Positions 1 through 64,000 of a stretch of 64,000 nt of DNA are shown here, in pieces; positions within the stretch are counted from its first letter, which is position 1; every line of letters begins with the position of its first letter. The DNA comes from Akkermansia sp. RCC_12PD (GTDB taxonomy: Bacteria; Verrucomicrobiota; Verrucomicrobiia; Verrucomicrobiales; Akkermansiaceae). Position numbers and translations under genes: made by a program. The DNA is taken from the NCBI RefSeq assembly GCF_036417355.1, contig NZ_CP143889.1:1116001-1180000 (forward strand). Direction: 5' to 3'. Under the pieces are notes generated by a model. That model worked only from the letters and a program-made list of their open reading frames with translations. It searched no databases and had not been told where the DNA came from.

Positions 1-619
1 CCTCAAACATTCGGCTCTCCCTGGCCATATCCAACAACCACTTGGATGGCGTGACAATGGTTAAATCAGGTATCCTGGCAAAATATTCCTTCTTCTTGCG
101 GAATAACCACCCCGGCCAGCTCCCACAGCCTAAAATATGCCCGAGGCGAGGGCAATCTCCCCTGCAGCTATTCCGGTAAAGGAGGCATCCCATTTCCCCA
201 TGGCAGCCGCCTGTAACAGGCATGGTGTCGTGAAGCGTATACACGAGGGGCCTGCCAATCAAATGAAGACGGCTGAAATCCAGAGTGCGTCCGGCTATCC
301 AATGAAGATTAACGATGTCAGCCTCCTCCATTTGATCTACACTGAACCCCATGCCCAAAACACTGTAAAAAGGAGTATTGCGATCGTAAGGCACTGTCAA
401 GCGGCACATGCCGCGGGCTACCCACCGCTTGGCGGAATCCTGCATCCTCCGGTAGCAGGATCTTCTTATTTCCTTTCCAATCCCATTCCCCGCTCTCCGG
501 AGGAGAAGATGGGAATCCGTTCCCTCTGCGTGCCGGTTCAAAGCGTCGTTCAACCGATATGGCATCGAACTTTCCGAAACATTATGGGAAATCTGTGCCA
601 CCTTGAAGGGAAATTCCAT
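1..619 (-). CDS. GT4-type glycosyltransferase, N-terminal part (cut by window edge)
   Basis: Reading the minus strand from an ATG at 619 gives an open frame of about 206 residues that runs off the left edge. It contains NLHWIAGRTLDF, then PLVYTLHDTMPVTGGCHG, then paired cysteines (RGDCPRLGHILGCGSW) and IVTPSKWL. This is the N-terminal Rossmann domain of WcaC/WcaL-like GT4 enzymes, which transfer sugars from nucleotide donors onto cell-surface polysaccharide. The catalytic C-terminal domain lies outside the window. AGGA sits about 8 bases before the ATG. The gene follows the GT8 gene by 23 bases on the same strand, so the two are probably one glycan operon. Family is firm; acceptor and donor cannot be told. 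Confidence 0.85.
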   Translation of the reverse strand, partial: MEFPFKVAQISHNVSESSMPYRLNDALNRHAEGTDSHLLLRRAGNGIGKEIRRSCYRRMQDSAKRWVARGMCRLTVPYDRNTPFYSVLGMGFSVDQMEEADIVNLHWIAGRTLDFSRLHLIGRPLVYTLHDTMPVTGGCHGEMGCLLYRNSCRGDCPRLGHILGCGSWPGWLFRKKKEYFARIPDLTIVTPSKWLLDMARESRMFE

Positions 620-642
620 GACGCGTATCCTATGTCCTGATT

Positions 643-1728
643 TCAATAATACCGCAACTCATGTTTTTGCGCCAAATACTCCAGCATGTTTAAATAATCC
701 CTCCACAGGGTTATTCTCTGCTTCCGCTTGGTCCGGACATGGCCCAAGGAACACCACATTTTCCACTGATGACTGCGCAGTTTTTTCCGAGTGGCTTCCA
801 GAGACTGGCAAAACACCCTTCTGAAATGCAGCTGGAAAACCGGCATGTCAAAAGCTTCCTCCCACCACACGGCTCCATGCACAACGTGGGCAGCCACTCT
901 GGAATGCACATCCCAAGGCTTACTCTCAATCAAATGAAGGATTTTCCAGGACCTTTCTTCATGGATGCGGAAAATATCGGCAAATTCCGTCCCCCTCCAC
1001 GAGGCTTCATCCGGATCCCCCTTCAAATAAGGCTCAAACTGGAAATTCCATTCCACTGGCAAATGTTTGCAGGAACCATAAAAAGCAATGTTCAGGATAT
1101 CCTGGTCGTGATTGAAGAACGTTTCACGGTTGAACAGCTCCATCAACACGGCTTCCTTCCCTTGTTCCCTGATTCCCTTCAAATCCAGGACCAGTACTCC
1201 GCTATTAAAATACCGCCTGATATCCCGAATGCCCAGCTCCTCAAGAAGCTGCCTGTTGGGATTCAAAGCAGTTTCCCCCGATGATAGAAATTTCAAAACG
1301 GAAATATCCGTTACCGCGCCGATGAGGCAACCGTTAAGATCCGTATGGTACAATTCCGCAATGTCCGCATTCAACAACACATCTACATCCAAGTAGATCA
1401 TCCTGTCATATTCGGGAAACAAAGTAGCCAGCCACAACCTGTAATAAATGGAACATGCCACCCCATGCAAATTCCTGGCATTCATCTTTTCTTCCCTGAT
1501 TTTAACCATGGATTTAAAATTCAAAGTTATATGAGAAAAAGAATCTACAAGGGAAGACAGGCATTCCATCTTCTCTCTGCTCATTCCGTCATGCATGATC
1601 CACAAATCATAGGAATACCCCGGATCGCTTCTGCGGCACAGGGAATGGATGGCTACGCCGACATAAGGAGCCCAACCTTCATTCACAGAAAAAATAACGG
1701 CTATATGATCTTTTCTACTGATGGTCAT
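643..1728 (-). CDS. GT8 family glycosyltransferase (RfaJ/GspA-like)
   Basis: A 361-residue cytoplasmic retaining glycosyltransferase that probably adds galactose or glucose to lipopolysaccharide or another surface glycan. The GT8 signatures are in order: the metal-binding DVD at residues 114-116 within IYLDVDVLLN, FNSGVLVLDL at 174-183, NHDQDILN at 206-213, and a degenerate H-x-G-x-KPW element (LHLIESKPWD) near 264-273. There is no signal peptide or membrane segment. Its stop lies 23 bases ahead of the GT4 gene on the same strand. The AT-rich stretch after 1740 is the likely promoter region. Specificity within GT8 is unknown. Confidence 0.9.
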   Translation of the reverse strand: MTISRKDHIAVIFSVNEGWAPYVGVAIHSLCRRSDPGYSYDLWIMHDGMSREKMECLSSLVDSFSHITLNFKSMVKIREEKMNARNLHGVACSIYYRLWLATLFPEYDRMIYLDVDVLLNADIAELYHTDLNGCLIGAVTDISVLKFLSSGETALNPNRQLLEELGIRDIRRYFNSGVLVLDLKGIREQGKEAVLMELFNRETFFNHDQDILNIAFYGSCKHLPVEWNFQFEPYLKGDPDEASWRGTEFADIFRIHEERSWKILHLIESKPWDVHSRVAAHVVHGAVWWEEAFDMPVFQLHFRRVFCQSLEATRKKLRSHQWKMWCSLGHVRTKRKQRITLWRDYLNMLEYLAQKHELRYY

Positions 1729-2419
1729 CCCGAGGGCAAAATCTACGGAACTACGAATTCGGTGTCAATTTTAATTTTTGAAAATAAATGATTTAACAAA
1801 AATAAAAATAGTATAATTTATGATAGCAAAATCAATAATCATCCATTTATTCTAAAAATTTTAGAATCCCGCCTAGTTAAGAGTCGGAGAATCGCATCTA
1901 ATCAAATATTTTTACCGTTCCCGCTTTTCAGAGAAGAAGTTTAGAGGCGCATTCGTTTGTTCTCGCTTGATAGGAATGCTTTAAAAACAACACCTTTGAC
2001 AATCTTAAACTGAAAAACCGTCAATCATGCATTGATACTTTTGCGCGAAAGGTTCTCTGAGATCTGTGAAAGTAAAGCTCATTTTGATCAAGAAAGTGTT
2101 AAGAGTGATGAAAGCTATTTTGCCGCCAGAAGAACGTGAGGCGCCCAGTGCCGCCAACTGGCATGCGGCGTTGAATTCCTGTTGCCTGGCAGGAGAAGGG
2201 CTCTTCCTTTCTCACTGAATGTCCTGAACATGCAAGGTAATCCGGGCGTTCGTCATCACCCGCGGCACTACCGGATTCGTAGTCCGACAAAAGAGGCCTT
2301 CATTCCTTCCGTTATGGAGGAACTGGATCGCTGCGGCCATAGGGACATTCACCTGCAGCTGTCCAGCAGCTGGCCAACCGCTACGAACGGTTGCTCCGGA
2401 GAAAAACGGCCCTTTGGCA
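1729..2419. other. Intergenic region, AT-rich then GC-rich; no gene seen
   Basis: The first 300 bases are AT-rich and probably hold promoters for the leftward glycosyltransferase genes. The rest is GC-rich but its short open frames match no family I recognise and overlap one another on both strands, so I treat them as chance. It ends in the promoter at 2420-2447. Confidence 0.5.
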
Positions 2420-2447
2420 TTGACACGGAAGACATGCCGCCTACACT
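2420..2447 (+). promoter_or_regulatory. Sigma-70-like promoter of the first fucosyltransferase gene
   Basis: A perfect -35 (TTGACA, 2420-2425) and a -10-like TACACT (2442-2447) are separated by 16 bases, 25 bases before the ATG at 2472. The -35 sits in an 18-base block (GGCCCTTTGGCATTGACA) that recurs exactly at 5663-5680 before the second fucosyltransferase gene. Confidence 0.7.
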
Positions 2448-2471
2448 GGTCGGAGCCTGCCCTTCCCATTC

Positions 2472-3470
2472 ATGAAAACGCTTAAAATCTCCTTTTTGCA
2501 ATCCACACCGGACTTCGGGAAGGAAGGCATCCGGCACCTTCTGGAAGACAGATACCATATAGAGGAAAGCGATTCCGACTTTGATTACCTGATTGCCACA
2601 CCGTGGTTTTACGTCAATCGTGAAGCGTTTTACGACTTCCTGGAGCGCTCGCCCGGCCATCTCACCATCATGTACGGCTGTCATGAAGCCATTGCTCCGG
2701 ACTTCATGCTGTTTGACTATTACATAGGGGTGGACGCCATCCCCGCCAGCGAACGCACCGTAAAACTCCCCAGCCTGCGGCACCACCTTCAGGAAGTGCA
2801 CGGGGCCAAGAAAGGACTGAATGCGGAAAACCTTCTCGCCGCCAAAACCGGCTTCTGCAATTTCATTTACGCCAACCGGAAATCCCACCCCAACCGGGAC
2901 GCCATGTTCCACAAGCTTTCCAGCTATAAATTCGTCAATTCCCTGGGAAGCCATCTCAACAACACGCCGGGCGACGGCCTCCGGACGGGAGACTGGTACG
3001 CCTCATCCATCCGGATGAAAAAACCGTACAAATTCTCCATTGCCTTTGAAAATGCCTGGTACCCCGGCTATACCAGCGAAAAACTCGTCACCAGCATGCT
3101 TGCCGGCACCATCCCCATTTACTGGGGCAATCCTGACATTGGCAGGGAATTCAACTCCTCCTCCTTCATCAACTGCCATGACTTTCCCACGCTGGACGAC
3201 GCAGTGGCCTATGTAAAAAAGGTGGATGAGGACAACGGCCTCTGGTGTGAAATCATGTCCCGCCCCTGGAAAACACCGGAACAGGAAATCCTGTTTCTGG
3301 AAGAAACGGCACGGGAAACGGAAAAGCTCTACAGGATTTTCGACCAGGCGCCGGAAGAAGCGCACCGCAAGGGTGACGGTACATGGATCTCCTATTATCA
3401 GCGTTTTCTGAAACGCGGCCACAAAGGGCGCCTGGCCTGGCACAGCCTGAAATCCCGCCTCCATCAATAA
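2472..3470 (+). CDS. GT10 alpha-1,3/4-fucosyltransferase
   Basis: A 332-residue enzyme that should move fucose from GDP-fucose to GlcNAc in a surface glycan, as in Lewis-type structures of Helicobacter and Bacteroides. The GT10 signature is at residues 187-220: KFSIAFENAWYPGYTSEKL followed by AGTIPIYWGNPDI, which carries the conserved FEN and EK residues for nucleotide-sugar binding. There is no signal peptide; the basic C-terminus could associate with the inner membrane. The ATG lies just after a strong promoter. It is followed on the same strand by the acyltransferase at 3560. Family is certain; linkage and acceptor are inferred. Confidence 0.9.
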   Translation: MKTLKISFLQSTPDFGKEGIRHLLEDRYHIEESDSDFDYLIATPWFYVNREAFYDFLERSPGHLTIMYGCHEAIAPDFMLFDYYIGVDAIPASERTVKLPSLRHHLQEVHGAKKGLNAENLLAAKTGFCNFIYANRKSHPNRDAMFHKLSSYKFVNSLGSHLNNTPGDGLRTGDWYASSIRMKKPYKFSIAFENAWYPGYTSEKLVTSMLAGTIPIYWGNPDIGREFNSSSFINCHDFPTLDDAVAYVKKVDEDNGLWCEIMSRPWKTPEQEILFLEETARETEKLYRIFDQAPEEAHRKGDGTWISYYQRFLKRGHKGRLAWHSLKSRLHQ

Positions 3471-3559
3471 CGAAGAGCCATACACGACGCGGACTCTCTG
3501 CAAACAGCCTTTTCATTCCTTCCTGCTATCCCTCCTGATTTTACGCGCCTTTCACCCTT

Positions 3560-5635
3560 ATGAACAAATGCATCTCTGAAAACTTTTGTTCACCTTCTTC
3601 CCGGCAGGGCGGAAACTTCATTCACGGAACATACTTTCCCCACATCGACGGCCTGCGGACATTCGCCGTACTCTCCGTCGTCCTGTACCACTTGCAGGAA
3701 TGGCTGTGCCCGGGCGGCTACACTGGGGTGGACATCTTTTTTGTCATTTCCGGCTATTTGATCGGCGGGGGCCTTGTTCGCAGTCTGAAAGAAAACTCCT
3801 TTTCCCTGACTTCCTTTTACTGCCGCAGAATCAAGCGCATCATGCCTGCCTACTTCTGCCTCATTGCGGTGGTGCTGGCCTTCGGCTGCTTTGTCCTGGA
3901 CTGCGACGACCTGCGTTCCCTGGGCCGAACAGTTAGATCAAGCACGCTCTTCATCACCAACATTTATTTCAACAGAACCACAGGAGATTATTTCAGCCCG
4001 GCCACGGAGGAAAACCCCCTGCTGAATCTGTGGTCGCTGAGCGTGGAAGAACAATTCTACCTCGTCATCCCGCTGGCCCTCCTGTTCATGTGGAAAACCC
4101 GGCGTTCCGCCCTAATGGCCGCCGTCTGCGGAACCATGCTTCTTTCCCTGTGCGTAGCTACCTACCAAATGGACATGGTAGAGCAAAGCAAGGCCTTTTA
4201 CCTGCTTCCCGGCCGTGCCTGGGAGCTTCTGGCCGGCTGCCTGCTCGCCCTGGCTCCCGCCGTGGCGGACAAAACGCGGGGAAAAGGGCTGCTGGCCCTG
4301 GCAGGATGGACCGGAATCCTCGCCCCCTTTGCCTGTTATACCTCCTCCACCCTCTTTCCCGGCTATACCGCACTGCCTTCCGTTGCCGGGGCCGTACTCC
4401 TGATACGCTACGGCAGTGACGGCTGGTCCGGGCGCATTCTGAAACATCCCGTCTGCACGGGTATCGGTAAAATCTCCTATTCCCTGTATTTGTGGCACTG
4501 GCCTGTCATCGTTTACTGGACCTACTGCCGTTTCAACGAGTGCGGCGTATGGGATTATGCGGGAATGTTTCTCGCCTCCTTCGCCCTGGCCTACCTCTCT
4601 TGGAAATTCGTTGAAATGCCCTTCAGGACGGCACCCGCGTTCTGGACGCGCAAAAACGCTTTCGTCTTCACTATGGTCGGCTGCTGCATGCTTGGTTTTG
4701 CCGGGGAATGGCTCAAATGGACGGACGGCGCCCGCAACTACTGGCATGTGGCGATCAACAACATGCCGTTTCCGGAATACTGGCGCGGACAGGCCTTCCC
4801 CCCCTCGTTCGGCATCACGCCGCCGGACAAGGCCGTGGTGGAAAAGGGAAACCTGATCCAGTCCCATCACCCGGAGCTCGGCGACGTAACCGGATATCCC
4901 CTTGTCAGTCTCGGCAGGGAGGACCTCGCACCGGCTTTTCTTTTGATCGGAGACAGCCATGCCATGGCCAGTTCTCCGGGGTTCGACTCCGCCGCCAGGC
5001 TTCTGCACAAATCCGGCCTCTTTTTCCGTGCCCGTCTATGCCCTTTGAGCGGCATTTCCAACTCTTCAGAAAGCGGTGCACTGGCCCAGCTGCGGCTCAT
5101 GTACCCGCATTGGGAACACAACATGAACCTGATCCTGGACTGGCTGGAACACACTCCCCATATTCGCACCGTGTTTATCCATAACCGCTGGATCGAGCTT
5201 GTCAACGACCAGCGGGATGAACAGATGAAGCAGCTCGTCTTCCAGGGCCTGTACAATACCTGCAAACGCATCCGCCAGTCGGGCAGGCAGGTCGTGCTGC
5301 TGGGTCCCGTGCCGGAATGGACATTCGGGCCATGCAAACTCATGCGCCGCAACGCGTTGCTGAATTCCAACCGGTCAGACCGCCTGCTGGGCGGAGACTT
5401 CAATACCCGCCAGCGTCCCGTCTTCACGATGCTTGAACACATGGCTGAAACCGGACTGTGCCGGGTAGTCCTGCTCCATGAAGCCTTTCATAAAAACGGA
5501 CAATGGATGGAGCAGGAAGGAGGCCACCTGCTGTACTGTGACGACAACCATCTCTCGCCCTACGGCTCCAGGAAAATGGTCGCCAGCGTCATTGACCGTC
5601 TTTTCCCGGAATGGGAGAACACGGCATCCAACTAA
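3560..5635 (+). CDS. OafA/YrhL-type acyltransferase with C-terminal SGNH domain
   Basis: A 691-residue inner-membrane protein. The N-terminal half is an acyltransferase-3 domain, beginning HIDGLRTFAVLSVVLYHL with the catalytic His, followed by GYTGVDIFFVISGYLIGG and about ten hydrophobic helices. The C-terminal half is a periplasmic SGNH/GDSL domain, with the nucleophile block IGDSHAMA near residue 462 and the Asp/His block DDNHLSPYG near 661. Such two-domain proteins take acetyl groups across the membrane and O-acetylate lipopolysaccharide or exopolysaccharide sugars. It sits between the two GT10 genes, so it probably modifies the glycan they help build. The ATG at 3560 follows a short gap with no obvious Shine-Dalgarno. 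Confidence 0.9.
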   Translation: MNKCISENFCSPSSRQGGNFIHGTYFPHIDGLRTFAVLSVVLYHLQEWLCPGGYTGVDIFFVISGYLIGGGLVRSLKENSFSLTSFYCRRIKRIMPAYFCLIAVVLAFGCFVLDCDDLRSLGRTVRSSTLFITNIYFNRTTGDYFSPATEENPLLNLWSLSVEEQFYLVIPLALLFMWKTRRSALMAAVCGTMLLSLCVATYQMDMVEQSKAFYLLPGRAWELLAGCLLALAPAVADKTRGKGLLALAGWTGILAPFACYTSSTLFPGYTALPSVAGAVLLIRYGSDGWSGRILKHPVCTGIGKISYSLYLWHWPVIVYWTYCRFNECGVWDYAGMFLASFALAYLSWKFVEMPFRTAPAFWTRKNAFVFTMVGCCMLGFAGEWLKWTDGARNYWHVAINNMPFPEYWRGQAFPPSFGITPPDKAVVEKGNLIQSHHPELGDVTGYPLVSLGREDLAPAFLLIGDSHAMASSPGFDSAARLLHKSGLFFRARLCPLSGISNSSESGALAQLRLMYPHWEHNMNLILDWLEHTPHIRTVFIHNRWIELVNDQRDEQMKQLVFQGLYNTCKRIRQSGRQVVLLGPVPEWTFGPCKLMRRNALLNSNRSDRLLGGDFNTRQRPVFTMLEHMAETGLCRVVLLHEAFHKNGQWMEQEGGHLLYCDDNHLSPYGSRKMVASVIDRLFPEWENTASN

Positions 5636-5674
5636 CCTGCCGCCATTCGTGGAAAAAGGGCAGGCCCTTTGGCA

Positions 5675-5702
5675 TTGACAAGGCAGGTGCTCCCCCTACA
5701 CT
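5675..5702 (+). promoter_or_regulatory. Sigma-70-like promoter of the second fucosyltransferase gene
   Basis: TTGACA (5675-5680), a 16-base spacer and TACACT (5697-5702). The elements and spacing are identical to the promoter at 2420-2447, and the upstream flank GGCCCTTTGGCAT is also shared. This points to one regulator or a copied promoter driving both GT10 genes. Confidence 0.65.
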
Positions 5703-5786
5703 ACGGGCACGGTAGCGCTCCACGCCTCCTCCGTGTTCCGGAAATCCGGCGGCCTTCCCGGCCGTCTTCTTCAACACCAGCTCCAT

Positions 5787-6818
5787 ATGCAGGATTCCAG
5801 CAGCCCCATACGCATCAAGGTCATCAGAAAATCCACCAAGGCCTCTCCCGATGAAACCGACTCCCTGCTGTGGGACGGCTGCCTATTCTGCACGGATGCC
5901 GCCATGACGGACTACGACTGGGTGCTGGTGTACGACGAATTTCCAAGACATGACATCGGCACCATCAGGAATGAAACGGAACCCCTGCTCTGTCCGCCGG
6001 ACCAAACCATTCTGATCACGGTGGAACCGCCATCCATCAAGATATACAGCCGTGCATACACTCGCCAGTTCGGCACCGTCCTGACCACGCATTCCCCAAC
6101 AGACCTTCCCCACCCCAACCACACGCTGGGCCGGGGTTGCCTGGAATGGCTTTATATCAAACCCATGCAGGAAATCCTGGATCAAAAGGAATTCCCCAAG
6201 ACCAAAATGCTTTCCACCATCTGTTCCGCCAAGCAGCACACGCACACGATGCACAAAATGCGCTATGACCTTACGCGCTACCTGGCGGACAGACTGCCTG
6301 AGCTGGACTGGTTCGGGCACGGCATTCGGGAAATAGACAACAAGACCGTCGCCATGGACGACTACAAGTACCACCTGTGCGTGGAAAACCATCTGGAGCC
6401 CCATCACTGGACGGAAAAGCTTTCGGACGCCTTTGTTGCCATGACCCTCCCCTTCTATGCCGGAGATCCGCGTGCCACGGAATGCTTCCCGCCGGAAAGT
6501 TTCATCCCAGTACCCATCAACGACCCCGGAAAAGCCTTTGAAATCATCCGCAAAGCCATGGACGACGGCGAATATGAAAAACGCCTCCCCGCCATCCGGG
6601 AAGCACGCTGCCTGGTTCTGGAAAAATACAACATGTTCGCCCAGACAGCCACAGTCATCCATAACCATCGCGGAACAGGGATCGTCCGGCCCGGAGCCGT
6701 CCTGAAGGGGCGCCACGTCCTGCGGAAAAACCCGGTCAATGCCGTCCGGGAATTGATCGACACACTGGCTTACAAAATCCGGTCCCGCAAAAAACGTAAA
6801 ATCAGTCCCCCGGCATAA
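5787..6818 (+). CDS. GT10-like fucosyltransferase family protein
   Basis: About 343 residues from the ATG at 5787. A GTG at 5733 is in frame, but the 18 residues it adds look non-conserved. Residues about 195-228 hold KYHLCVENHLEPHHWTEKLS followed by DAFVAMTLPFYAGDP. This matches the GT10 donor-binding motif (F/C-x-E-N ... T-E-K ... P-x-Y-x-G). The N-terminal half differs from the fucosyltransferase at 2472, so it is a separate branch and not a recent duplicate. No signal peptide; a strongly basic tail (RSRKKRK) near the C-terminus could bind membrane. It has its own promoter matching that of the other GT10 gene. Fucosyl transfer is likely, but a different sugar cannot be excluded. Confidence 0.8.
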   Translation: MQDSSSPIRIKVIRKSTKASPDETDSLLWDGCLFCTDAAMTDYDWVLVYDEFPRHDIGTIRNETEPLLCPPDQTILITVEPPSIKIYSRAYTRQFGTVLTTHSPTDLPHPNHTLGRGCLEWLYIKPMQEILDQKEFPKTKMLSTICSAKQHTHTMHKMRYDLTRYLADRLPELDWFGHGIREIDNKTVAMDDYKYHLCVENHLEPHHWTEKLSDAFVAMTLPFYAGDPRATECFPPESFIPVPINDPGKAFEIIRKAMDDGEYEKRLPAIREARCLVLEKYNMFAQTATVIHNHRGTGIVRPGAVLKGRHVLRKNPVNAVRELIDTLAYKIRSRKKRKISPPA

Positions 6819-6860
6819 CCCGGATCCCGGCTGTAATTTTTTACAAAAAGCCGTGTTTCT

Positions 6861-7373
6861 TTACCAATAAACGGAGCTGCTGGCAGGCATTCGGGAAATT
6901 GCCTTGCGGCAGGCGGAGCGCGCCGCCTCAGAACGGTGGTAGGACTCCCCGGGCGAACTTTCCCCCTGGTATTCCGCCAGCTTTCTGCCATTCAAATCAT
7001 GCACGGTGACCGTGACCTTTGTCTTGTATCCCGGCCGCGTATCAGGCCCCGCAGTAGGGAAAAAGTAAAGGCCCTTGCGAATCAGGGTATGTTCTTCCGC
7101 CGTCTTGTCGACGGTAACGATGGCCCCGTAATTCCCCTCTCCGGGATAGATGACCCGGAAACCCTTGGCAGACAGGCCGGCCATAGCCGTATCCCTCATG
7201 TCCCAATCAGAGCACTGGACGCTGATATTGTGGTAGGTGGCGCGGCGTTCGGCAGCGGCGCGCTGGTTTTCCTCCATTTCCTTGGAAAACTGCGCCCATT
7301 CCTCCGCCGTACAGGCGGTCAGCAAAACCAGCATGCCGCCGGCACACCATCTGTTCCATTTGCCGTATTTCAT
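6861..7373 (-). CDS. Small lipoprotein of unknown function
   Basis: 170 residues. The N-terminus is a lipoprotein signal: a basic start, then LVLLTAC with the lipobox cysteine at residue 21. A helical, Glu/Ala-rich stretch (about 24-45) follows, then a mixed alpha/beta domain containing TYHNISVQCSDWDM and GNYGAIVTVDK. That layout recalls small outer-membrane lipoproteins that bind or sense envelope components. I do not recognise the family. It stands alone, convergent with the GT10 gene to its left. Confidence 0.75.
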   Translation of the reverse strand: MKYGKWNRWCAGGMLVLLTACTAEEWAQFSKEMEENQRAAAERRATYHNISVQCSDWDMRDTAMAGLSAKGFRVIYPGEGNYGAIVTVDKTAEEHTLIRKGLYFFPTAGPDTRPGYKTKVTVTVHDLNGRKLAEYQGESSPGESYHRSEAARSACRKAISRMPASSSVYW

Positions 7374-7398
7374 CGTCCTAAAAAGCCCGGTTCCCCTC

Positions 7399-7421
7399 CG
7401 GCCTGAACATATTTCAGGCCG
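7399..7421. terminator. Perfect 9-bp hairpin between the lipoprotein and EF-hand genes
   Basis: CGGCCTGAA and TTCAGGCCG surround a 5-base loop, downstream of the leftward EF-hand gene and upstream of the lipoprotein gene. There is no clear T run, so it may be a weak terminator or a transcript-stabilising hairpin. Confidence 0.4.
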
Positions 7422-7460
7422 TTCACATACGGAATCCTGTGAATGAAAGAAGAAAAGACA

Positions 7461-7700
7461 TCAGTCGGACTTGCGGGAGCCGTGCTTCCTGGCTTCCCGC
7501 TCCTCTTCCTTCTGCTTCTTCAGGTCTTCCTTCATCTTGGCCTTCTCTTCCGCATCCAGCTTGCCGTCCTTGTTGGTATCATATTTTTCCAGCATGGCGG
7601 CTTTCTTCTCTGCGGAGGTCATTTTTTTTGGGGCGTCTTCAGCAGCCATGGACGGCAGGGCAAACATGGCGGCAGCGGCAATAAACAAATACTTCTTCAT
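7461..7700 (-). CDS. Secreted EF-hand calcium-binding small protein
   Basis: 79 residues. A classical signal peptide (MKKYLFIAAAAMFALPSMA, cleavage after AxA near residue 20) precedes one EF-hand loop, DTNKDGKLDAEE at residues 40-51. This has Asp/Asn at positions 1, 3 and 5 and Glu at 12, so calcium binding is expected. The rest is highly charged helix (KMKEDLKKQKEEEREARK). It is probably a periplasmic calcium buffer or part of a larger Ca-dependent assembly. It is a single gene with a hairpin after its stop. The role beyond Ca2+ binding is unknown. Confidence 0.8.
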   Translation of the reverse strand: MKKYLFIAAAAMFALPSMAAEDAPKKMTSAEKKAAMLEKYDTNKDGKLDAEEKAKMKEDLKKQKEEEREARKHGSRKSD

Positions 7701-7816
7701 AATAAAATGAAAGGCTTTTATAACTACTCCTGTTTTACTCCCGGACCGCGGCCTTGTCTCTCTTTTTCTCGCAAAAAACGGAAAATCCCTGCCATACTTC
7801 TCCGTTCATGAACACC

Positions 7817-9682
7817 CTACGCCTTGCCGAACGGGAAAAACAGGGGAATTACGACGATCATCACCAGTCCCATGATCACCTGAAGCGGCACGCCAACCTT
7901 TACGTAATCCATGAACGTGTACTTTCCCACCGGCATCACCAGGGCATTGGGAGGCGTGGAAAAGGGAGATGCGAAACACATGCTGGTACCCACGGAAACC
8001 GCCAGCAGCAGCGGATAAGGGCTGATTCCCATGCTCACGGCGGACTGCACGGCAATGGGCGCCAGAAGCACCGCCGTAGCCGTATTGCTAATGAACATGG
8101 TCAGCAGGGACGCCGTGAAATAAATGCCGGCCAGCAGGGCCAGGGAACCAAACCCTCCCAGCCCCGCCACGAGACCATGGGAAATGGCTTCCGACGCCCC
8201 CGTTTTTTCCAGTGCCAGGGACATGGGCAGCATGGCAGCAATGAGCACGATGCTTTCCCAATTGATCGTCTTGTACGCTTCCTGCACGTTGCGCAGGCAG
8301 CCGCACAACACCATGAGGACGGCGGCAATTAGAACGGCGGCCACGGCCGGAACCCAATTGAATACCATGGCAACGATCATCAGGATCATGATTCCCGCGG
8401 CCAGGGGCGCCTTGTGCGTCAGCGTCACCTTGGAAGCCTCCGCCAGGGGCTGGCCCACCACCACCCATTCAAACGTTTTCTCGCTTAGACGCGCGATATC
8501 CGTCCACGTTCCCTGAATGAGAAGCGTATCCCCATATTGGAGCTTTACGTCCTTCAAATTGTGGAAAAGGTAATGATTATCCCGCTGGATGGCCAGAATG
8601 TTGACGCCGTACTTGGCACGGAGCCCGGAAGACTTGACCGGAGTATTGATCAAGTCGGAATTGCGCATCAGCAACATCTCCGCAATGCCGATTTCATCAA
8701 ACTTCAACTTGCTCCTGAGTACGGAATCCGTATCTTCCGGCGTCTTCCGGTTGATCATCACGGCTCCGAAATCCCGGGCAAAACGGTCCACATCCTCAAA
8801 CTCCCCCATCACGTAAATCACGTCCGCCTTCCTCACCCGCGTATCGGACCCCGCCATGGTCTGGCTGACCGTCTGCAGGAAGGAATGGCGGGCGGAGTGC
8901 CTGCGGCGCACCTCCACAATGTTCACATGGTAGCGGTCCGGAATATGCAGGTCGTGCAGGGGATGCTCCGTTAACTCGGAATCTTCCAGCACGCGCAGCC
9001 GGTACAGGTTGCCGATGATCTGGTATTCGTCTATCAACTGGCTCAGGGATTTTCCTTTGGCCTCGTATTGCGGTTCCTCGCCGCGTTCTCCCAAAAACTT
9101 CCTGCTCAGGGGAATCAGAACCAGAACGCCCGTGACGATGCACACGATGCCGATGGGAGTGAAAGAAAAAAAGCCCAGCCCTTCCAGCCCGGCTTCCTGA
9201 AGCTGGTTGTTCACCACGAGGTTGGGAGGCGTGCCGATCAGTGTCAGCATGCCCCCCATGCTGCTGGCGAATGCCATGGGCATCAGAAGGCGGCGGGTTT
9301 GAATCCCTCCGTCTGCCGCCAGACTCACAAGAATGGGCAGCATCAGCGCCACCGTGCCCGTATTACTGACAAACGCGCCTATCCCCGCCGTCACGAGCAT
9401 TGTCAGCACCAGCAGGCGCAGTTCGCTTTTCCCGGCCATCTTCACAATCCTGCCGCCTATCATTTTGGCAAGTCCCGTCCTGAAAATGGCGCCGCCCACC
9501 ACAAAAAGTCCCACCATCATCACGACGATGGAGTTGGAAAATCCGGAAAGCGCCTGCTCAGGGCCCAGGATTCCGAACACCATCAGGCACAACAGGGAGC
9601 ACAAGGCGACAATATCCGAACGAATTCTCCCTTGGACAAACAGAATGGCCGAGACTCCCAGAATAATCAGTGTGGTCAACAT
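7817..9682 (-). CDS. SLC13/DASS-family anion symporter with central RCK_C domains
   Basis: 621-residue inner-membrane transporter. The two transport halves carry the paired hairpin signatures: SNTGTVALMLPI and GGMLTLIGTPPNLVVN in the N-terminal half, SNTATAVLLAPIAVQSA and SPFSTPPNALVMPVGKYT in the C-terminal half. Between them (about residues 205-395) lie two TrkA-C/RCK_C regulatory domains, for example DRYHVNIVEVRR and AKYGVNILAIQR. Relatives move sulfate, dicarboxylates or other anions with sodium. The RCK_C-containing subgroup is often called sulfur-acquisition (SAC1-like) or citrate transporter, but the substrate cannot be read from the sequence. Start ATG at 9682 leads straight into the first membrane helix. 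Confidence 0.9.
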   Translation of the reverse strand: MLTTLIILGVSAILFVQGRIRSDIVALCSLLCLMVFGILGPEQALSGFSNSIVVMMVGLFVVGGAIFRTGLAKMIGGRIVKMAGKSELRLLVLTMLVTAGIGAFVSNTGTVALMLPILVSLAADGGIQTRRLLMPMAFASSMGGMLTLIGTPPNLVVNNQLQEAGLEGLGFFSFTPIGIVCIVTGVLVLIPLSRKFLGERGEEPQYEAKGKSLSQLIDEYQIIGNLYRLRVLEDSELTEHPLHDLHIPDRYHVNIVEVRRRHSARHSFLQTVSQTMAGSDTRVRKADVIYVMGEFEDVDRFARDFGAVMINRKTPEDTDSVLRSKLKFDEIGIAEMLLMRNSDLINTPVKSSGLRAKYGVNILAIQRDNHYLFHNLKDVKLQYGDTLLIQGTWTDIARLSEKTFEWVVVGQPLAEASKVTLTHKAPLAAGIMILMIVAMVFNWVPAVAAVLIAAVLMVLCGCLRNVQEAYKTINWESIVLIAAMLPMSLALEKTGASEAISHGLVAGLGGFGSLALLAGIYFTASLLTMFISNTATAVLLAPIAVQSAVSMGISPYPLLLAVSVGTSMCFASPFSTPPNALVMPVGKYTFMDYVKVGVPLQVIMGLVMIVVIPLFFPFGKA

Positions 9683-9849
9683 ATTAAATCAGTGCAGCAG
9701 TTGGAAAAGGGAGCCCTTTCTAACATATCCGTTCCCTCCTTGTCGACCAGCCCAGAAGTCATCCATGCGGCATACTCCTGGGCCTTCCGCCGGAATCGCA
9801 GCGGTTTTGCTGAAAAATCCGGCATTCCGGAATGTTTCACGGAGCAGCA

Positions 9850-10086
9850 TTGCCAAACTTTTCCCTTTTAAAAGTAGCTGATTGTAAAATCACTAAGGAC
9901 AATCGACATATCGGCGGATTCATGGCGGACGGCTTTAATGAGGTCGCTGCGATGAAAGCTTCGAATGCAGGGATCTCCGTGGATACCGCTGTGAACATCG
10001 CCAGGGAATCGGCAGATGTCATCCTGCTGGAAAAACCTGATGGTTTTGGAAAACGGCAACATTTGCCGCGGAAATCCTTGCTTCTG
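9850..10086 (+). pseudogene. Relic of an MgtA/MgtB-type Mg2+ P-type ATPase
   Basis: A short open stretch reads [20 protein letters not shown], then [20 protein letters not shown] and LLEK. Intact magnesium P-type ATPases have GFMGDGINDAxAL followed by GISVDxAVDIAKESADIILLEK at the hinge, so the match is long and specific. The hinge Asp-Gly-Ile-Asn-Asp is degraded to ADGFNEV. After LLEK the frame shifts: the next codons of the family (LMVLENG) are present, but in another frame (10027-10047). No phosphorylation or transmembrane segments remain nearby. It is a decayed remnant of roughly 60-75 codons. Confidence 0.8.
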
Positions 10087-10212
10087 CCAGGGGGTATCTT
10101 CAAGAAGCCTCTTGAAGCCATCACCGCCGTGAAAGACGGGAAAAGAAGGAGAAGGAAGAAAAGGAAAGACCCTGCATTGTTACATTCATGCAAGGCTTGA
10201 AAAAAGAAAAAG

Positions 10213-10298
10213 TGGTGGGTAGAGAAGGATTCGAACCTTCGAAAGCGAATGCTAACAGATTTACAGTCTGCCCCCTTTGACCGCTCGGGAATCTACCC
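10213..10298 (-). tRNA. tRNA-Tyr (GTA)
   Basis: 86 nt on the minus strand including an encoded CCA. The acceptor stem GGGTAGA pairs with TCTACCC, followed by discriminator A and CCA. The anticodon loop reads CTGTAAA (GTA) in stem CAGA/TCTG. There is a long variable arm as expected for tRNA-Tyr, and the T arm is GAAGGTTCGAATCCTTC. Confidence 0.95.
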
Positions 10299-10398
10299 AC
10301 TTGAAGTGATGTGGGCCGAATGTATAGACTTCCTCCGCGCTTGGCAAGTTTTTTTTCAGTTAAGCCGATTCCGGATGGAACAAAAACTCATGGCCTTC

Positions 10399-10884
10399 CT
10401 ACAAATCAGCCACATATACCGGAGCACGGCTGTCCAGGGAGTCCGTCTCCAGTTGTTCAAGCTGAGGGAAAATATTTTCCATGCTCTCCCACACCGCGGG
10501 AATGATCTTGATTCCGGTCCCAAAGCGGGCGGCAATCATCAGGGCATCGGACGGACGGGAGTCCAGTTCCACCAGCTTCTCCATAACTTCATTGACGGCT
10601 TCCACCGCTACCCGGGCATAAAAGACTTCATCCTTGCGCCCGTTAATCAACACCAGCCTGACCCGGCACTCCATGGCGGAGAGCAGGTGCGCCAGCAGGG
10701 AGGAAGTGTCCGGCCTCGCCGGGCGTTCCCCCTTCAGCGCCTGTTCCAGGGCCATGCCGTCCGGCAGCTCCATGAAAATGACGCCTACCTTGCCGGTAAG
10801 CGGATCACGCAGGCATACCCCCGCGCCTGCCCGTGTATAGAGCAGCGCATAAGGTTCCACGGTAATCAGCTTTTCTTCCGGCAT
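10399..10884 (-). CDS. Bifunctional nuclease (BFN/DUF151) domain protein
   Basis: About 161 residues from the ATG at 10884; longer readings overlap the upstream gene. The core VELDSRPSDALMIAARFGT near residues 105-123 is the hallmark of the DUF151/BFN fold, preceded by the strand-rich part containing GVIFMELPDGMALEQAL. Family members in plants and Thermotoga have been reported with DNase/RNase activity, but the bacterial role is poorly known. It follows the hexapeptide-repeat protein gene by 20 bases on the same strand, suggesting an operon. Confidence 0.8.
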   Translation of the reverse strand: MPEEKLITVEPYALLYTRAGAGVCLRDPLTGKVGVIFMELPDGMALEQALKGERPARPDTSSLLAHLLSAMECRVRLVLINGRKDEVFYARVAVEAVNEVMEKLVELDSRPSDALMIAARFGTGIKIIPAVWESMENIFPQLEQLETDSLDSRAPVYVADL

Positions 10885-10904
10885 GGCAGGCAAAAGTTCG
10901 GAAA

Positions 10905-11441
10905 TTAAAAACCGGGATTGATGACCCGCTCCGTATAGCGGGTAGCCACCTTTACGTATTTTTCCGCCCACTTGCGGTTGTTAGCCTGGGATTCCGGTCC
11001 CAAGTCCTTGACCACCTTGGCGGGAGAACCCAGCACCAGGGAATTGGGAGGAATAATCGTACCTTTGGTCACCAGGGAATTGGCGCCGACCACGGACCCG
11101 CGGCCGATGACCGCACCGTCCAGAATGGTGGACCCCATGCCGATGAGGCATTCGTCCTCCACCGTGCAGGCATGCAGAATCACTCCGTGGCCCACGGTCA
11201 CGTAATTGCCCACATAGCAGCCGTAATCGTCCGCCAAGTGGATGCAGCTATTGTCCTGAATGTTGGAATAGTCTCCAATGACGATCTTGTTGATGTCTGC
11301 ACGCAGGGTGGTATGGTACCAGATGCTGGCATGCTCTCCAATGGTGACATCGCCGATCAGGTCGGCGCTGTTCGCCACAAAAGCGGTATCCGCCACTTTG
11401 GGCCAGAAGTTCGCGTAAGGTTCTCTTGCCATATGGGACAT
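10905..11441 (-). CDS. Gamma-carbonic-anhydrase-like hexapeptide-repeat protein
   Basis: 178 residues forming a left-handed beta-helix. Repeats are visible as DLIGDVTIGEHASIWYHTTL, then KIVIGDYSNIQDNSCIH, YVTVGHGVILHAC, CLIGMGSTILDGAVIG and SVVGANSLVTKGT. Three histidines (in SCIH, VGHG and ILHA) sit where the YrdA/CaiE/PaaY group and gamma carbonic anhydrases bind metal. It probably forms a cytoplasmic trimer with Zn or Fe. Whether it hydrates CO2 or acts as a thioesterase-type partner cannot be said. It is transcribed leftward, just ahead of the BFN gene. Confidence 0.85.
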   Translation of the reverse strand: MSHMAREPYANFWPKVADTAFVANSADLIGDVTIGEHASIWYHTTLRADINKIVIGDYSNIQDNSCIHLADDYGCYVGNYVTVGHGVILHACTVEDECLIGMGSTILDGAVIGRGSVVGANSLVTKGTIIPPNSLVLGSPAKVVKDLGPESQANNRKWAEKYVKVATRYTERVINPGF

Positions 11442-11580
11442 GTATTAGTTGAAGATAAGACAGCATTCCAGCTTAAAAACGTTCATTCCCCGGATATGCC
11501 GCAACCTGGGGCAAGAGAGGACGGCCCTCCGTTCCCGGCGGAAACGGAAGGTGCCTTTCCCACTCCGGCAGCCATCCGGG

Positions 11581-13212
11581 TCAATGTTCCTCCCTGATGC
11601 CTTTCTTGCTGTTTTTCTCCCGCTTTTCAGCGTCCTTCCGCAGCAAGGCGGCCTTCTTTTCATTGCCGCCCTTCTCGTAATATCCGGCAATCTTTTTCTG
11701 GATGGAAACTTCCTTTTTCACCTTGAAATAGTCGTCGGACTTTGTCCGGATGTACCTGTTGTAGGAGGATTCCGCCTCCTTGGCCAGCTGGAGTACGGCA
11801 GCCTGGTCCTCCGAGACATAGCGGTAATACTGCCCCATCAGGGCTTCAAATACTTCCGCACGGACGGCATAGTCCTTCATGGACTTCCGGTAAAGGGCCG
11901 CCACAGCCGCCTTGTCCCCTTTTTTGATCAGGATATCCGCCTGCCGCTTGATAGCGGCGGAGGTCAGGTCGCTGCGGCCTTCATCCGTTTCCTTTTCCAG
12001 TTTCTTCAGATCGCGGGCCACATTGCGCTTGTTGGTGGCGGCATCGCGCTGGGGGAAAATGTACTCGTCCTCCACGCGCGCAGCCATGGCCAGATAATCC
12101 GGACGAGAGCGGAACTTCCGCTTGATCAGGGTGACCAGCCTGTCCCATTCCTCCAGCTTTGTCCCGCTTTCAGGCCGCGCCATTACTTCAATCAGCCGTT
12201 CCCAGCCCAGGGGGCTGCCCGGCGTGTTTTCCGTAGCGGCTTCCAGCATGACTCTGACGCAATCCGGTTTCTGCATTTCTTCAAACAGGTCCGCCAGGGA
12301 AAGGTAATCCAGCGTGGCGTCCAGCCTGGCACCGTTCACTTTCCTGTCCATTCCCTGCAGAAGAGTGGATTCATGTTTGGACTTGCGGTTGTGCGGATGG
12401 GAGAAATGGCCCGTATTGTATCCGTAGCCTCCGTAGGACTGCCAGGTATCGTCCGCCGTCAGCAGGTTCACCCAGGCATGCGGTCCGCGGTTGCCGTCGC
12501 CCGTAACATATGCGGAAGGGATGCCGTTGCATTTGGCCGTGTTAACAGCAAAATAAGCCTGGTCCATGCAGATGCCGCCTTCATCCAGGATTTCCTGGAA
12601 GGAGTAGGTATTGTACGGGTCTTTGCCAAGCGCGGCGCGGTCCATGCGGTAGCGGATCATGGAATAGGCGCCTCCCCATCCCTTGCGCGTCAGGCGCACC
12701 TTTTTGCGTGCCCAGTCCATTTCCGACCGCGGAAGGCGGACATCCACGATGAACAGCAACTCGGACGGACTCAGCTTGGTGATGTCCGTCAGCAGTTCAT
12801 GCTTCTCGTCCATTTCCATGAAATATTCAAATACCTGTTCCAGCGTCAGGGGCGTCGTGGAAATATTGCCGGAAGAGGATGCCCGCAATTTGGACGGACT
12901 GGAGGCAATACCGGGATGCAGCATGGCGCATGCCAATGCCAGGGAGGAATATTTGCTGCGGGGCATGGCGGATGTTTTCATCCAGAATTCGGCCCATTTC
13001 CTCAGGATGCCGGCCCACTGTTCCTTGGGGGTCTGCTCCCGCGCCACCGTACGCAGAAAGAGCTTTACGGGATTGGATTTATCCGAAAAAAGCCATGGAT
13101 AAAAATACCTGGGGGTGCTTTCCATGGTATGCTCCCGGATGGTGTCCGGCCCCACCTTGCTGATGAGCTGGTACAGCTCGTTGGCGCGCATGAGCATGGG
13201 GCTTTGCTGGTA
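11581..13212 (-). pseudogene. Transglutaminase-like protein missing its N-terminus
   Basis: About 543 residues are readable from the first plausible ATG at 13212, and the frame stays open back to 13299 inside the preceding GH35 gene. The papain-like core is present: the catalytic Cys block DEGGICMDQAYFAVNTAKC followed by GIPSAYVTGDGNRGPHAWVNLL, which supplies His, and Asp in TADDTW. A long helical C-terminus (TPR-like, Lys/Glu-rich) follows. No signal peptide or N-terminal domain exists; the frame begins at the rearranged junction with the GH35 gene. I read it as the C-terminal part of a larger secreted transglutaminase-like protein. It may still be made if the frame is expressed. Confidence 0.65.
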
Positions 13213-13227
13213 CATGGTTTCATCAAA

Positions 13228-13259
13228 TTTGCCAGGAGGAAGGCATGTGGGTGCTTTTC
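13228..13259 (+). repeat. 32-bp inverted copy of a GH35 segment, at the gene junction
   Basis: On the plus strand this reads TTTGCCAGGAGGAAGGCATG onward to CTTTTC. It is identical to the minus-strand (coding) sequence of the GH35 gene at 14264-14295, where it encodes [10 protein letters not shown]. Flanking bases are similar but not identical. It marks the GH35/transglutaminase junction. Confidence 0.85.
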
Positions 13260-14263
13260 TGCCCCAGCCGGCGGTCCAGCGTGCCGATGAGTTCTCCATT
13301 CAGGTAAACCTGCGCGTAATCGTTGGCATTGGACAATTTCAGCGCTTCGGAAGGCCCCGCCGGAACGGCGGTGCTGTAAATGGCCATGCCCTGATTCTGG
13401 TTCCACTGTTCAAAGTAGGGCGGCTGCGGGAATTTGGAACGGAACGGCCTGGGCAGGTTCTCCCACAATCCGGCATGCACCTGCGGAGTGAACTCCGGTA
13501 TCTCCATGGAAGGAATGTCCGCGGGAGGCTCCGGAACGGCCGCCTCCGCCGGCAGCTTGGCCAGAATGATCTCCCTCATCCGGGTATAATATTCGTTCAT
13601 GCGGCCGTGTTCATCCACAGGGGAGCCGTAATCGTAGCTGGTGAGGTCCGGCTGGTATTGCCCCGGCCCCCCGTTATTGGCTCCCGCCGTGAAGCCGAAG
13701 TTGGTGCCCCCGTGAAAAACGAAGAGGCTGAAAGAACGCCCCTTGTCCATGAACCAGCGCACGTGGTCGACAATTTCGGGAGTCGGATTCCAGTTGCCTT
13801 CCCCCCAGTGCCTCAGCCAGCCAGGATACGTTTCCGAGGAGAAGACGGGGACGCCCGGATTGCACTTGTTGGCAATCTTCCAATGCCCGTCGTTCAATCC
13901 GGGGTCCAGCCCCACGGCCACGCCGGGAAGCGTGACTCCCTTCAAGTAATGTTCCCCGGCGCCGTCGGACGTGTAAAACGGTCCAAATCCCTTCCGGGTC
14001 CAGAACGTCTTCAGCCATTCCATGTACTTGGGGTCCTTGCGCTGATAACTGCCGTATTCGTTCTCCAGCTGAGTCATCAGGATGGGGCCGCCATTTTTGG
14101 CCAGAAACGGCTCCGCCACCCTGGCCACAGCTTCCAGATACCGGGCCTGGGCCTTCATGAATTTGGCGTCTTCCGTTGTCCTCAGTTTGGCCTTGGGGTC
14201 TTTCAGCAGGTAATGAGGCAGTCCTCCCAGGTCCCATTCCCCGCAGACGTACGGCCCCGGGCG

Positions 14264-14295
14264 GAAAAGCACCCACATGCCTTCCTCCTGGCAAA
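14264..14295 (-). repeat. Partner of the 32-bp inverted repeat, inside GH35 coding sequence
   Basis: This is the native position: it encodes the conserved [10 protein letters not shown] ahead of [10 protein letters not shown] in the GH35 barrel. The copy at 13228-13259 lies in opposite orientation about 1 kb away. Confidence 0.85.
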
Positions 14296-14806
14296 GTTTG
14301 AGAAACGCGGCCAAATCCCGGTTGCCGGTCTTGAAATCAAAGCTGCCGTCCGGCTGCTCATGGTCATTCCAGAACACATAAAAGGCGATTGTGTTCAGAC
14401 CCATGGCCTTGGCAGTCCGGATGCGGTGCCTCCAGTATTCCCTGGGGATCCGCTGGGGATGCATTTCCGCGCCGCGTATCTGGAACGGCTTGCCGTTCAG
14501 CATGAATTCCTGGTTATCCTCTCCGCCGAACTTGAAAACGGCAGGGGTTCCCCGCGTGGGAGCGGGTTTCCCCACATTCAGAACGGCTTCAGGACCTCCC
14601 CACGCCAGGGCGGCCATTCCGGCTATCAGAGCGACGGCTCCCATGCATCCATGTTGCTTCATCATTCCGGTTTGTTACCTTTTTTGAAGGCGGTTGCCAA
14701 TTACATTTTCCCTTCCCGTACCGCTGGAGCAAACAAGTTCCGGAATAATGTCATACATTCTGTTTTTTGCACAAAAACCGGAAAAAGTTTGTCTAAACTA
14801 ATCGAG

Positions 14807-15571
14807 ATGAAAACAATTGTTCTTCTGCGCCATGGGGAAAGCACATGGAACCGGGAAAACAGGTTCACAGGATGGACGGATGTGGACCTGACGGAAAAAG
14901 GGGTGCAGGAAGCGTATTATGCGGGCGACCTGCTGAAAGACAAGGGAATGGCTTTTGACCAGGCCTATACGTCCTACCTCAAGCGCGCCGTCAAGACGCT
15001 GAACTGCGTTCTGGACCGCCTGAACCAGGACTGGCTGCCGGTTGCCAAAAGCTGGCGGCTGAATGAAAAGCATTACGGCATGCTCCAAGGCCTGAACAAA
15101 AGTGAAACGGCTAAAAAATACGGCGACGAACAAGTTCTGGTCTGGCGCCGCAGTTATGACGTGGCGCCTCCTCCCGTGGCGGAAGACGACATGAACAACC
15201 CCCGCTGGGACCCGCGCTACAGGGAAGTGCCGGACGACGAACTGCCGCGCACGGAATCCCTGAAATCCACCATTGAGCGCCTGATGCCCTATTGGGAAGG
15301 GACCATTTTGAACTCCCTGAAAACATTGGACAACATCCTCGTCGTAGCCCACGGCAATACGCTGCGCGGCATCATCAAGTACCTGAAGCATATTCCCGAC
15401 GAAAAGCTCCTTTCCCTGAACCTGCCCACGGCCATTCCGTACGTATTCGAATTTGACGACTCGCTGAACCTGCAGAAAGACTATTTCCTGGGAGATCCGG
15501 ATGAAGTCCGCAGGCGCATGGAAGCCGTCGCCAGCCAGGGGCAGGCGTCCGGAAATACCCCCGCCACCTAA
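14807..15571 (+). CDS. gpmA: 2,3-bisphosphoglycerate-dependent phosphoglycerate mutase
   Basis: 254 residues. A cytoplasmic glycolytic enzyme interconverting 3- and 2-phosphoglycerate. The catalytic [20 protein letters not shown] block is at residues 6-25, with the phosphohistidine in [28 protein letters not shown] and the second histidine in [11 protein letters not shown] follow, all diagnostic of dPGM. Length matches the family. The ATG at 14807 is the only start with the conserved [10 protein letters not shown]. An unbroken frame extends far upstream only because it is antisense to the GH35 gene. The D-lactate dehydrogenase gene follows 12 bases later, so a short fermentative operon is likely. 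Confidence 0.95.
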
Positions 15572-15583
15572 CCCATTCCCGAC

Positions 15584-16603
15584 ATGACCGACCATCCCTG
15601 CCGCATAGCATTCTTCGACGCCAAGTCCTATGACCGGGACTCCTTCAACCCGATCAACGAACGCGAATACCATTACGATATCCGTTATTTCAAGGGGCAT
15701 CTGAATACGGACAGTGTGCCGCTCACCCGCGGGATGGATGTGGCCTGCATCTTCGTGAACGACACGGCGGGAGAGGAAGTCATCCGTGCATTGAAGGAAA
15801 ACGGCGTCCGGCTGCTGGCCCTGCGCTGCGCCGGGTTCAACAACGTGGACCTGGAAGCGGCGGAGCGCTACGGACTGCCCGTCGTGCGCGTGCCGCGGTA
15901 CTCGCCTTACGCCGTGGCGGAACACGCCGTGGCCCTGATGCTGGCGCTGAACCGCAAAATCCACCGCGCCTACTGGCGCACGAGAGATGGGAACTTTTCC
16001 CTGCACGGCCTGATGGGATTTGACATGCATGGAAAGACGGCGGGCATCATCGGCACGGGCCAGATCGCCAAAATACTTATCCGCATCCTCAAGGGATTTG
16101 GCATGAATATTCTGGCTTATGATCCGTACCCGGACAAACGCTTTGCCGAGGAAACCGGCATCACCTACACCACGCTGGACAACCTGTACACGCGGTCGGA
16201 CATCATCTCCCTGCACTGTCCGCTCACGCCGGAGACGGAATACCTGATTAATGCCGACTCCATCGGGAAAATGAAGGACGGCGTCATGATCATCAATACG
16301 GGGCGCGGCAAGCTGATCCACACTGATATGCTCATAGACGGCCTGAAATCCAAAAAGGTGGGATCCGCCGGGCTGGACGTGTATGAGGAGGAAGGGGAAT
16401 ATTTTTACGAGGATAAATCCGACAAGATCATTGACGACGACACCCTTGCCCGCCTGCTCTCCTTCAACAACGTCATCCTGACCTCCCACCAGGGTTTTTT
16501 CACAAAGGAAGCCCTGCACAACATTGCGGAAGTCACCCTCCATAACATCCGGGAATTTCTGGAAGGGAAAACGCTGGAAAATCAGGTGATTCTCAGCCAG
16601 TAG
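15584..16603 (+). CDS. ldhA: D-lactate dehydrogenase (LdhA-type 2-hydroxyacid dehydrogenase)
   Basis: 339 residues. Reduces pyruvate to D-lactate with NADH. The Rossmann motif GKTAGIIGTGQIAKIL begins near residue 150. The catalytic Arg is in IINTGRGKLIHTD, Glu in the SAGLDVYEEEGEYF region and His in VILTSHQGFFTKEA. The LdhA-specific stretch NRKIHRAYWRTRDGNFSLHG is present, separating it from D-3-phosphoglycerate dehydrogenase. Start ATG at 15584 lies 12 bases after gpmA, consistent with co-transcription. A closely related 2-hydroxyacid substrate cannot be excluded. Confidence 0.9.
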   Translation: MTDHPCRIAFFDAKSYDRDSFNPINEREYHYDIRYFKGHLNTDSVPLTRGMDVACIFVNDTAGEEVIRALKENGVRLLALRCAGFNNVDLEAAERYGLPVVRVPRYSPYAVAEHAVALMLALNRKIHRAYWRTRDGNFSLHGLMGFDMHGKTAGIIGTGQIAKILIRILKGFGMNILAYDPYPDKRFAEETGITYTTLDNLYTRSDIISLHCPLTPETEYLINADSIGKMKDGVMIINTGRGKLIHTDMLIDGLKSKKVGSAGLDVYEEEGEYFYEDKSDKIIDDDTLARLLSFNNVILTSHQGFFTKEALHNIAEVTLHNIREFLEGKTLENQVILSQ

Positions 16604-16605
16604 CA

Positions 16606-16678
16606 TAAAATTCCCCCCTCTGTCTGGATGTTTTCCGGCCGCTTGCGCGTTTCCGGCTCTTCCTCACGGGGGATTTTA
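16606..16678 (+). terminator. Possible long-loop terminator after ldhA
   Basis: An A-rich/CCCCC arm (TAAAATTCCCCC, 16606-16617) can pair with GGGGGATTTTA (16668-16678) around a GC-rich loop with inner hairpins. The loop is long for a terminator, so this is tentative. Confidence 0.35.
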
Positions 16679-16757
16679 CGATTTAGTTAGGCATGGACTA
16701 TTTCCCATTGACAACTAATGGCATTTAAAGGAGAAAAGGGATACTCCCCCCTACACG

Positions 16758-17650
16758 ATGAAACTGTTTTTTATTCTAACCTCATCCCTTTTTCTCTGCC
16801 TCTGGGCGTCCAGGCTAAATTCCCGGTGGAAGGACTGATCAAGACGGCCAGTAGCGGAGCCATTCAGGGCAAAGCCATTCTGATGAAGGCGGAAAACGCG
16901 GAACTGGCCGGCAGCAAGCTGGAAAGAATAAACTCCAATAAATTCATTGCCGGCATGGCCAAAAAGGATTCCGGCGCCAGTTGGAAAATCAATGTCCCCA
17001 ACGATGGGGAATACATTCTTGAAATCTGGTACGTTTTTCCTTGGACGGCAAGCGCTTCCGCACAATATGAACTGCAATGCGGTTCCTCCCCCTCCTTCGT
17101 GTGGAAAGTACCGACCAACGGCGGAGGCATCAATGACGGAAGCATTTACCATCCGGGGAGCATGAAGCTCACCAAGGGGAAACAAACCTTTACCATCAGG
17201 AAAAAAGGAAGGGACGGCATCTATGTCCGCTACATCCGCCTGATTCCGACAGACATTTTTCCGGTGGTGCAGCCGACGGCGGGAGGAAAAATCATCCTCA
17301 CTCCGGAGAACTGCTTCATCTCCCACGCACAGGCCAAGGACCTCGGAAAATTCAATGTTTTGTCTCACTTCAGTTCCGTCAGCTGGGACATTGAGACGAA
17401 AAAGGGAGGCACGTACACGGTAACGACGGATTACGCCATAGCCGCGCCTGCCTCCACCCTTCTCAAGATAGGTTATTCCGTAAACGGCAACCTGGAGGAA
17501 TTCACCTTCCCGGGAACGGGCGGCTGGACCAAATTTGCCAAATACTCTCCCGGCGCCATCACCCTGCTGCCGGGGAAATGCACGCTGACCGTGAAGGGAA
17601 TAACGAGCGGCGCCGAAACAAAATCCATCTTGCTCGTTCCAGAAACCTGA
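16758..17650 (+). CDS. Secreted protein with two tandem beta-sandwich (CBM-like) modules; one-base frameshift in signal peptide
   Basis: An ATG at 16758 opens a good signal peptide (MKLFFILTSSLF), but that frame ends soon after. The mature protein continues in a different frame (SLPLGVQA, then KFPVEG). Restoring one T in the T5 run at 16789-16793 joins them and gives a clean Val-Gln-Ala cleavage site. The mature part has two similar domains: about ILMKAENAELAGSKLERINS to YVRYIRLIPTDIF, and ILTPENCFISHA to the end. Both resemble CBM6/35-like or fucosidase-associated beta-sandwiches. A carbohydrate-binding role is inference. An in-frame ATG at 16718 has no ribosome-binding site. Confidence 0.6.
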
Positions 17651-17812
17651 ACCAAGATTCCATTCCCCGGCCCATGAGACAAGGGCGCCGGCGTTCTGGG
17701 GAGACATGAACACCGCCTAACCCGGGGATGGCAAGGAAGTGTTCCGAAAAAGCCGGACAGACATCGGCCTTGCTCCCACCGGGAAGACGCCGGATACTGG
17801 CGGCCAGCATTC

Positions 17813-19222
17813 ATGGAAAAACTGCCGACATCCTCCCGGTCCCTGCGCTACCTGCCTTTTCTGGTGGCATCGGCGTTCTTCATGCAGATGCTGGATGCCA
17901 CCATCCTGAATACGGCCATTCCTACGATTGCGCGCAGCTTCCACACCCATCCGCTGCAGCTCCATTCCCTGGTCACCGCCTACATGCTGACGGTGTGCGT
18001 GCTGATACCGGCCTCCGGATGGGTCTCCGACAAATTGGGGTCGCGCCGCACCTTCCTCTTCGCCATCTCCCTGTTCACGTTCGGCTCCCTGCTCTGCGCC
18101 CTTTCCACCTCCGTCGCCATGATGACGGCCTGCCGTGTCGTCCAGGGCATCGGCGGGGCGTTCCTGATGCCTGTGGGGCGTCTGGTCATCCTGCGCTCCT
18201 ACCCGCGCTCCATGTTCGTCAACGTCCTGAACATCGTGACCATCCCGGCGCTGCTGGGGCCCCTGCTCGGTCCCGTGCTGGGCGGCATCATCGTGCAGTA
18301 CATCTCCTGGCACTGGATATTCCTGATCAACATTCCCGTGGGACTGGTGGGCCTGTGGGCCACGCGGAAGCTGATGCCGGACCTGAAGGCCGTCAAGGAA
18401 CAGAAGTTCGACTGGCCGGGATTTCTGTTTTTCTCTGCTTCCGCTCTACTGATCACAATGAGCCTTTCCACGGAGGGAGGGTCCCCGGACAAGACCCGGA
18501 TGGGGATTCTCCTGACGGCAGGGATTCTTTTCCAGACCGTGTACTGGGTGCTGGCGTTCCGGTCGGAAACGCCGCTTTTTAGCCCCTCCCTGTTCCGTAT
18601 CCGAAACTTTGCCATCGGCATAGCCGGAAACATCGTCTGCCGCCTGGGCGGGAGCTGCCTGCCTTACCTGATCCCCCTCTTCTTCCAGGTGGTGCTGGGG
18701 TATTCCGCCCTTAAATCCGGCATGTCCCTGATTCCTTTGGCCGTGAGCAACCTTCTGGCAAAGACGGTGGCCCCGCGGCTGCTTGGAAAATTCGGCTATC
18801 GGAACATCATGGTCATCAATACTTTCACGATCGGGAGCCTGCTGGCGGCTTTCTATTTCATCGGTCCCGGCACTCGTGAATTCACCCTGCTGGCCATGCT
18901 CGCCCTGCTGGGAGCAGCCAACTCCATCCAGTTCACCTGCATGAATACCCTGACACTGATTGATCTGCCGAACGCGGACGCCAGCAGCGGGAATTCCCTG
19001 CTTTCCATGATCATGCAGTTGTCCATTGCCGTCAGCATCGCAGCGGCTTCCTTGCTGCTGGACTGTTTCGGCGGCCATGCCGCCACTTCCGGGCCTGCCG
19101 TGGAATCGGCCTTTCACGCCACGTTCGTCACCATCGGAACGATTGCGGCGGCAAGTTCCTTCATCTTCGCCCTGGTGGACAAGGACAAGGGCAAAACCCG
19201 CAAAAAGCGGAAAACCGCATGA
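17813..19222 (+). CDS. MFS multidrug exporter, DHA2 (EmrB/QacA) family
   Basis: 469 residues with 13-14 predicted membrane helices. The DHA2 motif C region is visible as LGPLLGPVLGGIIVQYISWHWIFLINIP near residues 138-165. Motif A (GWVSDKLGSRRTF) follows helix 2, and the helix 1 motif MLDATILNTAIPTIA is intact. Such proteins export lipophilic drugs or bile compounds by proton antiport. No TolC or membrane-fusion partner is adjacent, so it may act alone in the inner membrane. The basic tail DKDKGKTRKKRK is cytoplasmic. Substrate unknown. Confidence 0.85.
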   Translation: MEKLPTSSRSLRYLPFLVASAFFMQMLDATILNTAIPTIARSFHTHPLQLHSLVTAYMLTVCVLIPASGWVSDKLGSRRTFLFAISLFTFGSLLCALSTSVAMMTACRVVQGIGGAFLMPVGRLVILRSYPRSMFVNVLNIVTIPALLGPLLGPVLGGIIVQYISWHWIFLINIPVGLVGLWATRKLMPDLKAVKEQKFDWPGFLFFSASALLITMSLSTEGGSPDKTRMGILLTAGILFQTVYWVLAFRSETPLFSPSLFRIRNFAIGIAGNIVCRLGGSCLPYLIPLFFQVVLGYSALKSGMSLIPLAVSNLLAKTVAPRLLGKFGYRNIMVINTFTIGSLLAAFYFIGPGTREFTLLAMLALLGAANSIQFTCMNTLTLIDLPNADASSGNSLLSMIMQLSIAVSIAAASLLLDCFGGHAATSGPAVESAFHATFVTIGTIAAASSFIFALVDKDKGKTRKKRKTA

Positions 19223-19247
19223 CGGTGAGCGGAACTTTTCCTTCCGT

Positions 19248-19718
19248 TCAGGAACAGGAAACCTCCCCGCCCGTTTCAAGGGAACAACACTGGGCAAACT
19301 GCGCGCGCGACTCTTCCAGGTCAATCGGCTTCTTGTCCGGTCCCAGGGCCACGTAAACGAGTTCGGCTTCCGTGATCTTGGCCACGTTGTTGCACAGCTT
19401 GGTCAGACGCTCCGCATACACCACCACCCTCACCGTCAGGGATGTACGCCCAACCCTGATGATGTCCGTGTAAAAGGAGACCACATCCCCCACCATCACG
19501 GGGGCTTCAAAAGTCAGGCTGCTGACGGCCCGCGTCACAATATAGCGGCTCAGCGCATAGCGCATGGCCGTGCTGGCGCCCGCAAGGTCCACCTGGCTCA
19601 TTACCCAGCCTCCGAACACGTCGCCGTGCTGGTTGGTATCCGCCGGCATGGGTTCCACGCGCAGGGCGGGCATGCGCCCTTCCGGGAGTCTGTTCTCCTC
19701 GTATATGGTGTCTTTCAT
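19248..19718 (-). CDS. Acyl-CoA thioesterase (YciA/BACH hotdog fold)
   Basis: About 156 residues from the ATG at 19718; longer readings add a non-conserved hydrophobic stretch. The hotdog core begins with DTNQHGDVFGGWVMSQVDLA, where Asn and Asp in the N-x-x-G-D-x-F-G-G-W motif are the family's active-site signature, followed by VTRAVSSLTFEAPVMVGDVV. It hydrolyses fatty acyl-CoA or short acyl-CoA in the cytosol. A TATAAT hexamer lies just upstream of the start on the minus strand (about 19730). It stands alone between the MFS gene and a decayed small gene. Confidence 0.85.
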   Translation of the reverse strand: MKDTIYEENRLPEGRMPALRVEPMPADTNQHGDVFGGWVMSQVDLAGASTAMRYALSRYIVTRAVSSLTFEAPVMVGDVVSFYTDIIRVGRTSLTVRVVVYAERLTKLCNNVAKITEAELVYVALGPDKKPIDLEESRAQFAQCCSLETGGEVSCS

Positions 19719-19957
19719 TTTAGGAATTATTATAATTAACAGAAAAATGCTCGTATATTCCCCTCCGGGTGTAAAGAGAAAAAGGAGAAAGCGGGCTTTC
19801 CCCCGCAAAAGATCGTTTTCGTAGAATAGGTTCGTCCGGTATTCACAGTCTTTTGGCCGCCATGGGAGATGTGACCGTATTGGTTTGCCGCGTGAAGTAT
19901 TGCGTCTTATCGGGCTTTTTCCTGCAATGATCTTCTTCCGGAACTTGTCTCACCCTC

Positions 19958-20219
19958 ATGCAACAGGACCACCAGCCCAAGACAAAGGAAGTGGACGGCA
20001 AGGAATACCCCGCTTCCGAATTCGCCTATGTGCCTGATCCGGAAAAAACCTTCCACTTGGAAGCTCCCGATTTTTGACGCCCACCATGTAGGGGGCGCCC
20101 TGGCCGCCATGACGAGCGACTACCGCGGCAATCCGGTGGAAATCCCGGAACGCGACCGGAAGGCCGTCATGGAAAAGATCATGGCGCGCAGGGACCAACT
20201 GGAAAAAGGCCGCCGTTGA
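19958..20219 (+). pseudogene. Small protein gene broken by one extra A in a six-A run
   Basis: The first frame (ATG 19958) gives MQQDHQPKTKEVDGKEYPAS then EFAYVPDPEK. The next frame gives PSTWKLPIFDAHHVGGALAA then MTSDYRGNPVEIPERDRKAV and so on to a stop at 20219. Removing one A from the A6 run at 20043-20048 yields DPEKPSTWKLP, a motif seen in small phage- or plasmid-related proteins, and a continuous 86-residue protein. So the gene is either frameshifted or carries a homopolymer sequencing error. Function unknown; the C-terminus is a charged helix. Confidence 0.65.
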
Positions 20220-20746
20220 AATCCGCGAAATGCGGGGACGGCGGATTTATCAGGAACGGTATCCGGTCCTGAAAAAACAGGGCCCGCCATGAATCGCGCC
20301 CGTCAGCACGGCGACGTCTGTTCTGCATATCGGAAATACAAGGGATTCGACCCGCCGCCATAGGCGACACACGCAGACACATATCCGTCACCAGGGGTCG
20401 GAATCCCGGAAATGCCGCCGGTTAGTGGGTGATTACGGCCATTCCGCTGCCCGTCAAACATGAAGTATTCCGGAACAGTCTGCTGGATGCCGGTAAAAGC
20501 AGGCAATTCCGGCGGTGGTTTTCCGGACCTCTCCATTTTATCTGCGGAGGCGGGCAATTCCCTCATTTTTTCTGTGAAATCGCATGCATTTTTCTTTCGG
20601 ATGTGGTAACATGCCGTTACCATTGCACGGCGTATCGCAGAAACGGGCTTTCCGGTGTAAAGACATTTCCGGCAGCAGGAAAAAATGGAGGAAAACACCT
20701 CTTATGTATATCCCCGGCGGTACCCTGCACATTCCATTCAGGCAGC
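20220..20746. other. Intergenic region, no gene supported
   Basis: Begins with a hairpin (AAATCCGC / GCGGATTT, 20219-20248) that may end transcription of the small broken gene. The rest shows overlapping chance frames only. One minus-strand frame (20303-20698) has a Gly/Asn-rich C-terminal part, but no start signal or family I recognise. Confidence 0.4.
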
Positions 20747-21316
20747 ATGTCCGGAGAAAAAATAAAAATATGCCTCTGGCTCTTCTGGACCAATCTGTTC
20801 ATCGGTGCGTTCACCTTTGGGGGCGGCTACATTGTGGTCCCGATGATCAGCAAATATTACGTCCGGAAAAAACATTTGTTCTCCAAGGAGGAATTGTTGT
20901 CCATGGCCGCCATCGCACAATCCACGCCCGGAGCGATCGCCGTCAATCTCTCCGCCCTGGCAGGCCACCGCACCGCAGGGCTTCCGGGCGTGCTTGCCAG
21001 TTGTCTGGGCGCCGTCATTCCCTCTCTGGTCATCCTGTCCGCCGTGGCGTCCTGGTATGAGGCATTCAGCTCCAGCACTGCGGTGGAAGCCGTCCTGCGG
21101 GGGATGCAGGCGGGCGTGGCAGCCCTCATCGTGGACATTGTGGTGGACATGTGGCGGATGATTCTCCGCAAAAAATCGGCCCTGCTGAACGCCATGGTAC
21201 CGGGGGCCTTTGTAGCAAGCTTCGTCTTTCACCTCCATATAGCCGTTATTCTGGCCGTATGCTGCATCCTGAGCCTGTGGCACGTCCGAATAAAACAGGA
21301 AAGGAGATCCGGATAA
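20747..21316 (+). CDS. Chromate transporter, first half-size subunit (CHR family)
   Basis: 189 residues, five to six membrane helices. Conserved CHR features are FIGAFTFGGGYIVVPMI near the N-terminus and the AQSTPGAIAVNLSALAGHRTAGLPG block. Half-size CHR proteins work as heterodimers, in chromate resistance or sulfate/chromate movement. The ATG at 20747 starts the conserved part; longer frames upstream are non-conserved. Its TAA overlaps the next gene's ATG by one base, so the two are translationally coupled. True substrate in gut bacteria is uncertain. Confidence 0.85.
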   Translation: MSGEKIKICLWLFWTNLFIGAFTFGGGYIVVPMISKYYVRKKHLFSKEELLSMAAIAQSTPGAIAVNLSALAGHRTAGLPGVLASCLGAVIPSLVILSAVASWYEAFSSSTAVEAVLRGMQAGVAALIVDIVVDMWRMILRKKSALLNAMVPGAFVASFVFHLHIAVILAVCCILSLWHVRIKQERRSG

Positions 21317-21879
21317 TGCAGATGCTCTGGCAGCTCTTCAGCGCTTTCCTTCAAATCGGAGCGTTCAGCATCGGCGGCGGGTATGCCGTTATCCCCATGA
21401 TCCGTGACCAGGTGGTCATTCATCACGGCTGGATCACACAGAAGGTGTTTACCGACATCATCACGATCTCCCAGATGACGCCCGGCCCGCTGGCCATCAA
21501 CACATCTACCTTCGTGGGATTGCAGATAGCGGGCATTCCCGGTGCCATGACGGCTACACTGGGCTGCGTCCTTCCCGGCGTGGCGGCGGCGCTGCTGCTG
21601 CACCTTTTTTTCCAAAGGCATCGGCGTTCCCTTTACATCTCCGGCATTCTGGAAGGGTTGAAAGCGGCTTCCGTAGGCCTGATCATGTCCGCGGGCGGAA
21701 CCATCCTGATGCTGACCTTCTGCGGCACCTTTGACTGGCAATCCGTGGAAAGGGTGGACATTCCCAGCTTCATCCTGTTTGGAGCCGCTCTGTTTGCCCT
21801 GAGAAAATGGCGCGTTAACCCCATCCTGCTGATGACTCTGACGGGAGCGGCCGGATACCTTGTTTACGGGCTGCGCTGA
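21316..21879 (+). CDS. Chromate transporter, second half-size subunit (CHR family)
   Basis: 187 residues. Carries the matching CHR motifs IGAFSIGGGYAVIPMIRDQV and ISQMTPGPLAINTSTFVGLQ with the Pro-Gly-Pro element typical of the second subunit. An AAGGAG Shine-Dalgarno sits 9 bases before the ATG, inside the end of the first subunit. Start and stop overlap (TAATG), confirming the pair. Expected to form an antiparallel dimer with its neighbour in the inner membrane. Confidence 0.85.
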   Translation: MQMLWQLFSAFLQIGAFSIGGGYAVIPMIRDQVVIHHGWITQKVFTDIITISQMTPGPLAINTSTFVGLQIAGIPGAMTATLGCVLPGVAAALLLHLFFQRHRRSLYISGILEGLKAASVGLIMSAGGTILMLTFCGTFDWQSVERVDIPSFILFGAALFALRKWRVNPILLMTLTGAAGYLVYGLR

Positions 21880-22246
21880 ATCTCCGTCAATCCGCTCCTT
21901 TCTCCAAGGAAAAGGCATGGCGGCGGAAAAAACAGGCGGCCTTCTTCCCGGCCTCCATAGCTGAAAATCTGCCCGGCGAATTTGTGCAGATCACGGAAAA
22001 GGTACGGTTGAGCCTGTAATCCCAACCAAGGCACAATATTGTTCAACTTGGCAAAATCCTTGAAATATCAATGACATGGAACGCTTAAACAGCGTTTTCA
22101 ATTGAACGATCGTCCGTCTTTCAGGCCTCCACGCCTATGGGAATGCATGCAGGCGCAGCAAGCCCTGCGCAAGGTCCGGCATCAAATTTGCCTAGACCTT
22201 CCCCGGCCCGCGGTATTCCCTTCTGAACATCACGATTAATGGAAAA
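21880..22246. other. Intergenic region before the SDR gene; nothing firm
   Basis: No gene seen. The stretch near 22030-22110 is AT-richer and likely holds the promoter of the SDR gene, but I could not fix clear -35/-10 boxes. Confidence 0.4.
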
Positions 22247-23146
22247 ATGAGCAGCAAAGACATTCACGACATGCAGGACCCCCGTCATCAATTCTATGAC
22301 GGGAAATATGAAAAACAACAGCAGGAAGCGCCCGGCCTGCAATCTGACATGACCCCCGTTCCCGATTCCGGTGAAAAGAGCTATAAAGGATGCAACCGGC
22401 TGGCCGGCAGGAAGGCGCTGGTAACCGGAGGAGATTCCGGCATCGGTCGGGCGGCCGCCATCGCCTACGCCCGGGAAGGTGCGGACATTGCCCTGAACTA
22501 TCTGCCGGAAGAGCAGAGCGACGCGGAGGAAGTGGCCCGGCTGGTGGAAGCGGAAGGCCGCAATATCGTCCTTCTTCCGGGCGACCTCAGCGACGAGGAA
22601 TTCTGCAAAAATCTTATTCACGATGCCCTGGAAAAGCTCGGCGGCCTGGACATCCTGGCCCTGGTGGCTGGCAAGCAGGTAGCGACCGAGGACATTCAGG
22701 ACATCACCACGGAGCAGCTTGTCAAAACATTTGAAGTCAACGTTTTCTCGTTATTCTGGATTGCCAAGGCGGTCCTCCCCCACCTCAAGCCGGGAGCCAG
22801 CATCATCACCTGTTCTTCCATTCAGGCCTACCAGCCGGGCAAAAACCTGATTGACTACGCCTCCACCAAGGCGGCCATCATTGCCTTCAGCCGCGCCCTG
22901 GCCAAACAGGTGGCCTCCAAAGGCATCCGAGTCAACGTCGTGGCTCCCGGCCCCGTCTGGACACCCTTGCAGGTAACGGGAGGCCAGTTGCAGGAACACC
23001 TGCCGGAATTCGGCCAAAAGACGCCTCTGGAACGGGCGGGACAGCCCGTGGAATTGTCCGGCCTCTATGTCTTCCTGGCCTCCCAGGAATCAAGCTTCAT
23101 CACGGCTGAAGTCTTCGGCGTCACCGGCGGCATGCATTTGGCCTGA
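22247..23146 (+). CDS. SDR-family oxidoreductase (GsiB/YhdF-like stress dehydrogenase type)
   Basis: 299 residues. NAD(P)-binding [20 protein letters not shown] near residues 60-79, the [11 protein letters not shown] strand, catalytic Ser in [11 protein letters not shown] and the Tyr/Lys pair in [14 protein letters not shown], then PGPVWTPLQ. The N-terminal extension ([20 protein letters not shown]) is typical of the SDR branch annotated as general stress protein or glucose dehydrogenase-like in Bacillus and enterics. It reduces or oxidises a small alcohol/ketone in the cytosol; substrate unknown. Stands alone. Confidence 0.85.
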
Positions 23147-23438
23147 TGCGGATTCCTTGTCCGCAAAAAAATGCGGACTGCCGGATTTCCGTCGGCGCTG
23201 GGTATTTCCAGTATCCACGGATCATAAATCTCTACCGGTTTCCCTCTCCCAACAGGGGGAAGGGAAGCCTTTACTTCTTCAAAAACGGCGCAGGGAGGAT
23301 AATGAAGCGTGCTTTCTTTCCCATTTCAAACGGCACGTTTCCCGAAGCTCCCGGACAGAAAGTATTCGTCGGCCCTGGAAGAACTTTCCCTGTCCATCCT
23401 CCGGAAAAGAAACCGTACAAAATCATCGCTTTTCTTTC

Positions 23439-23466
23439 TTTACTCTGGGGTATCAAAAAATATGAT
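23439..23466 (+). promoter_or_regulatory. Possible promoter in the leader of the second acyltransferase gene
   Basis: TTTACT (23439-23444), 16-base spacer, TATGAT (23461-23466), 94 bases before the ATG at 23560. The 413-base gap from 23147 holds no other feature I can support. Confidence 0.4.
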
Positions 23467-23559
23467 TGTGCCTTCGTACGTTTCCCCCGCCGACTCTCTC
23501 GCGGCGGCGGCAAGCCTTCTCCCTGTAAGAAAACAACCCCTGTTCACGTACTTCCGACC

Positions 23560-24711
23560 ATGAGCACCTCTCTCTCCAACGACGCCTCCCTGCTGGCGCC
23601 CAAGCCCCATTACGCCATTCTTGACGGCCTCCGGGGAGTGGCGGCCGTCATGGTCGTGCTGTTCCACCTTTTTGAAGGAAGCCTGAGCGACCGGGAATTC
23701 CATACCGACCAAATCATCAACCACGGCTATCTTTGCGTGGACTTCTTCTTCATGCTTTCCGGCTTCGTCATCGGCTACGCCTACGATGACCGCTGGGGCA
23801 AAATGAGCCTGTGGGACTTCTGCAAGCGGCGCCTGGTCCGTTTGCAGCCCATGGTGGTGATGGGGATGCTCATCGGCGGCATCTTCTTCTACTTCCAGGA
23901 CTCAGAAATCTATCCGGCCATGGCCTCCACGCCCATGTGGGAAATGCTGCTCGTGATGACCATCGGCTTTACGCTTCTTCCCGTTCCCACCTCCATGGAC
24001 GTTCGCGGCTGGGCGGAAATGCATCCGCTGAACGGCCCGGCGTGGTCGCTCTTCTTTGAATACATTGCCAACATCCTGTACGCCACCGTCGTCAGAAGGT
24101 TTTCCAACACCTGGCTCTCCATCCTGGTCTTTCTGGCGGGCTGCGCCCTGATCCACCAATGCTTCAGCCAGGGCAACAACATCGGCGGCTGGACACTGGA
24201 CCTGGAACAACTCCAAATCGGCGCGACAAGGCTGATCTTCCCGTTCTTCGGCGGCCTGCTCCTGTTCCGCCTGGGGAAACTCGCCAGCATCCGGAACGCC
24301 TTCTGGTGGTGCAGCCTGATGCTCGTCGCAGCCATCTCCATGCCCCATGTGGGAGGCGCGGAATACTTCCGCCTGAACGGCCTTTACGATGCCTTCTGCA
24401 TCATCGTCATCTTTCCCCTGATCATCTTCATGGCCGCCAGCGGACACACGAAAGACCGCTTCTCCTCAAAAGCCTGCAAATTCCTGGGCGATATTTCCTA
24501 CCCCCTCTACATCACCCACTATCCCATCGTTTACCTTTACACGGCGTGGCTCTACAACAACAAGGTCCCCCTCTCCCAGGCGCTTCCCGTCATCGCCGGC
24601 ACGCTCATTATCTGCATAGCCCTGGCCTATGCCTGCCTGAAACTGTACGATGAACCCGTCCGCGACTGGCTGAAAAAACGCGTGCTGATGCGTACCTCCA
24701 ACCAGAAGTGA
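23560..24711 (+). CDS. Acyltransferase-3 family membrane protein (OafA-like, no SGNH domain)
   Basis: 383 residues from the ATG at 23560. Starts with YAILDGLRGVAAVMVVLFHL carrying the catalytic His, then VDFFFMLSGFVIGYAYDDRW, and about ten membrane helices. There is no periplasmic hydrolase domain, unlike the protein at 3560. Such single-domain enzymes O-acetylate sugars of surface polysaccharides or secreted glycans. Longer upstream reading is non-conserved. It is the last clearly host gene before the strain-variable region at 24.8 kb. Confidence 0.85.
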   Translation: MSTSLSNDASLLAPKPHYAILDGLRGVAAVMVVLFHLFEGSLSDREFHTDQIINHGYLCVDFFFMLSGFVIGYAYDDRWGKMSLWDFCKRRLVRLQPMVVMGMLIGGIFFYFQDSEIYPAMASTPMWEMLLVMTIGFTLLPVPTSMDVRGWAEMHPLNGPAWSLFFEYIANILYATVVRRFSNTWLSILVFLAGCALIHQCFSQGNNIGGWTLDLEQLQIGATRLIFPFFGGLLLFRLGKLASIRNAFWWCSLMLVAAISMPHVGGAEYFRLNGLYDAFCIIVIFPLIIFMAASGHTKDRFSSKACKFLGDISYPLYITHYPIVYLYTAWLYNNKVPLSQALPVIAGTLIICIALAYACLKLYDEPVRDWLKKRVLMRTSNQK

Positions 24712-24801
24712 AGAAAAAGGAGGAAGCTTTTTTGGTCATCATCAACCAAGAATCGGCACAAAAATATTATGTTGGTACAAGCTATCTGATATTTCCACGG
24801 A

Positions 24802-25776
24802 TTAACAAAATACCTGCGAAAGTTTTTTGGCTTTCAGTAACTGATCTATAGCGGTATACCGAGGCGCTTGAAGTGCTAACCTTTTATTATTCGCATCCAG
24901 CGGTATAGGTTTTATTTTTTTCAAATTTTTCACATACAGCAAGTATTTATTTGTATCCTGATATTTTTCCATAGATACGATTTCAGCATAGCAGGTGATT
25001 GCTGATACAGGAGAAACCTGGTAAATAGCTATATATTTTAACCGATCTATCATGGATGCACTAATACGTATTGCATACCAACGATTATTGCCAAGAAATT
25101 CTTTTTCAAATCCTTCTTCTCTTGCAGGTACGACCACGGTATTCAATGTCTCAGGCTTAAGGATTTTACCTTTTTCTATGACGTCCCTCACCTCTGCATT
25201 AAATGGAGTAAATTGATGAATGTAATCATTTCTATATTTAAATGTTTTAAATTCAACAATATCCGTATTAAGAGTCAATTGGCCAAGAACATTTTCCAAT
25301 TCTGGAGAAGAGTGATCAATAACAACGACAGCGTTCAACGGTTTTTCAAAAATAAGACTTTCAAGAAAAGCATCTATATTCCTGTATCCTGCACGAAGAA
25401 AACCTGCCTCAACACGTTCTCTCATGCTTTCGTCTTTCATTAAAGCATCAAGCAGAAATTCTTTTATTTTTCTGCCACTGGCCTTATATGAAATAGCAAA
25501 CTTTAAAAGCTGAGAACCGATGTGTTTATAAGGATCATGGCTGGATAATTCATTTTCAATAATGTGTAGCCTGGGTTCAACCTCAAGAGAAAAATCTATC
25601 AAGTATCCATCCGGAATTGTGATGATGCTTTCGCCGATTTGTTTCTTAATATCAATATAGATACTGTTCTCTCCAAAAATATGAGGCGCTTGTTCAATGA
25701 CAGCCGATTCAAAATCTTTTTCCAGCAGATACTCGTGACAAACGTATAACTTGTTATTGTACAAAAGTTTTTCCAT
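24802..25776 (-). CDS. Predicted PD-(D/E)XK-type nuclease, unknown family
   Basis: 324 residues, AT-rich compared with host genes. Residues 54-76 read IPDGYLIDF then LHIIENEL. Asp56 followed by Glu74-x-Glu76, and Gln89 in the next helix, fit the PD-(D/E)XK/NucS-like nuclease core. The C-terminal half (about 200-324) looks like a separate beta-rich domain (AIYQVSPVSAITCYAEIVSM), possibly ligand or nucleic acid binding. It is just outside the integrated element's left repeat. Likely a horizontally acquired defence-type gene, but that is inference. Confidence 0.6.
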   Translation of the reverse strand: MEKLLYNNKLYVCHEYLLEKDFESAVIEQAPHIFGENSIYIDIKKQIGESIITIPDGYLIDFSLEVEPRLHIIENELSSHDPYKHIGSQLLKFAISYKASGRKIKEFLLDALMKDESMRERVEAGFLRAGYRNIDAFLESLIFEKPLNAVVVIDHSSPELENVLGQLTLNTDIVEFKTFKYRNDYIHQFTPFNAEVRDVIEKGKILKPETLNTVVVPAREEGFEKEFLGNNRWYAIRISASMIDRLKYIAIYQVSPVSAITCYAEIVSMEKYQDTNKYLLYVKNLKKIKPIPLDANNKRLALQAPRYTAIDQLLKAKKLSQVFC

Positions 25777-26000
25777 ATTTTATAGTATTCTGGCGATTTT
25801 ACTTTATAGGGAGCTCCCGGAATTTGCCAGTATAATCATTGGAGCACTATATTATCAAACTCTTAACAATTACTTCCCCATATGGGAAAATAGCCTTAAA
25901 AAGGGTTCCTGCCTATTCTTCCAGAATAGCTAGAAATTCCTGATAATCTCTGTAAATGTAAAACCATTCCGGCATCAGATTTTCTATTCCTGCCAAAAGA

Positions 26001-26030
26001 AAAGCCCTGCAAGCTTTTGGCTTGCAGGGC
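26001..26030 (-). terminator. Original tRNA-Asn terminator, displaced by the element
   Basis: An 11-bp perfect stem (GCCCTGCAAGC / GCTTGCAGGGC, 26004-26030) is followed on the minus strand by TTTTCTTTT. It lies directly beyond the tRNA 3'-end copy at 26038-26085, as expected for the terminator that served tRNA-Asn before integration. Confidence 0.8.
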
Positions 26031-26037
26031 TTATTAA

Positions 26038-26085
26038 TGGCTCCCCCGGTTGGGCTCGAACCAACGACCTAGTGATTAACAGTCA
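26038..26085. repeat. attL: 48-bp copy of the tRNA-Asn 3' end
   Basis: Identical to 62287-62334, from TGGCTCCCCCGG to ATTAACAGTCA. It covers the CCA end, acceptor and T arms, variable loop and part of the anticodon arm. It then diverges, so it is an att duplicate and not a working tRNA. Confidence 0.95.
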
Positions 26086-26123
26086 TTCCGAATCGCTTAT
26101 TCCATAAGAATTTATTGCCAATG

Positions 26124-26143
26124 GTCAGAAAAAAGTCAGAAAA
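26124..26143 (+). repeat. Left pair of GTCAGAAAA repeats (probable integrase arm sites)
   Basis: GTCAGAAAA at 26124-26132 and 26135-26143, offset 11 bases (one helical turn). The same pair with the same offset recurs at the other end (62150-62169), and both are followed by a similar ATTCCT...CCGTTTT stretch. Confidence 0.65.
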
Positions 26144-26177
26144 AGAGATTCCTCTATGATCCGTTTTTAGTACTGTA

Positions 26178-27470
26178 ATGAGCATGGGAAAGGTCTCGTC
26201 ATACAAAACAGGTGACATTGCACAGGATATCTATGAGCGAGTAAAAATCCAGATTCCGGGCATTTACATCCTCCATCAACCCAAAAGGAAGAGCCCATGG
26301 TATATCCAGATCAAACGGGATTTTCCTGCCGGGGTGAAGAAGAATCATTTTTATCGTACTGTGGATGAAGCCATTGAAGCATATAATCGATTCGCAGATA
26401 TCGTCGTCAGGCAAGAAGCAGAATTTTTGCTGACTCCAACAGAGAGACAAGCAATTCGCCTTTGGCGCAGACACCGGGAGAAGCGCATGCAGGAAGGTAA
26501 GAAATCACAAACGCTGGAGGAGGCTATTCGATACGCTATGGATGCGGAACATAAACAGGATATAGCCCGACGAACGATTGAAGACCTGTTCCACGAATAT
26601 AGCCTTTATAAAGAAAAAGAAGCTGAAACCAAAAAGGGCGATACCGCCGTCAAGCAATGTCGGCGCAACCTGGCCGATACGAAAAGGATGTTGGATTTAT
26701 CCGATGCTATTTACATTGATGAACTTGGTTCCGTAGAGGTTCTTGAAGAAGTCGAATCTCTCCTGCGTGATACTGTGGTTGGCAGAGATGGAGGCCTCCC
26801 GTCTCAAACAACCATCAAACATTACAGAACGGCCCTGAATACATTTCTGAATTGGTGCGAAAAGCGGGCCTATATCACGAGGAATCCGATAGCCTTGCTT
26901 CCCCCTATTCAGGCTGAAGAGCCTACCCGGGAATCCTATGCCCCACAAGAACTCTTATCCTTGCTTCACACAGCCATCGGTGTATGTCCCAAAGCTATTC
27001 CCTGGTTGATAACGGCAGCATTTATGGGAGTTCGCCCTAGAGAGTTGACTCGTTTGACATGGAGAGAAATAGGGCAAGCCCTTGGAAACGGTTTCCTGAA
27101 AATAGAGCATGTTAAATCAAAGACCGGCCAAGACCGGCTTATCCCCGTTGATGAAGCATTCCGTGCCTGGATGACATGGTGGCTTCAGAAAAAAGGCAAA
27201 CAATCGGGCTACCTGCTGGCGGGGGATACGAGAGAGCAACGGGAATGGAATCAAGGCCGGGATATCATGGCGTTAAAAGAAGCAGGCATTGAATGGAAAA
27301 AAGATGGGCTACGGCATTCTTACGGGACCTACATGTGTGCCATTGAACCGAATACTTCAGTTGTTGCCAAAGCCATGGGCAACAGCGTGGAGATTTTGCT
27401 TAAGCACTATGTCCAAGCGAGAACAGACAAGGAGGGAGAAGGCTATTTTGCTATCCGACCCAACCTGTAA
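26178..27470 (+). CDS. int: Tyrosine recombinase (integrase)
   Basis: 430 residues. It cuts and rejoins the tRNA-Asn att sites to insert and excise the element. N-terminal arm-binding part about 1-100, core-binding SAM-like domain about 125-235, catalytic domain 255-425. Active-site residues are Arg286 (MGVRPRELTR), Lys315 (VKSKTGQDR), Arg379 (DGLRHSYGTY) and Tyr411 (LLKHYVQA). The usual first His of HxxR is Asp, and the third-position His/Trp is Asn (MGNS), both tolerated in this group. It faces inward from attL. A short in-frame ATG choice exists (26178 or 26184). Confidence 0.92.
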   Translation: MSMGKVSSYKTGDIAQDIYERVKIQIPGIYILHQPKRKSPWYIQIKRDFPAGVKKNHFYRTVDEAIEAYNRFADIVVRQEAEFLLTPTERQAIRLWRRHREKRMQEGKKSQTLEEAIRYAMDAEHKQDIARRTIEDLFHEYSLYKEKEAETKKGDTAVKQCRRNLADTKRMLDLSDAIYIDELGSVEVLEEVESLLRDTVVGRDGGLPSQTTIKHYRTALNTFLNWCEKRAYITRNPIALLPPIQAEEPTRESYAPQELLSLLHTAIGVCPKAIPWLITAAFMGVRPRELTRLTWREIGQALGNGFLKIEHVKSKTGQDRLIPVDEAFRAWMTWWLQKKGKQSGYLLAGDTREQREWNQGRDIMALKEAGIEWKKDGLRHSYGTYMCAIEPNTSVVAKAMGNSVEILLKHYVQARTDKEGEGYFAIRPNL

Positions 27471-27497
27471 TTTGCCTGAAATGAGTCAGATGATATA

Positions 27498-28661
27498 TTA
27501 GTTTTTTCTACTAGACTTCTTTTTATGTCTTTTATCTCGTCTCAAGGAATATTTGTCTTTTTTTGAATACTTAGAATCAGATTCCAACCAGTCCAATCCC
27601 CATCTATGAAGTAAATCTCGGACTTTATGGCTTCTTTTTTCTGGAAAAAGAGTCCAAAAAGCACTGTGCTTTTCAACAATAGTTCTTACATGACTTATTT
27701 CATTTGCGGGAGTCGAATAGGGTTGATTGGATCTTGCATACGGATATCGCTTAAGCCATAACTCAACGAACATTTTCTTCGTTAGACGTTTAGTGCCTGC
27801 TAATATTTCCTGAAAGTGCGTATACAATAGTTCTGTAAGAACACATCTTATTGCATGCCATTCCGCCTGATACCGTTCTTTGTTAGAAGGATTCTCAGAA
27901 TCTTTAAGTGGCAATAAAGCCAATTTGTAAGTTGCTTGGTCTGGACAACCAACTTCTATTGGAATCTCATCATTATAGTCAGAATCGTCAAGGTTAGAAC
28001 AAGCCCAAAGTCTCAGTTGCTTAATCTTATTCTGCGGTATTTTGGCCAAAGAATTACATTTGTTTTGTAAATCAGCAAGAAAATCTACTTGTTCTTGAAT
28101 ATCAGAAGTATCATTCCAACTGCCAGTTGAAACAAATCGCCTTGCTGCATCTTTTTTCTGTATGTCTGGCATATCTAATAATGACTTGCCTATAGATAAA
28201 AGTAGCCCACATTGCTCAGCGACCTGACAGAAATTCCCTTTTTTAAGATCCTCTGCAAACGAGGAATAGGCAAGGCTTTGTTTGTCTAATAACAAAGAAT
28301 CGACAGGAAGATCTTCCTCTTGCGATAAAAGATTTTCGTAGTTGGTTATACCCTCTAAATAAGTCATGAGTAGAAGTTCCCTAACGATAGGGAAAATTTG
28401 TCCATTCTTATCAAATAATGCCTCTGTATCGTTCCCCTTATTTCGGTCTACTAGTTGCCTAGAAATATAGAATTCTCGAATCTTGGCAGGTGGCGGGCTA
28501 AAAAAAACAGATAAAAGTTGTACCTCCCCATCTTCAGGGGGAGGAGGCTGGTGGTAGGAACATAAAATCCTAGTTCCGCCCGTTCCGCCCAGCTCACATC
28601 TCCTGTTAGGCCATGGAATGAAGCACCTCCTGCTATCAGAGTTCATGGATATCACTTTCAT
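27498..28661 (-). CDS. Large protein of unknown function beside the integrase
   Basis: 387 residues, AT-rich, convergent with the integrase (27-base gap). I recognise no domain. The N-terminus has an unusual short Cys/Pro-rich stretch (CELGGTGGTRILCSYHQPPP). The middle is helical and acidic, and the C-terminus is strongly basic (KKDKYSLRRDKRHKKKSSRKN split over two runs), suggesting nucleic-acid contact. No signal peptide or membrane segment. In this position, elements often carry accessory or defence cargo; that is only context. An alternative ATG is at 28646. Confidence 0.55.
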   Translation of the reverse strand: MKVISMNSDSRRCFIPWPNRRCELGGTGGTRILCSYHQPPPPEDGEVQLLSVFFSPPPAKIREFYISRQLVDRNKGNDTEALFDKNGQIFPIVRELLLMTYLEGITNYENLLSQEEDLPVDSLLLDKQSLAYSSFAEDLKKGNFCQVAEQCGLLLSIGKSLLDMPDIQKKDAARRFVSTGSWNDTSDIQEQVDFLADLQNKCNSLAKIPQNKIKQLRLWACSNLDDSDYNDEIPIEVGCPDQATYKLALLPLKDSENPSNKERYQAEWHAIRCVLTELLYTHFQEILAGTKRLTKKMFVELWLKRYPYARSNQPYSTPANEISHVRTIVEKHSAFWTLFPEKRSHKVRDLLHRWGLDWLESDSKYSKKDKYSLRRDKRHKKKSSRKN

Positions 28662-28871
28662 CTATGATCAGCAGATGGGCAATATTTTTTATCACTATTT
28701 CCATGTTAACGCAAGTTGTTCATTATTAAATTACTATGGAATACATCATTCTACGTGCTCCTCCAACACTTAATACAGGTTTCCGGATAACCGAGAAACC
28801 GGTAAACCATCCTTGTCCCCCGCAGGAAATAACCGGGAAGACAATATCAACAATCAACTCCGACAAAGAAG

Positions 28872-29102
28872 ATGAGGAATGAAGAAGGAAACAAACATCG
28901 AGATATGGACGGCATTGCCCATATCATGGATAGGGCCGAACTGGCTCAACACTTGAAGATCTCGACCAAGAAGGTAGACGAACTCGTAAAATGCGGACTT
29001 CCCTACTTTTTGGTCCAGAACAACCGCCGTGGTGGAATCAAAAGGTTCCGCCTTTTGGATGTCCACGCATGGCTTGACCGCCAAACCGAATTGGCAAAAT
29101 AA
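28872..29102 (+). CDS. AlpA/excisionase-like DNA-binding protein
   Basis: 76 residues. A MerR/AlpA-type helix-turn-helix: DRAELAQHLKISTKKVDELV, then the beta wing (LPYFLVQNNRRGGIKRFRLL) and DVHAWLDRQ. These proteins act as directionality factors for tyrosine integrases or as regulators of the integration module. It begins the rightward set with the primase and DUF3987 ATPase. Several in-frame ATGs exist near the start (28872, 28905, 28926). Confidence 0.75.
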   Translation: MRNEEGNKHRDMDGIAHIMDRAELAQHLKISTKKVDELVKCGLPYFLVQNNRRGGIKRFRLLDVHAWLDRQTELAK

Positions 29103-29203
29103 GAAACCCCGCCCGCGCATGCTGCAATCAGGCGGAGTTCCAAGGATGGGTATCCTCGAATATCCTACCAGATCACAGCTGCCGGGCAACCACAAAGAAC
29201 ACA

Positions 29204-30325
29204 ATGTTTATTGACTATCAAAACATCAAGAAAGACCTGACAGCATTCAACGCTACCTTGGCTCGCATCTATAAAGAAAGAGGGCGTAGTCTGTACCTCA
29301 ACGAACTCTATAGTAATCACCCAGGGCATCAGCAGACCGTTTGTTGTCCCATTCATAACGATCATAATCCATCCTGCTCTTTCAGCGTCATGGAGGACGG
29401 AACTATTCTGTTCAACTGCTTTGCTTGCGATGCAGCAGGAACAATTTTCGACCTGGTGTGCGCGCACAAGCAATGGACGATGCAGGAAAATTATTCCGAC
29501 ATTATCCGTTTCATCAAGGAAAGTATGCAGTCGGATAACGATTTCTCCGCAATTCCTGAGTTACAACCCGCAGTTAAGGCTGTCATATCCAAGGAAACAC
29601 AGCCTCTAACCAATATTGAGGAAATGGGATGTGAAAGCCTTCGTATGGCTATTTTCCTAGAACACCTCAAGGTCCAGCGAATGGCGCTTATTCTTGGTTT
29701 CGCTGAAGAAACCCTGATGTACATGGCCGCCAGGCCATGGTATGCATTAGGCTTAAGCCCGGAAGGAGGGCTTTGCTTCCTCTATACAGACGAGAATGGA
29801 AAGTATATCGGAGTCAAAGCTCGCTTGAAAGAACCCTGGGCTACGCACTTTGGATTCAGTATGAATGGGAATCCTTACACCATTCCCGGTCCTACTGACA
29901 GCCCTTTCATGAAAGTTTGCGGGACAGTAACCATGTGGGGCATTCATGCCATCCCTGGGTCTACCCACTGCATTATTACGGAGGGAGAAACCGATGCCAT
30001 CGCTGCCATGGATGCTATTCTTCACTCGGGCATGCCTGAAAAAGAGTTCCCTGCTATCGTCTCCATTAACGGTGTGAAGAGTTTTAATCCTGAACGGGCG
30101 GAATATTTTCGAGGTAAGCATGTCCTTTTGGCCTTTGATGCAGACGAGGCAGGAGAAGAAGGGAAAGCCAAGGCGACGAGTCTCCTGGCAGGTATTGCCG
30201 CTTCTGTTCACGCTTTAATATTGCCCAACGGTAAAAAGGATGTTCGAGAGGCCAATATAAGCCACCAGAACTATTTGATCGGGGAGATTCTTTCTTTCAC
30301 GGCGATCGGAAAGGAGGTTATCTGA
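29204..30325 (+). CDS. DNA primase-like protein (CHC2 zinc finger and TOPRIM)
   Basis: 373 residues. The zinc finger ligands are Cys48-x-x-His51 and Cys72-x-x-Cys75 (CCPIHNDHNPSC ... NCFACDAAG). A TOPRIM domain follows, with the catalytic Glu in IITEGETDAIAAM near residue 260 and DxD in LLAFDADEAGEEG near 309-315. It should lay RNA primers for replication of the excised element. It is two bases upstream of the DUF3987 gene and clearly in one operon. The combination is standard for satellites and integrative elements. Confidence 0.85.
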   Translation: MFIDYQNIKKDLTAFNATLARIYKERGRSLYLNELYSNHPGHQQTVCCPIHNDHNPSCSFSVMEDGTILFNCFACDAAGTIFDLVCAHKQWTMQENYSDIIRFIKESMQSDNDFSAIPELQPAVKAVISKETQPLTNIEEMGCESLRMAIFLEHLKVQRMALILGFAEETLMYMAARPWYALGLSPEGGLCFLYTDENGKYIGVKARLKEPWATHFGFSMNGNPYTIPGPTDSPFMKVCGTVTMWGIHAIPGSTHCIITEGETDAIAAMDAILHSGMPEKEFPAIVSINGVKSFNPERAEYFRGKHVLLAFDADEAGEEGKAKATSLLAGIAASVHALILPNGKKDVREANISHQNYLIGEILSFTAIGKEVI

Positions 30326-30327
30326 TC

Positions 30328-31794
30328 ATGCAACAGCTCATTCCGCCCAGTGAACCACAGCGCCCCGATATTTCGTTCCCAACGGAACTATTGCCGGAAG
30401 TTTTGAAAAGAACCGTCCAAAATATTGTCGATGCTTTTCGCGTACCGGAAAACATTGTAGGCGTCCAAGTTCTTGGCCTGCTCTCGGGATGTCTCGGGAA
30501 AGTCTATTCCCTGCAATTCAATGGAAACAGGGTCCGATCCAATCTGTTTTTCCTGATTGTTGAAGGCTCTGGAGTAGGAAAATCGCGTCCTATGGATTAC
30601 CTGAGAAAAGTCATCACAGAAATAGAAACAGCCAGGGAGTATTCCCTGGCGACACAAAAATCTCTGTGGAAACGGGAAAAAAAGAGGCTCGATGAACAAT
30701 ACCGCAAACTGGAGGACTCAATGCCACGACCATCTCCGGATTTACAGGAAGAGGCAATGCAAGAAAGAGCCGACCTGTTACTCAAAATTCATTCTCTGGA
30801 GCGGCGGCTTGCCTGCCATGGTGATATTACCATTGAAGACATTACCCCGGAGGCTTTAGTCCAAAAATTATCCGATTCACCAGACCAATCCTTATTGTCA
30901 GCTTCATCCGAAGCTCGTGAACAAGTCAAGAAAGTCATGGTGGGGTATGGCGGTAACAATCTGTCAGGAGAAAAACCATATCTGGCCGGCTTCAGCGGCG
31001 ATGAGATCAAAACAGACCGTATCGGGCGATCGGGAGACCGGGTCAACAGTCCATGTCTTGCCCTGGTATGGGCAACCCAATATGACTCCATGGAACAAGT
31101 CCTGGGGGATGAAGGAATGCTTCAATCCGGATTCATGGCCCGTTGCCTGGTCTCCTCAAGCTTTCGAGATCTGGAACGGGGACAAATCGTTACCTATGAG
31201 CCAAACAAAAATCCGGACCCCGACCTTAACGGATGGAACGCCCTGATCAAAAATATTTTAGCCCGTCGACCCGTAATGGTTGATGAATCGGATACGATTT
31301 CTTTTGTAGAAGCTAAAGTAGATAACCCAGAACTGGTACTAAATGCAATTTGTGATCTGAAAGCCCTGTGTGTGACGTATCATGCTGAAGTAGAACATGA
31401 GGCACGAATCATGGAAATAGCTTACCGCTTGTTACTCGTACTGGCTGTGGCAGACCAGCCGGATAAGCCTGTCGTAACAATCGACCATGCCCGTTGTGTT
31501 CGCGAACTTGTCAGACATTTCCTCTCATGCAGAAATCGTTTGACGGGCGACTCCTTCCATGACCGACTTCGTACATTACTGGGATACATTTACAAGGAGG
31601 CTCAGAAGAAAAACTGGCCCTTGAATGGAAAGGCTCCCATACGCAGCGGACAGATTACGCGGTCAGGCAAGGTTAAACTCGACGACATCAAGGAAATGGC
31701 CCGCTTGTTCCCAGGTGACTTGCGCATCGAAGAAACGGATCGTTGCGATTCCTTTCTGGTGTACCTCCTCCAGAAGGAACTCCGGGGTTGTTGA
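30328..31794 (+). CDS. DUF3987-type primase-associated ATPase
   Basis: 488 residues. A Walker A motif GSGVGKS is at 80-86 within FFLIVEGSGVGKSRPMDYL, followed by a long charged helical insertion (about 100-160) and a core with SPCLALVWATQYDSM. This is the DUF3987 family, helicase-like proteins partnering primases in phages, satellites and plasmids. It likely unwinds or loads at the element's replication origin. The gene closely follows the primase. No separate origin repeats could be recognised nearby. Confidence 0.75.
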   Translation: MQQLIPPSEPQRPDISFPTELLPEVLKRTVQNIVDAFRVPENIVGVQVLGLLSGCLGKVYSLQFNGNRVRSNLFFLIVEGSGVGKSRPMDYLRKVITEIETAREYSLATQKSLWKREKKRLDEQYRKLEDSMPRPSPDLQEEAMQERADLLLKIHSLERRLACHGDITIEDITPEALVQKLSDSPDQSLLSASSEAREQVKKVMVGYGGNNLSGEKPYLAGFSGDEIKTDRIGRSGDRVNSPCLALVWATQYDSMEQVLGDEGMLQSGFMARCLVSSSFRDLERGQIVTYEPNKNPDPDLNGWNALIKNILARRPVMVDESDTISFVEAKVDNPELVLNAICDLKALCVTYHAEVEHEARIMEIAYRLLLVLAVADQPDKPVVTIDHARCVRELVRHFLSCRNRLTGDSFHDRLRTLLGYIYKEAQKKNWPLNGKAPIRSGQITRSGKVKLDDIKEMARLFPGDLRIEETDRCDSFLVYLLQKELRGC

Positions 31795-31985
31795 AACGGA
31801 AAAATATGACATAACAAGCTATGAATGAATAACTACAATACTCCGTTTACTACAAGGGAGATACCATCTATTATATTATTTCATATACTAAATATGAATT
31901 TATCCAGGTTCCCCCCCTTCGTAGTTCAGGGAGTTCTGTAGTTGTTCATTATCAATAATCAAGAAAGACAGCAATATTTCTGAAG

Positions 31986-32019
31986 GTTGGACGGTGTTTC
32001 TTAAAAAACGCCGTCCAAC
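31986..32019. terminator. Strong hairpin between the replication module and the AbiEi-like gene
   Basis: A 14-bp stem with one G:T pair (GTTGGACGGTGTTT / AAACGCCGTCCAAC). It sits where the rightward and leftward transcripts converge and has T runs on both sides, so it may act in both directions. Confidence 0.7.
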
Positions 32020-32032
32020 TTTCCATTTACAT

Positions 32033-32809
32033 TCAGGAAAGCCCGAAAGGCATATAACGGGGGAACTCCCGTTCCAGCTCTTCCGGCACCGTGATCTTGA
32101 AATCGGGGACGTACATTCCCGGTGTGTGCAGAGAATATATGCTATTCGACAGAACTTTCCGGACAACCGAGTCCCGGGTACAAGCCCATGCCCAATCCCG
32201 CGACACCTTGGAGGCAAGGTAGAAGAACCAGCGCTTGACCTTTTCCCTCTGGCAGCATTCCAGAACCTCCCCCAGATCATCCATGTCCATTTCCTTCAGT
32301 TGCTCCATGGCCCGGATGATGATACGGCAATCATCAAGATTCCCGATCATGTCAATGCTCTCAAGCAATGCCCGGGCAGGAGTAGACCAGTACAGTCCGT
32401 CACGTTCGATGATACCGCAACATTCATCAAAAAAGTATTCGTCGTTGAATATTCTGCATGGAACTGTCTGAATCCGCCCCGAATAATTAAAAGCATTCGG
32501 ATACTTTCCTGCTTCCCGGTGATCAAACAATTGTATTCGCTCCGGTTCGGGAGCTCCGAGCAGAAGGTGCAAAATGGTTCGCCCACCTATGTGGCAACTC
32601 TGCGATTCTTTCTGGAATGTTTTCAGCGCTTCATACAGACAGAGAGGAACGTGACGAGCCCAGACTCCGTACCCGTAATGGACAAGAACACCTTCTTTCC
32701 CGGCACGGGTCAGATCCTGGTTGGTAAAGCCTCGCTGCCTGAGTTCCTTCGTCGTCATCACGGCATGGACAGGCAGCTGGTTCATTTTCTGCATTTTCGT
32801 CATCTTCAT
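32033..32809 (-). CDS. AbiEi-like antitoxin/regulator protein
   Basis: 258 residues. N-terminal winged helix of the AbiEi type: AVMTTKELRQRGFTNQDLTR followed by AGKEGVLVHYGYGVWAR. The later hallmark STPARALLESIDM (S-P-E/x-R-A-L-L) of AbiEi-like proteins is near residues 140-152. In AbiE systems AbiEi represses its operon and counteracts the nucleotidyltransferase toxin AbiEii. Here the neighbour, overlapping by one base (its TAA/ATG junction at 32809), has no nucleotidyltransferase motif. It may be an orphan regulator or half of a new pair. Terminator at 31986-32019. Confidence 0.65.
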   Translation of the reverse strand: MKMTKMQKMNQLPVHAVMTTKELRQRGFTNQDLTRAGKEGVLVHYGYGVWARHVPLCLYEALKTFQKESQSCHIGGRTILHLLLGAPEPERIQLFDHREAGKYPNAFNYSGRIQTVPCRIFNDEYFFDECCGIIERDGLYWSTPARALLESIDMIGNLDDCRIIIRAMEQLKEMDMDDLGEVLECCQREKVKRWFFYLASKVSRDWAWACTRDSVVRKVLSNSIYSLHTPGMYVPDFKITVPEELEREFPRYMPFGLS

Positions 32810-33732
32810 TATTGTTCCTGGTTGGAGGTGAGGGGAATCGGTTCCCGGGGGATGTCGTTCATGTTGCGGTTCAGAGCTTCCGCTTTGTTCCGGGCAAGTT
32901 GTTCCAGCTCCTGCTTCATCGTATCCCCGAGGCTGATCAGTTGACCAAATCCATCGGGCTTGACCTGATGCGCTGCATTGACGGCGACCTGTCTGATGAC
33001 AGGACCCAGGGGATGCCGGGAGCTGTTGGCTATGCCCATTCCGGTTGCCATGGCGGCCCGCTCCAGCATGTCCCGGCAGATCTTGTCCGTTTTCTCGGCA
33101 TTGTTTCCCTGGGCATAGGGGCTGGTCATTTGCAGCCCGGCAAGGAAGGCCGTCTGCCTGACGGTACTGTTGAATCCAGTCCGGAGAAGCAATTCCCTGT
33201 TGCCCGCCGCGTCGAAATAATCGGGACGCAGTTCGTCGATTCTTCCATTGGGGTAGACAATACCGGAGAGGTAGGTTTGTTCATCCCGGCGATCCCTGAC
33301 ATTGAAGAAGAGTTCTTCGTGAGCACGGATAATCTCCCGGGAGATACCGCTGATGCGACTGATTTCATCGTAATCGCATCCGTCATTCAGGAGGAGGGCG
33401 TGAATAAGATTGCGTGCCCCTGCTGCCATCTCGCCTGAAAGAGCGATGGCTTCCATCAGGACGGCATTGTTTTCTTTACCCATGAGGAGTTTGATTGTTC
33501 TGCGTATTGTCTGTTCCTTGAACCAGGCTGGCGGCATGATTTCTTCCCGGGCATATGACCTGGCGATGATCCAGCCGGCATCGGGACGTCCCAGCAAAGT
33601 CTGAATCCTCCTGATTCTATTCGCCATCTCCAACGGGATGACCTGGAGAACGGGATCATCATGATCCGGGGAAAGCCATGTATCGGGATGAGGGACCAGT
33701 GGGGCGATTCTTTCTATGATTGCGCGTTTCAC
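32809..33732 (-). CDS. Uncharacterised protein coupled to the AbiEi-like gene
   Basis: 307 residues. No GS-x-D nucleotidyltransferase motif is visible, so it is not AbiEii. It is mostly helical, with a possible helix-turn-helix (CDYDEISRISGISREIIRAH) near residues 118-137. Short Ala-rich stretches (GEMAAGARNLIHALLL) occur, and the C-terminus is rich in Asn/Arg. Stop and start overlap with the AbiEi-like gene, so both are made from one mRNA. Preceded by an AT-rich promoter region (33733-33810). Function unknown; a role in element control or as toxin partner are both possible. Confidence 0.55.
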   Translation of the reverse strand: MKRAIIERIAPLVPHPDTWLSPDHDDPVLQVIPLEMANRIRRIQTLLGRPDAGWIIARSYAREEIMPPAWFKEQTIRRTIKLLMGKENNAVLMEAIALSGEMAAGARNLIHALLLNDGCDYDEISRISGISREIIRAHEELFFNVRDRRDEQTYLSGIVYPNGRIDELRPDYFDAAGNRELLLRTGFNSTVRQTAFLAGLQMTSPYAQGNNAEKTDKICRDMLERAAMATGMGIANSSRHPLGPVIRQVAVNAAHQVKPDGFGQLISLGDTMKQELEQLARNKAEALNRNMNDIPREPIPLTSNQEQ

Positions 33733-33814
33733 GAAGGAATTTTAATACTGCACTAACAAAAAGCAACACATTGATATTCAGCTTGAAAACAAAGTATTTT
33801 CCATGCCTGACAGC

Positions 33815-33850
33815 TAAAAAACAGCTCTCCTTCATGATGAAGAAGAGCTG
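33815..33850 (-). terminator. Terminator of the leftward DUF932 operon
   Basis: Stem CAGCTCT / AGAGCTG (33822-33850) with inner CTTCAT/ATGAAG pairing, followed on the minus strand by six T. It closes the operon running from 35866 to 33864. Confidence 0.75.
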
Positions 33851-33863
33851 CTGAATGTCGGCC

Positions 33864-33995
33864 TTATCCGTCCCTGGCTTCCAGCGTCCTGACGATTGCT
33901 TCGGCTCCACGCTTGTACACGGTCACGGCCAACAGCTCTCCGTCGCGGAAGACGGCCCAGAAGCGGGTGCCCTTGTACTTCTCAATCGTCAGCAT
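33864..33995 (-). CDS. 43-residue small protein
   Basis: Reads MLTIEKYKGTRFWAVFRDGE then LLAVTVYKRGAEAIVRTLEA and RDG. A compact beta-beta-alpha layout with a clean stop just ahead of a terminator. Its start overlaps the end of the preceding gene by 14 bases, indicating coupled translation. Similar short proteins appear at the ends of plasmid and island operons; no function known. Confidence 0.6.
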   Translation of the reverse strand: MLTIEKYKGTRFWAVFRDGELLAVTVYKRGAEAIVRTLEARDG

Positions 33996-34467
33996 CAGGC
34001 AACACCTCCTTTCCGGGATGATGGCGGGAATCGAGCAGATGTCTCAGTACGGCCCCGATATTGGCTTCGTACATGTCACGTGTGTGTTTGTTGCAGGCTA
34101 TGGCATACAGGCAACGGGCATCAAGGATGTCGATGCCTTCACCGCAGAGCCGGATGCAGTTTTCAAGGGTAGTAGCCAGCTCCGTCTCCGGAATCGGCGA
34201 ATCCAGCAGGATGCTTTCGTCTTCGTCCAGAGACTTCTGCTGTTCTTCCGTCAATTCCGGGAGATTCACCAGAGCCGTCATGGACGGGCCGTGAATCGTC
34301 AGCTTGCTCAACCCCAGCGAAGGATCGTTCTGATGTCTGCTGCAAAGCGACACCGCCTTCTCGATCCGGGCCAGTAGCTCCTCGTCCAGTTCCAGATACA
34401 CATACGGAGCGTCCGTATCGTATCCGCTCGTGGAGCGCAGTTGCGCGATGATGGGCATCGTCTTCAT
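33982..34467 (-). CDS. Conserved-looking island protein of unknown function
   Basis: 161 residues, no recognised domain. Acidic with helices; repeated patterns such as APYVYLELDEELLARIEKAV and LTEEQQKSLDEDESI suggest a small cytoplasmic adaptor. The C-terminus contains a Cys/His-containing stretch (CIRLCGEGIDILDARCLYAI) that could fold on its own. Lies in a tightly packed leftward operon with a 52-residue membrane protein and DUF932. Function unknown. Confidence 0.6.
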   Translation of the reverse strand: MKTMPIIAQLRSTSGYDTDAPYVYLELDEELLARIEKAVSLCSRHQNDPSLGLSKLTIHGPSMTALVNLPELTEEQQKSLDEDESILLDSPIPETELATTLENCIRLCGEGIDILDARCLYAIACNKHTRDMYEANIGAVLRHLLDSRHHPGKEVLPDADD

Positions 34468-34495
34468 GTTTCGTTCTCTTCCTTTCCTGTCAGAG

Positions 34496-34654
34496 TTACT
34501 TGCGGAAGAAGGCGATGACGCCCAGGATCAACAGCACGGCGAGCAGGTACGGAGCTACGGCCACCAGAGCCGACAGGATGCCGACGACGACAGGCCCCAA
34601 CAGACACAGCAGTACGAGCACTACCAGGGCGATCATGATGACTTTCATGTTCAT
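34496..34654 (-). CDS. 52-residue two-helix membrane protein
   Basis: MNMKVIMIALVVLVLLCLLG followed by PVVVGILSALVAVAPYLLAV and LLILGVIAFFRK. Two hydrophobic helices separated by a Pro turn, with a positive C-terminus. Nine bases lie between its start and the upstream wHTH gene, 28 to the next. It could be a small holin-like or membrane-stress peptide, but no evidence beyond hydrophobicity. Confidence 0.6.
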   Translation of the reverse strand: MNMKVIMIALVVLVLLCLLGPVVVGILSALVAVAPYLLAVLLILGVIAFFRK

Positions 34655-34663
34655 GGCCGTGCC

Positions 34664-35002
34664 TCATGCGGGAACTCTTGTCCGGGATGATCGACGAACC
34701 GGAGCGGCAGCGGACACCCATTGCCTGAGCGCCTGCCGTCCGGCATAGGTAATCAGCCAGCAGTCGGGACGAAGCAGGAATTCCTCTTCCTTCGTACGGA
34801 TGATGAATTCCCGCCCTGCCAGACCACGGACGGCATGCCTGACGCTCTCTTGTTCGATGCCACGGCATTCCGCCATGATCTCCTCGTCACTGCGTTCGAA
34901 GTCGCCGTGAAGGTACAGCAGAATGGACAGCTCCAGCCCGGTCAGGGACGAAGTCCGTCTCATACGCTTCACCCGCAGATGATGTTTTCTTCTCATGGGC
35001 AT
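34664..35002 (-). CDS. Small winged-helix regulator-like protein
   Basis: 112 residues. LTGLELSILLYLHGDFERSD then EEIMAECRGIEQESVRHAVR and GLAGREFIIRTKEEEFLL form a helix-turn-helix with a wing, as in small MarR/PadR-like regulators. The N-terminus is basic (RRKHHLRVKRMRR). Probably controls the operon or element functions. Six bases downstream of DUF932 on the same strand. Confidence 0.6.
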   Translation of the reverse strand: MPMRRKHHLRVKRMRRTSSLTGLELSILLYLHGDFERSDEEIMAECRGIEQESVRHAVRGLAGREFIIRTKEEEFLLRPDCWLITYAGRQALRQWVSAAAPVRRSSRTRVPA

Positions 35003-35008
35003 CTCAGG

Positions 35009-35866
35009 TCAGTTGTTCAAGGTATAGCTGTCGGCCAGATCCCAGAGCTCCCGGTTCAGGCGCGTATTGCCGTCAATACCGTTGAGAGCCCGCAGGGAAC
35101 GGCGGCGATAAGCACCTTCCTTCTGGGGCTTCAAGGGAACGCCTCCCCGGATCAGGTTTTCCTGAACCCGGTTGAAGCACTGCCAGACGGTAGCCGGTCC
35201 TCCCGCCGTAAAGCCGATGTCGTTCCAACGCCGGGGAGACAGAAGAGCTTCGGGACGTATCCTGTCTTCGTAGTCGTCTCCCAGGCGCAGCCGGGCCGCT
35301 TCATGAACGAAGTCCACCTGTCGCTTGTAGGGTAGTTCGACTCCCTGCATGCGATAGATGTCGTCCATGATACGGGGCGTTTCAGAGGCCAACTGAAGAC
35401 TGGCGGCGATCACCTCGTCCCCGGCATGGCCCATGTGGCGGATGTTGATCGCGGCAATACGAGCCCCTACAATCAGACCGTTGGTACAGACCAGCCGGAA
35501 GATCCCGGCCATGAGCTGGTAGGAGCAGCTGCCGTTGTGACTGTTGATCATGACCACTTCGATACGCTGGTCACGGTTGTGTTCCAGCACATCCCGGTGG
35601 GTGAAACGAATCAGATGTTTGCGGGTGGGGGTGCCGTCCGGTTTCCGGGTACGCTGTTCCTGGGCTCCGACGACGAGAAACCCGGCTTCTTCCATCTGGT
35701 CGAGCAGGGAGTCGGAGGAGACGAAGCGGTATTTCTCCGAGCGGCTCTCGTCCTCGCGGTCGGCGAAGACGGAGGGTGCGACACGTCGGATCTGGACTCT
35801 GTCCAGCGGGCTGTTGTCGCGGTTGCGATAGAGTTCGCGTGTGGATGTATGAGTATTCATGTTCAT
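35009..35866 (-). CDS. DUF932 protein (phage/plasmid-associated)
   Basis: 285 residues. The family hallmark VVMINSHNGSCSYQLMAGIF followed by RLVCTNGLIVG is near residues 104-134. DUF932 proteins are common on plasmids and integrative elements and are of unknown biochemical role. The start ATG at 35866 (or 35860) opens a five-gene leftward operon ending at 33864. A terminator at 35888-35925 insulates it from the restriction operon upstream. Confidence 0.85.
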   Translation of the reverse strand: MNMNTHTSTRELYRNRDNSPLDRVQIRRVAPSVFADREDESRSEKYRFVSSDSLLDQMEEAGFLVVGAQEQRTRKPDGTPTRKHLIRFTHRDVLEHNRDQRIEVVMINSHNGSCSYQLMAGIFRLVCTNGLIVGARIAAINIRHMGHAGDEVIAASLQLASETPRIMDDIYRMQGVELPYKRQVDFVHEAARLRLGDDYEDRIRPEALLSPRRWNDIGFTAGGPATVWQCFNRVQENLIRGGVPLKPQKEGAYRRRSLRALNGIDGNTRLNRELWDLADSYTLNN

Positions 35867-35887
35867 TGATGGTTGGTTTGTTGCAAC

Positions 35888-35925
35888 AAAAAGCCCGCCT
35901 CCCGGAACAAAGCCGGGAGGCGGGC
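35888..35925 (-). terminator. Terminator separating the restriction region from the DUF932 operon
   Basis: A 13-bp perfect stem (GCCCGCCTCCCGG / CCGGGAGGCGGGC) followed by five T on the minus strand; stops transcription coming from the right. Confidence 0.8.
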
Positions 35926-36067
35926 ACTGGCAGGAAGCAGAGAATCTACTTCCTCATGGATATATGACGCGGGGAGAGAGGGTTTTTCAGATGAGTGTAT
36001 TCAAAAATGGATACTTATTTTATTGTGCAATAACGGCGTAATGCATCAAAATAACCGTTAAGTGCCC

Positions 36068-36271
36068 TTAACGAGGTGATCGTTCCATTAGACTGAGTTC
36101 TGGATGTCGATGTTTTGCAGGGTTTGAGAACTCTATCCATGAACTGCTGGCTTTAAGTAGCTTGTATCGGAAGACAGGTTCAATCGGTTTTTCCTGATTT
36201 TTCCAAGCATCGATCCACTCTGGCAGCATGGCTTTGAGTCTTTTTCTGCAGGGTGGGTCCATGGCAAACAA
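36068..36271 (-). CDS. Possible 67-residue protein, unknown
   Basis: MFAMDPPCRKRLKAMLPEWI onward; a basic, Trp-containing frame after the hsdR gene. No match to any family I know, no clear ribosome-binding site. The surrounding 36272-36445 and 35926-36067 hold no gene. It may be a degraded C-terminal remnant. Confidence 0.25.
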   Translation of the reverse strand: MFAMDPPCRKRLKAMLPEWIDAWKNQEKPIEPVFRYKLLKASSSWIEFSNPAKHRHPELSLMERSPR

Positions 36272-36445
36272 GAGTTTTTTTGAGAATTTTGGGCTCTCTT
36301 GTTTTCAGAAAATAATTTCTGCTGCGTTTCTCTTTGACGGGCTTTTCTTTTGTCGTGGAGAGAGCTCTGATAATTGTCTTAGTGACTTATGCTAGCCCTT
36401 GTCTCCCGCTAATGCTCGTCATTTTTGAACGACATGCTATTGATT

Positions 36446-39400
36446 TTATTTAACCCACTCAGAAGACAAGGCTTCTGCCTGCTGAAGTACCGTTTGTACC
36501 GCAGAATCCTGAAGGTCGGGAGGATAACCATATTTGCGTAATATTCGCCTGACCAAGACACGCATGCGAGCGCGAGCCGATTCACGGTGCGCCCAATCCA
36601 CTGACACGTTTTCACGTAGACTCGTTAACAATTCTTGAGCGATTAGGCACAGCTTCTCGTCGCCCATCATTTGCACGGCGCTTTCGTTTTGGGCAAGCGC
36701 ATCGTAAAAGGCGATTTCTTCATCAGACAAACCGGATTCCTCACCTCGCTGACGAGCTTCGCGAATGTCTTTGGCCAATTGGATCAGTTCTTTTAGCACC
36801 TCTGCGGTAGTGATCGCGTTGGCATGATAGCGCGCCACAGCGTCTTCCAAACGTTCTGAGAAAGCCTTGGTTTGAACTACGTTGGTCTTGCTGCGAGAGC
36901 GAATGCCGTCATTGAGCAATTTGCGTAAAGCTTCCAGCGCAAGGTTCTTTTTCTCCATTTGCTGCACTTCGGCCAGGAATTCGTCAGAGAGGATGGAAAT
37001 ATCCGGACTCTGTATACCAGCTGCAGCCAGAATATCGACAATCTCGGTTGAGACTACTGCTCGGCTGACAATTTGCTGGATGGCCAGCTCGCGCTCTTGA
37101 TGGCTTATTCCGGAACTGGTGCTGCTCTTGACCAGTGCGGCGCGGATAGCCTGGAAAAAACCGACTTCCTCACGGATTTTCCGGGCTTCATCAGATGCGG
37201 ATGCCAGGGCGAATGCCTTGGAAAGAGCCAACACGGCATCTTGATACCGACGATGCGCGTTCTTCTTGCCTTCCTCGGTATTTTCCCGTGCGGCCAGTTT
37301 TTGTTGCAGGTTTAGTATCCACTCAATAGCTCCAGCCATCATGACTAGTCGCTCCTGAGGGGTTCCATAAAGCGTCGAGAGGTAATCGAAGCCATGATAC
37401 ATATCCCGCAAAATTTCGTACTTCTCCATCATCACTGTGACGGCTTCCGCTTCGTCAACGCCAGTGTTTTCCTGGTCGTTTTTCGAATATTGCTGTAGTG
37501 CCGATTTCAGGCTCTGCGCAATGCCGATATAGTCCACAATCAGACCGGCGGGCTTGTCCTTAAACACCCGGTTTACGCGGGCAATGGCTTGCATTAGTCC
37601 GTGTCCTTTCATGGGTTTATCCACATACATGGTGTGCATGCTAGGAGCATCAAAGCCGGTAAGCCACATGTCCCGAACAATTACCAGCTTGAGCGGGTCG
37701 TTTGGGTCGCGGGCACGTTTGGCTAGGAGGTCACGTCGTGCCTTATTGCCAATGTGCTGTTGCCAGTCCTGCGGGTCACTTGCCGCGCCGGTCATCACAA
37801 TTTTGACCGAACCTTTTTCATTATCAAGGCTATGCCAGTCGGGACGAAGCTTGATGATTTCCCTATACAGATTCACGCAAATACGGCGACTCATGCAGAC
37901 CACCATGGCCTTGCCTTCCAAGGCAGCTACACGGTCTTCAAAGTGGGTGACCATATCTTTTGCCACCAGGGCAAGACGTTTGTCGCTACCCACCAACGCT
38001 TCTACCGTTGACCATTTCCTTTTCAGCCGTTCTTGCTCAAGTTCTGGGGAATTCTCTGTGAGTTCTTCAACTTCGGCATCGATTTTTGGCCTTTCATCTT
38101 CGTCAAGTTCGATCCGCGCCAACCGCGATTCATAATAAATCGGCACGGTAGCACCGTCCTCGACTGCGCGGCTAATGTCGTACACATCGATATAATCACC
38201 AAAGACCGCCGGGGTATTCACGTCGTCTTTCTCAATGGGCGTGCCGGTAAAGCCAATAAAGGATGCGTAGGGCAATGCATCTCGCATGTACTTGGCAAAG
38301 CCATATACTATTTTGCCGGTCTTCGCGTCTACTTTAGCCTTGAAACCGTACTGGCTGCGATGCGCCTCATCTGCGATGACCACGACGTTATCTCTTGTAG
38401 TGAGCGGTTCCGGAATTTCGCCAAATTTCTGCAAGGTCGTAAAAATCACCCCGCCCGATGCCCGATTCAAAAGCTGTTGCAAATTTTCCCGGCTGTCAGC
38501 CTGCACGGGCGTTTGCCGGATCAGGTCACGGCACATGCAGAATGTCGAGAAGAGCTGATCGTCCAGATCGTTACGGTCGGTGAGCACAACCAGGGTGGGG
38601 TTGGTCATGGCCGGATGTTTGATCAGTTGCCCGGCGTAAAAAGCCATAAGCAAGCTTTTTCCTGAGCCCTGAGTGTGCCAGATCACCCCGACGCGCTTAT
38701 CGCCTTCTGGCGCGGTAGCCGCCACCGTGCTGTTAATGGCATGTCTTACTGCGTGAAACTGGTGGTAACCCGCAATAATTTTGACCAACCCTGAACCGGT
38801 CTCACCAAAAACCGTGAAGTTGCACAGCAGATCAAGGAGGCGTCCTTGCTCAAACACGCCTTCAATCAATGTAGGGAGCTCCGGTACGCCTTTGGGTGTT
38901 ATGGATTGACCGTCAGTGGTGCGCCAGGGCATGAAGCGTTCAAGGTTGGCGGACAATGACCCCACCCGAGCGGCGGTGCCGTCCGAGATTACCAGTAGAG
39001 CGTTGGTGCTAAAGAGCGCCGGGATCTGCTGCTTGTAGGTTTGGAGCTGATTAAAGGCCCCGGCAAGGGTTGCATTGAGGCTGCCCGGCCCTTTCAACTC
39101 AATGACGCCGAGGGGAAGACCATTAACGAACACAACAACATCGGGTCGTCGGTTGCACTCTCCGCTGATGACGACAAATTGACTTACAGCCAGCCAGTCG
39201 TTTTGTTCCGGGTGTTCAAAGTCAAGAAGCTTAACATTCCCTGAAGTCAGGGTGCCATCCTCCGCGTAGTATTCAACATCCACACCTTCAGTCATCAGTT
39301 TGTGAATGCGTCGGTTCTCTTCAAGCAGGGATGGCCGTTCAGATTGGATCACCTTCTTTACAGCATCATAACGGGCCTCTTCGGGCACACCGGGGTTTAG

Positions 39401-39571
39401 ACGGGCAACAGCCTCTTCAAAGCGTTTCTTGAGAATAGTCTCATCATGGCTCTCGCGCTCAGGACTCCTTCCATCAGGGCCGATATTTTCTTCCCTCTCG
39501 ATACAATATCCTAGGGATTGTAACTGCTCCAACAACACGTGCTCCAATTCAGCTTCCGATAAAAACGTCAT
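36446..39571 (-). CDS. hsdR: Type I restriction enzyme, R (motor/nuclease) subunit
   Basis: 1041 residues. The N-terminal PD-(D/E)XK nuclease has [20 protein letters not shown] near residues 140-160. Two RecA-like helicase domains follow, with Walker [11 protein letters not shown] near 300, the DEAH box in [10 protein letters not shown], and motif [16 protein letters not shown]-terminal helical domain (from about 800) binds the methyltransferase. It translocates and cuts unmethylated DNA. Length and motif order are normal and the frame is intact. The start overlaps the Abi_C gene stop by one base. Confidence 0.95.
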
Positions 39572-40317
39572 TATTCGTCTCCTTTCTCTTGTTCAAACTC
39601 CACGTCTACAGGCTTCGCTCCACGTGCGGCATTCAACGCTTCGACATAGGCTTCACGATCCAGTTGGTAAAGCAAGCGGCTTGCCTCAATGTTTAAAGTT
39701 ATAATATCTGTGGAAGGCAGCATTACTCTTACGATAAGACTTCCTTCCTCGTCAATCTCGCATCCCAATGAAACATGTGAATCAACATGCGCATGCAAAT
39801 GTTCAAAGCGCTCGTAGGGTTCGCGAGTCCGCACTAAGTCCAATTCAGCTTCCAAATACGCCTGATGCAAAAAGGTGACGATAGCATCAGCGGACAATAC
39901 AGCCGAGCGACGGTGGTGCACAGACAACCGATTCAGAAAGCCATCGCGTCCATGACTGACTGGGCCAGCTGCATTGCGAAGATCACCAAGAGCAGTAGTC
40001 AGTTTGTAGTGCTGCGAAACCAGCTTAAGGAATTTGGTATTCTGGCTCTCGCCAATCTTTAAAACGCGTACCGCTGAAGCCACCCATTCGCCAAAGTCTA
40101 AACATGCACCTTTGGGTTTTACAGGATTGAGTGGTGAATCTAATTCATCAATTATGACTCGACAAATCACCTCAACGATAGCCTTGGCACAATCAATAGA
40201 GGCATCGTTATTCTCCTCCAAAGAGAGCTCCAGAGCCTCAAAAGTTTGCTGTAACATCGGTGCATCACGCCAATGCGCACAAGCTTCGCGAATACCAGGG
40301 CACCAGTCCTGAGTCAT
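39571..40317 (-). CDS. Abi_C-type abortive infection protein inside the RM operon
   Basis: 248 residues. The helical segment [20 protein letters not shown] followed by CRVIIDEL, and the later [13 protein letters not shown] then [18 protein letters not shown], match the Abi_C (abortive infection C-terminus) domain, whose conserved RN...HG motif is intact. Family members occur in lactococcal-type phage exclusion proteins and next to restriction genes. The C-terminal 90 residues are unlike Abi_C and predicted beta-rich. It overlaps hsdS by 4 bases and hsdR by 1, so it is translationally built into the operon. Biochemical role unknown. Confidence 0.75.
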
Positions 40318-41640
40318 AATTCACCTCCCAATATACGTTCGACATCTTTGATGCGCAACTCACCGGAGATTAGCTTAGGCAATAACGTGTCACGGAGCTG
40401 GGCGAGAGTGCGGGTTTGGCGTTCGTTGGCTACAAGTTGTCTGTAAAGCGAATTTGCTAATTTTTCAAAACTCACTAGGACAGGACCAGAAGGAACGATA
40501 ACAGGAATTGGTCGGAAATTGCTTTTACTGATTTCTTGGAATGTCGAACCGTTCGCATTGCCAATAATCGCATCCATATTTTCGCGACACCATAGAAGCA
40601 CGAAAACATTAGACAGGATAGCATCGCATTTCATAGCAATAAACCCTTGATTGATTGCCGTTGGAACTTCAGTAATTGCTAAATAGCCAATTGGGGCGCG
40701 AGAAGAAAGCAACACTGTTCCTATTGGGAGCACTCCTGAGCTTATTTTTGCAAGGCCAGCATCCGTAATCATTCGGTCTGTATCCAGCAAAACCGGAAAT
40801 TTCAAACTAGACAGGTCTTTAGGTGTAGCCCAGTGATGATGCCCCCCCTTCCAAAAATCAGGTTCCTTTGTGCTAGGTGTTGAACCACCACAAACAGACA
40901 CTTCTGCACCGATCGTCGAATGATTCCACCCCTCTGGAACTCTCCCCAACTCCGAGTCGACCAAGCGATCGGGGAATAGATCGTAAAGGTGTGCGGGCAG
41001 GCCGGGCAGCGATTGGCCACGTTGCCAGCGGCCGTCCAGCTTGGCGCGCACCGGCTCAAAGTCCACAAACCAGGCCTTGAACAAAGCACGAGCCATTGCT
41101 TCCAGCGTTTCGTTCATGCGGCGGTTACATTCGATCTTGTCGTCCAGCGTTCCAAGGATATGGGCGATAGCGCGTTGTTCCGGAAACTCAGGAAATGTAA
41201 TCGTTAGACGCTCTAACATTTCATTGTTAAGACTTGCTCGCGTGGACATAGTCGACATTGAATTGACCTCTGTACGAAATTTCGGGCTACGAAAGAAGTA
41301 ACGAGCAAATTCTGGCACAATCTGTTTTCCTTTAGGTCGCAACCTCTTAGTAAAACCATTGAATGTCGCATCAGGAACATCCTCAAGGGCGACGCTACTC
41401 ATAGCTAGCTCATCCAAAGTTTCACTTGTTCGAGTCAGAAAAACATCACCTCGCTCGACGGAACAGCGTAGCCGCTCCTGTTCCGTCGATTGAACAAGCT
41501 CAGTAAGCTGCTTTGGTACAGCTGAATTATAAAAAACATCCTTAAACGATAAAAAAGGAAATCCTGAGCCAAACTCAGACCGTGGCTTTGATAAGCCTGA
41601 GCAAAAGTCGTAAACCTCTGCTAACTTAAATGTTTGCCAC

Positions 41641-41657
<17 letters not shown>
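40314..41657 (-). CDS. hsdS: Type I restriction enzyme, S (specificity) subunit
   Basis: 447 residues with two target-recognition domains separated by conserved helices. The central repeat is [20 protein letters not shown] followed by [20 protein letters not shown], and the C-terminal equivalent is [23 protein letters not shown]2 starts [14 protein letters not shown]. Recognition sequence cannot be read by eye. Overlaps hsdM by 17 bases. Intact. Confidence 0.92.
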
Positions 41658-43209
<1,552 letters not shown>

Positions 43210-43303
43210 GCTTGAATGCGATTCTTGCTAGTTATGCTGGACTGTCTCCCCAAAGAAGTACCAGTTTATGAGTTACTGGTTTGGTGATTATTAATGTTGA
43301 GGG

Positions 43304-43489
43304 TTAATTTTGTCCAGCATAAAGGCTGGGAGGGTTGTTGCCACAGGAGGCGTGAGGTCGCTCTTCGTTGTGTTCCCGTCGCCATTGTTCCAGTCTTGTT
43401 TGCAAATGCTCCATGTTGTCAAAGATTTCACGATCCAGCAGTTCTCTACCAAGGCTGGCGTTGAGGTTTTCCACATAGCCGTTTTTCCG
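43304..43489 (-). mobile_element. Remnant of an IS3/IS481-type transposase (C-terminal end)
   Basis: About 61 residues: RKNGYVENLNASLGRELLDR then EIFDNMEHLQTRLEQWRREH and NEERPHASCGNNPPSL. This is the last part of a DDE transposase, including the third catalytic Glu (GYVEN) and the WRREHNEERPH signature. The rest of the transposase is missing. Short inverted sequences TATGCTGGAC and GTCCAGCATA flank it (about 43233 and 43311), which could be IS end remnants. Confidence 0.75.
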
Positions 43490-44200
43490 CAGTGGCCCAT
43501 CCAGGCACAACGGATTATAACTGTGAATCGGATCATTCTCGTCAAAATACGGCCAATCTTCTTCCAACGTATCGCCGTTGCGCGTAACGATATTGTCCGG
43601 CAAAATGCCGCGCATGACGAGGTTCATGCGGGTAAGGTTGTACGTGTTTTCCTTGAGCTCCTGCATGGGAATAACCTTGATGAGATAGATCAGGTCTCGA
43701 ATGGTCTTGGCACGCGCGCCGGAAGTGTTCCCCTGCTTGGATAGACCAGTCTCCAGCGTGGTAAAAAGCCCGAGAATATGTTTTTATGTGAAGGGTTGAT
43801 CAAGCGGTTAAAGGCCAAAAGCGCAGTCATTACATGATCCGCTGAAAAGTCGCTGGCTTTGGCAATCCAGGTAGAGAACAGATGATCATAGGGGATGAAG
43901 TAGCCAATATTCTTCCGGACACTCTCGACTGTTTCACTATCCTCTTCCTTCAGATCGGAAAGATATTCATCTGTCCAATCGTTCTCCTTGAGGTGCTTGA
44001 CCTCCTTGTCTGACAGTAACTTATAGAAGATGAATCCGAGTATGTAATCCTTGTATTCGTTGGCCTCGATCTTGGATTGCCTCTTATTGACGGACTCCCA
44101 ATTTTTGCAGCGAGTTATTGCTTGTTCATAACGTGTTCCTGATGGATAGGGATACTCCCCATGTTGCTTGATAGCTTTCGATATCGATAGATTATTGCCG
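43490..44200 (-). pseudogene. Remnant of a second, different type I hsdM
   Basis: Minus-strand pieces in more than one frame read GEYPYPSGTRYEQAITRCKN, then KIEANEYKDYILGFIFYKLL, SVRKNIGYFIPYDHLFSTWI and later TLETGLSKQGNTSGARAKTI, RDLIYLIKVIP and NTYNLTRMNLVMRGILPDNI. This is the N-terminal two-thirds of an HsdM of another subfamily from the intact one at 41641. A frameshift near 43,770 and loss of the methyltransferase core make it dead. The IS remnant sits at its broken end. Confidence 0.8.
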
Positions 44201-44252
44201 ACTCAATGTTCGTTGATACGGTGCTGGTTTGCTACCCCCAGATACGACGATC

Positions 44253-44405
44253 ATGAGGGAGCTAAGCCTTCGAATTAGTAGCGTAGACAGGTCATATTAT
44301 CGAGAACAAAACCCGGAGTCTTCTCTGCAAAACCTCGACCGCATCCGTGACGGTGAGGAGGAAATAAAAGGGATTGCCCGGACAGAGAAGGATGGTAATC
44401 TATGA
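44253..44405 (+). CDS. Possible 50-residue leader protein overlapping the Mrr gene
   Basis: MRELSLRISSVDRSYYREQN then PESSLQNLDRIRDGEEEIKG; stop codon TGA overlaps the Mrr ATG (ATGA), a common translational coupling arrangement. No domain recognised; it may be the tail of a decayed upstream gene. Confidence 0.35.
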   Translation: MRELSLRISSVDRSYYREQNPESSLQNLDRIRDGEEEIKGIARTEKDGNL

Positions 44406-45469
44406 CAATTCCTGTTATGAGCCGCCTTCTTGATTCTGTTTATTTACTTCTGCAAAAATCTGTATCTCCCATGCGTCCTAAAGAACTTGCCGCTGCACTC
44501 ATCCAACGGGGAATGTGGCAATCTCAAGGAAAGACTCCCGACGCTACAGTCGGAGCGCGTATCTATGAGGATATCAAAAAGCATGGAAATCAATCCCGGT
44601 TCATCAAGGCCGCAGAAGGGCTCTTTAGTCTTAATCCGAACGTGAAAGTCGAATTGCCGGACCCAGGGGAAAAGGCAGGAAAGGCGGTTAAAAGGAAGCA
44701 GCCAGAGAAGTCAGCAGGTTCCTATTCTTTTTCGGACTGTGCGGAAAAAATCCTTCTTCACTTTTCCGGGAATGCGCCCATGCACTACAGAGATATTACC
44801 AGCAAAGCCCTGGAGTTGGGGTGGCTCAAGACGGAAGGGCTGACTCCCGAGGCCAGCATGTACGCGCAAATCCTGACAGAAATCCAGCGAAGAGAAAAAC
44901 AGGGGAAGATCCCCCGCTTCGAAAAGTTGGGCAATGGAATGGTTGGGTTGACCATCTGGAAATCAACCGGCTTGGAACGTCACATTGATTCGTTCAATGA
45001 TAAACAAAGAAAAGTCCTGATGGAACGGATGATGCAATTAACCCCGCAGGATTTTGAGGAATTGATTACTACTCTGTTGAGTAAAATGGGATTTTCCGAA
45101 GTGAGCAGGACTCCCTATGGCGGAGACGGGGGCGTTGATGTGCGAGGCATTATGACGGTACATGATGTCATTCATATCAAGCTGGCCGTACAGGCCAAAC
45201 GATGGAAAGCCAATGTGCAGTCTCCTGTCGTCCAGCAACTTCGCGGCAGCTTGGGGACGGACGAACGCGGCCTGATTGTGACGACTTCCAATTTTTCCAG
45301 AGGCGCCAGGAATGAAGCGAGGCGCACGTCCTCCCATACCCCCATCGATTTGATTGACGGCGACCAATTGGTTTCTCTTCTTGTGGAATACAATCTGGGA
45401 GTCAGAAAGAATCGTTACCAGCTTCTGGAACTGACTCCTTCCTTCTTCTCTGATGAGGAAGAAATATAG
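44402..45469 (+). CDS. Mrr-type restriction endonuclease with two HARE-HTH domains
   Basis: 355 residues. Two tandem HARE-HTH domains: SMRPKELAAALIQRGMW-like residues about 18-80 (PMRPKELAAALIQRGM) and 103-180 (PMHYRDITSKALELGWLKTE), which in other proteins read DNA or chromatin features. The C-terminal Mrr_cat nuclease domain (210-345) has PQDFEELITTLLSKMGFSEV, catalytic GDGGVDVRG and LAVQAKRW (the D...QAK of PD-(D/E)XK). Likely a type IV enzyme that cuts modified foreign DNA. It is the only rightward gene between two leftward blocks. Confidence 0.8.
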   Translation: MTIPVMSRLLDSVYLLLQKSVSPMRPKELAAALIQRGMWQSQGKTPDATVGARIYEDIKKHGNQSRFIKAAEGLFSLNPNVKVELPDPGEKAGKAVKRKQPEKSAGSYSFSDCAEKILLHFSGNAPMHYRDITSKALELGWLKTEGLTPEASMYAQILTEIQRREKQGKIPRFEKLGNGMVGLTIWKSTGLERHIDSFNDKQRKVLMERMMQLTPQDFEELITTLLSKMGFSEVSRTPYGGDGGVDVRGIMTVHDVIHIKLAVQAKRWKANVQSPVVQQLRGSLGTDERGLIVTTSNFSRGARNEARRTSSHTPIDLIDGDQLVSLLVEYNLGVRKNRYQLLELTPSFFSDEEEI

Positions 45470-45480
45470 ATGTGACAGCT

Positions 45481-45515
45481 AAAAAGAAGCCAGCCACACC
45501 TGTTGGCAGGCTTCT
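45481..45515 (-). terminator. Terminator after the RecB-like nuclease gene
   Basis: GAAGCC / GGCTTC stem (45486-45514) followed by five T on the minus strand, closing the long leftward block that begins near 52.6 kb. Confidence 0.65.
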
Positions 45516-45538
45516 GAATCGACAGCATCTCCATCCCT

Positions 45539-46408
45539 TTACTGCCTGCACCACCCGGAACATTCCTTCCTGTACTGGCACCAGGAGCATTGCATCCCGG
45601 GCTGGGGATGGAAACGTTCAGTAGTGATGCCTTCACAGGCAATCCTGTACAAGTCGGCGATGCGTTGCTTGCGCTGTTCGTTGGCTGGGTGAATCTTGAC
45701 CCGGATCACCTGGGGCATCTTCGTCTTGGCCAGGTAGATCAGATCCAGCGACGGAGGCGTGTCTCCCGTGGCTTCTTCGATCATCATCTGGTAAGTGACC
45801 AGTTGAAGCTCGTGATCAAAGGCGGCGTGCCCGGCATCAGGTTTGGCGGCAGCGGATTTGTAGTCCACTGCCGTCAGGTCGTGCTGGACGAGGTCGATGA
45901 CGCCTCGTACGGGAACCGACAGGCCGGGGATGGTAGCCGATAGGCCGACTTCCACTCCCAGGGGCATCTGTGAAGCAACCTCGTCGGAGGCCATGTAGGC
46001 CTTGACGGTGTTCCATGCACAGGAACGTATCTTCTTTCTCGTTTCTTCGTCGGCGTAGTCCACCGGGCCTTCCGTCTTCTCCAGCTCCAGAAAGTGGGCG
46101 GAGAAGGCTTCTTCCATGGCCGTCTCACTGCTGTCCTCTCCCCGCCACCGGGCGAGGTTGAAGGACTGAAGTGTTGCATGGATGGACTTGCCGACATGCA
46201 GGGCGACCGTCGTCGGTTTCTGTATCTGCGCCACCCTCTCGAAGAAAAAGCGCAGGGAACACGACAGGTACGATTTGACCGAGGAGGGAGACAGGTAGTT
46301 CGGGCGTACGGCAGAGGGAGAAGGAGTCTCCGGAGGAAACTTCTTCACCACTGCGATAGCCGGGTGCAGGGAGGATGAACGTATGGGACAGGTTACGGGG
46401 GCGATCAT
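45539..46408 (-). CDS. RecB/Cas4-like PD-(D/E)XK exonuclease with an Fe-S motif
   Basis: 289 residues. Nuclease residues: His77 (VGKSIHATL), Asp172 (GVIDLVQHD), Asp182-x-Lys184 (VDYKSA) and Gln202 of the QxxxY motif (LQLVTYQ). Four cysteines, Cys50 and Cys274-x2-Cys277-x5-Cys283, fit the AddB/Cas4 iron-sulfur cluster. It is a stand-alone exonuclease of the kind that processes DNA ends on plasmids and phages. The first 37 residues (Pro/Ser-rich) are probably unstructured; the start may lie further in. Its start is 2 bases from the stop of the next gene on the same strand. Confidence 0.8.
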   Translation of the reverse strand: MIAPVTCPIRSSSLHPAIAVVKKFPPETPSPSAVRPNYLSPSSVKSYLSCSLRFFFERVAQIQKPTTVALHVGKSIHATLQSFNLARWRGEDSSETAMEEAFSAHFLELEKTEGPVDYADEETRKKIRSCAWNTVKAYMASDEVASQMPLGVEVGLSATIPGLSVPVRGVIDLVQHDLTAVDYKSAAAKPDAGHAAFDHELQLVTYQMMIEEATGDTPPSLDLIYLAKTKMPQVIRVKIHPANEQRKQRIADLYRIACEGITTERFHPQPGMQCSWCQYRKECSGWCRQ

Positions 46409-46410
46409 GG

Positions 46411-46992
46411 TCAGTACGGGTTGGAGTTGCCGGCATAGGCCGTGGCGGGACGGCGGGTGTAGTTGTTCCTGCCTGATGCCGAGCGTTTGGATGTCGCACC
46501 GGAGCGGTTCATCAGCTCGTCGATCAGCCCGGAAGCTTCCATGCGGTTGAGCATGGCAACGACCTTGTTGAATCTCCGGAAAGCCAGTTCGTTCAGGGCA
46601 GTGTCATCCAACCCGGCCTTTTCGGCCAGTTCCAGGATGAGAGACTGTTGCTTTTCCGAGCATTTCCATGCGGGAACGGTTGCGATAGAGGTCTCGGGAG
46701 CGCTTGCAGGCGGCGTTTGTCTCACGGATGATGTGGATGTCGTCTGTGAGCAGGAATCCCCGAAAACCGGTTTTTGAGCATGTTGTGAGCCGTAATGTTC
46801 ATCGGGGACGAATCCTACCTGTTGGATCTGGGCATCGACGGCGGACTGAAGGGAGCCGTAGAGGCGTTCTGTTTCCGCAGCCAGTTCGGATGTGTGGGTG
46901 ATTTCGGTTTCGATGGATACCTCGAACTGGTGGGAGGAATACCCGGGCAGTCCGAGGCGTTTGCTGTAGTTGGCGATGAGTTTGATAGCCAT
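46411..46992 (-). CDS. Island protein, possible recombination/ssDNA accessory
   Basis: 193 residues from the ATG at 46992. MAIKLIANYSKRLGLPGYSS then HQFEVSIETEITHTSELAAE recurs, as far as I recall, in plasmid and mobile-element proteins of cyanobacteria and Verrucomicrobiota. The C-terminal basic tail (RSASGRNNYTRRPATAYAG) may bind nucleic acid. A helical UBA-like segment (KQQSLILELAEKAGLDDTAL) is near 120-140. It immediately precedes the RecB-like nuclease gene. Function not established. Confidence 0.6.
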   Translation of the reverse strand: MAIKLIANYSKRLGLPGYSSHQFEVSIETEITHTSELAAETERLYGSLQSAVDAQIQQVGFVPDEHYGSQHAQKPVFGDSCSQTTSTSSVRQTPPASAPETSIATVPAWKCSEKQQSLILELAEKAGLDDTALNELAFRRFNKVVAMLNRMEASGLIDELMNRSGATSKRSASGRNNYTRRPATAYAGNSNPY

Positions 46993-47137
46993 GATGGTGG
47001 TTCTTTCGTTGTTGATGGGTGGATATAGTAAAGCCGCCATGCCCCGGTATGGGAACATGGCGACTTTGTGAAGGATGACAGGCAGGTAAGAGCCTGTGTC
47101 TGGTATATATGACGGTGAGGGAGGTGTTATTTCATTG

Positions 47138-48043
47138 CTACTCTTTGGCCCCGGCTTCCCGTAGCAATTTCTCGCATTTCGTACAGTTATATCTGGTAGC
47201 CAGCATGAGAGCCGTGTTCCCTTCCTTATCTTCCATATTCACATTTACCCCGGCCGCTAACAACTCTTTCATGCATTCTCCACGGTCATGGCCAGAATAA
47301 GGACCAATCGCATACATGAGAGCCGTACGCCCGTCATTATCTTTAACATTCACGTTTGCTCCCGCTCCCAGCAATGCTTTCACACTGTTTGTAAGCTCAT
47401 TATAAGTAGCCCTCATTAAAGCCGTTTTTCCATCTTTATCCTTCACGTTTACGTCCGCACCAGCTTCTAGTAATGTTTTCACACAGTCCGGATACTTATC
47501 CTCAGTAGCCCACATGAGAGCTGTTCTCCCATCCTTATCCTGGGCATCCACATTTGCTCCTGCTTCCAGCAATGCTTTCACACTGTCTGTACGTCCATTA
47601 TAGGCAGCTTCCGTGAGAGGCATTTCTCCTTTTTTATTCTTTCCGTTTACATCTGCCCCGGCTTTCAGCAATACTTTTACACAATCTGTATATCCTCTAT
47701 TAGCAGCCAATATGAGCGCCGTATCCCCATTCTTAGCCTCCATGTTGAGGTCTGCCCCAGCGTCTATCAATGCTTTCACGCATTCCGTATGCCTACTATC
47801 AACAGCCCATATTAGAGCTGTATCCCCATCTTCTCCCTTCGCATCTACACGCGCTCCGTCCTTGATCAATTCCGTTACCCAATCGATATTCCCCTCTTTG
47901 ACAGCTTTCATGAGAACCGTATTTCCTTTCGAATCTCTTTTATTGGCTTCGGGATTATCGGTTTTTCCACATGAGGAAAGGAGTAAGGTGGGAATCAACG
48001 CAAGAACGGCAACGCGACCGATTCGATATATTTTTGTATTCAT
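47138..48043 (-). CDS. Ankyrin-repeat lipoprotein
   Basis: 301 residues. Lipoprotein signal with lipobox LLSSC (Cys25). Eight 33-residue ankyrin repeats follow (e.g. DGRTALMWATEDKYPDCVKT), ending at the C-terminus. It is expected to sit on the periplasmic face of the outer or inner membrane as a protein-binding scaffold. Repeat units are well kept, so it is not decaying. Last gene of a six-gene leftward cluster of envelope proteins. Confidence 0.85.
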   Translation of the reverse strand: MNTKIYRIGRVAVLALIPTLLLSSCGKTDNPEANKRDSKGNTVLMKAVKEGNIDWVTELIKDGARVDAKGEDGDTALIWAVDSRHTECVKALIDAGADLNMEAKNGDTALILAANRGYTDCVKVLLKAGADVNGKNKKGEMPLTEAAYNGRTDSVKALLEAGANVDAQDKDGRTALMWATEDKYPDCVKTLLEAGADVNVKDKDGKTALMRATYNELTNSVKALLGAGANVNVKDNDGRTALMYAIGPYSGHDRGECMKELLAAGVNVNMEDKEGNTALMLATRYNCTKCEKLLREAGAKE

Positions 48044-48074
48044 ATGTTTATGTGTTAGAATCTTTTCTTTCTGG

Positions 48075-48812
48075 TTACCACTTCATAGGAAAAGGAGACG
48101 TTTCGTTATACTTTCTATGATAGTAAACCGGGTTTGCCAGCCACCATATGCCTTGAATGAGAGCAAGGATGAATTCGGAAATCCATAAAATCCCAAGCGC
48201 CGGATTAGGATTAATGAATGCAGCAACAATGATCACAATATATATGATCCCCCATCCCCAGCTTCCATTGTAGAATTTATGAGCGCCAACGGGCCACAGG
48301 AAAATAGCCAGCAAACCTGCAATGATACTGCTTTTATGTCGCCCATGAGCATGGACGGACCGAACGGGTGCAGCCTGTGTTTCTCCTCCTTTCGCTCTGG
48401 AATGCTTCCGGAACGATCCAAAGCTTTTGAATATAAAAACCGCACCTATTAACATCAAAGGACCCAAGAATTTCGCTTTGGGCCATAAGTTGATGCAGAT
48501 CACGCAAATCACCATTAAACCGGCTCCTATTGCCATATGTAACCATGCATCCTGAAGGAAGGGAGAGGTTTTCCTTTCCTGACCATTGTTTAGTGCAATG
48601 GGCAACGGAGGAGGCGTTGCTGTTGGTGGGGGAGAAGGGGGGGCCGCACACCAGGAGAACGCATCTTCGCAAGCTTTCCATGTTGCCCAGCCGGGAGTCC
48701 ATACCAAGGAATTCGGCGGAAGCTTCCTATCCTGATATAGTTTCTTCAATTCTTCTTCCGAGAACGGTCCTTCCTGCGTGCCATCGGGACGTGTTATATG
48801 ATAATCGTTCAT
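48075..48812 (-). CDS. GYF_2 and TM2 domain membrane protein
   Basis: 245 residues. N-terminal GYF_2/DUF4339 domain (HITRPDGTQEGPFSEEELKK then WTPGWATWKACEDAFSW) that binds Pro-rich peptides. After a Pro-rich linker come membrane helices and a TM2 domain, AIFLWPVGAHKFYNGSWGWG. TM2 is the short helix-turn-helix typical of membrane-integrated sensors. It lies 15 bases from a second GYF_2 protein and 31 bases before the ankyrin lipoprotein gene. Function unknown. Confidence 0.8.
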   Translation of the reverse strand: MNDYHITRPDGTQEGPFSEEELKKLYQDRKLPPNSLVWTPGWATWKACEDAFSWCAAPPSPPPTATPPPLPIALNNGQERKTSPFLQDAWLHMAIGAGLMVICVICINLWPKAKFLGPLMLIGAVFIFKSFGSFRKHSRAKGGETQAAPVRSVHAHGRHKSSIIAGLLAIFLWPVGAHKFYNGSWGWGIIYIVIIVAAFINPNPALGILWISEFILALIQGIWWLANPVYYHRKYNETSPFPMKW

Positions 48813-48826
48813 GATTTTGTCAGAGT

Positions 48827-49618
48827 TTACCAGCCGCTTCCCTGATAAGTGCCGTCATTGAAACGTCCCGAATTCCGGGATCGTGGTACTTCACCAGCTC
48901 CGCCACATTGCGGGCAAGGCATGCGGTATTGATTTGATTCCGTTCGATTCCAGAGAGCCCTTCCGCTGCCCGGCGTTACAACTCCGCTTCCTCCGCATTT
49001 TTTGCAGATCTCCATGGCATTGTTTTCGTAAAAGTTATTGGCCGCACGAATCATTTGTTGCAACTGATAGTCCGAATTGTCGCCCCCACCCATACTGTTC
49101 TGTATCCACGCATTTGATTCATACTGGGGAACAGCGGGCTTCTTCGCACCAACCGAAAGGATGATGATCACCAGCATCAGTCCAATAACACAGACAGTAT
49201 AATGGTTTATTCCGTACGTTTGCCCTTTTACCTGTAATGCCCGCAATCCCCATCGATGGATCTGATTCAGAATTTCATGGTTCTGCATCCAATCTGACAA
49301 GGACCTGTATTCCTTTGCCGTCGATGCCTTCATTTCATCTGGAGAAAAGGATTTCTCATGTTGTTCCGCATGAGCAGACGATGTGTTCGAATGGGATGCC
49401 GTACCTTCTGAACCGGGATGTGGAGGAAGAGGCGGCAGCTTGGCGCTGGAAATAAACCATTCAAAGGCGTCTTCACAGGGGTGCCATTGATCCCATCCTT
49501 CTGTCCAGACGTAAGAACCGGGAGGAATAGTCCGCTGATGATAAAGGCCTTTTAGCTCGTCTTCAGAAAAAGGTCCTTCCTGTGTGCTGCCCGGTCGAAC
49601 AAGGTAATAGGAAATCAT
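48827..49618 (-). CDS. GYF_2 domain membrane protein with DnaJ-like zinc motifs
   Basis: 263 residues from the ATG at 49618 (a TTG 9 bases upstream is also in frame). N-terminal GYF_2 domain (YLVRPGSTQEGPFSEDELKG, WTEGWDQWHPCEDAFEWF), a linker, one membrane helix (TVCVIGLMLVIIILSVGA), then two CxxCxG motifs, CKKCGGSGVV and CPQCGGAGEV, like the DnaJ zinc centre. The zinc part would be on the far side of the membrane from the GYF domain. It is the only protein in the cluster with metal-binding motifs. Confidence 0.8.
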   Translation of the reverse strand: MISYYLVRPGSTQEGPFSEDELKGLYHQRTIPPGSYVWTEGWDQWHPCEDAFEWFISSAKLPPLPPHPGSEGTASHSNTSSAHAEQHEKSFSPDEMKASTAKEYRSLSDWMQNHEILNQIHRWGLRALQVKGQTYGINHYTVCVIGLMLVIIILSVGAKKPAVPQYESNAWIQNSMGGGDNSDYQLQQMIRAANNFYENNAMEICKKCGGSGVVTPGSGRALWNRTESNQYRMPCPQCGGAGEVPRSRNSGRFNDGTYQGSGW

Positions 49619-49663
49619 AAGAATCAAAGGTGTAGATTCATGAATTAAACGAGAGAAAGCGCT

Positions 49664-50437
49664 TCAGAGGAATAATGGCAACAGTCCTCCCAAGATAAGT
49701 ATTGAGACAAGCATGAGGCCCAGGATGGCAAAGGAACGTTTCCATGAGCATTGGAAATTCCGGGCGACTACAAGGATGACCAGGATTTCAACGAAGAGAA
49801 AGAGCCATGACTGATTCACCCAGTTGCCAAGCATATCGAAGATGGCCAGACCAACGCACCACGGGATCAATGTTTTCCGGTTTATTGTAGCATCCTTGGG
49901 AGAAAGCAGCACAATATACCCGTACAACAATAGACCGGAGATGATGCTGATGAGGAATGGAAACGCCTCCCCAGGAGAAGAACCTTCCACGGTTTTCATG
50001 AATGCGTAGTATTCATCCAGTTCTCTCTGTGCTCTCGTATCCCCGACATTAGCTTTCTGCTGTAAATGACCTATCGACCATTCATTGTTGCTCTGAGCCA
50101 TAGCAAGCTGCTGGCGCAACGCATTAGCCTGGGCCGTATCTCCTTTTCCCTCAGCTTCAGCAATAGCATTTTCCATCCGTAGGACTCCTATAGCACATTC
50201 CTTGGCTGTAGTGGCTCCTCCCATGTACTGCTGGTAAAGCTGCTGTCCATATCTCTGATCAGCCTGCGCAATACCTTTCTCCATATCTTCAGCCAAACCA
50301 GACTTTTTCGGAGGAGAACCGGGCTCATCTTGAGAAAACGCCTCAGGAGTATAAAAAAGGAAGCAAAACCCCATCAGCAGAGCAGTAAGAATGCTCCTTT
50401 TTATCCCAAGTCTTTGTCTTTGGCGTACTGTATTCAT
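49664..50437 (-). CDS. Envelope protein with C-terminal paralogous membrane module
   Basis: 257 residues from the ATG at 50437. A signal or anchor (ILTALLMGFCFLFYTPEAFS) is followed by a helical, Gln/Ala-rich extracytoplasmic part with a Sel1-like or coiled-coil look (MAQSNNEWSIGHLQQKANVG). Four membrane helices come last, ending NFQCSWKRSFAILGLMLVSI. That C-terminal module is shared with the next two upstream genes. A longer reading from 50488 overlaps the neighbour by 32 bases. Function unknown. Confidence 0.7.
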   Translation of the reverse strand: MNTVRQRQRLGIKRSILTALLMGFCFLFYTPEAFSQDEPGSPPKKSGLAEDMEKGIAQADQRYGQQLYQQYMGGATTAKECAIGVLRMENAIAEAEGKGDTAQANALRQQLAMAQSNNEWSIGHLQQKANVGDTRAQRELDEYYAFMKTVEGSSPGEAFPFLISIISGLLLYGYIVLLSPKDATINRKTLIPWCVGLAIFDMLGNWVNQSWLFLFVEILVILVVARNFQCSWKRSFAILGLMLVSILILGGLLPLFL

Positions 50438-50456
50438 TGTTATGTTTGTATTTGTG

Positions 50457-51623
50457 TTAATTGCCTCCCGGCAGGATTTTGCCTGCATGATAAGATGTGA
50501 AAAGAGTTAGAGCCAAAATACTGAAAAGAGTAACGTAAGAACGTCCCCAAGACCATTTAAAGTCGCAAGCAGTCCGAATTTCGACCAGAATTCCAAGGCT
50601 TATCATTAAGAATGAATACCACACTCCCCAAGGGAAATTGAGTGATCTGTCAAGGATTCCCCAGAACCTGAATTCATGGATAAAATACGGTATCCAGCCA
50701 CCAAATGTTAAATTGCAGCACATGTCAGCTACTGCTATCCCGGCACTCCATAGAATAAGTCTTTTGTATCCACCATTTTTCCCGACAGCTGAAAACACGG
50801 CAATAACTACAAACATTACCACTCCCAGAATTATGCTGTACAAAAGGCTTATCCATAGCCAGTCTCCTCTGGCGCCTGCTCTTTTCAATATCTTCACGAT
50901 ATTATCGTGATCTTTATCCAAAGCCAATTTGAGGGCAGTCTTGCCAAATTCATTTTGTGCTTCTAGATGAGCTCCCGCATCAATCAGTATTCGGACTACT
51001 TGTTCATGGTCGTTGGCCGAAGCTATCATCAGGGGAGTTGTTTCTTCGAATCCTTTGACATTAATGTCGGCTCCTGCATGAATAAGCATCTTTACAATTT
51101 CAGCATGACCTTTGGCCGAAGCTGCCAGAAGAGAAGTGATTTCATGTCCGCTACTTGTTGCGTTAACATCTGCCCCTGCCAGAATCAACATCTGAACGAT
51201 GGTATCATATCCCCATGTGGCGGCCAGCATGAGAGCTGTTGTACCTTTTGCATCTTTCGCATGAACATCTGCCCCGGCATCAATCAGTATCCTGGCAATT
51301 CTATCATGTCCTCCCATCGAAGCCCATATAAGGAATGTTCTGCCTCCCTGGTCTCTGGCGTTAATATCAGCGCCTTCCTGTATCAGTCTTAGAACCTCTT
51401 TGTCCTGGCCTTTCGATACAGCAAGATACATGAACCTGGACAATTCATCGATCGTGTAGTGAGGGCCCAAAGTGTCTCCCCATCCTTCATTAACTCTTAT
51501 ATCCCCGCCTCCGCTGTATATCTGTGAGGAAGCATTGTAGGTACTGCAGAGACACAACAAGGCTGCCATCAGAATAATGACCCGGGGAAGCCGAATTTTT
51601 CGTCTGTGGACTCCTGTTCCCAT
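50457..51623 (-). CDS. Ankyrin-repeat membrane protein with the shared C-terminal module
   Basis: 388 residues. A signal peptide or anchor (VIILMAALLCLCSTYNASSQ) is followed by six ankyrin repeats (about 65-255; e.g. KGTTALMLAATWGYDTIVQM). Then come membrane helices (SIILGVVMFVVIAVFSAVGK) and the module ending DFKWSWGRSYVTLFSILALT. Combines both main components of the cluster in one chain: the ankyrin scaffold and the paralogous membrane module. Starts 15 bases after the neighbouring lipoprotein gene. Confidence 0.75.
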   Translation of the reverse strand: MGTGVHRRKIRLPRVIILMAALLCLCSTYNASSQIYSGGGDIRVNEGWGDTLGPHYTIDELSRFMYLAVSKGQDKEVLRLIQEGADINARDQGGRTFLIWASMGGHDRIARILIDAGADVHAKDAKGTTALMLAATWGYDTIVQMLILAGADVNATSSGHEITSLLAASAKGHAEIVKMLIHAGADINVKGFEETTPLMIASANDHEQVVRILIDAGAHLEAQNEFGKTALKLALDKDHDNIVKILKRAGARGDWLWISLLYSIILGVVMFVVIAVFSAVGKNGGYKRLILWSAGIAVADMCCNLTFGGWIPYFIHEFRFWGILDRSLNFPWGVWYSFLMISLGILVEIRTACDFKWSWGRSYVTLFSILALTLFTSYHAGKILPGGN

Positions 51624-51638
51624 TATCCTTTATCGCGT

Positions 51639-52091
51639 TTATATCTCTACACCCAAAATCACTGCTGCCAGAATTCCCCCGACAAGAGAAATCCCCATAC
51701 TGATGCCTAATACCCCGAATGATTTGCCCAGTGTGAAATTCAGAACTTTATGAGCAACCAGGACAATGGCCGCCAATTCCAGCAAAGCAAGAAAACCGGA
51801 GTCTATCACGGCAAGGATGAGATCAACCACGGCGAATACAATGGCAATCGTCTTGAAGTCCTTGATTGCCGCCGGTTCTTTATGCTCGGACAACCAGTAG
51901 AGCGCCAGGAAGATCGAATAACCAAACAATCCGGAGCAAATCAACGTAAACAGAATCTCCCTGCCGGGTTCTGTTTTGCTAAGCTCCCGAGCGCTCTTAC
52001 TGACAAGGATGGCGCAGGAGGACAATAGGGAGGTAGTTACAATGGCCAATCCAGTCGCTAACCCGATTTTATATATTTCATTTCTCTTCAT
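51639..52091 (-). CDS. Small membrane lipoprotein with the shared C-terminal module
   Basis: 150 residues. Lipobox LLSSC near residue 26, then four membrane helices that form the shared module, ending NFTLGKSFGVLGISMGISLV. It is the minimal member of the three paralogous membrane proteins. First in the leftward run, 4 bases beyond the zinc-ribbon gene. Function unknown. Confidence 0.7.
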   Translation of the reverse strand: MKRNEIYKIGLATGLAIVTTSLLSSCAILVSKSARELSKTEPGREILFTLICSGLFGYSIFLALYWLSEHKEPAAIKDFKTIAIVFAVVDLILAVIDSGFLALLELAAIVLVAHKVLNFTLGKSFGVLGISMGISLVGGILAAVILGVEI

Positions 52092-52095
52092 GTGA

Positions 52096-52635
52096 TTATA
52101 TGTCGTTGGTTATTGATTGCAGAATATGCCTCTTAACCCGCTTCCAGTTGCGGCAGGCCAACGTTCGAATCCCGGAATCCGACTGGCTGATCAGGATGCC
52201 ATGCACTGCCTGCTCCCGTTCCAGAACGGTGCGGCGTTCCTTCTCGGTGAGAGTACCGGGATGAACGACCTCGACGATCACAGGCGTCATCTTCCCGTCG
52301 GGGAAACAAACCATGCACCGGTGCTCTACCGTTTCCATCCCGTCCGGCCAGGTAATGACTCCGGCGCTTTGCACCTCCTTCAGGGAATGCCATTGAAACC
52401 CTTCCGATGAATCATTCCCATGGCAATCCGGATGACGGCAGTCCGCGCAGCGGTACCCCAGCGGCTCTCCGCATAAATCGTCCACCAGAACCTTGTGTCC
52501 GACAGCCAGCCCGCCCTGCCGGTCGGCCTCCAGATTCTGGACGACATAACGGTGCATGGCCCGTTCGACGAGCATCAGTTGATGGCCTCCGCATCGGGGA
52601 CAGGTGAACTGGATGATACTTTTCATTGCTGGCAT
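52096..52635 (-). CDS. Zinc-ribbon protein, unknown
   Basis: 179 residues from the ATG at 52635 (or 52626). Two Cys pairs at the N-terminus (FTCPRCGGHQ and YRCADCRHPDC) suggest a zinc ribbon. The middle contains WHSLKEVQSAGVITWPDGME and a further HRCMVCFP. Likely a cytoplasmic nucleic-acid or protein binder. Its promoter faces away from the HTH gene at 52766. Confidence 0.6.
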   Translation of the reverse strand: MPAMKSIIQFTCPRCGGHQLMLVERAMHRYVVQNLEADRQGGLAVGHKVLVDDLCGEPLGYRCADCRHPDCHGNDSSEGFQWHSLKEVQSAGVITWPDGMETVEHRCMVCFPDGKMTPVIVEVVHPGTLTEKERRTVLEREQAVHGILISQSDSGIRTLACRNWKRVKRHILQSITNDI

Positions 52636-52765
52636 CTCGTTTACATTGCCTGTATATCTCCTTTTTACGATTTTAGTCAACCTGAAAATCTCAATTTAAT
52701 CTCAAAAATAGGGATGTTATATAACCGTATTGCCATTCCTGAGCGATAGTGCTACATTTCGAAAC

Positions 52766-53122
52766 ATGGCGGGAGTGAATCAGGATGAGCTGAAAATGAA
52801 TGTCAAGCTGTGGCTCAAGGCCAACGGTTTCGACTACGCATGGCTCGCCGAACGATGTTTCGTGACGGAAGCGACCGTCCGCAACTGGATGGCGAAAAAG
52901 CCCATTCCCGCCGCCAAGGAACACATCATCCGGGAACTCATCAAGCAGCTCCCGTTGACCCTTCCGAGCCGGGTGCAGGTAGAAGAGGAAACGCTGATTA
53001 CCCTGAAGCTTGATCCGGATACCCGCAAGGTTCTTGAGAAAAAAGCCTTCTCCCAGGGTAAGACCCTGAAGGAGTTCCTGGCCGACGAAGTGCCGAGGCT
53101 CGGCAATCCCCCGCTTGCCTGA
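52766..53122 (+). CDS. HTH DNA-binding protein
   Basis: 118 residues from the ATG at 52766. An N-terminal helix-turn-helix is visible (DYAWLAERCFVTEATVRNWM), followed by a linker and a C-terminal helix (TLKEFLADEVPRLG). XRE-like regulators of this length occur with plasmid cargo. Its end overlaps the kinase fragment at 53115 by 8 bases, so they were one operon before the insertion. Confidence 0.65.
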   Translation: MAGVNQDELKMNVKLWLKANGFDYAWLAERCFVTEATVRNWMAKKPIPAAKEHIIRELIKQLPLTLPSRVQVEEETLITLKLDPDTRKVLEKKAFSQGKTLKEFLADEVPRLGNPPLA

Positions 53123-53396
53123 TTGTATGGATGCCTCCGGCTTCGCATTGCCTCCGGGAACTCTGCTGGGCAATTACAAGTTGCTCAAGGCGCTGGGCCA
53201 GGGAGGCTTCGGCATCACCTACATCGCCTGGGACAGCCAGCTCAGGCGCAACATTGTTCTCAAGGAATGCTTTCCTCTGGGATTGTGCAGCCGGGATTCG
53301 GATACCAGCGCCATCATCTCCCCTTCCACACGCAAGCAGGATGGAAGCGGGAAAAAAGGAACGATGAAGTCTCTTCGCTCCCTTGGTGAATTGTGA
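53115..53396 (+). pseudogene. Ser/Thr protein kinase, N-lobe only
   Basis: About 60 residues of kinase, then chance sequence. PPGTLLGNYKLLKALGQGGF then GITYIAWDSQLRRNIVLKEC carries the Gly-rich loop and the ATP-binding Lys. The HRD and DFG parts are missing. The break lies close to 53,340-53,399, exactly where a reductase gene on the other strand is also cut. It overlaps the HTH gene, so an HTH-kinase operon was interrupted. Confidence 0.8.
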
Positions 53397-53398
53397 GG

Positions 53399-53566
53399 CT
53401 AAATGATTAGTGTGCCCTTGCGGCGCGGGCTTCCAGTCAATACAATGATGATCATTTTTCCTGCTTTCTTGTTGGGAAGGCCAGCGGCTTCCGCCAAGTC
53501 CAGTTTTGACAGGAGTTCTGCCCCGGCGGCCATGTCGGCTGTTTTGATAAAATCTCTTCTGTCCAT
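53399..53566 (-). pseudogene. TAT-exported flavin (NADPH-dependent FMN) reductase, N-terminal stub
   Basis: MDRRDFIKTADMAAGAELLS is a twin-arginine signal, followed by LPNKKAGKMIIIVLTGSPRR, the first strand and phosphate loop of NADPH-dependent FMN reductase/flavodoxin-like folds. It stops after KGT where the insertion boundary lies, so about 80 percent of the gene is lost. Left edge of the Bacteroidota-like block. Divergent from the kinase relic. Confidence 0.75.
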
Positions 53567-53574
53567 GGAGTGTT

Positions 53575-54606
53575 TCAATCCAGCTTTTTCTCGTGGAGCC
53601 ACTGGGAAAGATGGTCAGCCACTTCCACGTTGTTCAGGTCAGAGAAGGGGAAGTGCGTATTGCCATGCAGTCCTATCTCCGGCAGGTGGATGACCGTCGC
53701 GTCACCGCCGTGCTTGTTGATCAGAGCCACCCACTTGCGCATCAAGTGGAGACGGCGCGTCCATTCGTAGAGTTCGGGGCGTTCGTTCGTATAGGGCAGA
53801 TTATCACCATAATAGATGATGATGGGGATTCGGGTGAACAGCATGAATGTCTCCATCGGCACTTCCATCGCCTCCGTCCTGCCGGAAAGCGTGATGTTCC
53901 GGCCTTCCTCCGGTACCATCCCCTTGGGGAACGGCACGTCGCATCCCGGTTCGTAGGCTATGATGGCACGGATGTTCTTCGTCTTCGGCAGCGTCCGCCA
54001 GCCCACGCCGCCGCCCTGCGAGTGGGTAACAAACACCGCCGGGCCTATCTTGTCGAACAGTGCGGCGTATGCTTCGGCATACACGTTGAGGTCGGTCGTG
54101 CCGATGGTCGGTGTCATCTGACGGAAAAACTGGTCGAGCGTTTCCGGGGTATGGCTGAACTGCACGCCCTCAAAGTAGTCCGGCCAGATGCCGATGCGGA
54201 AGCGGTTGAACCATATTTCTTCATCGAAAGCAGGAGTAATAGTGGCGATTTCCGTACTGCGCCCGGCATTGCCACGTCGGGGCTGGTCTACAAGATAAGT
54301 GGAAAACCCTCTTCGCAGGAAGATATTCTGGAACCCCTCGCGTCCGTCAGGAGTGGTCTCCCACGTCTTGGAGAACTGCCCCACGCCGTGGGCAAAGACG
54401 AGCGGATATTTCCGTGCATTCACGGGTTTCTGGTAGAATACGTAGGCATGGTCTCCATGATAGGTGTGTCCTGCCGAATCTTTCAGTACCGTACCACCTA
54501 CGGCGAAGCTACCTTGCTCGTCGATGGACAATGCACCGCTGTTCTGCGAACAGGAGGTTGATAGCAACAATACCGCACTTATACAGGTAATGATGATGTT
54601 CTTCAT
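53575..54606 (-). CDS. Alpha/beta hydrolase lipoprotein
   Basis: 343 residues. Lipobox LLLSTSCSQ near residue 19. Alpha/beta-hydrolase fold with oxyanion HG in FAHGVGQFSKTWE, nucleophile in VFVTHSQGGGVGW, and a late His in EIGLHGNTHFPFSD. Belongs to a secreted hydrolase group frequent in Bacteroidota; substrate unknown. Between the reductase stub and the aldo/keto reductase gene; same strand, short gaps. Confidence 0.8.
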   Translation of the reverse strand: MKNIIITCISAVLLLSTSCSQNSGALSIDEQGSFAVGGTVLKDSAGHTYHGDHAYVFYQKPVNARKYPLVFAHGVGQFSKTWETTPDGREGFQNIFLRRGFSTYLVDQPRRGNAGRSTEIATITPAFDEEIWFNRFRIGIWPDYFEGVQFSHTPETLDQFFRQMTPTIGTTDLNVYAEAYAALFDKIGPAVFVTHSQGGGVGWRTLPKTKNIRAIIAYEPGCDVPFPKGMVPEEGRNITLSGRTEAMEVPMETFMLFTRIPIIIYYGDNLPYTNERPELYEWTRRLHLMRKWVALINKHGGDATVIHLPEIGLHGNTHFPFSDLNNVEVADHLSQWLHEKKLD

Positions 54607-54615
54607 GGATGCGAT

Positions 54616-55803
54616 TTATTTCTGTACTTTCGATTCCTGCAAAGCATCGTAACGGCTGCCTACCACGGGGATAGCGGCAACAGCGTTTTCAATTTCCGTC
54701 ATCTCTTCCGCCGTGAAGCGTATATCGCAGGCCCGCAGGTTTTCTTCGAGGTGCGATAGCTTGGTCGTGCCGGGGATAGGGACGATGAACGGACGCTTGT
54801 TCATCAGCCATGCCAATGCAGTTTGTGCTGCGGTGATGCCGCGTGTCCTGCCAAAGGCATTCAGCACCTCTACGATACGCATATTGGCACGGATGGCATC
54901 GGGCTGGAAGCGCGGCAAAGTCTGGCGGTTGTCATTCGTCGTATCGAACTGCGTGTATTCGTTGATGTTCCCGCCAAGGAACCCACGGTTTAGCGGACTG
55001 TAAGGCACAAAACCGATGCCCAGCTCTTCGCACGCGGCAAGTACGCCGTTCTCCTCTACCATGCGGTGCATGAGGTGGTATTCGCTTTGAATTGCTGTCA
55101 CGGGGCAGACGCGGTGGGCGCGTCCGATTGTGTCGGCATTCACCTCGCACATGCCCCAGTGCAGGATCTTCCCCTCTTTTATCAGTTCTGCGCATGTCTC
55201 CGCCACCGCCTCGATGGGGGTATTCGGGTCGCTGCGGTGCTGGTAGAACATGCCGAGCGTTTCCACACCTAGGTTGCGCAGTGAGTTTTCGCACACGCGG
55301 CGGATGTTCTGCGGCGTACTATCTTCTTCGGTCTTTACCTGCACGCCGTTCACGAACTTATGACCGAACTTGGAAGATACGAACACGCGGTTGGTGTAGC
55401 CTTTCAACGCCTTGCCTGTTAGGATTTCGTTCTTGTGATAGCCGTAACTTTCAGCCGTATCGAACAGTGTTACCCCCCGTTCGATGGCTTCATGCAGCAA
55501 CCGGATGCAAGCAGCTTCATCGGGCGATTGGCTGCGGTGGTGGTTCAGTCCCATGCAGCCGAACCCCATCGACGATACACGGAATGCCGCACTGCCGTGA
55601 CCCAATGTGCGGAAACCGCGGACTGCCGCCATGCCCGCTTCATTTGACGTTTTACTCGCCGCGGCCGATTTGCCCGAGATACCCCTTTCCGAGGCTGTTG
55701 CCTTTTCCAGTATAGGCGTCAGGCAAATCGCCGTGCCTGCCAATACGCTTTTTCTCAGGAACCCGCGGCGTCTGATGCCATTATGATTGTGTTCTTGTAT
55801 CAT
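54616..55803 (-). CDS. TAT-signal aldo/keto reductase
   Basis: 395 residues. Twin-arginine leader (GIRRRGFLRKSVLAGTAICL) followed by an AKR barrel: MGFGCMGLNHHRSQSPDEAA, catalytic Asp/Tyr in LFDTAESYGYHKNE, Lys in VFVSSKFGHKF, and IPGTTKLSHLEENL binding NADPH. Reduces aldehydes or ketones, here in the periplasm. Gap to the hydrolase is 9 bases; clearly one operon. Substrate unknown. Confidence 0.85.
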   Translation of the reverse strand: MIQEHNHNGIRRRGFLRKSVLAGTAICLTPILEKATASERGISGKSAAASKTSNEAGMAAVRGFRTLGHGSAAFRVSSMGFGCMGLNHHRSQSPDEAACIRLLHEAIERGVTLFDTAESYGYHKNEILTGKALKGYTNRVFVSSKFGHKFVNGVQVKTEEDSTPQNIRRVCENSLRNLGVETLGMFYQHRSDPNTPIEAVAETCAELIKEGKILHWGMCEVNADTIGRAHRVCPVTAIQSEYHLMHRMVEENGVLAACEELGIGFVPYSPLNRGFLGGNINEYTQFDTTNDNRQTLPRFQPDAIRANMRIVEVLNAFGRTRGITAAQTALAWLMNKRPFIVPIPGTTKLSHLEENLRACDIRFTAEEMTEIENAVAAIPVVGSRYDALQESKVQK

Positions 55804-55817
55804 TGTTTGTTTTTCTT

Positions 55818-55974
55818 TTATGGTTTACTTATCTTGCTACCGTTTTTGGCCTGTTCTTTCTGTTCGTTGATGGCTGCCATAACTGCGCTTGTTCCTGCTT
55901 TGGCGAATGTCTGCGCACATGTCAGTCCGATACCTGCGGCAGAATCCCGTTACCATTACCACTTTTCCCTTCAT
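55818..55974 (-). pseudogene. SDR remnant, about 45 residues, frameshifted
   Basis: MKGKVVMVTG in one frame and AAGIGLTCAQTFAKAGTSAV in another give the start of a short-chain dehydrogenase nucleotide-binding fold. It ends with MAAINEQKEQAKNG and a stop. Only the first 45 codons remain, and a one-base shift breaks even those. Confidence 0.7.
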
Positions 55975-56016
55975 TGTTTCCATTGTATTTATTTCTAATT
56001 AGTTATTTATCTGGTG

Positions 56017-56024
56017 CAAAGTTA
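56017..56024 (-). promoter_or_regulatory. Bacteroidota-type -7 element
   Basis: The minus strand reads TAACTTTG, fitting the TAnnTTTG -7 consensus of Bacteroidota promoters, about 45 bases before the start of the SDR remnant. The matching -33 box is unclear. Confidence 0.5.
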
Positions 56025-56071
56025 CGCAAAGTCTTACAACTGTTGTTTGTTTATATGTTGTACAGTTTACT

Positions 56072-57661
56072 TTATTTCAGATGTTCATTGAAGAACTCCG
56101 TGAGTTTATCAAACGGAATTTTTCCTCTTTGGTCGTACAAGTCCACATGGTTGGCTCCGGACACGATACAGAGTTCCTTTGGTTCGTTTGCCAGTTTGTA
56201 AGCATCCTCGCTGAAATAGCGCGAATGGGCATTCTCCCCGGCGATGAAGAGGACGGGGCGCGGAGAAATCTCTTTGATTTGAGCAAACGGGTAAAAGTTG
56301 CTCAGTGCCGCCTGGCTCGTGAAACGCGTGCCTTGATAACGGGGATGCTGCCCACGCTGTGGATTGCGGTAATAGTCGAAAAACTCCCGCTGCACGGCGT
56401 TGGCGTTCTCCGGCAGTTGCTCCGGCGTGCCGAAACGGATGCGAGGTTCTGTTCCTTCCGCCTCACGCCAACGTTGCGCCGCCACTTCGGCAAACATCGC
56501 TTTCCGTTGATCGTCGGTCATGCTGTCGCCAAGCCCCCTGCGCGTGGCGCGTCCCATGTCATACATGCTGACCGTTGCCAACGCCTTGATACGAGGGTCG
56601 ATGGAAGCGGCGCATACCGAAAAGCCCCCACTGCCACAGATACCGATGACGCCGATACGCCCCCTGTCCACGAAAGGTTGTATGCCGAGCCAGTCCACTG
56701 ATGCACTGAAGTCCTCCACCAATGCGTCAGGTGATACGGCGTGGCGAGGTTCGCCACCGCTCTCTCCCTGATAGGAAGCATCGAATGCCAACGTGACGAA
56801 GCCCCGTGCTGCCATTTCCTGTGCATAGAGACCGGAGCACTGCTCCTTGACCGCCCCATAGGGATGTCCCACGATAATGGCGGGGTATTTTGCGTCCGTA
56901 TTCATATCAGCCGGCATATAGAGGTCGGCGGCAAGTCGGATTCCGTAGCTGTTCGTATAGAACACCTTACGAACCGTCACGCGACTGTCGGCAGCAAAGG
57001 TCTTGGGCGGTTCGGGTTTCCACTCCGAGGCACGAACAAGCGTCACCGCCTCGTCAATCTGCGCTTCGGTCAGACCATTGTGCTTACCGTGGGCGATGTG
57101 GGTTTTCAGTTCGTTCCCCACGCCGTCCATCGCGGCAAGCGAGGCGATGGTTGCCAGTTCGCGCGTCTTCCAGTCGAGGTTGTCGCGCCCGAAGATGTCA
57201 CCGAACAGGTGTGCCTTGAGGTATTGGTCGAGTACGGGGGCAAACGTCAACACGGCTCCCTGCGCATCGCGCCCGAACAGTTTGCGCTGGTTGGCGGCTC
57301 CGTAATCCACTCCACGGCTTACTTCCTGCGAGGTGGGCAGAGAGCCCTCGGTATCCTCTATGCCCTGTGTCTTACGCTGCTGCAACACGTCCATGAACGT
57401 GACTAACCCTCCCATGCTGCGCGGAAATCCTGCATAGGCATAGAGTTGAACAAGCACTTCCTTGATTTCATTCACGGTCAGCCCTGCATTCAGCCCGGCT
57501 GTCAGCGCCACGACCAGTCCCTCTTTGTCGCCTTTGGCGGCGCTACCGCTGATGGCTACTATCTGCCTTTCTTTCAAACTCAACATGTTTTTAGTGTTTT
57601 GGGCTAGCACCCCACTCATGCCGAACAACGAGCAAACGAGAGTTATCAATAACGTTTTCAT
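56072..57661 (-). CDS. Carboxymuconolactone decarboxylase-alpha/beta hydrolase fusion
   Basis: 529 residues. A signal peptide (MKTLLITLVCSLFGMSGVLA) is followed by two CMD/AhpD-like domains (about 25-105 and 125-205; LVVALTAGLNAGLTVNEIKE and LATIASLAAMDGVGNELKTH), then an alpha/beta hydrolase (230-529) with IGVIGICGSGGFSVCA carrying the Ser nucleophile and late His in SGANHVDLYDQ. The fused form is found in Bacteroidota. Probably periplasmic; the CMD domains might act on peroxides or lactones. Start ATG has an AAAGGA-like site 5' to it. Confidence 0.85.
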   Translation of the reverse strand: MKTLLITLVCSLFGMSGVLAQNTKNMLSLKERQIVAISGSAAKGDKEGLVVALTAGLNAGLTVNEIKEVLVQLYAYAGFPRSMGGLVTFMDVLQQRKTQGIEDTEGSLPTSQEVSRGVDYGAANQRKLFGRDAQGAVLTFAPVLDQYLKAHLFGDIFGRDNLDWKTRELATIASLAAMDGVGNELKTHIAHGKHNGLTEAQIDEAVTLVRASEWKPEPPKTFAADSRVTVRKVFYTNSYGIRLAADLYMPADMNTDAKYPAIIVGHPYGAVKEQCSGLYAQEMAARGFVTLAFDASYQGESGGEPRHAVSPDALVEDFSASVDWLGIQPFVDRGRIGVIGICGSGGFSVCAASIDPRIKALATVSMYDMGRATRRGLGDSMTDDQRKAMFAEVAAQRWREAEGTEPRIRFGTPEQLPENANAVQREFFDYYRNPQRGQHPRYQGTRFTSQAALSNFYPFAQIKEISPRPVLFIAGENAHSRYFSEDAYKLANEPKELCIVSGANHVDLYDQRGKIPFDKLTEFFNEHLK

Positions 57662-57673
57662 ATCCTTTGCCTT

Positions 57674-57880
57674 TTACTTCATCGTACTCATAATCACGTA
57701 ACGAAACTGCACCTTGCCCTGCTGCACGTGGTGGCAGACTTTGTCAATAATGGCGCAGTCCACCTCTGGTGCATTAAGTGTGAATCCCTTTGCCGGAATA
57801 CGCCCGTTCTGTTGTTCCTGTGCGCCAACCATGCAGAACAGGGACTGGGCCATGAATAAAATGCTTTTTGTTCTCATCAT
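57674..57880 (-). CDS. Short exported-protein remnant
   Basis: 68 residues. A signal-like N-terminus (TKSILFMAQSLFCMVGAQEQ) and RIPAKGFTLNAPEVDCAIID then KVCHHVQQGKVQFRYVIM. Looks like the start of an exported domain that has lost the rest; may be a truncated first gene of the CMD operon. Weak. Confidence 0.35.
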   Translation of the reverse strand: MMRTKSILFMAQSLFCMVGAQEQQNGRIPAKGFTLNAPEVDCAIIDKVCHHVQQGKVQFRYVIMSTMK

Positions 57881-58196
57881 GTTTATCTGTTATTTGTAAT
57901 TGTTTGTCACTGCTTGCAAGGATACGGCGGATTTTCCGTGGTGCCCAGACCTCAACCACAGATAGAATTACCAAATTCATCGATTCTGTCTTCGATGACA
58001 TCCTTTGCCTGCGGAAATGGTAAAATGGTCTGCGATTCAGGTTATACCGTTCCGCATGGGGCGGTGCAGGAAGTAATGGTTACGGGAAGCATTCCGCCGC
58101 ATTGCGCAGCGGTGAAATGCCTGCAAAATCATCAATTTGACAAATGAGTATGCCAAAATATAATGATATTTCCTATACACCGCTTAAATGGCATAA

Positions 58197-59102
58197 ATGA
58201 TGAGAGAAATAACAAGGATTGACACGGTTCAGCAATACTGTGATTTGTTTGGTATCGAGGCGTCGCATCCGCTGATAAGCGTTGTAAACTGCTATGAAAT
58301 GCCCCCGATAAAACATTCCAAGCGACTGTACAACGTGTACGCCGTGTTGTTGAAAGACACCGACTGTGGCTTGATGCAGTACGGTCGTAGCCTGTACGAC
58401 TACGAAAAAGGCACGGTGTTGTTTGCCGCTCCCGGTCAGGTAATGGGAGCCGACGATGACGGCAACTTGCATAAGCCTGCCGGGTGGGCGTTGGTGTTCC
58501 ACCCCCAACTATTGCGAGGTACGCCGCTTGCCCGATTGACGAAGGACTATACCTATTTTTCATATAATGCCAACGAAGCCCTGCATCTGTCCGAACACGA
58601 ACAGGATATCTTTATCGGCAGCATCAGCAGGCTGCGCGATGAACTTGTCTACCCGATAGACAAATACAGCCGTTCGCTCATCATCGACAACGTGAAGCTA
58701 TTGCTCGACCAGTGTATCCGCTTCTATGACCGCCAGTTCATTACGCGTGAGAATGTGAATAACGACCTCTTGGCACGCTTTGAGGCTCTTCTCGATGATT
58801 ATTACAATTCGCGCCAACCTTTGTTCGAGGGCATCCCCACCGTGCAGTGGTGCGCCAGCAAACTCGGCCTTTCTACTAATTATTTCAGTGACTTGGTGAA
58901 GAAGGGAACCGGGCAATCCGCCATCAAGCACATTCAGCAAAAGACGTTGGATATTGCCAAGGAGAGCATTGTCGCGACAAACAAGAGTCTCAGCCAGATT
59001 TCCGACGAGATGGGCTTCCAATACCCACAGCATTTTACGCGATGGTTCAAGAAGATGGAAGGCTGTACGCCAAATGAATACCGCAACGGCATCGTAGGAT
59101 AA
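58197..59102 (+). CDS. AraC-family transcription regulator
   Basis: 301 residues (start 58197 or 58200). N-terminal cupin-like sensing domain (about 1-180) and a C-terminal double HTH: VQWCASKLGLSTNYFSDLVK and then IVATNKSLSQISDEMGFQYP, HFTRWFKKMEGCTPNEYR. Divergent from the CMD-hydrolase and aldo/keto reductase genes, so it probably activates them in response to a small molecule. It is the right-most clear gene of the foreign block. Confidence 0.85.
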   Translation: MMREITRIDTVQQYCDLFGIEASHPLISVVNCYEMPPIKHSKRLYNVYAVLLKDTDCGLMQYGRSLYDYEKGTVLFAAPGQVMGADDDGNLHKPAGWALVFHPQLLRGTPLARLTKDYTYFSYNANEALHLSEHEQDIFIGSISRLRDELVYPIDKYSRSLIIDNVKLLLDQCIRFYDRQFITRENVNNDLLARFEALLDDYYNSRQPLFEGIPTVQWCASKLGLSTNYFSDLVKKGTGQSAIKHIQQKTLDIAKESIVATNKSLSQISDEMGFQYPQHFTRWFKKMEGCTPNEYRNGIVG

Positions 59103-59497
59103 CGTCGGACTGAAAATAAAAAAAGTGGCGTGGAGCAAACGCCTCTCTCATATACTCATTCCTCGCGTACGCTTGGCTTTCATCTTCTGTCGGCAGATGA
59201 GTCATACCTTGTCTTCTTTTCGATCAATCCATATTGCAATCCGAATAACGGCAGTCATTCTGGAACAACAAGCCCAATGGAGCATAGCAAAACCGGCATG
59301 CATGCAAAGCTCAAAGCTCACATCATCCGACGACTTTCATCAAAAGGCATTGCTCCCATGGGAACATTTTTTGAAATAGCCATTCGTGCCATTTCAAGAA
59401 AACGCATAAACTTGAAATAGTGGAGATAACACCATTCATGTTGTGGGCTATCTAAAAGAAAGCCCTCCATTCGGAAGACTTCCTGATGTTGCCAGTC
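59103..59497. other. Right boundary zone of the nested block; no gene supported
   Basis: One rightward frame (59130-59420) reads SKTGMHAKLKAHIIRRLSSK near its end and could be the tail of a broken gene, but I recognise no family. The true right edge of the foreign block lies somewhere here. Confidence 0.4.
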
Positions 59498-60292
59498 CTA
59501 CACCTGCCACACATCCTCCGGGAACGGAGTCAACGATACCCCGTCGCCCGGCACGGACATGCTGACCATATGGACGCTACGGCTCAGCCATGCAAACAAT
59601 TCCGGGAACTTCTGTTCATTGATTTGCATGGGCGGGCGCCCCGGGCTGATGCAGGAGAGTTCCGACAAGTCAGCGCGGCCGATACCGAAGACAAACACAC
59701 TGAGCTTGCGGGCAGCCGAGAGTTCCTTCAATCGTCCCCCCAGATCCCTGTGCCGGGTGCTGGTAGGCACTCCGTCCGTCATCACGACGAGCCAGGGCTG
59801 GTAGTATTCCACCCCGTGTTCCCGGTAGGTACGCTTGCGAATGTCGAGTTCAGTCAAAGCCAGTTCAACGGCTTCGCCAAGGAGAGTTTCATTCTCCTGC
59901 GATGTGGTGATTCTAAGATCAACGTCAGATTCCCGGATCGGGCCGAATTCTTTCACCGTGGTCGTTGTCCGGGCGAATGTGATCACTGCTACATCGGCGG
60001 CCAGCTTCGCCAGAGGATCGGCGAGAATGTTCCTGACGAACCGCTGAAGCCCGACGTTGAGCTCGTCCATCCGGGTGACGATATTGTCTCCCGTGACGAT
60101 ATTCCAGTTGATCCCGTCAGAATACTCCTGACGGAGGACTTGTTGATGGTCGCCCCGGACAATACCGTTCATACTGCTGCTGGCATCCATCAGAAAGAGA
60201 ACGGGAAGCCGGGCGTTGGCGTTGTTGCCGAACTCGCGCATGGCGGCGAGCTGTTCCTGTTTGTTTGGTTGTGTCGATGATGATATAGACAT
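59498..60292 (-). CDS. vWA-domain protein (TerY-like)
   Basis: 264 residues. The MIDAS motif is complete: LFLMDASSSM (Asp36-x-Ser38-x-Ser40), a Thr in the TTSQENETLLGEA region and VVMTDGVPTS. This von Willebrand A fold binds Mg2+ and protein partners; TerY-type members pair with kinases and phosphatases in stress or phage-defence gene sets. It sits 12 bases downstream of the kinase gene on the same strand, and the two form an operon. No phosphatase is nearby. Confidence 0.85.
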   Translation of the reverse strand: MSISSSTQPNKQEQLAAMREFGNNANARLPVLFLMDASSSMNGIVRGDHQQVLRQEYSDGINWNIVTGDNIVTRMDELNVGLQRFVRNILADPLAKLAADVAVITFARTTTTVKEFGPIRESDVDLRITTSQENETLLGEAVELALTELDIRKRTYREHGVEYYQPWLVVMTDGVPTSTRHRDLGGRLKELSAARKLSVFVFGIGRADLSELSCISPGRPPMQINEQKFPELFAWLSRSVHMVSMSVPGDGVSLTPFPEDVWQV

Positions 60293-60304
60293 GGTTTATT
60301 CAAG

Positions 60305-61531
60305 TTAATGGTTGGTGGTTGGATTCCGGGTTGCCTGATTCAATGCGCTACGACGCCGTATGCAGAGCTTGCATAAAGATTTGGCATGAGATTGCCGTAA
60401 ACGCCGTGCGGCATCGTCAGGAGTCTCCCGGAAGAGAATCCCGCAGTCTGTACAGATGTTGGATGTCATCTGTACCAGCAGACTTCGGGGTGGGCAGGGA
60501 CGGTCGTACAGAAGATCCCGGTACATGGGATGATCCCTTCCGCCTCCCGGCTCCATATCCCTGAGGTATTGCAGCAAACAACGCGCCAGATACCCCGGCA
60601 TGACGCGTGGACGCAAATCGCGACGCTGGACACAGGTAAGATTGTGACCGAGAGCATCGCGGAGCTTGCGGGGGAGATACGACCAGACATAGCGCCCGGG
60701 CGTATCGGGCGGATAGAATCCCGCAGGCGGTTTGTACGAAGCAAACGGGTACGGCAGCACGCCCTTCCTGGCGGCTTCCCGCATCTCTCCTTCTCCCCCT
60801 TGCCGGGCAAAGGGAGACAGGCCGAGCGTCAGCGTCATGAAGAGCAGGACGGACAGGGCGTAGGCATCGTGACTGCGGGTGCGGAGGAAGTCTCCGTAGT
60901 TACCTCTAAGTTCCGGTGCCCGGAACCGTTCCGTGCCGACGGAACAGGGATAGTCCTCGACCTGAAAACTGTCGGCATCCACCCAGCAGATGGAGCCATC
61001 GGGAGAAACCAGCACATTGCCGGGATGCAGATCGCCCAGGACGACACCGTAACGGTGCAGAGTATGGATAGCTTCTGATAAGTTCAGGCATAGCCCGGTC
61101 AGATCGTAACGGCTCCATGACGGGAGCTGTTTCTTCAACAGTTCTGCATGAAACGCGAACGCCCCGAGCGGAACACCGTCCGCCCGGGGCATCAGCACGC
61201 CGACAAAGCGCCGCAGTTCGTCGTACAGGATCTCACGCGGCCACGCCACGCACGGGGAACGAATGGGGCGGGAACACATCAGCCGAAGCTTCTGCTTGCG
61301 CCAACGCATCCGTTGGTTCGGATGGTACAGCTTGGCAACGAGTGGCGATCCTAATGCCGAATGGGCAACAAGGACCGATCCTTCACCGCCTTCCGCAATG
61401 GGTTTTCCCAGAACGATTCGTTTCCCACGGTCTGAGAACAGAACATCTCCGGTCGAGTACTTCCTGCCATTGCCGCAGAGTTCTTCATCCAGCCGCCTCA
61501 CCTGATGGTGGAGTGCATAGAATGGAGTCAT
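60305..61531 (-). CDS. Protein kinase-like protein with C-terminal zinc motifs
   Basis: 408 residues. Gly-rich loop in IAEGGEGSVLVAH, ATP Lys in PLVAKLYH, catalytic block VVLGDLHPGNVLVSPDG with Asp and Asn, and VDADSFQ in place of DFG. The C-terminal part has Cys pairs (NICTDCGILF and LCKLCIRR) suggesting a zinc finger. Resembles the kinase of vWA-kinase-phosphatase triads. It is transcribed with the vWA gene to its left; its start is 6 bases from the divergent gene at 61538. Confidence 0.8.
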   Translation of the reverse strand: MTPFYALHHQVRRLDEELCGNGRKYSTGDVLFSDRGKRIVLGKPIAEGGEGSVLVAHSALGSPLVAKLYHPNQRMRWRKQKLRLMCSRPIRSPCVAWPREILYDELRRFVGVLMPRADGVPLGAFAFHAELLKKQLPSWSRYDLTGLCLNLSEAIHTLHRYGVVLGDLHPGNVLVSPDGSICWVDADSFQVEDYPCSVGTERFRAPELRGNYGDFLRTRSHDAYALSVLLFMTLTLGLSPFARQGGEGEMREAARKGVLPYPFASYKPPAGFYPPDTPGRYVWSYLPRKLRDALGHNLTCVQRRDLRPRVMPGYLARCLLQYLRDMEPGGGRDHPMYRDLLYDRPCPPRSLLVQMTSNICTDCGILFRETPDDAARRLRQSHAKSLCKLCIRRRSALNQATRNPTTNH

Positions 61532-61537
61532 GAGTAC

Positions 61538-62056
61538 ATGACGGCAGGTAATAAGCCGTCATATATAGATGACGCGGTCAACAGCGTTATTTCATCGTTT
61601 TCGCAGCCTGAAAAAGGCATCCCAGAAATGCCATATATACTTGTTATGAGTATATTATATCATTCACAACAATGTCCTCCTATTATTGCCTGCATTCTTT
61701 CAATTGAATGTTCCGGACTAATAGGAGATGCCCCTTACGCTTATGTGGAAATGCAGAATCTGCATATGGATTCCCTTTCATCCGTCCGATTGAAAGTCAT
61801 CCTTCTTGATTCTCTTCCACTTTTAAGAGGAAAGAATTCTGGTAGGATACTCCGTAAGCAGGGCAGCCTTCTTCTTGACAGCCCTTTATCAAAACGTGAC
61901 CTCAAGAAGTTGGTCTCTCCTGGGCAAGTAGAACATGCCGTGCTGAAAGTCAGTCACAAGAAAATCATATTAACGGCACGAAGTGTACGTGGGGATGATT
62001 CCTACTGGGGAGACCTCACCTATGCCCTTAGTCAGAAATATTTCCCTGACCACTGA
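61538..62056 (+). CDS. Uncharacterised island protein
   Basis: 172 residues from the ATG at 61538 (GTG-like starts exist upstream). No recognised domain. Hydrophobic stretches (LVMSILYHSQQCPPIIACIL) could be buried or membrane-associated; the second half is basic with repeated Leu/Lys (KRDLKKLVSPGQVEHAVLKV). Divergent from the kinase gene. AT-rich relative to host. Last gene before attR, ended by the terminator at 62075. Confidence 0.5.
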   Translation: MTAGNKPSYIDDAVNSVISSFSQPEKGIPEMPYILVMSILYHSQQCPPIIACILSIECSGLIGDAPYAYVEMQNLHMDSLSSVRLKVILLDSLPLLRGKNSGRILRKQGSLLLDSPLSKRDLKKLVSPGQVEHAVLKVSHKKIILTARSVRGDDSYWGDLTYALSQKYFPDH

Positions 62057-62074
62057 TTTCAGGGAATCACATCA

Positions 62075-62111
62075 ACATCATCGCAGGGGTAACTCTACGG
62101 TGATGTTTTTT
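62075..62111 (+). terminator. Terminator after the last element gene
   Basis: ACATCATCG / CGGTGATGT stem (one mismatch) followed by a run of T (62105-62111); downstream of the gene ending at 62056. Confidence 0.7.
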
Positions 62112-62149
62112 ATCTGCTACCAGACTACTGAATAGAAATGGTATCTATT

Positions 62150-62169
62150 GTCAGAAAATAGTCAGAAAA
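62150..62169 (+). repeat. Right pair of GTCAGAAAA repeats (probable integrase arm sites)
   Basis: GTCAGAAAA at 62150-62158 and 62161-62169, again offset 11 bases, in the same orientation as the left pair and followed by ATTCCT and CCGTTTT. Confidence 0.65.
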
Positions 62170-62240
62170 ATATATTCCTTTTTGTACCGTTTTAGGCGTT
62201 TTTCAGGGTAGTGAACAGATATGGAAAAAGGCTGAAACAG

Positions 62241-62280
62241 GCAAAAGAAAAGAGCCTCAATCCTTTCGGAATGAGGCTCT
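62241..62280 (-). terminator. Element-supplied terminator for tRNA-Asn
   Basis: AGAGCCTCA / TGAGGCTCT stem (62251-62280) followed on the minus strand by TTTTCTTTTGC. It lies 6 bases beyond the CCA end of the intact tRNA, and inside the element, replacing the displaced original at 26001-26030. Confidence 0.8.
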
Positions 62281-62286
62281 TATTAG

Positions 62287-62334
62287 TGGCTCCCCCGGTT
62301 GGGCTCGAACCAACGACCTAGTGATTAACAGTCA
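62287..62334. repeat. attR: 48-bp direct repeat within tRNA-Asn
   Basis: Identical to 26038-26085. The CCA-proximal 48 bases of the tRNA come from the element's att site after crossover; the remaining 5' part to 62361 is host. Confidence 0.95.
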
Positions 62335-62361
62335 CCCGCTCTACCGCTGAGCTACAGGGGA
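62287..62361 (-). tRNA. tRNA-Asn (GTT)
   Basis: 75 nt on the minus strand with encoded CCA. Acceptor TCCCCTG pairs with CGGGGGA, discriminator G; anticodon loop CTGTTAA gives GTT; T arm GTTGGTTCGAGCCCAAC. Intact and probably functional despite serving as the integration site. Confidence 0.95.
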
Positions 62362-62376
62362 GTTTGCGTTCCGTAG

Positions 62377-63636
<1,260 letters not shown>

Positions 63637-63767
63637 ATGCCCCTTTTACCGTTCGCAGGCGCTTCATGCACCTGCGGACCTTTTCCCTTCCCGGAAGAGA
63701 ATGGAGTACTATCACCTTTCTTTTCCATTTATTCCGGCTTATGTCCGGTTCCTTTTCACAGCAAGTC

Positions 63768-64000
63768 ATGAAAGTTCTTATCATCGGCCAGGGTATTGCC
63801 GGCAGTTGCCTGGCATGGGAGCTGAAACGGCGCGGAGCGGATTTTACGATTGCCGACCGTCCCATTGCGGAAACGGCATCCCGCGTAGCCGCCGGACTGG
63901 TGAATCCGCTGACAGGCCGCGCCTTCCGGCCCGGGTGGCGGCAGGAGGAGTGTCTTTCCGCCCTTTCCTCCTTTTACCCGGAAACCGAGCGGGAACTGGG
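63768..64000 (+). CDS. FAD-dependent oxidoreductase (DAO-like), start only
   Basis: About 77 residues to the window end. MKVLIIGQGIAGSCLAWELK carries the FAD-binding GxGxxG, followed by ASRVAAGLVNPLTGRAFRPG, which is the DAO/glycine-oxidase type second motif. An in-frame ATG at 63741 is also possible. Cut by the window edge, so the exact type cannot be told. Confidence 0.8.
   Translation, partial: MKVLIIGQGIAGSCLAWELKRRGADFTIADRPIAETASRVAAGLVNPLTGRAFRPGWRQEECLSALSSFYPETEREL

What the first reader, a model, noticed from the sequence alone, without database searches (positions are those of the whole stretch)
47138..52091. Six-gene envelope cluster of ankyrin, GYF_2/TM2 and paralogous membrane modules
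Seen: six consecutive leftward genes encode an ankyrin lipoprotein, a GYF_2-TM2 protein, a GYF_2 protein with DnaJ-like zinc motifs, two membrane proteins and a membrane lipoprotein. Three neighbours (49664, 50457, 51639) share a C-terminal four-helix module ending in similar lines (NFQCSWKRSFAILG, DFKWSWGRSYVTLF, NFTLGKSFGVLG). One chain combines ankyrin repeats with that module. Known: GYF_2 binds Pro-rich peptides, ankyrins are scaffolds, and TM2 proteins are membrane integrated. Inference: the set could form a membrane complex, maybe a defence or exclusion system carried by the element. I know of no described system with this composition.
Basis: partly seen in the sequence, partly recalled or inferred. 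Interest (0 to 1): 0.72.

Follow-up and report, generated by a model that had tools for sequence, protein, structure and literature searches.

The report
Kinase-anchored salt-tolerance gene cassette in Akkermansia
These membrane, scaffold and repeat-protein genes are the swappable cargo of a gene locus, built around a DNA-binding protein and a kinase, that recurs across the gut bacterium Akkermansia; one of them matches a gene already shown to help E. coli tolerate salt.

Summary
The six genes are real and under purifying selection, but they are part of a larger unit. (1) Protein 49664-50488 is an allele of StlA, published in 2013 (PMC3861447) as conferring NaCl and KCl tolerance on E. coli: same 257-aa reading, both published promoter boxes, the Ala136|Gln137 transposon site, and the same neighbours. 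So 'no described system' is wrong. (2) The 4-TM modules of StlA and 50457 are homologous; 51639 is linked through StlA only. (3) A seventh gene (52096, Cys-rich) heads the operon. It faces an HTH gene followed by a Hanks-type kinase with a variable C-terminal part. That anchor recurs through the genus, and the operon behind the Cys-rich gene is hypervariable (GYF_2, ankyrin, Sel1, dynamin, vWA, Hsp70, DUF1232). (4) Here it rides a 36.3-kb element in tRNA-Asn (48-bp repeats) beside type I and type IV restriction genes, and its kinase is truncated. Best reading: a kinase-controlled, swappable envelope-stress cassette. Phage defence is a serious, untested rival. My 10 answered paper searches found no description of the genus-wide architecture.

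The parts
47138..48043 (-). A: ankyrin-repeat lipoprotein (variable cargo)
   Evidence: Pfam Ank_2 2e-71; similar gene in L018 and L019, absent from L016, dissimilar ankyrin protein in L017
48075..48812 (-). B: GYF_2 - PPLP linker - TM - TM2 protein
   Evidence: Pfam; linker motif; missing from L017
48827..49627 (-). C: GYF_2 - PPLP linker - TM - two CxxCxGxG-like motifs
   Evidence: Pfam; closest solved relative 7z3c, E 0.0014; in all five copies
49664..50488 (-). D: StlA allele; signal sequence, variable region, 4-TM module (257 aa from the internal ATG)
50457..51623 (-). E: ankyrin repeats plus 4-TM module; stop overlaps the D start by 32 bp
   Evidence: missing from L017 and L019 with the same breakpoint
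51639..52091 (-). F: small 4-TM lipoprotein, paralogue of the D module
   Evidence: distant relative in a G-headed operon of another species (L102:8581-9021)
52096..52680 (-). G: Cys-rich (three CxxC) protein heading the operon
   Evidence: 17 of 288 genomes of the order, one genus of 50
52730..53122 (+). H: HTH protein, divergent from G
   Evidence: solved relative 3bs3, E 5e-4
53115..53396 (+). Kinase remnant: first ~86 residues of the Hanks-type kinase that is 529-722 aa in the four other stl copies
53318..59175 (.). Segment replacing most of the kinase gene and the RhuM-family gene of the relatives; carries abhydrolase, aldo/keto reductase, CMD/S15 protein, AraC-type regulator
59498..61531 (-). 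vWA protein (59498-60292) and kinase-fold protein (60305-61531), conserved beside the locus in L016, L017 and L018
26038..26085 (.). left 48-bp att repeat of the 36.3-kb element
62287..62334 (.). right 48-bp att repeat, inside tRNA-Asn (62287-62361, -)

Best explanation
The six genes are cargo of a kinase-anchored, membrane-associated stress-response locus of Akkermansia (call it the stl locus). Shown: an HTH gene and a Hanks-type kinase (kinase domain, a TM segment, variable C-terminal part) lie in one direction and face a divergent operon headed by gene G; the genes behind G differ between species; in this window they are F, E, D (StlA), C, B and A; StlA alone raised NaCl and KCl tolerance of E. 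coli in a published experiment. Inferred: the part of the kinase beyond the membrane senses trouble at the envelope; phosphorylation and the HTH protein set the output of the divergent operon; the GYF_2 proteins B and C assemble a membrane complex by binding PPLP-type linkers; the ankyrin proteins A and E add contacts; the 4-TM proteins D, E and F change membrane ion permeability or stability. In this genome the kinase is truncated, so the cargo is unregulated or under other control.
For: D is an StlA allele; salt phenotype published. Anchor geometry: G divergent in 29 of 30 and kinase in 26 of 30 best H loci; kinase behind H in 44 of 51 testable and G in 26 of 51 testable named loci. Kinase domains alike in 496 of 496 pairs, tails beyond the TM in 98 of 406. 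GYF_2 hits cluster with H: 21 of 45 within 10 kb against a mean of 1.3 in circular shifts, 0 of 20,000 shifts reaching it. Variable cargo. Purifying selection. GYF_2-PPLP: motif in 12 of 25 GYF_2 proteins against 15 of 324 others.
Against: The salt phenotype was measured for StlA alone in E. coli, without kinase or HTH, so kinase control is not shown; it was absent in Lactococcus and for sucrose, glycerol, low pH and bile. The kinase is broken in the window copy, in the second locus of the same genome and in G047. 4 of 30 and 7 of 51 loci show no kinase next to H. 8 of the 12 PPLP proteins are alleles of B and C. Neighbours are defence-type genes. The published pI of StlA (6.39) differs from D (7.61), so they are alleles, not the same protein.
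Confidence: 0.45

Rival explanations
1. Anti-phage defence or superinfection exclusion: the kinase locus is an immune system whose divergent operon carries exchangeable membrane effectors, and the salt effect of StlA in E. coli is a side effect of an added membrane protein.
For: Type I R-M and a type IV-like REase beside the window copy, a type IV-like helicase REase and Vsr beside L016, BrxA/BrxB beside L017, an RmrA match beside L019. Hypervariable cargo; 9 of 77 cargo proteins match the LeoBC and 5 the LeoA models, 9 match Dynamin_N, 2 VWA, 1 HSP70. By coordinates, 10 of 28 dynamin hits in 12 genomes lie within 10 kb of an H hit (no control, genomes chosen from H loci). Mobile-element location.
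Against: No PADLOC model matches B, C, D, F or G; E matches ankyrin-bearing models only, H one model at 0.012, and the kinase generic kinase models. Flank proteins were picked by eye without a control; for L018 only one was tested, without a match. StlA has a salt phenotype. Some loci lie among housekeeping-type genes (L104, L113; names recalled).
Confidence: 0.35
2. Mobile-element baggage in decay: the genes ride along, and the kinase losses show that the locus is dispensable.
For: Only two of five copies hold the full A-F set; kinase broken in three places; the tRNA-Asn repeat was not found around the other copies in the stretches fetched, and L039 and L075 have integrases near tRNA-Leu and tRNA-Val, so contexts differ.
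Against: dN/dS below 1 in all defined pairs; H and G keep their geometry in many species; StlA acts on its own.
Confidence: 0.12

Closest known systems
stlA salt-tolerance locus, fosmid SMG 25 (Culligan et al. 2013, PMC3861447; abstract, sections 11 part 1, 13, 15, 22 and 23 read)
   Same: StlA = D by length, promoter boxes and transposon site; listed order kinase, small gene, unknowns, stlA, DnaJ zinc finger, DUF4339, TM2, ankyrin; HMP scaffolds with stlA carry R-M, integrase, vWF, kinase-HhH, RhuM (COG3943) and RecB-exonuclease genes like this window
   Different: The paper saw a gut-specific orphan on a prophage; here it has paralogues (E, F), a named genus, and sits as cargo behind a recurrent HTH-kinase-G anchor
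GTPase-centric and MoxR-vWA conflict systems (Kaur et al. 2020, PMC7159879; passages and section 29 read)
   Same: Variable operons with membrane parts, GYF pairs fused to TM regions, vWA-kinase groups, Hsp70
   Different: No GTPase or MoxR-type match among A-H of the window; anchored by HTH and kinase instead
Bacterial GYF domain of the Myxococcus gliding protein (PDB 7z3c; NCBIfam GltJ)
   Same: GYF domain in a membrane-associated protein: E 0.0014 to C, GltJ model 8.4e-5, far below its cut-off
   Different: Similarity confined to the GYF domain and linker

Membership tests
StlA (protein D) | 257-aa reading, about 28.6 kDa | tested here: met
   257 aa from the internal ATG, 28.58 kDa; pI 7.61 against 6.39 published, so an allele (paper)
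StlA (protein D) | TTGGCT and TCTTATCAT boxes, 21 bp apart, upstream of the ATG | tested here: met
   one match in the window; in all five copies at 79/58 bp by my count (77/56 in the paper)
StlA (protein D) | Ala136-Gln137 at the transposon site | tested here: met
   window, L016 and L017; L018 and L019 differ there
StlA (protein D) | neighbours: kinase, DnaJ zinc finger, DUF4339, TM2, ankyrin | tested here: met
   paper
StlA (protein D) | direct sequence identity to JQ269600 | not testable with these tools
   record not among the collections offered
StlA (protein D) | salt tolerance in E. coli | not testable with these tools
   published for SMG 25 StlA, not for this allele
GTPase-centric or MoxR-vWA conflict systems | GTPase with GAP1, or MoxR with vWA, at the core of the operon | tested here: not met
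   no such Pfam match among A-H of the window; a vWA gene lies nearby at 59498
vWA-PP2C-kinase triad (TerY-P type, recalled) | vWA, PP2C and kinase genes together | tested here: inconclusive
   vWA and kinase fold present; no PP2C was looked for with a model
PADLOC defence systems | match of cluster proteins to a system's models | tested here: not met
   B, C, D, F, G none; E ankyrin models only; H one at 0.012; kinase of L016 generic kinase models; A was not given

The most novel reading that the evidence does not exclude
Akkermansia carries a genus-wide class of kinase-anchored immune or stress loci in which both the sensor (the kinase part beyond the membrane) and the effector set (4-TM proteins, GYF_2 scaffolds, ankyrin proteins, dynamins, vWA and Hsp70 modules) are swapped between strains while HTH, kinase domain and, in part of the genus, G stay fixed; StlA-type 4-TM proteins are membrane effectors that alter ion flux, and the published salt tolerance is the visible part of a defence or envelope-integrity function.
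Probability: 0.33. Interest if true: 0.8.

Novelty: new variant of a known kind. Interest (0 to 1): 0.6.

Why it matters
It gives the orphan salt-tolerance gene stlA, described in 2013 as without homologues, a bacterial home, paralogues and a candidate regulator, and it exposes a variable kinase locus across a major gut genus. Because one cargo gene already has a phenotype in a laboratory strain, the function of the whole locus, stress resistance or phage defence, can be tested directly.

Tried and rejected
Plasmid records: no near match to 47000-53300. Viral contigs: none for D; one remote match for H (L149, 31%). Weak F matches in G147 and G119 lie inside long unrelated ORFs and were dropped; the one in G177 (L029) is kept as a solo relative. 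The F model was too poor to search. The G model (pLDDT 75) gave no PDB match with E <= 0.001; a profile of the F/D/E module (A2) matched no solved structure with E <= 1. T4SS ankyrin-effector names in NCBIfam are generic ankyrin similarity far below their cut-offs and are rejected. An apparent FHA domain behind a rabbit-gut kinase (L129) found no Pfam match and is dropped. The six genes as a stand-alone system: dropped once H, kinase and G proved the constant part. Prophage origin, as proposed in the paper: of 10 element proteins scanned with PHROGs, 4 matched, 3 of them replication or exonuclease families and 1 of unknown function; none matched a head, tail or lysis family; the element's other proteins were not scanned.

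Paper searches: searches were answered (10 of 10); 57, 94 and 108 led to the two papers used. Of the other three papers listed I saw listings only. Only openly licensed PMC papers are searched.

Limits of counts: the match list was cut short, so one search uses only the 27 listed H hits of six single-contig genomes (G113 and G047 left out; lengths of G038 and G063 rounded). By eye those two give 4 of 10 and 0 of 7 GYF_2 hits near a listed H hit. 68 of 76 genomes match H at E <= 0.001, but many of these matches are remote HTH proteins. One search scored L108 at its second HTH gene; its first has both kinase and G. The 32 kinases were picked by motif, so HRD and the glycine loop are there by construction; 3 of 32 had no TM by the threshold used and two tails are only 6 residues long (98 of 351 pairs without them). 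The cargo was read with a home-made coding score that misses B and C of the window, so cargo lists are incomplete and may run into unrelated genes; 77 of 79 cargo proteins of at least 90 aa were scanned, 3 of them from the L095 stl copy. The profile contains the relatives it finds.
Full report
What is there. The six leftward ORFs are present as described. Pfam gives ankyrin repeats for A and E, GYF_2 for B (1.8e-12) and C (7.3e-12), TM2 for B (5.2e-7) and a sub-threshold DnaJ zinc motif for C (3.5e-4); D and F match no family above its cut-off. BLASTP and hhalign support one C-terminal module in D and E (2e-7; 95%, 3.2e-8), more weakly in D and F (1e-3; 75%, 2.5e-5), and not between E and F directly. 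Two boundaries were missed: G (52096-52680) precedes F by 4 bp, and H plus the start of a kinase (52730-53396) faces away from it.

Five copies. D occurs in 4 of 195 genomes drawn from the family, all in one genus, five copies in all. Every copy sits with F, C, G and H and with a kinase gene, which is an open frame of 529-722 aa in four and truncated in the window. Only the window and L018 hold all of A-F: E is missing from L017 and L019 with the same breakpoint (window about 51640/50546), B from L017, and A from L016, while L017 has a dissimilar 636-aa ankyrin protein. L095, the named record of the G055 copy, is Akkermansia muciniphila CSUN-56 AmIII. dN/dS is below 1 in all defined pairs. In D the middle part is variable (mean identity 0.62-0.70 at residues 41-160) and the module conserved (0.92-0.97). 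In L017 the kinase beyond residue about 331 and the C-terminal half of C differ from the other copies.

The module in the genus. A profile of F, D, E and two distant relatives finds 15 strong matches and one weak one in 7 of 76 genomes; the strong ones are the sequences in the profile or their alleles. Thirteen are in the five stl copies, one (G204 = L102:8581-9021) sits in another G-headed operon of a goat-gut Akkermansia, and one (G177, L029) is alone, in a stretch with C5 and N6-adenine DNA methylases.

The anchor. In the 30 best H loci, one per genome, G is divergent upstream in 29 and a kinase follows in 26. In 54 named loci of the genome collection the kinase follows in 44 of 51 testable and G is divergent in 26 of 51 testable. 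G was found in 17 of 288 genomes of the order, all in one of 50 genera. Of 32 kinases gathered by motif, 31 have DFG; their first 300 residues match in 496 of 496 pairs, while the tails beyond the TM match in 98 of 406.

The cargo. Behind G the genes differ from species to species. Of 77 cargo proteins scanned, 9 match Dynamin_N, 6 Sel1, 5 DUF1232, 4 GYF_2, 3 ankyrin (one from the L095 stl copy), 2 VWA, 1 HSP70 and 1 Pkinase. The window genome has a second such locus (L039) with HTH, a kinase with an in-frame stop, and two double-GYF_2 proteins, one with a PrsW protease domain, near an integrase. GYF_2 hits cluster with H: 21 of 45 within 10 kb in six genomes, mean 1.3 by circular shift, 0 of 20,000 shifts reaching it.

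StlA. The paper search 'DUF4339, kinase' led to Culligan et al. 2013 (PMC3861447). Their salt-tolerant fosmid SMG 25 lists in order a kinase (555 aa), a 108-aa gene, unknowns of 84, 160 and 135 aa, stlA (257 aa), a DnaJ zinc-finger protein, a DUF4339 protein, a TM2 protein and an ankyrin protein. D meets the published features: 257 aa from the internal ATG, the TTGGCT/TCTTATCAT boxes (one match in the window; in all five copies) and Ala136-Gln137 (window, L016, L017). Its pI differs (7.61 against 6.39), so it is an allele; the paper lists homologues of 59-89% identity, some of 274 aa like the full ORF here. DUF4339 is, as I recall, the older name of GYF_2. That C and B correspond to three shorter ORFs there may reflect sequencing frameshifts or another allele (inference). 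StlA improved growth of E. coli MKH13 in NaCl and KCl but not in sucrose, glycerol, low pH or bile, and not in Lactococcus. The authors proposed a stress operon on a prophage.

Element. The window copy lies in a 36.3-kb element bounded by identical 48-bp repeats at 26038 and 62287, the second inside tRNA-Asn, with an integrase at 26178 and primase/helicase-type genes at 29204-31794. It holds type I R-M and a type IV-like REase. The same repeat was not found around the other copies in the stretches fetched. Defence-type genes flank four of five copies; the flank proteins were picked by eye, and for L018 only one was tested. The window's kinase is cut after about 86 residues, where a 5.9-kb segment stands in place of 2.6 kb of L016.

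How it probably works. Shown: the recurrent HTH-kinase pair (with G in part of the genus), variable kinase tails, variable cargo, and the published activity of one cargo protein. Inferred: sensing by the kinase part beyond the membrane, control of the divergent operon, GYF_2-PPLP assembly (motif in 12 of 25 GYF_2 proteins against 15 of 324 others, though 8 of the 12 are B and C alleles), and ion-permeability control by the 4-TM proteins. Phage defence is nearly as likely: the neighbours and the dynamin, vWA and Hsp70 cargo recall the conflict systems of PMC7159879, whose defining core is not seen among A-H of the window.

Verdict. The genus-wide kinase-anchored architecture was not found in print by the searches named in Tried and rejected.

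Noticed in passing
window 26038-62334: 36.3-kb integrative element in tRNA-Asn with integrase, primase/helicase-type genes, type I R-M, a type IV-like REase and an exonuclease; 48-bp identical end repeats.
   Followed up: partly
window 53318-59175: A metabolic-looking segment (abhydrolase, aldo/keto reductase, CMD/S15 protein, AraC regulator) replaces most of the kinase and the RhuM-family gene; COGs of this kind are in the legend of the stlA paper's Figure S4.
   Followed up: partly
L039:3185-4804 and L075:8621-10216: Kinases of the second locus of this genome and of G047 are interrupted by in-frame stops, so kinase loss has happened more than once.
   Followed up: partly
L039:12123-13558, L016:6094-6462, L018:11967-12302, L019:14741-15187: A recurrent family of small one-TM proteins beginning MKDKxxKQPWPRSAK or similar lies near these loci.
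   Followed up: no
L040:11148-12263: A protein with long PLP-rich repeats lies next to GYF_2 genes elsewhere in the same genome; a candidate GYF_2 ligand (no Pfam match above cut-off).
   Followed up: partly
L098:805-9363: A cargo operon with two vWA-like proteins, a kinase and a dynamin-like GTPase behind G in a horse-gut Akkermansia.
   Followed up: no
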